Below are positions 1 to 33,027 of a stretch of DNA of 33,027 nucleotides, in pieces. The notes under the pieces are model-generated. The model had not been told where the DNA came from, made no database searches, and saw only the letters and a list, made by a program, of their open reading frames with translations. Location: the NCBI GenBank assembly GCA_017460955.1, contig JAFTZY010000055.1, forward strand, positions 1-33,027. The letters run 5' to 3'. Origin of the DNA: Oscillospiraceae bacterium. Its GTDB lineage: Bacteria; Bacillota; Clostridia; Oscillospirales; Ruminococcaceae. The position numbers and the translations under genes are program-made. Each line of letters begins with the position of its first letter. Within the stretch, counting starts at the first letter, position 1.

Positions 1-83
1 GGGTTGGGGTTGGGGACAACCCGCCCCAGAAAGAGATTTTATCGACAAGCTGTGCCGTTCCTATACAAGGGCGGCAGTGGATT
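1..83. other. Non-coding window edge with G-rich repeat
   Basis: Positions 1-15 are three G runs separated by TT (GGGTT-GGGGTT-GGGG), followed by CAACCC at 18-23, which can pair with GGGTTG at 7-12 to give a 6-bp hairpin. This lies just downstream of the purB stop on the minus strand. It might contribute to termination or be a G-quadruplex-prone spacer, but there is no T-tract and only three G runs are visible, so no function is assigned. The rest of the stretch holds nothing I recognise. Confidence 0.25.
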
Positions 84-1523
84 TCAGACGCTGATCTCTG
101 CCTTGTCGTCGGACACGCCGTTGGCTTCGAGTACGGGTGCCACACAGCCGGCGATGAATTCCTCGACCTGCTGCGGGCAGCGGCCGATGAAGTTCTCCGG
201 CTTCATGATGGCATCCATCTCCTCCTTCGAGATCATGAACATGGGATCCTGGAGGATGAGCTCGCACAGGTTGTTGTCGAGTCCCTCCTGCTTGACACGG
301 GCGCCCGCCTGCATGGAGTACTGGCGGATCTTCTCGTGGAGCTCCTGGCGGTTGCCGCCCTTCTTGACCGCATCCATCATGATGTTCTCGGTCGCCATGA
401 AGGGGAGCTCTGCCATGACCCTGCGGCGGATGATCTTCTCATAGACCACAAAGCCGTTGTCCGGGTCGGTGACATTGAGCAGGATGTTGAGGATGGCATC
501 CGTGCCGAGGAAGGCCTCTGCCACGGAAATGCGCTTGTTGGCGGAGTCGTCGAGCGTGCGCTCGAACCACTGCGTCCCGGCCGTGAAGGCGGGATTGAGC
601 ACGTCGCACATCACATATCTTGCCAGGGAGGTGATGCGCTCGTCACGCATGGGATTGCGCTTGTAGGCCATGGCGGACGAACCGATCTGACTCTTCTCAA
701 AAGGCTCCTCCATTTCCTTGAAGCTCTGCATCAGGCGGATGTCGTTAGAGAACTTCATCGCGGACTGGGCAATGCCGGCAAGCACGGAGCAGACCTGATA
801 ATCGACCTTTCTGGAGTAGGTCTGGCCGGATACGGGCACGACCGCATCAAAGCCCATCTCCCTGGCGATCTTGGCCTCGAGCGTCTTGATCTTGTCGGTA
901 TCCCCCTCGAAGAGCTCCATGAAGGAGGCCTGCGTACCGGTGGTCCCCTTCGAGCCGAGGAGCTTGAGAGAGGAGAGCCGGAAATCGAGATCCTCCAGAT
1001 CCATCAGCAGCTCGTTGCACCAGAGCGTCGCACGCTTGCCGATGGTGGTCAGCTGTGCCGGCTGGAGATGCGTGTAGGCAAGGCAGGGGAGTGCCTTGTA
1101 CCTGTCCGCAAAGGCGGCAAGCTGGGCGATGACCTTGACGAGCTTTCTCTTGACCACCGTCAGGGCGTCGCGCATGATGATGATGTCGGTGTTGTCGCCC
1201 ACATAGCAGGAGGTGGCACCGAGGTGGATGATGCCGGCTGCCTTCGGGCAGGCATCGCCGTAGGTGTGGACATGCGCCATGACATCGTGGCGGAATTTCT
1301 TCTCGTACTCGGCAGCGGCCGCATAGTCGATGTCATCGATATGTGCCGCAAGCTCATCGACCTGCTCCTGCGTCACATTCAGGCCGAGCTCCATCTCGGC
1401 GCGGGCAAGCGCCACCCACAGCCTTCTCCAGGTGGAGAATTTCTTGTCGGCGGAGAACAGGTACTGCATCTCACGGCTGGCATACCGTGTGCAGAACGGA
1501 CTTTCATAGCTTTGATTGGACAT
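84..1523 (-). CDS. purB: Adenylosuccinate lyase
   Basis: 479-aa cytosolic enzyme of the fumarase/aspartase superfamily. It removes fumarate from SAICAR and from adenylosuccinate, two steps of de novo purine (AMP) synthesis; the family acts as a homotetramer. The superfamily signature GSSAMAYKRNP, the flexible catalytic loop, is clear in the second half, and HLGATSCYVGDN in the first third carries a conserved active-site region. Length is normal for the clostridial type. The ATG at 1523 (MSNQSYESPF) is chosen because a GGAGGG Shine-Dalgarno lies just upstream; the open frame extends 39 codons further, but into the upstream gene. That gene (YkgJ-like) ends only 16 nt before this start, so the two are probably co-transcribed from the promoter at 2050-2078. 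No damage is seen. Confidence 0.96.
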   Translation of the reverse strand: MSNQSYESPFCTRYASREMQYLFSADKKFSTWRRLWVALARAEMELGLNVTQEQVDELAAHIDDIDYAAAAEYEKKFRHDVMAHVHTYGDACPKAAGIIHLGATSCYVGDNTDIIIMRDALTVVKRKLVKVIAQLAAFADRYKALPCLAYTHLQPAQLTTIGKRATLWCNELLMDLEDLDFRLSSLKLLGSKGTTGTQASFMELFEGDTDKIKTLEAKIAREMGFDAVVPVSGQTYSRKVDYQVCSVLAGIAQSAMKFSNDIRLMQSFKEMEEPFEKSQIGSSAMAYKRNPMRDERITSLARYVMCDVLNPAFTAGTQWFERTLDDSANKRISVAEAFLGTDAILNILLNVTDPDNGFVVYEKIIRRRVMAELPFMATENIMMDAVKKGGNRQELHEKIRQYSMQAGARVKQEGLDNNLCELILQDPMFMISKEEMDAIMKPENFIGRCPQQVEEFIAGCVAPVLEANGVSDDKAEISV

Positions 1524-1539
1524 GTGATTCCCTCCGGTA

Positions 1540-2031
1540 TCAGAATTCCTGCGGCTTCCACAAAAGGATGGGGTACAGGCTGTCATAGGGCCGTACCACA
1601 TCCGGATGCCCGGCCGCATAGGTAAAAATGGTATCTGCAAGCTCCTCCTTGAGGAAGGAAAGCACGGTACCCATGGGCAGTGCCATCATCGCTTCGCAGA
1701 TCGGGGCAATGGTGATGACCTGCCTCCCGTCCAGCTCCATGATGCAAAAGGGCCAGATCCGGCAGTCAAACGGCTTTTCGCTGCCAAGACGGCACCCCGT
1801 ATTTGCATCGAGCAGGGGACAGACGAAGCATTCGTCCGCATCCAGAGCGCGTACCCGAAAGATCCAGGCATCCGTGCCCCTGGAAACATACTCCGCCTCC
1901 GGGACGACCTCCTGCGCCAGCGCCCTTGTCTCACGGCTGAGAAGGGGCATCTCCCAGACATCGTAGCGGTCAAACCGGCAGCACTGGCGGCACGCCGCAC
2001 AGGTACTGCGGCGCAGCAGCTTTGTCAGCAT
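1540..2031 (-). CDS. YkgJ-like cysteine-cluster protein
   Basis: 163-aa soluble protein with the YkgJ/UPF0153-type cysteine pattern. There is an N-terminal CxxCxxCC (CAACRQCC, about residues 12-19), then CFVCPLL, a lone Cys in TGCRLG, and FDCRIWPF. These proteins are believed to bind a zinc ion or Fe-S cluster; the reaction is unknown. The ATG at 2031 is preferred because GAGGTG sits 6 nt upstream. The ATG at 2037 has no spacing from that SD, and the longest open start (2061) falls inside the -10 element of the promoter. It is the first gene of a likely two-gene unit with purB, 16 nt away. Nothing visible links its function to purine synthesis. Confidence 0.8.
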   Translation of the reverse strand: MLTKLLRRSTCAACRQCCRFDRYDVWEMPLLSRETRALAQEVVPEAEYVSRGTDAWIFRVRALDADECFVCPLLDANTGCRLGSEKPFDCRIWPFCIMELDGRQVITIAPICEAMMALPMGTVLSFLKEELADTIFTYAAGHPDVVRPYDSLYPILLWKPQEF

Positions 2032-2049
2032 GCGCATCACCTCGTTTCT

Positions 2050-2078
2050 ATTGTAGCACATCCCGCGGCAAAATGCAA
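2050..2078 (-). promoter_or_regulatory. Promoter for the YkgJ-like gene and purB
   Basis: Read on the minus strand: -35 TTGCAT, 17-nt spacer, -10 TACAAT with an extended TGC just before it. The predicted start is near 2043, leaving a very short leader that begins at the Shine-Dalgarno. Confidence 0.7.
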
Positions 2079-2128
2079 GGGCTGGGAGAATTATGTCAAA
2101 ATTATTTCCGAATCAGGCGAAAAATGTC

Positions 2129-2157
2129 TTGCGTTTTTGAAATAAGTATGCTATAAT
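2129..2157 (+). promoter_or_regulatory. Promoter for the HD-GYP/galactanase unit
   Basis: -35 TTGCGT at 2129-2134, 17-nt spacer, -10 TATAAT at 2152-2157 preceded by TGC (extended -10). It lies about 34 nt before the ATG at 2191 and is back-to-back with the minus-strand promoter at 2050-2078. Confidence 0.7.
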
Positions 2158-2190
2158 TAAATCAGAATCCAAAAACGGGAGCAACTGTTC

Positions 2191-3555
2191 ATGCTGACGA
2201 CCATCTTTACCTGTACGGAGACCATGCTGTACTTCATCACAGCCATGGTGATCTCACGCTATATTTTCCTGATCCCGCCCCTCCGGCACCAGCTTGCCTT
2301 CGTCTCCACCGCCGCCGCAGGGGGACTGGCACTGTGCTATTTCTTCGGACGCCTGCCCGCCTTCGTGTTCCTCATGTGCGCCGCAGCGTGCTATACCTAC
2401 CTGACCGGACAAAAGCGCCGCCGCCGGATCTTCCGTGTACTGCTGGTGTTCCCGCTCCTGGGCATCTGCTTCGGGCTGCTTTTGCCGCTCGTCAAGCTGC
2501 CGCTGCTCCTGCTGCATCCGGACCCGGCGGCTGCGGCCCGGTATGCCCTGGTGATCTATGCGGCAACGGCCGTGCTGCTGCTGCTGTTCTGCGTGCTCGG
2601 ACACCAGTGGCGCGTGAATTTTCGGGAGGAGATGCACTACCGCTTCCTCGAGCGCTGGGAGCAGGTGTTTCTCTACCTCATCGGTATCCTCATGCTCGGC
2701 GTGGCCGCGGTGCTGCATACCTATGACGAGATCGATGACGGGGATTATGAGCTCCTGGCGACCTTCAGTATCCTTGTGCTGAGCGTGGTGGGCTTTACCG
2801 TGACACTCACCATCATCGTCCTCATCCTCCAGGGCAACAAGAAGGCCCATATGCAGGAGGACCTGCTGCAAATGCAGCACAATATCATCATCACCATGGC
2901 GGACATCGTGGAGAACCGGGACGAGAACACCGGCGGCCACATCAAGCGCACCGCCAATTATGTGGAGATCATTGCACGCACGCTGCGTGACCGGGGCCGC
3001 TACCGGAGCATCCTGACCCCGCAGTATCTGGCGGATACCGTGGCGGCAGCGCCGCTGCACGACATTGGCAAGATCCATGTGCCGGATGCCGTGCTGAAAA
3101 AGCAGGGGAGCCTGACGGAGGAGGAATTCGCCGTCATGCAGGGACATACCACCGCCGGCCGGGTGCTGCTCGAGCATGCCCGGCAGACCCTCGGCGATTT
3201 CAGCTACCTGGAGACCGCCGTGCAGATGGCGGGCTGTCATCATGAGCGCTGGGACGGCACGGGCTATCCGGAGGGCCTCTCGGGGCAGGACATCCCGCTT
3301 TGCGCTCGGATCATGGCCGTCGCGGACGTGTTCGATGCGCTCGTATCGCAGCGCTGCTATAAGGGTGCCATGACGCTTGAGGAGGCGTTTTCCATCATCC
3401 GCAAGGAGAGCGGCACCCATTTTGACCCCATCGTCGTCGATGCATTTCTGTCCGCCCGTGAGGAGATCGAACGGGTGACCGAGGAGATGCGTGAGCATAC
3501 GGGTGTTCCTGCCGGAGCACCGACAACTGACATCAACAAGGAGGAACTCACATGA
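2191..3555 (+). CDS. Membrane-anchored HD-GYP phosphohydrolase
   Basis: 454 aa. Residues 1 to about 215 are strongly hydrophobic and look like six or seven transmembrane segments. A short coiled linker follows, then an HD-GYP domain (about 225-435) with ENRDENTGGH (241-250), the metal-binding HD pair in LHDIGK (H290, D291), HH at 350-351, and an intact GYP motif (358-360). Such domains hydrolyse cyclic di-GMP (or related cyclic dinucleotides) using a di- or tri-iron centre; the membrane part probably senses an unknown signal. The start is ATG at 2191, behind GGGAGC. The stop overlaps the start of the galactanase gene by 4 nt (ATGA), so the two are translationally coupled, which is unusual for a signalling protein and a secreted enzyme. 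Substrate identity is inferred from the family only. Confidence 0.88.
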   Translation: MLTTIFTCTETMLYFITAMVISRYIFLIPPLRHQLAFVSTAAAGGLALCYFFGRLPAFVFLMCAAACYTYLTGQKRRRRIFRVLLVFPLLGICFGLLLPLVKLPLLLLHPDPAAAARYALVIYAATAVLLLLFCVLGHQWRVNFREEMHYRFLERWEQVFLYLIGILMLGVAAVLHTYDEIDDGDYELLATFSILVLSVVGFTVTLTIIVLILQGNKKAHMQEDLLQMQHNIIITMADIVENRDENTGGHIKRTANYVEIIARTLRDRGRYRSILTPQYLADTVAAAPLHDIGKIHVPDAVLKKQGSLTEEEFAVMQGHTTAGRVLLEHARQTLGDFSYLETAVQMAGCHHERWDGTGYPEGLSGQDIPLCARIMAVADVFDALVSQRCYKGAMTLEEAFSIIRKESGTHFDPIVVDAFLSAREEIERVTEEMREHTGVPAGAPTTDINKEELT

Positions 3556-5498
3556 CACCAAAGCAGCTTTTGTCCGCAGCCGCCGCATGCGTCCTCGCAT
3601 TGCACACCGCCGCGCTTTTGCCGGCACAGCCCGTGCAGGCCGCACAGGAGACCTATGTCAGCTATGAAGCCATGGATCCGTCCGTCAACGGGGGCGAGCC
3701 CGTCCGGGGCTGTGATATTTCCTCCATCCTGGCCATTGAGAAGGCCGGGGTGGTATTCCACGATGACAGCGGGCGTGAGGCGGACCTCTTTGCCGTGCTG
3801 GCCGATCACGGCGTCAACTACATCCGCGTGCGCGTCTGGAACCAGCCCAATGACGGCAACGGCCACACCTACGGCGGCGGTGACAACGATGTGGCAGCCG
3901 CTGCGGAGATCGGACGGCGTGCAGCGCAGTACGGCATGAAGCTGCTGGTGGATTTCCATTACTCGGATTTCTGGGCGGATCCGGAAAAGCAGACGGCTCC
4001 CAAGGCCTGGCAGAATTACGGCCTGGACGAGAAGAAGGCCGCCATCTACAGCTACACCCTCGAAAGCCTGCAAACCATCCGGAACGCAGGGGCGGACATC
4101 GGCATGGTCCAGGTCGGCAACGAGACGAACTGCGTGTTCTGCGGCGAGAACGATATGTACAGGATCTGTGAGCTGTTCTCCTCCGGCTGTGCCGCCGTCC
4201 GCGATTTTGATAACAGCGTGCTGCGGGTGCTGCATTTTGCCGATCCCTCCCACGCGGCGGAGTATGCCTGGTATGCCCAGGTGCTCGGGGAAATGCAGGT
4301 GGATTATGACGTGTTCGCCACCTCCTATTATCCGTACTGGCACGGCACAACGGACAATCTCACACAGGTCCTCGGGAGCATTGCACATACCTATGACAAG
4401 TATGTCATGGTCGCCGAGACCGCCTATCCGTACACGGATAACGACGGCGACACCTTCGGCAATGTCGTCTCCTCGACCTCATCGGGCGTGGATCTTGCCT
4501 ATGAGATCTCCGTGGAGGGACAGACACAGTGCCTGACGCAGGTGTTCCAGGCGATCGCGGATGTGGGCGAGAAGGGCATCGGCGTGTTCTACTGGGAGCC
4601 CGCATGGCTCGGCTGTGCCGGGATCTCCTGGAGCGAGCAGAAGGAGCGCTGGGAGCGCTACGGCTCGGGCTGGGCGACCGACTATGCCACAGAATACAGC
4701 AGCTCCGCCTCCCTTGGCGGCTCGAGCTTTGACAACCAGGCACTGTTTGATTTTGACGGCCATCCGCTCGATTCGCTCGATGTGTTCCGACGTGTCACAC
4801 CGCAGCAGTACATTCCGGATGCCTCGGAGGCCGTAACGCTTGCCGACGGTATCTATACGCTGAAAAATGCCGGCAGCGGCCTGTACCTTGGCACCGATGC
4901 CGCCGGGAACATCCTCCAGTCCGAGACGCCCGAGCAGTGGACACTGCGCTTTGATGCGGACGGCTGCGTGCTGACGGCACAGGACGGGCAGCACATGTCA
5001 CTCGGCGACATGAACGACGGCCGCAGCGGCGTGCGTCTCGGAGAGGCGGATGCGCAGCACTTTTCACTGATCGCGCAGCCCGACGGGACGTACCTGCTCA
5101 TGACGGACGGGACGCACTGCCTGGACATCCACGACCGCAGCCGGTATGCCGGTGCCTGGGCGTCCTACAACCGGAGCCTGCAAACCGACAGCCAGCGCTT
5201 TGTCCTGACGCTCATCGAGGAATTTCCCACCGAAGCCCCCACGCAGGCCTCCACCGAGCCCCCGATGCAGCCGGAGCGTCCGGAGCGGGGCGATATCCAT
5301 GAGGACGGCAGGGTGGACCTGACGGACCTGGTCGCCTTGCAGCGCCATCTGGTGCGTGTGTCCGCACTGAGCAGCGAGCAGACGCAGTCCGCTGATCTCA
5401 ACGAGGACGGCACCGTGAACGTGATCGACCTGTGCCTTTTAAAGCAGATGCTGCTGCGGAAGGACGGCCCCTTTCCTCAGCATGCACCCCGCCGGTAG
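3552..5498 (+). CDS. Secreted GH53 endo-beta-1,4-galactanase with dockerin
   Basis: 648 aa, modular. Residues 1-31 are a Sec signal peptide ending in QPVQA-AQ. About 50-415 form a GH53 catalytic domain, with acid/base Glu191 in VQVGNETN and nucleophile Glu289 in VMVAETAYPY. About 430-555 resemble a ricin-B/CBM13-like lectin fold (GIYTLKNAGSGLYLG and similar repeats). A Thr/Pro/Glu-rich linker follows (about 560-578), then a type I dockerin (about 580-636) with two Ca-binding loops, GDIHEDGRVDLTD and ADLNEDGTVNVID. GH53 enzymes cut beta-1,4-galactan side chains of type I arabinogalactan and rhamnogalacturonan-I. The dockerin implies attachment to a cell-surface or cellulosomal cohesin. The start has an AAGGAGG SD about 7 nt upstream and overlaps the HD-GYP stop by 4 nt. 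Confidence 0.95.
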   Translation: MTPKQLLSAAAACVLALHTAALLPAQPVQAAQETYVSYEAMDPSVNGGEPVRGCDISSILAIEKAGVVFHDDSGREADLFAVLADHGVNYIRVRVWNQPNDGNGHTYGGGDNDVAAAAEIGRRAAQYGMKLLVDFHYSDFWADPEKQTAPKAWQNYGLDEKKAAIYSYTLESLQTIRNAGADIGMVQVGNETNCVFCGENDMYRICELFSSGCAAVRDFDNSVLRVLHFADPSHAAEYAWYAQVLGEMQVDYDVFATSYYPYWHGTTDNLTQVLGSIAHTYDKYVMVAETAYPYTDNDGDTFGNVVSSTSSGVDLAYEISVEGQTQCLTQVFQAIADVGEKGIGVFYWEPAWLGCAGISWSEQKERWERYGSGWATDYATEYSSSASLGGSSFDNQALFDFDGHPLDSLDVFRRVTPQQYIPDASEAVTLADGIYTLKNAGSGLYLGTDAAGNILQSETPEQWTLRFDADGCVLTAQDGQHMSLGDMNDGRSGVRLGEADAQHFSLIAQPDGTYLLMTDGTHCLDIHDRSRYAGAWASYNRSLQTDSQRFVLTLIEEFPTEAPTQASTEPPMQPERPERGDIHEDGRVDLTDLVALQRHLVRVSALSSEQTQSADLNEDGTVNVIDLCLLKQMLLRKDGPFPQHAPRR

Positions 5499-5516
5499 CA
5501 TCCGGTAAATGAGAAA

Positions 5517-5548
5517 ATGCGCCTTCCCATAGCAAGGGGAAGGCGCAT
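5517..5548. terminator. Bidirectional terminator hairpin
   Basis: Perfect 12-bp stem (5517-5528 with 5537-5548) and an 8-nt loop between two converging genes. A T-run follows on the plus side at 5554-5558, and TTTT directly follows the stem on the minus strand. Confidence 0.8.
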
Positions 5549-5577
5549 GATCATTTTTCAGGGAGAAGCCTGTACAC

Positions 5578-6099
5578 TTATACAAAGCGCACATACCCCT
5601 CCTTGCGCGGCGGTGCAGCCGGGAGGTCTGCGGCGGGCATGCCGAGGATGCAGTGGCCGATGCCCTCATAGTCCCCCTCGATGCCGAGCTCCCGGAGGAT
5701 GGAACGCCCCTCCTCGGAGTCGAACTCCTCCTTGGCGCGGTGGATCCAGCAGCTTCCCACACCCAGCGCGTGCGCGGCCAGCATCAGATTGCCCATCACA
5801 AGACTCCCGTCGTACTGATACGTTGCCATGGCCCGGTCGGCCAGCACGATCAGCACCACCGGTGCGCCGTAGAAGGGGTCAAAGTCCTCCTTGCCCATGA
5901 TGGCGGCATTCATCGCCGACAGCCTGTCGCGCAGCCCCCTGTCCGTGACCGCAACGATCAGCGGGGACTGCCGGTTCATGCCGGTGGCCGCATAGGTGCC
6001 GGCCTCGGCGATCTGCTCGATGACCTCGCGGGGCAGCATGTCCGGCAGATAGCTGCGGCAGGAACGCCGCTCTCGGATGGCCTTCAAGATCTCATTCAT
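5578..6099 (-). CDS. Nitroreductase family FMN oxidoreductase
   Basis: 173-aa soluble protein of the nitroreductase/FMN-dependent family. The N-terminal IRERRSCRSY is the usual FMN-phosphate-binding segment. ATGMNRQSPLIVAV and the late ALGVGSCWIH, with IEGDYEGIGHCILGMPA near the end, match the conserved FMN fold. These homodimeric enzymes use NAD(P)H to reduce nitro compounds, quinones or other acceptors; the physiological substrate here is unknown. Length is typical of the short clostridial group. The start at 6099 has GGAGG 7 nt upstream and its own promoter (6147-6175), so it appears monocistronic. It converges on the galactanase gene at the shared terminator. Confidence 0.9.
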   Translation of the reverse strand: MNEILKAIRERRSCRSYLPDMLPREVIEQIAEAGTYAATGMNRQSPLIVAVTDRGLRDRLSAMNAAIMGKEDFDPFYGAPVVLIVLADRAMATYQYDGSLVMGNLMLAAHALGVGSCWIHRAKEEFDSEEGRSILRELGIEGDYEGIGHCILGMPAADLPAAPPRKEGYVRFV

Positions 6100-6146
6100 G
6101 ATGATTCCTCCGTTTCATTCCGGCACGGGACCGGTTACTGGTTTCT

Positions 6147-6175
6147 ATTATAGCACGGATTTACCCTTTTGTAAA
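6147..6175 (-). promoter_or_regulatory. Promoter for the nitroreductase gene
   Basis: Minus strand: TTTACA, 17-nt spacer, TATAAT with extended TGC. The string around the -10 (TGCTATAATAGAAAC) is nearly the same as in the YkgJ-like gene promoter. Confidence 0.7.
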
Positions 6176-6309
6176 GGTTTGTTACGTTTTTGTTTCCTCC
6201 CCAACATAAGTTGTCCCGGCGGGGGATCCCGCTTTGCCGCCAAGGCCTGTTTTTTTCAGCAATACCGTGAAAAAGCCCTGGATTCACAGAAAATAGCACG
6301 TTCCGCTTG

Positions 6310-6325
6310 ACACAAGATGTTGTGG
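6310..6325. promoter_or_regulatory. NrdR-box-like site, distal
   Basis: ACACAAGATGTTGTGG matches 13 of 16 positions of the NrdR box as I remember it (acaCwAtATaTwGtgt), including all the strongly conserved ones. The core ACAAGATGTTGTG recurs exactly 198 bp downstream in front of nrdD. NrdR is the usual repressor of ribonucleotide reductase genes. A TTGACA overlaps the left end (6307-6312), but no good -10 follows. Confidence 0.55.
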
Positions 6326-6367
6326 TCCGGAATGAACGTTCCAAAAATCACGAAAAATCGCGAAAAA

Positions 6368-6405
6368 CCGGATTAATCCGGAAAAACCCCGGATTTCCAT
6401 GGAAA
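6368..6405. repeat. Two perfect palindromes upstream of nrdD
   Basis: CCGGATTAATCCGG (6368-6381) and TTTCCATGGAAA (6394-6405) are perfect palindromes, set in a run of A-rich CGAAAAA motifs. They lie in the 456-bp gap between the nitroreductase gene and nrdD, upstream of the promoter. They could be operators; no known regulator is assigned. Confidence 0.5.
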
Positions 6406-6456
6406 ACCTGTCTAATTTCAACAAATGTGATACTCTCTAATTGTGCAATATGACGG

Positions 6457-6485
6457 TTGACAAGTATGGAAATTTCCTGTATACT
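6457..6485 (+). promoter_or_regulatory. nrdDG promoter
   Basis: TTGACA at 6457-6462, 17-nt spacer, TATACT at 6480-6485, which is near consensus. The predicted transcript start is near 6492, so the NrdR-like box at 6508-6523 lies at about +17, where a bound repressor would block elongation or initiation. Confidence 0.8.
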
Positions 6486-6507
6486 AAGAGATAGCACTAT
6501 CGGTAAG

Positions 6508-6523
6508 ATACAAGATGTTGTGT
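6508..6523. promoter_or_regulatory. NrdR-box-like site, proximal
   Basis: ATACAAGATGTTGTGT matches 13 of 16 positions of the NrdR consensus, with all strongly conserved positions kept. It sits between the nrdD promoter and the Shine-Dalgarno at 6541. The usual second box at about 31 bp spacing is not evident; the only clear partner is at 6310. Confidence 0.6.
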
Positions 6524-6555
6524 ATAAAAGTCAATCAAACAGGAGGAACGTGGCT

Positions 6556-8871
6556 ATGCTGATGTACATTATCAAGCGCGACGGCCGTCGGGTGCCGTTC
6601 AACATGGAAAAGATCATCAATGCTGTATTCAAGGCTGCCAAGGCAGTGGGCGGTACGGATTATGAGGAGGCGACCCATGTCGCCGAGGAGGTCTGCCGTC
6701 TGTGCGAGCAGCAGTACGGGGATACCCCCACGGTCGAGCAGGTGCAGGACCTCGTGGAGAAGGTCCTCATTGAGCGCGGCCATGCCCAGACCGCCAAGGC
6801 GTACATCCTGTACCGCTATGAGCGGACACGTTCCCGTGAAATGAAGACCAACTTGATGAGCGTGCTCAACGAGCTGACGTTCAATTCCGCCAAGGACAGC
6901 GATATCAAGCGTGAGAACGCCAACATCGACGGCGACACCGCCATGGGTACCATGCTCAAGTACGGCAGCGTCTCCGCCAAGGAGTTCTACGAGCTGTACG
7001 TCCTCAAGCCCGAGCATGCCAAGGCGCACTCGAACGGCGACATCCACATCCATGACCTGGACTTCCTGACGCTGACCACGACCTGCTGCCAGATCGATCT
7101 CATCAAGCTCTTCCACGGCGGCTTTTCGACGGGCCACGGCTTCCTGCGTGAGCCGAACGACATTGCCAGCTATTCGGCACTCGCCTGCATTGCCATCCAG
7201 TCCAACCAGAACGACCAGCACGGCGGCCAGAGCGTGCCGAATTTTGACTATGCCATGGCCGACGGCGTCAGAAAGACCTATATCGCCCGCTACCGCCAGA
7301 ATGCCGAGCGCGGCATCGAGCTTTTGACCGATCAGGCCGATCCCCGGAAGCTCACCGATGACATGCTCGGGGCTGCCGCACAGCAGGGACTGGTCCCGGT
7401 CGTGGCCGATGACAACGGATTTGCGCAGGCCGCAGCGAAGTTCCTGGAGGCGCACATCCCGGCTGAGACCGTGGCCCGCATCCTGGAGTTTGCCGCAAAG
7501 CATGCCTACCAGGAGACCAACCGTGCCACCTACCAAGCCATGGAGGCACTGGTCCACAACCTCAACACCATGAACAGCCGTGCCGGCGCACAGACGCCCT
7601 TCTCCTCGATCAACTACGGCACCGATACCACCCCCGAGGGCAGAATGGTCATCGAGAACATCCTGCTGGCCAACGAAGCCGGCCTTGGCAACGGAGAGAC
7701 CCCGATCTTCCCGATCCACATCTTCAAGATCAAGGAAGGCGTCAACTACAATCCGGAGGATCCGAACTACGATCTGTTCAAGCTGGCCTGCCGCGTATCG
7801 GCAAAGCGCCTGTTCCCGAACTTCTCCTTCATCGATGCCCCCTACAACCTCAAGTACTATAAGGAAGGGGACTACCGCACGGAGATCGCGTACATGGGCT
7901 GCCGCACGAGAGTCATCGGCAATGTGCATGACCCGAGCCGTGAGATCGTGACCGGCCGCGGCAACCTGAGCTTTACCTCCATCAATCTGCCCCGCCTTGC
8001 CATTGAGGCGGACCACGACATTGACAAATTCTACGAGAACCTGGACAATATGATGGATCTTGCGATCGACCAGCTCCTCGACCGCTTCCGTATCCAGTGC
8101 CAGAAGAAGGTCCGCAACTTCCCGTTCCTGATGGGACAGGGCATCTGGATCGACTCCGAGAAGCTCAGCCCCGACGAGAGCGTGGCAGAGGTCCTCAAGC
8201 ACGGCACGCTGTCCGTGGGCTTCATCGGCCTTGCCGAGACGCTCAAGTGCCTGATCGGCGAGCATCACGGCGAGAGCGAACGTGCCCGCGAGCTGGGCCT
8301 CCAGATCATCACCCGCATGCGCCGCCGTCTGGATGCGGAGGCAGAGAAGCGCCAGCTGAATTTCTCGCTGCTGGCAACGCCCGCCGAGGGCCTGTCCGGC
8401 CGCTTTGTACGGATGGATGCCAAGCGCTACGGCAAGATCCCGGGCGTGACGGACCGCAGCTACTACACCAACTCCTTCCATGTGCCGGTGTACTATCCGA
8501 TCAGCGCCTTTGAGAAGATCCGCATCGAGGCACCGTACCATGAGCTGACCAATGCAGGACATATCAGCTATGTGGAGCTCGACGGCGATCCGCTCGAGAA
8601 TCTGTCCGCCTTTGAGAAGATCATCCGCTGCATGAAGGAATCCGGCATCGGCTACGGCTCGATCAACCATCCCGTGGACCGCGATCCTGTGTGCGGCTAT
8701 ACCGGCATCATCGGCGATGTATGCCCGATGTGCGGCAGACCCGAGAAGGACCACAACGGTGTCGGCTTTGAGCGCATCCGCCGCATTACCGGCTATCTTG
8801 TCGGCACCCTCGACCGCTTCAACAATGCCAAGCGCAGCGAGGTCGGCGACAGAGTCAAGCACGACGTATAA
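6556..8871 (+). CDS. nrdD: Anaerobic (class III) ribonucleoside-triphosphate reductase
   Basis: 771 aa. Makes deoxyribonucleotides from ribonucleoside triphosphates without oxygen, using a glycyl radical and usually formate as reductant. An ATP-cone fills about residues 3-92 (YIIKRDGRRVPFNMEKI), the allosteric site for overall activity. The catalytic barrel includes the Cys pair in TTTCCQIDL and the MGCRTRV segment carrying the likely thiyl-radical Cys. Near the C-terminus a metal-site region reads DPVCGYTGIIGDVCPMCG, followed by RRITGYLVGT with the radical Gly at about 746. The ATG at 6556 has AGGAGG 9 nt upstream; an in-frame GTG at 6550 is too close to it. nrdG follows after 62 nt. The region has one visible Cys where a CxxC pair might be expected first (D-P-V-C), which may be normal in this clade. 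Confidence 0.96.
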   Translation: MLMYIIKRDGRRVPFNMEKIINAVFKAAKAVGGTDYEEATHVAEEVCRLCEQQYGDTPTVEQVQDLVEKVLIERGHAQTAKAYILYRYERTRSREMKTNLMSVLNELTFNSAKDSDIKRENANIDGDTAMGTMLKYGSVSAKEFYELYVLKPEHAKAHSNGDIHIHDLDFLTLTTTCCQIDLIKLFHGGFSTGHGFLREPNDIASYSALACIAIQSNQNDQHGGQSVPNFDYAMADGVRKTYIARYRQNAERGIELLTDQADPRKLTDDMLGAAAQQGLVPVVADDNGFAQAAAKFLEAHIPAETVARILEFAAKHAYQETNRATYQAMEALVHNLNTMNSRAGAQTPFSSINYGTDTTPEGRMVIENILLANEAGLGNGETPIFPIHIFKIKEGVNYNPEDPNYDLFKLACRVSAKRLFPNFSFIDAPYNLKYYKEGDYRTEIAYMGCRTRVIGNVHDPSREIVTGRGNLSFTSINLPRLAIEADHDIDKFYENLDNMMDLAIDQLLDRFRIQCQKKVRNFPFLMGQGIWIDSEKLSPDESVAEVLKHGTLSVGFIGLAETLKCLIGEHHGESERARELGLQIITRMRRRLDAEAEKRQLNFSLLATPAEGLSGRFVRMDAKRYGKIPGVTDRSYYTNSFHVPVYYPISAFEKIRIEAPYHELTNAGHISYVELDGDPLENLSAFEKIIRCMKESGIGYGSINHPVDRDPVCGYTGIIGDVCPMCGRPEKDHNGVGFERIRRITGYLVGTLDRFNNAKRSEVGDRVKHDV

Positions 8872-8879
8872 AGACCCAC

Positions 8880-8907
8880 ATCACCCCACCCTGAGCGGTG
8901 GGGTGAT
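8880..8907 (+). other. Intercistronic hairpin between nrdD and nrdG
   Basis: Perfect 11-bp stem (8880-8890 with 8897-8907) and a 6-nt loop. No U-tract follows, so it is unlikely to be a full terminator. It may stabilise the nrdD message or lower read-through into nrdG, whose SD (AAGGAGG) follows at about 8920. Confidence 0.6.
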
Positions 8908-8933
8908 GCGCACCTACCGAAGGAGGGAGCATC

Positions 8934-9446
8934 ATGCTGCTGCAAGTATCGGGCACGGCCAATGATTCGATCGTGGACGGCCCCGGCCTGCGCTTTACCG
9001 TGTTCGTGCAGGGATGTCCGCACAGATGTCCCGGCTGCCACAATCCGCAGACCCATCCCTTTGAAGGCGGGACCCCGACGGAAACGGGGGCGCTGCTCGA
9101 GCGCATCAAGGAAAATCCCCTGCTCGACGGGGTGACCTTCAGCGGGGGGGAGCCCTTCTGTCAGGCGCCGGCACTCGCTGCTCTCGGGCAGGAGGTGCGC
9201 CGCCTGGGACTGAACATCATGACCTACACGGGGTACACCTTCGAGGACCTCTATGAGCATCTGGACGAGGAGGAAAACGGCTACCGGGCACTGCTGTCCG
9301 TGACCGACTGGCTCGTGGACGGGCCGTTCATCGAGTCGCTCAAGAGCTACCAGCTCCATTTCAAGGGGAGCATCAACCAGCGCATCCTCGATGTGCAGAA
9401 AAGCCTTGCAGCCGGGTCCCCCGTCGGCGCGGACTGGGCAAGATGA
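8934..9446 (+). CDS. nrdG: Anaerobic ribonucleotide reductase activase
   Basis: 170-aa radical SAM activating enzyme. It uses a [4Fe-4S] cluster and S-adenosylmethionine to put the glycyl radical on NrdD. The cluster motif CxxxCxxC is Cys28, Cys32, Cys35 in GCPHRCPGC. NDSIVDGPGLRFTVFVQGC before it and GVTFSGGEP (SAM-contacting GGE) after it are typical of the family. Length matches NrdG from Firmicutes. The start has AAGGAGGGAGC upstream. It is encoded directly after its partner nrdD, as usual, and its stop overlaps the next start by 4 nt (ATGA), tying the GIY-YIG gene to this unit. Confidence 0.95.
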   Translation: MLLQVSGTANDSIVDGPGLRFTVFVQGCPHRCPGCHNPQTHPFEGGTPTETGALLERIKENPLLDGVTFSGGEPFCQAPALAALGQEVRRLGLNIMTYTGYTFEDLYEHLDEEENGYRALLSVTDWLVDGPFIESLKSYQLHFKGSINQRILDVQKSLAAGSPVGADWAR

Positions 9447-9730
9447 ACTATACCTACATGCTGCGCTGTGCCGACGGCAGCCTCTACACGGGCTGGACGA
9501 ACGACCTGCGCCGCCGCCTGGCAGCGCACAATGCCGGACGCGGCGGCAAGTACACGCGCACACGGCGCCCCGTGACGCTGGTCTATGCCGAGGCGCATGC
9601 GGAAAAGCAGGCGGCCATGCGAAGGGAATACCACATCAAGCAGCTCACAAGACAGCAGAAGGAGGCCCTCCTCACAGCGGATTCCAACTGTCTGCCCGCA
9701 GAATACACACAAACAGCGGCACCGGAATGA
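9443..9730 (+). CDS. GIY-YIG domain protein (UPF0213 type)
   Basis: 95-aa protein consisting of little more than a GIY-YIG nuclease fold: N-terminal YTYMLRCADGSLYTGWTNDLRRRLAAHNAG gives the YxY...YTG pair and the conserved Arg, and a Lys-rich tail ends the domain. Proteins of the UhbY/YhbQ-like UPF0213 group have been linked to DNA handling or repair, but most are uncharacterised; no partner domain is present to give specificity. It overlaps the nrdG stop by 4 nt and so is probably translated with it. The stop codon lies in the loop of the terminator hairpin at 9711-9749. Confidence 0.85.
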   Translation: MNYTYMLRCADGSLYTGWTNDLRRRLAAHNAGRGGKYTRTRRPVTLVYAEAHAEKQAAMRREYHIKQLTRQQKEALLTADSNCLPAEYTQTAAPE

Positions 9731-9749
9731 GCTTCCGGTGCCGCTGTTT
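9711..9749. terminator. Bidirectional terminator of the nrdDG unit
   Basis: Perfect 17-bp stem (9711-9727 with 9733-9749) and a 5-nt loop, TGAGC, which contains the stop codon of the GIY-YIG gene (9728-9730). The arms end in AAA/TTT, giving a short T-run in both directions. It also serves the converging regulator gene ending at 9791. Confidence 0.85.
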
Positions 9750-9790
9750 TTAGGATCCCATATCCGCCGTGCTTTTGCAAGTGACGGATC

Positions 9791-11968
9791 TCAGCCGGTG
9801 CTGCCCTTGCGGTAGGCAGTCGGAGTCATGCCGACCTCCTTCTTGAACAGGCGCATGAAGTGTGAGTAGTCATACCCGCATTTCTCGGCAATGTCCTGTA
9901 GGATCAGATTGGTCTGCAAAAGCAGCTTCTTGGCATACGCAAGCTTGCTGTGCTGGATGTCCTGGGAGCAGCCCCAGCCGAAGGCCCTCCGGTAGACCTT
10001 GAGGAAGTACGACTGGCTCATCTGCATCCGTCGGGCGCATTCCTCCACGGTCCAGCCCTCCTCCGGGTTGGAGTAGATCTCCCGGCGCAGGGCGGACAGG
10101 CGCTGGTAGTGCTGTCCCACCTGGAAGCTGGGCTGCTCGATGGCACGCGCCTGTTCGAGCAGCGCCCGGACTGTTTCCCGTACAGGGACGGGAGCTGCCG
10201 TATCACAGAGCATACACGCACTTGTCAGGTAGATGAAGCGGTGCGCCTCCCGGATGCCGCTCTCCTCGAACTGCGCATCGATTTGCGCCTTGAGGATCTC
10301 CGGACGGCTCACGGGAGGCAGCTGTGAGCCCATCACCAGGAACGCGCCGTTCTCCGCATCGAATACCTGCTCATGGCCCCGGCAGTTGCGCAGGAGGATG
10401 TCCGATACGGCCAGCAGTACCCGGTCATGCGCCAGGCGGTTCTCCACATCCGTAAGCTGTCCAAGTCCGCCGATGCAGAATGCCATCAGATACAGCGTCT
10501 CCCCGTACAGCTGCGCCGTATCCGCACAGCCCTGCCAGGTGGCCTCGCTGCGGTCAAAGACGTACAGTCCCGTCAGCTCATCCCGGCTGCCCCGCACGGC
10601 ACTGCGGAAGGCAAGACTGCGGTATTCGCTTTGCAGGCAGAAGAAGGCCAGTACGCTGCCGACCTCCCGGCAAAAGCGCAGATGATAGATGTCATAGCTG
10701 TCGGCGGCGCCGTCCATGCGCAGGAGCGAATAGCCGAAGCAGCGGTCATGGAAGTAGAGCGGAACAAAGAAGGTCACACACGGCACTGTCCCGTCCATCT
10801 GCTCCGGGACCATCCGGGAGAGCGGGAAGGGAATGCCGCTGCCGTCCTCCTGCATGCAGAGCATCTGCGGGGAATAGCCCTCCATGCGGTAGTGCTCGCC
10901 GCTCGGCAGAAATTCCGTCCGGTTCCAGTCGCTGCACAGGCACAGCGCATGGACGCCCGGAGCATCCTCCCGAGAGCTGTCCATTGCCCGGTAGATGCAC
11001 CGGATCAGCTCTGCGACACTGTCATCGGAGGCTTTGAGATTGGCAACGAGCGAATCGAGATACCGCGCCTCCAGAACATGGTAGTACATCACCTGTGCCG
11101 TTGTGCCGGAGCGCTGGTGTCCGCAGCTCTCCCCCCACGACAAACAGCAGCGGGCCGCCGGCGCGGACGGCACCGTCCCTTCGAGGAGCGAGAGGAGCTT
11201 TTCCATGGCAAGACTGCCCAGCTGCTCCCAGTCGGGGGAGACGGAGGTGATCGAGGGGGAATGGAGCTGCGCATCGGGGATCCCGTCAAATCCGGTGACC
11301 AGAAGCGACTGCGGCACCTGTACCCCTCGTTCTGCCAGCGCATCGCACAGCGACATGGCCATGCGGTCATTGCCGCAGACAACGGCATCGGGCATCGTGC
11401 GCGTCCCGTCCGTCAGCTCCCGGGCCAGTACCTGCGGGGCATTGATCCAGTAATCCCCGTACACCAGCCGCTCCTCCGGCGCCTCAAGCCCCGCTGCGTG
11501 CATGGCATTGCGCCAGCCGTCGGCACGGTTGAACGATGTCTGCATGGTGACAGGACCCGTCAGGCACAGAATGTCCCGGCAGCCGTGCTCGCGGATGAGA
11601 TGTGTGACAACTGCCTCGAACGCGCTCTTTTCATCGAACCAGACATGGGGGTATTCCTCCGGGTCGGACGCAATGACGACCACGGGCCCCGAAAAATGCG
11701 CCTTGAGATACTGCCGGATCTCGGCCTTGGTATCGTCCCGTGAGAAGGTGTACGGCAGCCAGATGATGCCGTCAAGGCACTCGTCCTGGATGACATGCAA
11801 AAGGTTCCACTCCGCATGCAGGGCACGCTCCTCATAGAACTCCTCATTGATCGTAAACACATAGGCCGAACGCCCGCTGGCATAGCAGGCCTTGAGGATC
11901 CCGGCGAGCTGCGGCCGGTTGATGGAATGGTAGGGCCGCCCGATGAGAATGCCGATCTTTTTGTACAT
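9791..11968 (-). CDS. LacI-sensor/AraC-type transcription regulator
   Basis: 725 aa. Residues 1 to about 290 are a periplasmic-binding-protein-like sugar sensor as in LacI regulators (MYKKIGILIGRPYHSINRPQ, VVCGNDRMAMSLCDAL, VTGFDGIPDAQ), but without the usual N-terminal DNA-binding headpiece. About 310-455 is an unassigned GAF-like region. At 463 a DELTGLYVFDR motif begins a domain that looks like a GGDEF fold with a ruined active loop (ENGAF about 540-544). About 630-722 is a two-helix-turn-helix AraC DNA-binding domain (WTVEECARRMQMSQSYFLKVYRR; DIAEKCGYDYSHFMRLFKKEVGMTP). It lies back-to-back with the PL11 gene, so it probably controls it in response to a pectin-derived sugar. The ATG at 11968 has AGGGGGG 9 nt upstream. 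Confidence 0.85.
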   Translation of the reverse strand: MYKKIGILIGRPYHSINRPQLAGILKACYASGRSAYVFTINEEFYEERALHAEWNLLHVIQDECLDGIIWLPYTFSRDDTKAEIRQYLKAHFSGPVVVIASDPEEYPHVWFDEKSAFEAVVTHLIREHGCRDILCLTGPVTMQTSFNRADGWRNAMHAAGLEAPEERLVYGDYWINAPQVLARELTDGTRTMPDAVVCGNDRMAMSLCDALAERGVQVPQSLLVTGFDGIPDAQLHSPSITSVSPDWEQLGSLAMEKLLSLLEGTVPSAPAARCCLSWGESCGHQRSGTTAQVMYYHVLEARYLDSLVANLKASDDSVAELIRCIYRAMDSSREDAPGVHALCLCSDWNRTEFLPSGEHYRMEGYSPQMLCMQEDGSGIPFPLSRMVPEQMDGTVPCVTFFVPLYFHDRCFGYSLLRMDGAADSYDIYHLRFCREVGSVLAFFCLQSEYRSLAFRSAVRGSRDELTGLYVFDRSEATWQGCADTAQLYGETLYLMAFCIGGLGQLTDVENRLAHDRVLLAVSDILLRNCRGHEQVFDAENGAFLVMGSQLPPVSRPEILKAQIDAQFEESGIREAHRFIYLTSACMLCDTAAPVPVRETVRALLEQARAIEQPSFQVGQHYQRLSALRREIYSNPEEGWTVEECARRMQMSQSYFLKVYRRAFGWGCSQDIQHSKLAYAKKLLLQTNLILQDIAEKCGYDYSHFMRLFKKEVGMTPTAYRKGSTG

Positions 11969-11998
11969 GTTTTTGTCCCCCCTTGCTGTACTATTCTC

Positions 11999-12027
11999 AT
12001 TATAGCACATTTTATCGAAAAATGCAA
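11999..12027 (-). promoter_or_regulatory. Promoter of the regulator gene
   Basis: Minus strand: TTGCAT, 17-nt spacer, TATAAT with extended TGC. Predicted start near 11992, about 24 nt before the ATG. Confidence 0.7.
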
Positions 12028-12071
12028 CTAAAAAATGAGCGATTTTGCAATAAATAATTCCTACTCTGCAA
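12023..12071 (+). promoter_or_regulatory. Three TGCAA direct repeats, possible operator
   Basis: TGCAA occurs at 12023, 12046 and 12067 (steps of 23 and 21 bp, two helical turns). The first is part of the regulator -35 and the last abuts the PL11 -35. AraC-family proteins often bind direct repeats on one DNA face. This is a weak, short motif; a role is inferred. Confidence 0.35.
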
Positions 12072-12100
12072 TTGTGAACAAATCTGAAATATGTTACAAT
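12072..12100 (+). promoter_or_regulatory. Promoter of the PL11 lyase gene
   Basis: TTGTGA at 12072-12077, 17-nt spacer, TACAAT at 12095-12100. The non-ideal -35 with adjacent repeats fits a promoter needing an activator. The ATG is at 12139 behind AAGGGGGG. Confidence 0.6.
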
Positions 12101-12138
12101 GGATGTATAAAGATAGACTACAAGGGGGGTCCATATTG

Positions 12139-14697
12139 ATGAAACACAAACATGTTCGCAGGGCAGCGGCCGCGCTGCTCTCACTGGGGCTTTGTCTCCA
12201 GGGACTGCCGGCAGCTTCGCCGGTCCGCGCAGCACAGGACACGCTGTACTACGGCGATCTGGACGGGGACAGCGTCCTCACCGTCCGGGATCTTGCACTG
12301 ATGAAGCAGGGACTGCGCACGCCGTCCGTCCTCGATGCGCTGCACCAGGCGCTCTTTGACCTCAATGTCAGCGGCGGGATGGACACAGGGGACATCCTGC
12401 TCTTGCAGCAGTACCTCGTGCGGGAGATCGACCACTTCCCGTCGGGTGCGGTCTATGAGCCGGCGCCCGGACCGGAGGTCCTCTACAACGGCCAGAAAAC
12501 GCTCACGAGCGGCCGCTTTGTGGAAAAGCTTGACCGCGGCACCTATGCGGTCAATGCCGGCGGCTCCGTCTTTGTCAGCTGGCGCCTTCTGGCAAATGAT
12601 GAGCCGGACATCGGCTTTAATGTGTACCGCACGACCGGCGGCCAGACCGTGCAGCTCAATGCCGAGCCCCTGACCGGCGGGACGAATTTCACGGACACCA
12701 CCGCCGATCTCTCCAAGGACAATACCTACTATGTCACGACCGTCTATAACGGTGTCGAGACACCCACGGATGGTGATTTCACGCTGAAAGCGGGGGCATC
12801 CATCTTCACCAAGGGCAATGCAGGCGCAGCGCAGATCATCCCGATCAAGGAGGGCGGCACGATCCATTTTGTCTGGGTCGGCGATTTCAACCAGGACGGC
12901 AAGTATGATTTCCTTGTGGACCGCTGCACGGACGATCACCAGAAGCTCGAGGCCTATCTCAATGACGGCACCTATCTCTGGACGCTCGACCTTGGTGTCA
13001 ACAGCGAAGAGAAGAACAACATCACCCCCGGCGCGTCCACGATCGATGTGGGTATGTGGGACGGTGCGACTGTGTATGACATCGACATGGACGGCTCCGC
13101 TGAGGTCCTCGTGCGCATCGCGGACGGCGTGACCTTCGGGGACGGCAGGAAATTCAGCAATAATTCCGGCGGCAACGGACAGGCGATCGCGGTGCTTGAT
13201 GGCATGACGGGCGCACTCGAGGCCTCTGTCAACCTGCCGCAGGATTATATGAGCATCGGCCCGATGGCATGTATGATGGAGGTCGGCTACCTTGACGGCG
13301 TCAATCCCGCACTGGTCTGCTGGATCAAGAACCGCAATGCCGACAAGAGCTTCAACAGTATGATGGTCACCTACGGCTATGCCGGCGGGACTGAATTCAA
13401 GCAGCTCTGGAAATACGATGCCAAGGATATGGGCGGTGCCGAGGCGCATCAGTTCCGTGTGGAGGATGTGGACTACGACGGCAAGGATGAAGTCCTCCAC
13501 ATGGGCTATGTGCTCAACGGAGACGGCACGCTGCGCTATCAGGTCAAGGACGTAGTCCACGGCGACCGCTGGCATGTCACCGCCTTCTCCAATGCGCAGA
13601 ACGGCAAGGAAATGTGGGGCTACGGTGTGCAGCAGCGCAACCCGAATACCCTTCTCGAATACATCTACAACGCCTCCACTGGCGAGCTGCTTTGGACGAA
13701 TTACGGCGGCGACGGCTCCGTGGACATCGGCCGCGGAGACATCGGTGACGTGGACCCGACGCACGAGGGCTATGAGGTCTGGTCGTTCCAGGGCATGTAC
13801 GACATGCACGGTAACAAGATCTCGGATACCAACGCCTACCCCTCCTTAAAGCTCTACTGGGACGGCGACCTCCTCTCGGAATCCTACAACGACTCCAAGA
13901 TCGAGAAGTGGCACTATGACACGGCCTCCGTGGAGCGTGTGGCCACCACCTGGAAGATCACGGACTGCGCCTCGAGTGACCGCGGTGCGCCGATGTTCTA
14001 CGGCGACATCCTCGGTGACTGGCGCGAGGAGATCATCTGCACGGGCTATGATTATGCAAGTCTTGTCATCCTCTCCACGACCATCCCGACGGACTACCGC
14101 CTCAACACTCTCTCGCAGGATCCGGCGTACCGGAACGACATGACGAGCAAGGGCTATGTGCAGTCGAACATGCTCAGCTACTACCTCGGTGACGGGATGG
14201 ACGATCCCGGTCAGCCGGATGTGCGCTACATCGGCGAGGTCGCACTCGATGAGAACACGACCTATGCCATCCGCAATGTGAACAGCAGCCGCGTGATGGA
14301 TGTGGCCCAGTCGAGCCGTGCGGACGGTACGAACGTGCAGCAGTACGGCACAGTCCCCGGCAAGTCCAACAACACCTGGACGGTAAAGTCCGCAGGCGAC
14401 GGGTACTACTACATCATCTCGAAGCTCTCGACCGGTGAGAACTGCTATCTCACTGTTGCAGACGGCGCCAATACCAACGGCGCGAACGTGGAGATCTCGA
14501 CCTTCCGCGGGGATGATTCCCAGAAGTTCCGGCTGAAGGCCAACCCCGGCGGCTCGGTGATGCTCATGACCAAGTGCTCGAACGAGACAAAGTGCGTCGA
14601 GATCGTCAATGCCGAGACCGGTGCGGGCGCCAATGTCCAGCAATGGGTCCCCACGGGCAGCACCTGCCAGTGGTGGAAATTTGAAACGGTAGGATAA
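12139..14697 (+). CDS. Secreted PL11 rhamnogalacturonan lyase with N-terminal dockerin
   Basis: 852 aa, modular. A signal peptide (1 to about 32, ending SPVRA-AQ) is followed at about 35-98 by a type I dockerin with loops GDLDGDSVLTVRD and FDLNVSGGMDTGD, unusually placed at the N-terminus. About 118-695 match polysaccharide lyase family 11 (LDRGTYAVNAGGSVFVSWRL; GFNVYR; DFNQDGKYDFLVDR; HQFRVEDVDYDGKDE; repeated DxDxDG-type Ca loops of an eight-bladed propeller). About 705-850 form a ricin/CBM13-like lectin domain (TYAIRNVNSSRVMDVAQ). PL11 enzymes cut the alternating rhamnose-galacturonate backbone of rhamnogalacturonan-I by beta-elimination; endo or exo action cannot be told here. It is probably controlled by the divergent LacI/AraC regulator. 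With the GH53 galactanase, it would degrade RG-I backbone and side chains. Confidence 0.93.
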   Translation: MKHKHVRRAAAALLSLGLCLQGLPAASPVRAAQDTLYYGDLDGDSVLTVRDLALMKQGLRTPSVLDALHQALFDLNVSGGMDTGDILLLQQYLVREIDHFPSGAVYEPAPGPEVLYNGQKTLTSGRFVEKLDRGTYAVNAGGSVFVSWRLLANDEPDIGFNVYRTTGGQTVQLNAEPLTGGTNFTDTTADLSKDNTYYVTTVYNGVETPTDGDFTLKAGASIFTKGNAGAAQIIPIKEGGTIHFVWVGDFNQDGKYDFLVDRCTDDHQKLEAYLNDGTYLWTLDLGVNSEEKNNITPGASTIDVGMWDGATVYDIDMDGSAEVLVRIADGVTFGDGRKFSNNSGGNGQAIAVLDGMTGALEASVNLPQDYMSIGPMACMMEVGYLDGVNPALVCWIKNRNADKSFNSMMVTYGYAGGTEFKQLWKYDAKDMGGAEAHQFRVEDVDYDGKDEVLHMGYVLNGDGTLRYQVKDVVHGDRWHVTAFSNAQNGKEMWGYGVQQRNPNTLLEYIYNASTGELLWTNYGGDGSVDIGRGDIGDVDPTHEGYEVWSFQGMYDMHGNKISDTNAYPSLKLYWDGDLLSESYNDSKIEKWHYDTASVERVATTWKITDCASSDRGAPMFYGDILGDWREEIICTGYDYASLVILSTTIPTDYRLNTLSQDPAYRNDMTSKGYVQSNMLSYYLGDGMDDPGQPDVRYIGEVALDENTTYAIRNVNSSRVMDVAQSSRADGTNVQQYGTVPGKSNNTWTVKSAGDGYYYIISKLSTGENCYLTVADGANTNGANVEISTFRGDDSQKFRLKANPGGSVMLMTKCSNETKCVEIVNAETGAGANVQQWVPTGSTCQWWKFETVG

Positions 14698-14718
14698 GTC
14701 CCCGCCATTGACAAACAA

Positions 14719-14762
14719 AAACCGCAAGTCCCCGATGATGGGGGCTTGCGGTTTGTTTTTTG
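14719..14762. terminator. Bidirectional terminator, PL11 gene and ten-gene operon
   Basis: Stem of about 15 bp (14719-14733 with 14740-14754, one G-T pair), loop GATGAT, then a plus-strand T-run to 14762. On the minus strand the stem is followed by a T-rich stretch, so it also ends the converging operon. Confidence 0.85.
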
Positions 14763-14771
14763 GGGGAAGGC

Positions 14772-15713
14772 TCATCCGGGACTGTGTGCAGCATCCGCCT
14801 TGCACCGCTTCCGATAGCGCAGTACGGTCAGCACACACAGGAGCGCGAACAGGCACACGGAGACGATGGTGACGGGGAATTCCATGACGAGCGCCATGTT
14901 CCACAGGAAGAAGAATATCCCGCACAGGAGCTTGAAGCTGTCCGTCATTGTCACAAGGGCTGTTTTCTGTGCCTTCCCGGCCCTGACGGACAGGATCTCG
15001 AGCAAGGTGAGGAGCGTAATGTCCACAGCATGGGGCACAAGCAGCAGCCGCTTGTCAAGGAAGGACCCGAAATTGGCAAACCACGCAAGGCCTGCATAAT
15101 CCGGGTCCAGCGCATGTTCTGTCGGGATGCGTTCCCAGACGACACACAGCAACAGCAGCGCGATCCCTGTGAACAGCCATGCCGCAAGGCGGCAGACCCG
15201 GTGCCGGGTACCCGAGGGTGCGAGGGTCTCCTTTTTTACCCTGTGCCGCATGCAGGTGATGCTCTGCACGGTCACGCCGATGAAGGCGGCGCCGAGCATG
15301 AGCCAGACCAGGCCCCCCATTACATTGGGATCGAGCGGCTTTTGAAGGGATACCGAGCGTGACCAGTTCGAGAAAAACAGGCTGAAGAGCAGTGACAGGG
15401 CATCGAGCGTGAGAGTGAGCTGCGCTTTGAAGCGGCGCTCGCCCTCCTGCGTAATGGAAAGCCCTGCCTTCATCCTGCCGATGAAACGGCACGCTGCGGC
15501 AAGTCCGCCGATGAGGAGCCCGCCCACGATATGCGGGTAGAAGCCGTAGGCCTTGCCGGCGATCACATCAAACGCTCCGTCCGGCCCGAAGTGCATGCCG
15601 ATCTCCGCGGGCAGCACATGCCAGCGCGTGAGGTAGAACACAAGGCTCCCCCCGAGGAGCAGGATGCTCAGTCCCGTGAGGAGGCGGTGCAGGAGGATGA
15701 CAGGTCGTTTCAT
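14772..15713 (-). CDS. DUF1648-type membrane protein
   Basis: 313 aa. The N-terminal hydrophobic helix followed by LPAEIGMHFGPDGAFDVIAGK resembles the DUF1648 motif (a helix, then an IPxHxxxxGxxD stretch) found in SdpI-like and other membrane proteins. About six more hydrophobic segments follow (for example 58-76, 98-118, 127-150, 183-204, 247-275, 278-300). Function is unknown. AAAGGAG precedes the ATG, and the gap to the upstream GNAT-like gene is only 23 nt, so it is the last gene of the radical SAM operon. It might shield, transport or regulate whatever that operon makes, but a passenger role cannot be excluded. No enzymatic motif is seen. Confidence 0.7.
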   Translation of the reverse strand: MKRPVILLHRLLTGLSILLLGGSLVFYLTRWHVLPAEIGMHFGPDGAFDVIAGKAYGFYPHIVGGLLIGGLAAACRFIGRMKAGLSITQEGERRFKAQLTLTLDALSLLFSLFFSNWSRSVSLQKPLDPNVMGGLVWLMLGAAFIGVTVQSITCMRHRVKKETLAPSGTRHRVCRLAAWLFTGIALLLLCVVWERIPTEHALDPDYAGLAWFANFGSFLDKRLLLVPHAVDITLLTLLEILSVRAGKAQKTALVTMTDSFKLLCGIFFFLWNMALVMEFPVTIVSVCLFALLCVLTVLRYRKRCKADAAHSPG

Positions 15714-15736
15714 AACGGACTCCTTTCCGTGAGAGC

Positions 15737-16768
15737 TTACAGCAGTGCCGTTTCAAGATGGAGCGGCGCTGTCAGGACCGGAGCATCCCCGTCCCAGACC
15801 ACCTCATACAGACGGCTGCCGTAGTGTACGGCCTTGAGTGCGGCGGCTGCATCGTGCAGCGGATGGGCATCCGGACACCCCCAGAGCAGGAGCGCATGCC
15901 CCGTTTCCTTCGCGACCGAGCGCAGAAATTGCCGGCACAGCACAGGATCATGGTCCTCCACATAAAGGTAGGAGATCACCCCATGATCGAGCGTTGCTCC
16001 CGGTTTCGGGAAGGCCGGGTACCCGAGCCATGCAGTCGGCAGATGCGAGAGCATCCGGTAGATACCGCCGTAGCCGGACATGCGGTACTGCTTTGTCGCA
16101 CGCTGATCCCCTGCAAAGCAAAACGCCCGGATACGCCCGCCCTCGCGGCAGCTGTAGAAATGCCCTTTGCCGAAGCCCCCGTAGTCCGGCACGGCGGGCG
16201 TGAGGGTAAAGCCGCGGTAATAGTCATGCAGCAAGGCGAAGGCGTCCGCATCATCCACCGCCAGGTCCAGGCAGCGCTTTGCATCCCGGAAGCCGTAGGT
16301 CGTGACATGTCCGAGGAAGCGGTATTCCGGCATGCTCCGGTGCTTTTTTTCGAGCATGGCAATGACGGACCGGTTGTCGTCAAGGATGGTCGTGTAGAAG
16401 GCATCACAGTCGCGCAGATGCTCATGCAGAAAGGCGTAGGCGCGGGCGATGAAGAAGATGCGCTTCTGGTAATCGGGATGGATCTTGAGCCCCGTGAGGT
16501 AGGCGCAGCGCTTTGGCACCCCGCCCACAAAGAGCGTCTGGACGACTGCTCCGCCGACGGCCGCCGTGCGGTGTGCCTCGTTGTCGATAATGACCATCAT
16601 GCGCCCCTCGTCGCCGTCGGCGGCAAAGGAGGCAAGGGGGGATTCCCCGCGCAGGAACTGGACCGAGATCCCTCCCGGGAAATGCTGCGCGGCAAAGACC
16701 TCCCGGATGCCGGGATCGTCGCCGGGAACGGCCATGCGCAGGGTGTAGCGGTCATTTTGGAAGTTCAT
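15737..16768 (-). CDS. GNAT-like acyltransferase, two-domain (GNAT1)
   Basis: 343 aa, about twice a single GNAT domain. The N-terminal half (1 to about 160) shows the fold: RYTLRMAVPGDDPGIREVF, MMVIIDNEAHRTAAVGGAVVQ, then LTGLKIHPDYQKR at the acetyl-CoA-binding position, where the usual QxxGxG/A is poorly kept, and TTILDDNRSVIAMLEK. The C-terminal half (about 175-343) may be a second, degenerate GNAT-like domain. GNATs move an acyl group from CoA (or another carrier) to an amine; the substrate is unknown. The ATG at 16768 has GGAGAG upstream and lies inside the end of RS1 (17-nt overlap), so it is translated with the radical SAM genes. The longer open frame (to 16819) is wholly within RS1 and not used here. 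Confidence 0.7.
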   Translation of the reverse strand: MNFQNDRYTLRMAVPGDDPGIREVFAAQHFPGGISVQFLRGESPLASFAADGDEGRMMVIIDNEAHRTAAVGGAVVQTLFVGGVPKRCAYLTGLKIHPDYQKRIFFIARAYAFLHEHLRDCDAFYTTILDDNRSVIAMLEKKHRSMPEYRFLGHVTTYGFRDAKRCLDLAVDDADAFALLHDYYRGFTLTPAVPDYGGFGKGHFYSCREGGRIRAFCFAGDQRATKQYRMSGYGGIYRMLSHLPTAWLGYPAFPKPGATLDHGVISYLYVEDHDPVLCRQFLRSVAKETGHALLLWGCPDAHPLHDAAAALKAVHYGSRLYEVVWDGDAPVLTAPLHLETALL

Positions 16769-18083
16769 CGAGATTCTCTCCGATCGGGACATGCATTTTC
16801 TGATCGACCTCCTCGCCAAGACGCAGGTTCATCGCCCAGAAGAGCCCCCACATCAGGGGGCTGGTGCGGCCAAGGGAGGCAAAGCCCCGGCTGAGGACGG
16901 TTTTCGCACTGGAGAATTCTTTGCGTGCATCGCGGCACAGCTGACTGAGCTTTGATGCAGAGATGCGCCTGGGATGGAAGGACAGCTCCCCGTAGTTGTA
17001 GCCGTCCTCAAGCCACCATTTGTCGTAGATAAGCCGGTTCTCGGCCTTCAGACGGTCATAGAGGGGCGTGTTCGGGAAGGGGAGGAGGTGATTGAAGGCG
17101 GCGGTGTAGAAATTGTGCTTCTTGGCAAACGCCAGCGCATCGGCGACCGTCCCCTCGTCGTCGTTGTCGTAGCCGAACACGAAGGTCGCATAAATGCCAA
17201 GGCCCGCATCATGCACCCGCTGCACGAGCTCGTCGCGCTCACCAAGGGCGTAGTTGAAGGACTTGTTCATCTGCTGAAGATTTTCCTTGTTCAGGCTCTC
17301 AAAGCCGATGAGGATGACCTCACAGCCGCTTTTTTTCATCGCCTTGAGAAGCGCCTCGTCCTTGGCCATCGAGAGCGTGCCCTGTCCGGCCCACTTGATG
17401 TGCAGGGGCGTGATCTCTTCAAAGAGGCGCATGGCATTTTTTCGGTCGGCCACGAGGTTGTCATCGACCAGGAAGAAGTATTTGTTCGGCGAATCCGTGA
17501 TGTCCTCGAGGATCAGCCGGTGCTCCCGGCAGTAGTAGCGGCTGCAGTAGAATTTCGAGATCGAGCAGAACTCGCACCGGTGGATGCAGCCGCGCCCCGT
17601 CTCCACAAGGGAGACGGGGAGGTATTTCTTGTCCGTGAAGAGCGATTTATCCGGGCGGATGTCGTATTCCGCCGTGCCGCCCTGATAGAAGCGCCGGAGC
17701 TGGCCATGCTGTACATCGTGCAGCATGGTATGCCAGACGGCCTCGGCATTGCCGATGATGACGCTGTCGCAGTATTCGATGGCCTCCTCCGGGCAGAGCG
17801 TGGCATGGTAGCCGCCCATGACCACGGGGATGCCCCGCTCCCGGAAGCGTGCTGCGATGCGGTAGCTGCGCTTGGCCGTATAGGTCTCGACCGTGATGCA
17901 CACAAGGTCGGTATCCGTGTCGTACCCGATGAGCTCTAAGCGGTCGTCAAAGAGCTCGGTCTCGATGTCCTCCGGCGTGAGCGCCTTGAGCTGCGCGATG
18001 GTCAGCGGCTCCATTTTCCAGGTGCCGATATATTTCTGTCCCGGCTTCTTGCCGATGGCGGGCAGGATGAACGTGATCTTCAT
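16752..18083 (-). CDS. B12-binding-type radical SAM protein RS1
   Basis: 443 aa. Residues 1 to about 130 form a Rossmann-like domain of the cobalamin-binding class seen in BchE/HpnP-type radical SAM enzymes, with VVMGGYHATLCPEE (88-101) and CDSVIIGNAE. The radical SAM cluster motif is Cys166, Cys170, Cys173 (RGCIHRCEFC). Later come FFLVDDNLVADRK, VILIGFESLNKENLQQ and, near the end, YDKWWLEDGY, all shared with RS3 and RS4. Such enzymes cleave SAM to a 5'-deoxyadenosyl radical and often methylate or rearrange unactivated carbon. The substrate is unknown. The start forms ATGA with the stop of the upstream membrane-protein gene; its end overlaps GNAT1 by 17 nt. B12 binding is inferred; DxHxxG is absent, as in many of this class. 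Confidence 0.85.
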   Translation of the reverse strand: MKITFILPAIGKKPGQKYIGTWKMEPLTIAQLKALTPEDIETELFDDRLELIGYDTDTDLVCITVETYTAKRSYRIAARFRERGIPVVMGGYHATLCPEEAIEYCDSVIIGNAEAVWHTMLHDVQHGQLRRFYQGGTAEYDIRPDKSLFTDKKYLPVSLVETGRGCIHRCEFCSISKFYCSRYYCREHRLILEDITDSPNKYFFLVDDNLVADRKNAMRLFEEITPLHIKWAGQGTLSMAKDEALLKAMKKSGCEVILIGFESLNKENLQQMNKSFNYALGERDELVQRVHDAGLGIYATFVFGYDNDDEGTVADALAFAKKHNFYTAAFNHLLPFPNTPLYDRLKAENRLIYDKWWLEDGYNYGELSFHPRRISASKLSQLCRDARKEFSSAKTVLSRGFASLGRTSPLMWGLFWAMNLRLGEEVDQKMHVPIGENLDELPK

Positions 18084-19105
18084 GCACGCACCCCCTGCTG
18101 TGCGGCCTTGTCCAGAAAGCCTTGCAGCTCGAGCAGGAGCTGCCGCTCGAGCTCACGCTCCTCACCCGGCAGGGAGAAGCGGTCCACGCAGGCAAGTCCC
18201 TCATGGACCAGCTGCTGTGCGCGGGCATTGTTGCGCTCGATGCCAAAGGCGTAGTACGCGAGCACGCGCTTGGCATTGGCATCGGGATCGGACGTGATGG
18301 CATGACGCACCTTGTCGAGGAAGAAGGTCGCAGCCCTCTGATCGAGCTCGTACCGGGAATAGTAGAAGATCAGCCAGTAATAGCCGAGTGTCTCCTGCGA
18401 GAGGAATTCCCGCCCCCTGTAGTAATCGGCCATTTCCCGGATGGGGGCACGCATCCCGGCAATGTCCCCATGCTCGAGCAGATACATCAGGTAGATGTTG
18501 TAATATTGCATGCGCTCAAGCTTGCTCGTTTTTTGGTAGGGCAGTGACTCGACGGGCAGGAGCTGCATCTCCGAGACGCGCTCCCCCTGCCGGATGCGCT
18601 TTAAGAGCGTGCTCACATACCCGCCCAGGCGCTTCATCAGCACCGCATAGATGTAGATGAACGTCCCGAGCGAGGACAGGCTGTGGATGGCAAAGCCGAC
18701 GGACAGCCCGGCCAGGAAGGCATCGGGGTAGTTCCCGCGGCGCCCGATGAGCGCGGACACCGAGCCCCATGTGAGCACAAGGAGCAGCGCACTGCAAAGC
18801 AGCAGTACCATGCACCGCAAAAGCAGCATCGTTTTCTCCTTGCGCTCGAGATGCTCCGGCACGCCGCCGCGCAGGTCGGCAGTGACCAGATCGGTGATGA
18901 GCTGTGAATATTTGAAGGGACGGCGTTCCCAGTGCCCGTCCGTATCGCATTCAAAGCGCAGGCCGAAAAAGCTGACCATTTTGACACGATAGGAGAAGAG
19001 CGGGGCGAGGGTGAGGTCCAGAAGGAGCTGCAAAAGCTCCTTGAGCCAGATGGCCACAAGAAAAGCACCCGTCACAAACAAAAGCGACATCATATAGAAA
19101 TCCAT
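18080..19105 (-). CDS. Membrane protein, degenerate M50/S2P-like
   Basis: 341 aa. Hydrophobic segments lie at about 5-38, 93-113 and 130-155; a helical, TPR-like soluble part follows (about 195-341). Residues 20-68 (WLKELLQ... to ...SYRVKMVSFFGLRFECDTDGHWERRPF) resemble, by eye, the start of M50/site-2 proteases, where HExxH is followed by a GYR-x-SF-x-G stretch. The zinc motif here reads K22-E-L-L-Q26, so it would have no protease activity. It could be a pseudoenzyme scaffold that holds the pathway enzymes at the membrane, or an unrelated protein. It has a strong SD (AGGAGG) 15 nt after RS2 and an ATGA junction with RS1. The fold assignment is a guess; the membrane location is solid. Confidence 0.6.
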   Translation of the reverse strand: MDFYMMSLLFVTGAFLVAIWLKELLQLLLDLTLAPLFSYRVKMVSFFGLRFECDTDGHWERRPFKYSQLITDLVTADLRGGVPEHLERKEKTMLLLRCMVLLLCSALLLVLTWGSVSALIGRRGNYPDAFLAGLSVGFAIHSLSSLGTFIYIYAVLMKRLGGYVSTLLKRIRQGERVSEMQLLPVESLPYQKTSKLERMQYYNIYLMYLLEHGDIAGMRAPIREMADYYRGREFLSQETLGYYWLIFYYSRYELDQRAATFFLDKVRHAITSDPDANAKRVLAYYAFGIERNNARAQQLVHEGLACVDRFSLPGEERELERQLLLELQGFLDKAAQQGVRA

Positions 19106-19120
19106 AACTGTAACCTCCTG

Positions 19121-20455
19121 TCAGAGCACCGGAATATCCGAATTGTCACACATGACCTCCCTTGTGAAGCGGTGCCATTTGTCGGCATAGCCCTTGTAGC
19201 CGAGGTTGACCGGGAAGGACAGCCACGGGCTGTGCCGGAAGGGGGCCAGGCGTTTGAGGATACTCGATGTCGAGTAGGTATCCCGCCATGCCCGGTCGGT
19301 GCCCTCGGTGAGCTCCTCGGGGGTCATACGTTTTGGCTGAAAGACCACATGCTGCACATCGTACATCGCCCAGTTGCGCTCGATGATGCGCCCCTCCTGC
19401 TCAAGCTGGGCATAGTAGGCCGTGCGCGGGAAGGGGGTGAGAATGGAGTAGCGGGGCAGGTCGATCTTGGCCTTGATGACCATTTCGACCGTCCGGTCAA
19501 AGACGCTCGTGTCCTCCTCGTCCCCGCCGAAGGCAAAGCAGCCCTGCACAAGGATCCCGTTGTCATGCAGGCGTTTCATCAGGTCCACATAGCTGTCCAC
19601 GCGGTTGACGCCCTTGTGGATGTATTTCTGCGATTCCTGCGTGATGGATTCAAAGCCGATGAGCAGTCCCCGGCAGCCGCTTTGCCGGAACACCTTCATG
19701 ATCTCATCGTCAATGCCGACCGAGGAGGTGACAAGTCCCAGCCAGATGACCTTGAGCGGGACCATGGCCGCAAAGAGCTCGAGCGCGTATTTGCGGTCGG
19801 TGATGAGGTTGACATCGGGAAAGAGGACGTGCTTGGAGTGCAGTGCCTCGATCTCGGCCACGACCTCCTTGACAGGCCGCTTGTAGACGTGCCGTCCGAA
19901 GGCAGCCGGATACGCACAGAAGGTGCAGGTGTGGGAGCAGCCCCGGATGGCCTCGACGGTATTGATCGTGATATAGCGCTTTTTGTTGAGGAGCTCCCGG
20001 CGGGGCGTGGGCCGCCCGGCAATGGAGAAATCACAGTTCTGGTGGTAGAACTGCCGGTACTCGCCCCTCACATAATCATGCAGGAACTCCGGGAAGGTCT
20101 GCTCGGAAAAGCCGGTAAACACGACATCCGCATGCTGTGCGGCCTCCTCGGGAAGCATGGAGGGATGCACACCGCCTAAAAAGACGGTTTTTCCCTTTTT
20201 ACGGAAATAATCGGCGAAGGCATAGCAGCGCGGTGCCGTGCCGGTGATGCAGGTGATGCCAATGAGCTCGGCGTCGATGTCGAGCGGGATCTTGCCGGCG
20301 GTCTCGTCATAGATGACCACCTCATGCTCGATGTCCTGTGGAATGAGGGCCGCAAGCGTGGTGAGCGTGAGCGGCGCATAATGCAGTGATTTCCCGAAGC
20401 TCCCGGAAAACCGGTGCATGGCACCGGCGGGTGCAAGGAGCGCGATCTTCAGCAT
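19121..20455 (-). CDS. B12-binding-type radical SAM protein RS2
   Basis: 444 aa. The N-terminal Rossmann-like domain (1 to about 135) has TVFLGGVHPSMLPEE (90-104). The radical SAM motif is Cys173, Cys177, Cys180 (RGCSHTCTFC). Further on, LIGFESITQESQKYIHKG is the usual strand-5 region, and NWAMYDVQHVVFQPKRM near the C-terminus pairs it with RS5 rather than with RS1/RS3/RS4, which have KWWL there. Expected chemistry is SAM-dependent radical methylation or C-C bond change on an unknown substrate; cobalamin use is inferred from the domain. It overlaps the end of the GH3-like gene by 7 nt. The ATG at 20455 lacks a well-spaced SD (GGAAGGG is about 13 nt away), so it probably relies on coupling to the upstream gene. 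Confidence 0.85.
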   Translation of the reverse strand: MLKIALLAPAGAMHRFSGSFGKSLHYAPLTLTTLAALIPQDIEHEVVIYDETAGKIPLDIDAELIGITCITGTAPRCYAFADYFRKKGKTVFLGGVHPSMLPEEAAQHADVVFTGFSEQTFPEFLHDYVRGEYRQFYHQNCDFSIAGRPTPRRELLNKKRYITINTVEAIRGCSHTCTFCAYPAAFGRHVYKRPVKEVVAEIEALHSKHVLFPDVNLITDRKYALELFAAMVPLKVIWLGLVTSSVGIDDEIMKVFRQSGCRGLLIGFESITQESQKYIHKGVNRVDSYVDLMKRLHDNGILVQGCFAFGGDEEDTSVFDRTVEMVIKAKIDLPRYSILTPFPRTAYYAQLEQEGRIIERNWAMYDVQHVVFQPKRMTPEELTEGTDRAWRDTYSTSSILKRLAPFRHSPWLSFPVNLGYKGYADKWHRFTREVMCDNSDIPVL

Positions 20456-21969
20456 GGGGAAAACACATCCCTTCCTTGAAATTCCTGCTGCCAGCCTTCA
20501 TCGGCACACAGATGCGCACTCTTGATGTCGCCAAGGCGCATCCCCTCGCGTACCCGGCGGCGCAGGTAGACCTGCCGGGGACTTTCCGTCACACGGATGA
20601 CAGCCGCCTGCCGGAGCTGTCCGAGCCTGCGGCAGTAGGCATAGTGATAGCTTTCACACAGCGCCCGGTCAAGGGCATCCGCTGTAACGGGCGTCTGCGT
20701 GAACAGGAGGTACTGCTTGCCCTTGGGCGCAAGGAGCGCATCGGGGCATCCGAGCGAGATAAGGACGCTTTGCACAAACTCCTCCGTGAGCTTTTCCCCG
20801 CACAGGTCACTCGTGATGCCGCTGCGTCCGAGAAAGCGCAGGCGCGGCGGTGCATCCGGGAATACCTCCAGGATCTCGACCATGTCCCCGATGGCGTAGC
20901 GGTACAGACCGCCCCCCGTGGTGACGATGATCTCGTACCGCCCCGGCGTGAGGGCATCGGCCGTGCAGATGCGGCCCGCCTTGGCATCACGAAACTCAAA
21001 GAAATGTGAGTGCAGGCTCAGGCGGCTGCCCGTTTCGCCGATGAGCGGCAGGGAGACAAAGCACTCCGTCGCAAGCAGTCCCTTTGGCTGGAACAGGACC
21101 CCGGGGAAGTACCCCTGCAGCGCCTTGGCATCCGGTGCCGCACTCCCGTCCGCCCAGGCGCTGATGACGCGCAGTGCCGGAAAGACCCGGTCAAAGCGGT
21201 TCTCCGCTGCCGCACGGCGCACAGAGAGCGCCCTTGGCGCAGGGAGGTCCCGTGTCAGCGCCCTTGCATGCGTGCGGATGAAATCGCACAGGATGGTAAG
21301 ATAGGTCGGATTCCATACGGAGATGAGCGTGAGGGCGGGGCAGGTGAGGAGCTGCTTTGCCGTCTGCCAGTAAAACGCCTCCATGGAGCCTGCGAATTTC
21401 ACATTCCCGTCCACGGCAAAGAGCCTTCGCATGATGTGCTGCTCGAGCCTGCCGAAATAGGCCGTATCCTCCTCAAAGCCGATGGGAATGCCGCATGCTG
21501 TGTACTGCCGCCCCTGTGTGACGGGTGTGACCGACCAGTAGCTCTGCCCGGCATCGGCACCGGGTACACGGGTGTACAGATCATAGATCCACGGCCGGAT
21601 ACCGCACTGGAATTCCCGGTGCAGGGAGGCGGTGTAGGGGATGAGCTTGCGCCCGCCCGACGAACCGCTCGTGGGCTCCAAGAGCGTGACGGGCTCTCCC
21701 GTGAGAACGTGCGGTTCCCCGGCAGCGATCCGGTCAATGTAGGGGGCAAGGTCCTCATAGCGCCGCACGGGGACTGCCCGGGCAAAGTCCTCATAGCCGT
21801 GCAGTTTTGCAAAGCCGTGTTCACGCCCGAATGCGGTATCCGCATTGCGGGCAAGGAGCGCTTTCAGATAGGAACGCTGCACCCGCCCCACATCCTGCCG
21901 CCTGGAAAAGCGCTGCCAGGCGGGGGCATACAGGCGGCAGCACAGGCGGTTCAGAGTGCGTGCCTTCAT
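20449..21969 (-). CDS. GH3-family acyl-adenylate ligase
   Basis: 506 aa, full length for the GH3 family. This is the firefly-luciferase-type adenylating fold known from plant auxin and jasmonate amido synthetases, which activate an acid as acyl-AMP and join it to an amino acid. Visible motifs are the phosphate-binding TSGSSGGRK (100-108), LLATEC at the A5-like position (298-303), and LYRYAIGD (355-362), the GH3 nucleotide-binding motif. In bacteria substrates are mostly unknown. The ATG at 21969 forms ATGA with the stop of GNAT2 and has AGAGGG upstream; the open frame to 22029 is inside GNAT2 and is excluded. In this operon it is the only obvious activating enzyme, so it likely supplies an activated acid to one of the GNAT-like proteins or forms an amide itself. 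Confidence 0.85.
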   Translation of the reverse strand: MKARTLNRLCCRLYAPAWQRFSRRQDVGRVQRSYLKALLARNADTAFGREHGFAKLHGYEDFARAVPVRRYEDLAPYIDRIAAGEPHVLTGEPVTLLEPTSGSSGGRKLIPYTASLHREFQCGIRPWIYDLYTRVPGADAGQSYWSVTPVTQGRQYTACGIPIGFEEDTAYFGRLEQHIMRRLFAVDGNVKFAGSMEAFYWQTAKQLLTCPALTLISVWNPTYLTILCDFIRTHARALTRDLPAPRALSVRRAAAENRFDRVFPALRVISAWADGSAAPDAKALQGYFPGVLFQPKGLLATECFVSLPLIGETGSRLSLHSHFFEFRDAKAGRICTADALTPGRYEIIVTTGGGLYRYAIGDMVEILEVFPDAPPRLRFLGRSGITSDLCGEKLTEEFVQSVLISLGCPDALLAPKGKQYLLFTQTPVTADALDRALCESYHYAYCRRLGQLRQAAVIRVTESPRQVYLRRRVREGMRLGDIKSAHLCADEGWQQEFQGRDVFSPC

Positions 21970-22661
21970 CGGAACAGCACCCTCTGTGCGGATGCCTTCA
22001 TGCAGGCACGGTCGATCCGGGCAAGGCATACAAGGTCGTTGCCGCGGACATGGCCGGGATTGCGCTTTGCAAAATAGGCGACATCCGGGTTGCGCAGCCT
22101 TGCCGGCGTGAGATCCGCCACCCCGGGACGCAGCCGGTCCTTGCTGTGGAGGTATTCGACCACGCCGGTCGCCGGGTTGTAGTCCCCGGGGTAGAGAAGA
22201 CCCGCATAGGCATCCATGATCCGCTGCATCCGCTCCGGTACGGGAGCGCGGCGCGAGGGGTAGAATTCCTGCCAGAACAGCGGCAGGATGCGGTAGGTCT
22301 TGTAGCCCTTGCAGATGAGAAACCAGTAAAATTCCTCAAACTGCCGGGCGTAGGGGAACCAGAACTGCGCCCACACGCGGAAGAGCTCGGGCTCCCCCCA
22401 CAGGTCCTGCCGGATGATGGTATCCCCGGAAAAGACGCCCCGGACCTCCTGCCCGTCCACGGGAACGCTCAGGAGCTTTTGCGTGGTAAAGCCCACGACC
22501 GCCCCCGCATCATCCTCCAGGAGCAGCACATAGTCCTTGTCCATAAGGTCACTGCGGAAAACCGCCTCGTCCGTATTGTCATAATGCTGCGCCATGAGCG
22601 CATACATCTCGCCGGTCTGTGCATCCGTGCAGGAATGCACCGGTACGATCCTTCCCTTCAT
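21966..22661 (-). CDS. GNAT-like protein (GNAT2)
   Basis: 231 aa. GNAT-like pattern: an N-terminal helix pair (MYALMAQHYDNTDEAVFRSDL), then strands in DYVLLLEDDAGAVVGFTTQKLLSV and VRGVFSGDTIIRQDLWG, then the unusual YWFLICKGYKTYRILPLFWQEFYP. The acetyl-CoA-binding Q/RxxGxG loop is not clear, so it may use an acyl-AMP or acyl-protein donor, or not be an enzyme. The last 60 residues (AYFAKRNPGHVRGNDLVCLARID) look like a conserved tail rather than linker. It forms ATGA junctions at both ends, with RS3 before and GH3 after, so all three are co-translated. From memory, similar proteins sit next to GH3-type ligases in other bacteria; I could not check this. Confidence 0.65.
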   Translation of the reverse strand: MKGRIVPVHSCTDAQTGEMYALMAQHYDNTDEAVFRSDLMDKDYVLLLEDDAGAVVGFTTQKLLSVPVDGQEVRGVFSGDTIIRQDLWGEPELFRVWAQFWFPYARQFEEFYWFLICKGYKTYRILPLFWQEFYPSRRAPVPERMQRIMDAYAGLLYPGDYNPATGVVEYLHSKDRLRPGVADLTPARLRNPDVAYFAKRNPGHVRGNDLVCLARIDRACMKASAQRVLFR

Positions 22662-24013
22662 GCCGATCCCTCCTGTCCGTCCTTCAGACCAAAATGCAGT
22701 CCCTGCTTCTTGAAGACCTCCTTGCGGAAGAGCGGATTGTAGAGCAGATACGTCATCAGCCGGTAGGGGGTGCGCAGATTGGTCCGGGGCTCCAAGGCCC
22801 TTGTGAAGATGGAGCCGGGGCTGTTAAAGCGGCGGCGGCAGTCAAAGGCGATCTCGGTGAGCTCGTCCGGGGTCATGTGCCGGGGGACGATGCTGCAATA
22901 GTTGAAGCGGTAATCCTCGTGCAGCCACCATTTTCCGTCATAGAGCAGGCGGTCTTCCCGCTTGAGCTTCTCATACAGGGGCGTGTTCGGGTAGGGCATG
23001 AGGATGTTGAAGGCAGCAAAGGTGAATTTGCTCTCAATGGCAAAATCGCACGTTGCCCGGATGGATTCCACCGTGTCCCCGTCGTGCCCCACTGTGAAGG
23101 CTGCCCAGGTCTGGAGCCCCCACTGCCGGAGCTGCTCGATCTCACGGGCGTACATCTCCCCGGAGCCGCTGCGGTTCTGGAATTTGTGCATGTCCTCGAT
23201 GTTCTGCGGGGAGATGGACTCAAAGCCGATGACCAGTCCCAGGCAGCCGCTCTTCACCATGAGCTCCATGAGCTCCGGGTCGCGCAGCATGTCCATGCTT
23301 CCCTGGCTCACCCAGCGGATCTTCAGCGGGATGAGCGCCCGGAACAGCTCCTTGGCCCGTTCGTGGTTGCAAACGATGTTGTCATCGACAAAGAAGAGGA
23401 GCCGCCGCTTCTGTGAGCGGATCTCGCGGATGACATCCTCCACCGGACGGCAGTAGTGATGCGCCTTGAAATAGACGGAGGAGGCACAGAAGCTGCATTT
23501 GTGGCTGCATCCGCGGGAGAATTGCAGGAGGGTGATGGGCAGATACCCCTTGCCCTCAAAAATATCCCGCCTTGCGATGACATTCCCCTGCGGACAGACG
23601 GGCTGTACGGCATCATAGCGCTTTTGCAGATGCTCCGCACGGCAGTCCTCGATCATCTGCGCCCACACGGGCTCGGCATCGCCGACAATGAGACTGTCGC
23701 AGTGCTGTGCGACCTCCTCCGGGATGAGCATGGCATGCATCCCGCCCATGACGGTGGGGATGCCGCGCTGCTTGAATTCGGCGCTGATCTCGTAGGCACG
23801 CCTTGCCGTGAACGTCTCGACCGTGATGGCCACCAGGTCCGTTTTCTCGTCATAGGGAATGGCCTCGCAGCGGTCATCGTAGAGCACGACCTCCACATCC
23901 GGGGGCGTGAGGGCCGCTAAGATCCCCAGGGGCAGCGGCTCCATACGCGCCTCATCGACGTAGAGGCTGTGCTCCCGGCGGCCGATATTCGGTTTAATCA
24001 ACGTCAGCTTCAT
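22658..24013 (-). CDS. B12-binding-type radical SAM protein RS3
   Basis: 451 aa. The N-terminal domain (1 to about 140) has TVMGGMHAMLIPEE (87-100) and CDSLIVGDAE. The cluster motif is Cys169, Cys173, Cys176 (RGCSHKCSFC). FFVDDNIVCNHERA, LVIGFESISPQNIEDM and YDGKWWLHEDYRF are the shared features of the RS1/RS3/RS4 subgroup. It should use SAM and probably cobalamin to modify an unactivated carbon; the substrate is unknown. It overlaps RS4 by 20 nt at its start, the largest overlap in the operon, and shares ATGA with GNAT2 at its end. No SPASM or extra Cys-rich C-terminal domain is visible. Confidence 0.86.
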   Translation of the reverse strand: MKLTLIKPNIGRREHSLYVDEARMEPLPLGILAALTPPDVEVVLYDDRCEAIPYDEKTDLVAITVETFTARRAYEISAEFKQRGIPTVMGGMHAMLIPEEVAQHCDSLIVGDAEPVWAQMIEDCRAEHLQKRYDAVQPVCPQGNVIARRDIFEGKGYLPITLLQFSRGCSHKCSFCASSVYFKAHHYCRPVEDVIREIRSQKRRLLFFVDDNIVCNHERAKELFRALIPLKIRWVSQGSMDMLRDPELMELMVKSGCLGLVIGFESISPQNIEDMHKFQNRSGSGEMYAREIEQLRQWGLQTWAAFTVGHDGDTVESIRATCDFAIESKFTFAAFNILMPYPNTPLYEKLKREDRLLYDGKWWLHEDYRFNYCSIVPRHMTPDELTEIAFDCRRRFNSPGSIFTRALEPRTNLRTPYRLMTYLLYNPLFRKEVFKKQGLHFGLKDGQEGSA

Positions 24014-25310
24014 TGAGGATCCCTCCGAGGAGCTGTCCCTGCTTGTGCCGGATCTCCCGCCGGGAAATGAAATTTGCCAGCAGGAACACGAACAGATTCA
24101 GCGGTTTGAGATGATAGGGATTGCCGAGCATCCGCTTGAAGATGCAGGAAGGCGAGTAGAACCGGGTGCGGATAGAGAGGCAGCCGTCCCGGAGCGCCTC
24201 CGGGGACATGCCCTTGGGGACAAAGGCCGTCTCCCCGTAGCGGTACTTGTCCGAGAGCCACCATTTCTTGTACAGGAGCCGGTGCTCGGCCTCCATGCGC
24301 GCATAGGTCTGTGTGCCGGGCATGGGGATGAGGGGATTGAAATTGGTCACAGAGATGTTGTTTTTTACGGCAAAGCGGTAGGTCCTTTCAAAGACCTCCG
24401 GACCGTCCCCGTCGCAGCCAAGGACGAAGGTGCCGTAGATGAGGATGCCGTGCCGGTAGATGCGCCGGATGAGCGCCTCGTAATCCCGCATGGCGTTTGC
24501 CGCCTTGTGGATCTCCCGCAGGCTGTCTTGACTCAGGCTCTCAAAGCCCATGAGCACGAGGAAGCACCCGGCCTTTTTCATGGCCGCAAGGAGCTCGTCA
24601 TCGGCCGCGGCATCCATGCTGATCTGGCAGGCCCATTTCTTTTTGAGCGGCGCGATGGCGCGGAAGAGCTCGAGTGCCGATTCCCGGTCATAGAAAATGT
24701 TGTCGTCCACGAAAAAGAGGATCTTCTCTGGCGCACGGGCAAGCTCCCCGGCGATCATGTCCGCGCTCTTGCGGCGCACGCATTTGTACATGGTCTTGAT
24801 CGAGCAGAATTCGCAGTTGAATTTGCAGCCCCGTGAGATCTGGTACACTCCGATCCCGTAATAGCGGTGCCGGTAGATCTCCGGCACGGGCGGCACAGGG
24901 GTGAGGGGCAGGCATTCCCCGGAGCGGTACTTCGGTCTGGGTGCGCCCCGGCGGCAGTCCTCCAGGAAGTCCCCCCAGGTATCCTCGGCATCGCCGATGA
25001 GGACACTGTCAGCATAGAGGAGCATCTCGTCGGGCATGACGCTCGCATGGAATCCCCCCATGACGATCACCGTGCCGGGACGGCGGTATTTCTTGGAGAG
25101 GATGTAGGCACGCTTGGCCGTGTAGGTCTCCACCGAAAAGGCGATGATGTCGGCATCGAGCGTCTCGGGGAGCGTTTCGGCCCGCTCATCGAGGAAGAGA
25201 ATGTCGTCCCTGGGCGGCGTCAGGCTTTTGATGATGGAAAAGAGGATCGGCTTCATCGCATCGGAGGCGATGTGCTCGAACATGTTCAGCCGGATGAATA
25301 CGATCTTCAT
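23994..25310 (-). CDS. B12-binding-type radical SAM protein RS4
   Basis: 438 aa. The N-terminal Rossmann-like domain has VIVMGGFHASVMPDE (81-95) and ADSVLIGDAED. The cluster motif is Cys162, Cys166, Cys169 (RGCKFNCEFC). FFVDDNIFYDRES, LVLMGFESLSQDSL and YKKWWLSDKYRY place it with RS1 and RS3. The C-terminal 60 residues are hydrophobic and basic (LNLFVFLLANFISRREIRHK), hinting at membrane contact and perhaps a lipid-like substrate. The start forms ATGA with the RS5 stop. Chemistry is as for the family; the substrate is unknown. Confidence 0.86.
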   Translation of the reverse strand: MKIVFIRLNMFEHIASDAMKPILFSIIKSLTPPRDDILFLDERAETLPETLDADIIAFSVETYTAKRAYILSKKYRRPGTVIVMGGFHASVMPDEMLLYADSVLIGDAEDTWGDFLEDCRRGAPRPKYRSGECLPLTPVPPVPEIYRHRYYGIGVYQISRGCKFNCEFCSIKTMYKCVRRKSADMIAGELARAPEKILFFVDDNIFYDRESALELFRAIAPLKKKWACQISMDAAADDELLAAMKKAGCFLVLMGFESLSQDSLREIHKAANAMRDYEALIRRIYRHGILIYGTFVLGCDGDGPEVFERTYRFAVKNNISVTNFNPLIPMPGTQTYARMEAEHRLLYKKWWLSDKYRYGETAFVPKGMSPEALRDGCLSIRTRFYSPSCIFKRMLGNPYHLKPLNLFVFLLANFISRREIRHKQGQLLGGILNEADVD

Positions 25311-26611
25311 GATGCATTCCGTTTCTGGTCGATCCCGAGGAATTTAAAGCCGATGTTGGCGCCGAGCAGGATAAAGACGTAGGGATGGAAGCGCCAGGGG
25401 GAGGTGAAGGTCCGCCGCAGCACGCGCTTCCAGGAATAGGCTTCCCGCCATACCTGCCGGTAGATGGCATCGAGACGTCCGGCGCTGAGGTTGACGGGCG
25501 AAAAGACAGCCGTGTGCTGGTTGTAGCGGCTCCACTCGTGGGTGAGGATGCGCCCGTGCTTTTCGTAATCCTCATAGAGCTTGGTGCCGGGATAGGGCGT
25601 GAGCACGGCAAAACGGCACAGATCGAGCCCCAGGCGGTCCACGCGCTCCGGGAGCGCGAGCAGCTCCTCCTCCGTGTCGCTGTCAAAGCCGAGCACAAAG
25701 CAGCCGTTGACGGCCATGCCATGGCTGTGGATGTTGGCGATGACCGTTTTGTACTTGTCCGTCTCCTGAAAGCGCTTGCCGACGCTGCGCAGGGAGGAGG
25801 TGTTGAGGGATTCAAGCCCGATGAGCACGCCCCGGCAGCCGCTGCGGTAGGCGGCCTCCATGAGCTCGTGGTCGTACCCGAAATCCGCCGTGGCATTCGA
25901 GGCCCACAGGATGTGCAGGGGCTCGAGCGCCTTCATGAGCGAGAGGGCATACTCGCGCTTAGCAAAGAAATTCGGGTCATAGAAGATGACCATTTTTGTA
26001 TGGAGTGACCGGACCTCCTCCACGACCGATTCAACGGGCCTCGGGTCACTGCGCCACATCATGCTCATGGAGCAGTATTTGCAGCGGTTGTTGCAGCCCC
26101 GGTCGGCGATGACGGCCGGGATCCTGAGTTTCCTGTGCTTTGTCACGACATCCCGGGCCGGAATGGGATACTCGGCAGCACAGACGATGGGGTTGTGGTA
26201 ACGCGCCTTGGGAGCGCCTGCCGCAAAATCGTGCAGGAAGGCCGGAATGGAGATCTCTGCCGGACCGATGATGACCGTATCGCAGTGCTGCAGCGCCTCC
26301 TCCGGCATGGCCGTGGCGTGATAGCCGCCGCAGACCACATAGCTCCCGCGCTCCCGGAAGGCATCCGCATGCCGGTAGGCGGACAGGGCGGAGGAGGTCT
26401 CGAAGGAGATCATCACCACATCATAGTGCGTCCGGTCGTACTGCACGCGCTGGGAGTTCTCATCCACCACGTCGATCTGTCCGAACATCCCCTCCGGCAC
26501 GAGGGAATAGAGCACGGCCAGTGTCAGCGAGGGGTAGGAGAGCAGACTGGAAAACCGACCGCGGTATGCGACCTCCGTTTCATTCCAGGCATGGATCAGC
26601 AAGAGCTTCAT
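25307..26611 (-). CDS. B12-binding-type radical SAM protein RS5, first operon gene
   Basis: 434 aa. The N-terminal domain has VVCGGYHATAMPEE (92-105) and CDTVIIGPAE. The cluster motif is Cys173, Cys177, Cys180 (RGCNNRCKYC). FYDPNFFAKREYAL and LIGLESLNTSSLR follow; EWSRYNQHTAVFSPVNL near the end is the counterpart of RS2, not the KWWL form. The ATG at 26611 is chosen for the AAGGAGG 5 nt upstream and a promoter just beyond (26657-26685); the open frame runs on to 26887 but passes through that promoter and the neighbouring terminator. The C-terminus ends with a hydrophobic stretch (FHPYVFILLGANIGFKFLG). It is the promoter-proximal gene of the ten-gene operon. Substrate unknown. Confidence 0.86.
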   Translation of the reverse strand: MKLLLIHAWNETEVAYRGRFSSLLSYPSLTLAVLYSLVPEGMFGQIDVVDENSQRVQYDRTHYDVVMISFETSSALSAYRHADAFRERGSYVVCGGYHATAMPEEALQHCDTVIIGPAEISIPAFLHDFAAGAPKARYHNPIVCAAEYPIPARDVVTKHRKLRIPAVIADRGCNNRCKYCSMSMMWRSDPRPVESVVEEVRSLHTKMVIFYDPNFFAKREYALSLMKALEPLHILWASNATADFGYDHELMEAAYRSGCRGVLIGLESLNTSSLRSVGKRFQETDKYKTVIANIHSHGMAVNGCFVLGFDSDTEEELLALPERVDRLGLDLCRFAVLTPYPGTKLYEDYEKHGRILTHEWSRYNQHTAVFSPVNLSAGRLDAIYRQVWREAYSWKRVLRRTFTSPWRFHPYVFILLGANIGFKFLGIDQKRNAS

Positions 26612-26656
26612 GGGGACCTCCTTTCCGGTGTGCAGCCGGGGTGATACTACAATTCC

Positions 26657-26685
26657 ATTATACCATAGGATCCATGCAAATGCAA
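26657..26685 (-). promoter_or_regulatory. Promoter of the ten-gene radical SAM operon
   Basis: Minus strand: -35 TTGCAT, 17-nt spacer, perfect -10 TATAAT. Predicted start near 26650, a leader of about 40 nt, then the RS5 Shine-Dalgarno. The -35 lies only 3 nt past the T-tract of the terminator of the upstream lipoprotein gene. I see no riboswitch-sized leader, so B12-riboswitch control at this position is excluded. Confidence 0.75.
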
Positions 26686-26688
26686 CAG

Positions 26689-26724
26689 AAAAAAAGAAGC
26701 CCCATGCCGGCAAAACCGGCATGG
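26689..26724 (-). terminator. Terminator of the lipoprotein gene
   Basis: A 9-bp stem (26702-26710 with 26716-26724), a 5-nt loop, and on the minus strand a run of seven T (26695-26689) a few bases after the stem. Confidence 0.75.
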
Positions 26725-26756
26725 AGTATCGAAAATGAAGAACTGTTTTGTTTATG

Positions 26757-29168
26757 TCAGAACTGCCGGGGATCCTGCCCTTCCTGTGCGGAAAAATCCT
26801 CCTCACGGGACCGCATGCCGTGTCTGCCGCCGCGGCGCATCTCCGTGTTCCCCTCAGCCGGCATTTCACCGGGGTTGAAGTCCCCAAAGTCAGGCATCAC
26901 AGCCTCGCCGTTTTCATCCGTCGGCAGCTCACCGGGAGTGAAGTCCCTGAAATCCGGCATTACAGCCTCGCCGTTCTCATCCGTCGGCAGCTCACCGGGA
27001 GTGAAGTCCTTAAAGTCGGGCATCACAGCCTCGCCGTTTTCATCCGTCGGCAGCTCACCGGGAGTGAAGTCCCTGAAATCCGGCATTACAGCCTCGCCGT
27101 TCTCATCCGTCGGCAGCTCACCGGGAGTGAAGTCCTTAAAGTCGGGCATTACGGTCTCGCCGTTCTCATCCGTCGGCAGCTCACCGGGGGTGAAGTCTCG
27201 CTGGGGATCGCCGTCCTGTCTGCCAAAGCCGCCTCTGCCGCCCGGCATCATACCGCCGCCAAAGCCCATGCCGCCGGCCTCGCCGATGAAGCTGACCGGA
27301 TCCGTGAGGGTGACGGAGCCCGCTTCGGTGCCGTCACCGCGGTAGCCGCCCGCTTCGTACAGACCGTCCGTCTGCCCGGCATCGGAGCTGCCGCCGGTGT
27401 ACACCGTGTAGGTGCCTCCGTCCTGGAGGGCGGGTGTGCTGATGACGATGCTCTGGAAGCGCTTGGCGGGCGCAAAGCTCAGGACCTCCTCGCCGCTCTC
27501 GCCGCATACGGTCACAAGGGTGCCTGCATCGAGCGCCGAATCGGATGTCATAACGATCGTGCGCTGGCTGCCCTCGGGGTATTCTGCCATACCGGAGCTG
27601 CCCGCGGCAATGAGCACACCGCCCTCACAGGTGATGCTGCCGTTGCCGTCAAGAGCGCCGTTGCCGTCATTGGTCGGGCCGTTCACGATCACCGTGCCGC
27701 CGGTCATCCGGAGCGTGCCGTTGGAATCGAGTCCGTCGCCGCCGGCATCCACATAGACATATCCGCCGGAGATGACGAGCGTGCAGTCCACAGCACTGCC
27801 CATGGCGCCCTGGGAGGAGCCGTCGCTGGCGTTGAAGCCGTCATCGCTCGAGACGATCCGGACATTGCCGCCGGATACCGTGATATTGGCACCCTCCACG
27901 CCCTCATAGGACTGCGTGATCTCGGCATTGCCGTCAAGGATCTCAAGAGCGCCGTCCGCATGGAGCCCCTTGTCCCCGGCTGCAATCGAAATGCTGCCGC
28001 CCTCCATGCGCAGATCCCCGTTGGAATGCAGCGCATCATCCGCCGTATCGAGCGTCAGTGTGCCGCCGGTGATATAGAGAAGGGAACCCGCCTTAAGGCC
28101 CTTGACACTCACGCTGTCCGTGGTATCGCTTTGCGTCTGCCGGTCACGCCCGAAGCCGCCAGATCCGAGATCGCCGGTTTTCTGCACGGCATTGGCTGTG
28201 CCGCCGCCGGAGGTCACGGTGCAGTCACCGCCCGTGACAACCAGCTGGGACTCGGCCTGGATGCCGTCCTGGGCCGCATCGACTGTCACACGTCCGCCTT
28301 GCAGATAGACAAATCCCTTAGACTCATCCGTGTCGTTGTTCGAACGGATGCCGTCGCCGCCGGACGTCACAGTGATCGTGCCGCCCGCAATGGCGACATA
28401 GTCCTTGCCCTTAATGCCGTCTCCGGCAGCCTCCACGGTCAATGTGCCGCCCGTGATGACAAGGTCATCCTTCGAGGTGATGCCCTCGTTGCACTGTCCG
28501 TGAACGGTCAGACTGCCGCTGCCGTTGACAGTCAGGCTGTCCTTGCTGTAAATGGCAGCATCGGGCGCACCGTCCTGCGTATCGGCATAGGTGCTGCCGT
28601 CGGTGACTGTATTCTCCGACCCGTCGGCAAGCGTGAGGAAGACCTTCTTGGCACTTTCCACATAGAGCGCACAGCCGTCGGAGGAGGTGATGGACGCATC
28701 ATCGAGAATGAGCTGGACCTTCCCCTCGCTTGCGACCGTGACCCTGCCGTCCGTGAGGGAGCCGGTCAGCCGGTAGACGCCCTCGTCCGTGACGGTGATC
28801 TCACTGCCCGAAACGGTCACACCGCTGCCGTCCACCTCGGCCGAATCCCCGGTCAGGGTAATGACCGTATCGGCATCGGCCTCGCCGGAGAGGTCCCGGT
28901 CGGTGAAAAGAGTTTCCGGGTCAAAGCACAAAAGCGCATTGCCGTTCGTTTCGCTGACGGGCGCAGCAGTCACGATCTCCTCCTCGCCGTTAGCTTCGGT
29001 ATGTCCTTCCGTCTCGTCGGAAGCGCTGTCCTGTACGGACTGTGCAGTGCTGCTGTCAGCACTGTCGGGATCGCTGCTGCTGTTGCTCTGCTGCACACAG
29101 CCGCATACCAGAAGGGAAAATGCCATGGCAGCGCTGAGCAGACGGGTAAAATTATTATGATCTTGCAT
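26757..29168 (-). CDS. Lipoprotein with Cthe_2159-like beta-helix
   Basis: 803 aa. An N-terminal hydrophobic segment (residues 8-24) ends in a lipobox-like VCGC (lipidated Cys24), followed by a Ser/Asp-rich spacer. About 75-480 hold many short Gly/Asp repeats (ITSSDGCAL, GITSKDDLVITGGTLTV, GIRSNNDTD, ALHSNGDLRMEGGSISI) typical of a right-handed parallel beta-helix. They match the Cthe_2159 type, a calcium-dependent family from Clostridium thermocellum reported to bind cellulose and polygalacturonate. Then come Gly-rich linkers and, at about 660-764, five copies of a 21-residue acidic, Pro-rich repeat. It is probably a surface protein that holds pectin or another polysaccharide. The ATG at 29168 has only a weak SD (GGTGAT); longer starts would spoil the lipoprotein signal. 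It has its own terminator downstream. No catalytic motif is seen. Confidence 0.82.
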   Translation of the reverse strand: MQDHNNFTRLLSAAMAFSLLVCGCVQQSNSSSDPDSADSSTAQSVQDSASDETEGHTEANGEEEIVTAAPVSETNGNALLCFDPETLFTDRDLSGEADADTVITLTGDSAEVDGSGVTVSGSEITVTDEGVYRLTGSLTDGRVTVASEGKVQLILDDASITSSDGCALYVESAKKVFLTLADGSENTVTDGSTYADTQDGAPDAAIYSKDSLTVNGSGSLTVHGQCNEGITSKDDLVITGGTLTVEAAGDGIKGKDYVAIAGGTITVTSGGDGIRSNNDTDESKGFVYLQGGRVTVDAAQDGIQAESQLVVTGGDCTVTSGGGTANAVQKTGDLGSGGFGRDRQTQSDTTDSVSVKGLKAGSLLYITGGTLTLDTADDALHSNGDLRMEGGSISIAAGDKGLHADGALEILDGNAEITQSYEGVEGANITVSGGNVRIVSSDDGFNASDGSSQGAMGSAVDCTLVISGGYVYVDAGGDGLDSNGTLRMTGGTVIVNGPTNDGNGALDGNGSITCEGGVLIAAGSSGMAEYPEGSQRTIVMTSDSALDAGTLVTVCGESGEEVLSFAPAKRFQSIVISTPALQDGGTYTVYTGGSSDAGQTDGLYEAGGYRGDGTEAGSVTLTDPVSFIGEAGGMGFGGGMMPGGRGGFGRQDGDPQRDFTPGELPTDENGETVMPDFKDFTPGELPTDENGEAVMPDFRDFTPGELPTDENGEAVMPDFKDFTPGELPTDENGEAVMPDFRDFTPGELPTDENGEAVMPDFGDFNPGEMPAEGNTEMRRGGRHGMRSREEDFSAQEGQDPRQF
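26877..27191 (-). repeat. 63-bp tandem repeat, five units
   Basis: Five in-phase 63-bp units start at 26877, 26940, 27003, 27066 and 27129, with partial units on both sides. Each codes for a DFTPGELPTDENGE-type 21-residue acidic repeat. Units alternate between ttaaagtcggg-like and ctgaaatccgg-like variants (Lys versus Arg at the unit end), so the array probably grew by copying a 126-bp dimer. Confidence 0.92.
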
Positions 29169-29277
29169 GTGGATCACCGCTTTCTGTAGTGTCCCCACCC
29201 CGTATCTTTTTCTTTCTGATTGGTAGTATACCGGACAAATGTGGTAGTTTTGTGATAATCCCATAAAAGTAAGATAA

Positions 29278-29305
29278 ATCCGGAGACTGCATGCAGTCTC
29301 CGGAT
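29278..29305 (-). terminator. Terminator of the ABC exporter operon
   Basis: A perfect 28-bp palindrome, 29278-29305, able to form a stem of up to 14 bp with essentially no loop (realistically about 12 bp around GCATGC). It lies just after the last ABC gene on the minus strand and is followed there by a T-rich stretch. It also separates that operon from the lipoprotein gene. Confidence 0.75.
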
Positions 29306-29312
29306 CTGAGAG

Positions 29313-31253
29313 CTATTCAAGCTCGAACGCGCCGGTATAGAGCTGGTAGTAATGCCCCTTCTGGGCAATGAGCTGGTCATGGCTGCCGCGCTCGATGACA
29401 TGCCCGTGGTCGAGCACCATGATGACATCGGAATTGCGCACTGTGGACAGACGGTGGGCGATGACAAAGACGGTCCTGCCCTCCATGAGCTTATCCATGC
29501 CGCGGGCCACGATGGCCTCCGTGCGCGTATCGATGGAGGAGGTCGCCTCATCGAGGATCATGACGGGCGGATCGGCGACTGCCGCACGGGCGATGGCAAT
29601 GAGCTGGCGCTGGCCCTGCGAGAGGTTGGCACCGTTGCCGGTGAGCATCGTGTCATAGCCGTCGGGGAGTCTGGTGATAAAGTCGTCCGCACCCGCCAGG
29701 CGTGCCGCACTGCGGCATTCCTCATCGGTCGCGTCGAGCTTGCCGTAGCGGATGTTCTCCATGACCGTGCCGGTGAAGAGGTTCGTCTCCTGGAGCACGA
29801 TGCCAAGGGACGTGCGCAGATCGGACTTTAAGATCTTGTTGATGTTGATGCCGTCGTAGCGGATCTTGCCGTCGGCGATGTCATAGAAGCGGTTGATGAG
29901 GTTGGTGATGGTGGTCTTGCCGGCACCGGTGGCGCCGACGAAGGCGACCTTCTGGCCGGGCTTGGCATAGACGGAGACGTCATGCAGCACAGTCTTGCCC
30001 TCCTCATAGCCGAAATCCACATGCTCCATGACCACATCGCCCCGGAGCGGCGTGTAGGTCACCGTGCCGTCGGCTTGGTGCGGGTGCTTCCATGCCCAGT
30101 GGCCGGTGTGCTGCTGCGTTTCGGTCACGGTGCCGTCGTCAGAAAGCTGTGCATTGACCAGGCGGACATAGCCCTCGTCCGTCTCGGGCGTTTCGTCCAT
30201 CAGCGTGAAGATACGGTCCGCACCGGCCAGTGCCATGACAATGGCATTGATCTGCTGGGTGACCTGGTTGACATTGCCGGTGAACTGTCTGGTCATGTTC
30301 AGGAAGGCGACCACGATGCTGACATTGAGGATCATTTCGTTGTTGACCAGACCGTAGATGCTCGGGTTGTAGACATGGCCGAGCACCATCACACCGCCGA
30401 CCACAGCCAGCAGCACATAGAGGATGTTGCCGATGTTCATAATGACGGGGCCGAGGATGTTGGAGAAGGCATTGGCCTTGAAGGCATCATCGCACAGCTC
30501 CTCATTGAGCTTGTCGAACTGCTCCTGCGATGCGGCCTCGTGATTGAACACCTTGACGACCTTCTGGCCGTTCATGATCTCCTGTACGAAGCCCTCGGTC
30601 TTGCCGACGGACTGCTGCTGGCGGATGAAGTAGCGCGCCGAGCCGCCGCCGACCTTCCCTGTGACGAACATGATGGCCGCCACGCCCGCAATGGTCAGGA
30701 GCGTGAGCCACAGGCTGAAATAGACCATGATGCAGAACACCACGATGACCACGGTTCCCGCACGCAGCAAGGTGGGCAGGGCCTGGGAAATGAGCTGGCG
30801 CAGTGCGTCGATGTCGTTGGTGTAGTAGCTCATGATGTCGCCATGCTTGTGGGTGTCGAAGTAGCGCACGGGGAGGTTCTGCATCTTCTCGAACATCGCC
30901 TTGCGCATTTTGTTGAGGAAGCCCTGTGTGATGAAGGCCATCAGCTGTGTGTAGAGGGTGACGGCGATGATGGCAATGATGTAGATGACAACGAGGGTCA
31001 CCATCATCGGGATGAGCTTTGCCTTTGCATCTTCCCATGTCAGGGCATTTTTCGGATCAAGCGTCTCCGTGATGACGGCAATGACCTTCTGGATGTACAG
31101 ATCCGGGATGGCAGCGGCCACCGAGGAGAAGAGGATGCAGAAGATGGTCACGGGCACCATCACCGGGAAGAACCGGAACAGCATCTTCACAAGGCGGCCG
31201 AGCGTGCCCTTTTTGGCTGCCGGGCGCTTTCCGCCCATCATCGGCTTAGGCAT
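29313..31253 (-). CDS. ABC exporter subunit with consensus ATPase site
   Basis: 646-aa half-transporter of the multidrug/lipid exporter class: six transmembrane helices (about 40-370) then a nucleotide-binding domain (about 410-640). Walker A is GATGAGKTT, the signature reads LSQGQ, and Walker B is VMILDEATSSID, with the catalytic Glu present. A spacer of about 50 residues between helices and ATPase holds WAWKHPH, typical of this pair type. It is the second gene of a two-gene operon and starts at 31253 behind GGAGGTGA, overlapping the partner stop by 8 nt. With that partner it forms a heterodimer; the cargo is unknown, but drugs, lipids or peptides are usual for the class. The hairpin at 29278-29305 ends the operon. 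Confidence 0.92.
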   Translation of the reverse strand: MPKPMMGGKRPAAKKGTLGRLVKMLFRFFPVMVPVTIFCILFSSVAAAIPDLYIQKVIAVITETLDPKNALTWEDAKAKLIPMMVTLVVIYIIAIIAVTLYTQLMAFITQGFLNKMRKAMFEKMQNLPVRYFDTHKHGDIMSYYTNDIDALRQLISQALPTLLRAGTVVIVVFCIMVYFSLWLTLLTIAGVAAIMFVTGKVGGGSARYFIRQQQSVGKTEGFVQEIMNGQKVVKVFNHEAASQEQFDKLNEELCDDAFKANAFSNILGPVIMNIGNILYVLLAVVGGVMVLGHVYNPSIYGLVNNEMILNVSIVVAFLNMTRQFTGNVNQVTQQINAIVMALAGADRIFTLMDETPETDEGYVRLVNAQLSDDGTVTETQQHTGHWAWKHPHQADGTVTYTPLRGDVVMEHVDFGYEEGKTVLHDVSVYAKPGQKVAFVGATGAGKTTITNLINRFYDIADGKIRYDGININKILKSDLRTSLGIVLQETNLFTGTVMENIRYGKLDATDEECRSAARLAGADDFITRLPDGYDTMLTGNGANLSQGQRQLIAIARAAVADPPVMILDEATSSIDTRTEAIVARGMDKLMEGRTVFVIAHRLSTVRNSDVIMVLDHGHVIERGSHDQLIAQKGHYYQLYTGAFELE

Positions 31254-32988
31254 TCTCGTCACCTCCGTTTCCGTTTGTCTGCTGCTCGTAGACCTCACGG
31301 TAGATCTCGTTCGAGGCAAGCAGCGTTTCATGTGTGCCGACCGCACTGACTGCACCGCCGTCAAGCACGACGATCATGTCAGCCTCCTGAACGGAGGCAA
31401 TGCGCTGGGCAATGATGATCTTGGTCGTCTCCGGGATGAACTCCCGGAAGCCCTGCCGGATGAGGGCATCCGTGCGGGTATCGACGGCACTGGTCGAGTC
31501 ATCGAGAATGAGGACACGGGGCTTCTTGAGCAGCGCACGGGCGATGCACAGACGCTGCTTCTGGCCGCCGGACACATTCGTGCCGCCCTGCTCGATGTAG
31601 GTGTCATACCCGTCGGGGAAGGAGCGGACGAATTCATCTGCCTGTGCAAGGCGGGCAGCCTCGGCGATCTCCTCGTCCGTGGCGTTTGCGTTGCCCCACT
31701 GGAGATTCTCACGGATCGTGCCGGAGAAGAGCACATTCTTCTGGAGCACCATGGCCACGCTGTCACGCAGGGCTTCAAGGCTGTACTCCCGGACATCCCT
31801 GCCGCCGACCTTCAGTGAGCCGGCGGAAACGTCGTAGAGACGGGGAATGAGCTGAACGAGTGTGGATTTGCTCGAGCCGGTGCCGCCGATGATGCCCACC
31901 GTGGCGCCGCTCGGGATATGGAGCGTGACATCGGAGAGTGCGTACTTGGCAGCATTCTCGGAGTATTTGAAGCTGACGTTCTCGAAATCCACGGAGCCGT
32001 CGGGGATCTGCGTCACGGGGGAGGCCGGATCGTGCAGCGTCGGCTCCTCGCAGAGGACCTCGTCGATACGCTTCATGGATTCGGCGGACATGGTGACCAT
32101 GACATAGATCATCGACAGGAACATCAGCGACATCAGGATCTGCACGCCGTAGGTGATCATGGCGGAGATCTGGCCGATGTTGACGGTGTGATCGACAATG
32201 GCCATCCTCGAGCCGATGGTCAGGATGAACACCATGTCAAAGTACATGCAAAGGCTCATGAGCGGCTGGTTGAGCGCGACGATGCGTTCGGCCTTAGTGA
32301 AGTCCCTGCAAATGCCCTCAGCGGCATCACCGAACTTCTTCTTCTCGTATTCCTCACGGGAAAAGCCCTTGACCACGCGCATGGCACGGACATTCTCCTC
32401 AATGGATTCGTTCAGGCGGTCGTACTTCTTAAAGACACTGCGGAAGGCCGGCATGGCAAATTTGCCGATGAGCAGCAGACCGAACAGCAGGATCGGGATG
32501 ACCACCACAAAGGCCATGGCCAGAAAGCCGCCCATGTAGAACGCCATGATCGTGGAGAACAGGAACATCAGCGGTGCCCGCAGACCCATGCGGATGAGCA
32601 TCATGAAGGCCATCTGGAGATTGTTGACATCGGTCGTCATGCGGGTCACGAGCGAGGAGGAGGAGAAGTGGTCGATATTCTGGAACGAGTAGCGCTGTAC
32701 GCGCTCAAACATATCGTGACGGATGTTCTTGGAAAAGCCCGTGGCAGCTCTTGCACAGGTCGTGCCGGCAATGGCGCCGCAGGCAAGGGAGGAGACCGCA
32801 AGCACGACAAGAATGAGTCCCTGCCGGAGCACGGCGGACATTTCGGCCCCTTTGTCGATCTCGTTGACCAGATCCGAGGTGGTGAAGGGGATGATAGTTT
32901 CGATAATGGCCTCTCCGAGAATGAACAGAAGCGTCAGGATGGTGGCACGCTTGTATTCTCGGATACAGCCAAGGAGTCGTTTCAACAT
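31246..32988 (-). CDS. ABC exporter subunit with degenerate ATPase site
   Basis: 580-aa half-transporter: six transmembrane helices (about 15-310) and a nucleotide-binding domain (about 335-570). Walker A is GGTGSSKST, the signature is VSGGQ (good), and Walker B ends LILDDSTSAVD, so Asp replaces the catalytic Glu. Heterodimeric exporters such as BmrCD or TM287/288 have just this asymmetry, one subunit giving a degenerate site. The ATG at 32988 (MLKRLLGC) is favoured over the one at 32994 because AGGA is 8 nt upstream, against 2 nt. This is the first gene of the pair in the window; no promoter could be placed in the remaining 39 bases. Confidence 0.9.
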   Translation of the reverse strand: MLKRLLGCIREYKRATILTLLFILGEAIIETIIPFTTSDLVNEIDKGAEMSAVLRQGLILVVLAVSSLACGAIAGTTCARAATGFSKNIRHDMFERVQRYSFQNIDHFSSSSLVTRMTTDVNNLQMAFMMLIRMGLRAPLMFLFSTIMAFYMGGFLAMAFVVVIPILLFGLLLIGKFAMPAFRSVFKKYDRLNESIEENVRAMRVVKGFSREEYEKKKFGDAAEGICRDFTKAERIVALNQPLMSLCMYFDMVFILTIGSRMAIVDHTVNIGQISAMITYGVQILMSLMFLSMIYVMVTMSAESMKRIDEVLCEEPTLHDPASPVTQIPDGSVDFENVSFKYSENAAKYALSDVTLHIPSGATVGIIGGTGSSKSTLVQLIPRLYDVSAGSLKVGGRDVREYSLEALRDSVAMVLQKNVLFSGTIRENLQWGNANATDEEIAEAARLAQADEFVRSFPDGYDTYIEQGGTNVSGGQKQRLCIARALLKKPRVLILDDSTSAVDTRTDALIRQGFREFIPETTKIIIAQRIASVQEADMIVVLDGGAVSAVGTHETLLASNEIYREVYEQQTNGNGGDENA

Positions 32989-33027
32989 AGGCATTATCCT
33001 TTCTCTCTGGGTTGCGCATGGTCGTCA

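Follow-up and report, generated by a model that had tools for sequence, protein, structure and literature searches.

An eight-gene locus of radical SAM enzymes, a GH3 ligase and GNAT-fold proteins, conserved across phyla and probably directing synthesis of an acylated small molecule or lipid

What do five radical SAM proteins, a GH3-type ligase and two acyltransferase-like proteins make when their genes stand in one row, and do these genes belong together? The question is raised by a 33,027-nucleotide stretch of DNA from an Oscillospiraceae bacterium (GenBank JAFTZY010000055.1), here called the window; it is the entire contig C29, one of 84 that make up a 2.48 Mb genome. A sequence-only reading had proposed a ten-gene unit for a pathway in which an acid is activated and transferred and carbons are modified several times. 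Neighbourhood conservation and predicted folds support that outline, but the unit is of eight genes, not ten. The eight genes stand as a conserved unit in many bacteria of the gut and rumen and in some distant lineages. Their product is probably an acylated small molecule or lipid, with oxygen-independent radical enzymes reworking its carbon chain.

Ten minus-strand open reading frames were confirmed from 26611 to 14772, in the order RS1, RS2, RS3, GN1, GH3, RS4, TM1, RS5, GN2, TM2. Their junctions measure -4, -20, -4, -4, -7, +15, -4, -17 and +23 nt, which agrees with the range given earlier (-20 to +23 nt), assuming ATG 21969 as the GH3 start and ATG 16768 as the GN2 start, both from the listed starts. 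Because the junctions are this short, a precursor-sized gene is excluded from between the operon genes of the window, as had been claimed. Upstream, a terminator-like hairpin detected by the terminator scan (26700..26726, minus strand) closes the preceding gene, and 88 nt separate it from RS1. The proposal of one promoter stood in part: the promoter scan listed none at that site, with two promoter-like sites in the region vs 3.4 expected, but candidate hexamers can be read within the 88 nt (TTGCAT, 17 nt, TATAAT, with TGG before TATAAT; 26657..26685, minus strand). They are omitted by the scan because the first hexamer fits its rule at three of six positions. Below TM2, between the operon and a facing gene, the scan gave a terminator-like inverted repeat with T-rich ends (14713..14760). 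The window has no Rfam match at gathering scores, its Pfam matches are all general ones, and none of its proteins reaches an NCBIfam cut-off.

Sixty loci were collected by scanning genome contigs with RS4. They include Ruminococcus flavefaciens 007c (L044), Ruminococcaceae bacterium P7 (L078) and many Clostridia MAGs, and also a Fusobacterium MAG (L093), two MAGs labelled Mucispirillum and one Tissierellia MAG. The order RS1-RS2-RS3-GN1-GH3-RS4-RS5-GN2 is exact in 31 of the 60, and in 23 of the 35 that we classed, by our own rule, as untruncated; the cluster genes are co-directional in every locus. Across 354 junctions the median is -4 nt, with 323 of at most 50 nt and nine above 200 nt. Among the 35 untruncated loci, RS1 is absent in seven, and RS2 and RS3 are absent in L046 and L053; RS5 is doubled in L072, and L093 has the order GN1-GH3-RS4-RS1-RS5-GN2. 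One of the 35, L076, has RS genes and GN2 without GN1 and GH3, neither of which was found elsewhere in its genome, and this counts against an acyl-amide product. Only three families of flanking open reading frames of at least 100 aa recur in four or more loci. TM1 (18080..19105, minus strand; 341 aa) and TM2 (14772..15713, minus strand; weak DUF1648 similarity by Pfam) have strongly hydrophobic segments and were correctly read as membrane proteins. TM1 occurs in one of the 60 loci (L083) and TM2 in none, so the conserved unit is eight genes. A pathway role for either was set aside on this lack of conservation, TM1 being a lineage-specific insertion and not core, and TM2 probably lying outside the pathway.

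Where the block exists its genes stay together, so the refuting condition set earlier, that these genes are rarely neighbours, came out the opposite way; the block itself is patchy, since few GH3 loci carry cluster genes and the window GH3 stands alone in its order. PF03321 matches occur in 32 of 297 genomes of the family (Ruminococcaceae), and only two (L011, L012) of 29 family GH3 loci besides the window's show adjoining cluster genes in the DNA examined. PF03321 is absent from the four other same-genus genomes listed, and when 394 genomes of the order were searched at E 1e-20 the window GH3 protein matched nothing but itself. Of 398 genomes in the phylum, five have GN1, and in the four besides the window's it adjoins GH3 and RS genes. 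Two of these four loci are on contigs already within the 60; the new ones are L114, with the smallest set (GN1-GH3-RS4-RS5-GN2), and L111, with the same five genes rearranged. The phylum results partly repeat the 60 loci, as sequence is shared between L037 and L080, L038 and L065, L112 and L086, and L113 and L084.

GN1 matches were also found in 11 of 98 Fusobacteriota genomes, one being that of L093. Eight of the 11 regions were examined: two have the exact eight-gene order, five are a variant with a longer GH3, and one has GN1 alone. GN2 was not found in the five variant regions, of which the L142 and L143 stretches end near the block; this and the region with GN1 alone, whose genome gave no GH3 match, count against an acyl-amide product. 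The Pseudomonadota comparison comprises three records. A Citrobacter portucalensis plasmid carries GN1-GH3-RS4-RS5-GN2-RS2-RS3, then a PAP2 phosphatase gene and an unknown gene, and on the opposite strand a further RS gene in 4-nt overlap with one for a fatty acid desaturase; E. coli genomes held nothing near to this cluster. The Acinetobacter locus encodes HlyD, MFS, GN1, GH3, an outer membrane efflux protein and a GN2-like protein, and the Burkholderia locus GN1, a GN2-like protein, a PF10118 protein (other strand), a fatty acid desaturase, GH3 and a Rieske oxygenase. The two GN2-like genes score 69.3 and 41.6 bits with the GN2 profile, and an RS match is absent from the stretches examined in both. 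Recurrence of the eight-gene block across phyla places the operon beyond chance. Its order is kept from Ruminococcus to Fusobacteriota and a partial copy sits on the Citrobacter plasmid, so the block is likely under strong selection.

All five radical SAM assignments were confirmed. RS1 (25307..26611; 434 aa), RS2 (23994..25310; 438 aa), RS3 (22658..24013; 451 aa) and the two core proteins RS4 (19121..20455; 444 aa) and RS5 (16752..18083; 443 aa), all on the minus strand, contain CxxxCxxC and GGxH and match PF04055. Orthologues at 45% identity or more carry CxxxCxxC in 36/36 (RS1), 44/45 (RS2), 47/47 (RS3), 56/56 (RS4) and 57/57 (RS5) rows, and DxHxxG in 2 of 241. The label "B12-type" has domain support in part of the set: PF02310 (B12-binding) passes its gathering score of 32.1 in RS1 (32.5), RS4 (32.3) and RS5 (33.2) but fails in RS2 (30.4) and RS3 (25.9), and the profile is matched in its later portion only. 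One cobalamin riboswitch is present in the host genome, and use of cobalamin by the RS proteins is possible. A hydrophobicity check found no long membrane segments in the RS proteins, which counts against the N-acylation pathway proposed below. In a tree of 108 proteins (complete open reading frames from 27 chosen loci, quick method), two superclades were recovered, RS4 with RS1 (support 99) and RS5 with RS3 and RS2 (support 100). RS5 and RS2 each form one group (94 each), and RS1, RS3 and RS4 would need two or three changes to do so, because a few rows are long or misplaced. As judged from sequence, the tree shows the five proteins to descend from two old types, RS4/RS1 and RS5/RS3/RS2. The smallest clusters have one RS of each type, so growth from two fits.

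The GH3-family adenylating amide ligase (20449..21969, minus strand; 506 aa) had been typed correctly, with a PF03321 match of 141.5 bits (4.4e-41). Among 53 orthologues with at least 35% identity, TSGS[SAT] is found in 48, YR[YF]x[IVLM]GD in 33 and GEKL[TS]E in 35, and a three-row GH3 profile matches plant GH3 structures at 4.7e-24. By PF03321 and these nucleotide motifs the protein is a putative former of amides with ATP. A tree of 16 of the 53 orthologues and added sequences unites the cluster, Acinetobacter and Burkholderia GH3s with support 100/99 in a single clade, to which ten other GH3s of the family do not belong. A Streptomyces GH3 from a polyketide context falls outside this clade and was rejected as a relative, and the viral contigs searched contained no GH3 relative. 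The sole NCBIfam match of the window GH3 is OlsH (NF052613; 53.7 bits vs a cut-off of 620, E 1.2e-14), which a Fusobacteriota orthologue matches at E 1.1e-19; the Acinetobacter GH3 gave no NCBIfam match, which counts against an acyl amide.

Both proteins read earlier as GNAT-like show GNAT folds in predicted models, but the description needed refinement: GN1 (21966..22661, minus strand; 231 aa) has a single GNAT fold, and GN2 (15737..16768, minus strand; 343 aa) is a double-GNAT protein with the fold of N-myristoyltransferase (NMT). Neither window protein has a Pfam match; in relatives, GNAT matches were obtained for 6 of 42 GN1 (E up to 5) and 34 of 40 GN2 (E up to 1). The alignments (A3 and A4) took 42 of 52 and 40 of 57 rows. 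In a separate count, hits were kept at 85% query coverage or more, which retained GN2 in 56 of 57 loci and dropped L069. The GN1 motifs FSGDTI and WFLxxKGxKTY are invariant in 42 rows. A PDB sequence search for GN1 gave three matches, none sensible, and Azospirillum relatives near a fatty acyl reductase-like gene, at about 25% identity, were too distant for use. The GN2 model matches NMT end to end at about 10% identity; because NMT chains, of which the PDB has very many, filled the structure matches listed, any other double-GNAT folds would have been hidden. The NMT family is absent from the Pfam matches of 40 GN2 members at E 1, and a common predicted fold does not mean common function. Apart from the window protein, all 54 complete relatives keep the C-terminal Leu of GN2, which aligns with the last NMT residue; GN2 of L114 has a different end. 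RS5 too has a fixed C-terminus (57/57), so such an end does not set GN2 apart. For human NMT, turnover is described as being retained by way of a substitute carboxylate (PMC7048800).

The GN1-GH3-GN2 core suggests that an acid is activated and that acyl groups are transferred to amines. We give a probability of about 0.5 to the reading that RS1-RS2-RS3-GN1-GH3-RS4-RS5-GN2 encodes a complete pathway of its own, with an N-acylated metabolite or lipid as product. From family knowledge, GH3 would adenylate a carboxylic acid (probably a fatty acid) and couple it with an amine, the role that ornithine has for OlsH. GN2 would work as NMT does, taking an acyl group from a thioester and passing it to an amine, with its own C-terminal carboxylate as base, and GN1 would perform a further acyl transfer. 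At its weakest, the scheme would have the RS enzymes act in sequence on the acyl chain, at unactivated C-H bonds, by methylation, desaturation or ring closure, two to five of them being gained or lost as the product varies. The desaturases beside the core in Citrobacter and Burkholderia are homologous (26%, 1e-22) and suggest a fatty acyl chain; by analogy, the RS enzymes may do desaturase-like work without oxygen, which is the least certain step. Against this, when desaturase relatives were sought in 76 sources (the window, the plasmid records, the G regions and the 60 loci), these two alone matched. The window, the Acinetobacter stretch and the eight Fusobacteriota regions gave none, and neither did any of the 60 loci. 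A bolder but unlikely version makes the RS pair and its duplicates an oxygen-free counterpart of the Burkholderia desaturase and oxygenase that would desaturate, branch or cyclise the chain stepwise, with an NMT-like bacterial enzyme loading it on an amine; the product would be a new class of acyl amides from rumen and gut Clostridia and Fusobacteriota.

The product could instead be a small polar natural product, such as a modified amino acid or amino sugar, exported as a signal, antibiotic or metallophore; GH3 would then join either an aryl acid or an amino acid, while acetylation would fall to the GNATs and methylation or dehydration to the RS enzymes. This is a real rival, if a somewhat doubtful one, because the Acinetobacter locus combines GN1-GH3-GN2-like with a three-part efflux pump. 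It fits the rarity of desaturases, the small acids used by the matched plant GH3 enzymes, the aminoglycoside acetyltransferases among the structural matches of the GN1 model, and AprD4, an apramycin biosynthetic enzyme, as the nearest solved structure to the RS4 profile. The end-to-end match of GN2 to NMT, the two loci that do have desaturases, and OlsH as the only NCBIfam match of those GH3 proteins having one speak against it.

Some B12-type radical SAM enzymes modify RiPPs. NMT acts on peptide N-termini (PMC4964394), and an unseen precursor peptide could be modified by the RS enzymes and acylated at its N-terminus by GN2. We consider this very unlikely for lack of a precursor: the window junctions leave no room for one, the median of the 354 junctions is -4 nt, inspection by eye of the one wider gap that the five Fusobacteriota variants have showed no frame open and alike across them, and NCBIfam RiPP models are all far under cut-off. 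Least credible and strongly disfavoured is a single paralogous expansion of generic function, with an operon that arose by chance or hitch-hiking. In its favour, RS1-RS5 are mutually homologous, the host has a sixth homologous paralogue on contig C38 and L076 lacks GN1 and GH3; against it, the RS orthologues keep their order across phyla and the sixth paralogue falls outside the cluster clades, on a long branch at the base of the RS5/RS3/RS2 side.

The eight-gene locus is real, conserved and cross-phylum, and may represent a form of GH3-based acyl amide synthesis. If the N-acylation pathway is true, it would bring a bacterial enzyme working like N-myristoyltransferase and, from bacteria of the gut and rumen, a new amide. 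It would also bring a set of paralogous radical SAM enzymes, two to five in number, in which natural gene loss allows the single steps to be compared. The block is testable in R. flavefaciens 007c, whose genome contains L044.

The sequence-only reading named no described pathway with this gene set, and none was found in the open literature, among the matches listed. The membrane-spanning lipid synthase Mss, a lipid tail coupling enzyme present in Clostridia, has Tes architecture, whereas the sole Tes match here is RS5 at E 0.0074; as an identity for the RS proteins it gains no support from sequence, and the part of PMC13274423 consulted describes no GH3 or GNAT partner for it. Many NCBIfam radical SAM models match the RS proteins, HpnJ, BchE, PhpK and ladderane-type being among the best (E down to 2.9e-28) and none near its cut-off; superfamily and domain order are shared with these B12/radical SAM enzymes, but the window proteins score about 290 bits or more under the curated cut-offs. 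The radical SAM diol dehydratase AprD4 is nearest to the RS4 profile by sequence among solved structures (6fd2, 3.3e-11), but reaches 62.6 bits at best vs a cut-off of 500. NMT shares the double-GNAT fold of the GN2 model; unlike NMT, GN2 is encoded within a bacterial biosynthetic operon, and their identity is about 10%. OlsH is a bacterial GH3 that makes N-acyl ornithine in the planctomycete OlsH/OlsI ornithine lipid pathway (PMC12493201); a GH3 protein from Ruminococcus flavefaciens is included in the tree of that paper, whose main text never uses the term "radical SAM". The present locus differs in the low OlsH score of its GH3, in the absence of an OlsI-like hydrolase from the window's ten genes (Pfam), and in its two GNATs and radical SAM enzymes. 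With a GH3-family ligase and bacterial amide formation from a free acid in common, OlsH is the nearest characterised case for the chemistry of the GN1-GH3-GN2 core.

The fifth radical SAM protein of the block, RS5 (window 16752-18083), and its orthologues carry an NLDELPK-like tail that ends in lysine at one common column in all 57 rows, and a DNSDIP tail is present in many copies of RS4. These C-terminal tails may reach either to the active site or to a partner. A sixth radical SAM paralogue, 32% identical to RS5, lies distant from the block on another contig of the same genome (L036/L039, contig C38).

Elsewhere in the window, positions 6457-9446 encode an anaerobic ribonucleotide reductase and, after it, a small radical SAM protein, which is probably the activase of that reductase. 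Pectin enzymes with dockerin are encoded close to these genes (3552-5498 and 12091-14697), and a Cthe_2159-type carbohydrate-binding protein (26757-29264) has a repeated FTPGELPTDENGE-type stretch close to its C-terminus.

Fusobacteriota genomes of 2.2-2.9 Mb contain a variant order, GN1-RS-GH3-RS4-RS-RS (L141-L145), in which GH3 is ~130 aa longer and GN2 was not found in the DNA fetched. At L076 (8643-11347), one of the loci from the RS4 scan, RS3 and RS4 overlap directly without GN1 and GH3 in between, reflecting either natural loss or an assembly fault.

An Acinetobacter locus (L103, 4596-11960) has GN1-GH3-GN2-like genes interspersed with those for HlyD, MFS and outer membrane efflux proteins. 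The Burkholderia locus L102 holds two additional weak matches to the Citrobacter plasmid desaturase, both on the minus strand (5773-6627, 8.9e-5; 15269-15493, 6.2e-4). In Streptomyces (L105, 7887-13347), polyketide synthase and threonyl-tRNA synthetase genes are found close to the GH3 gene.
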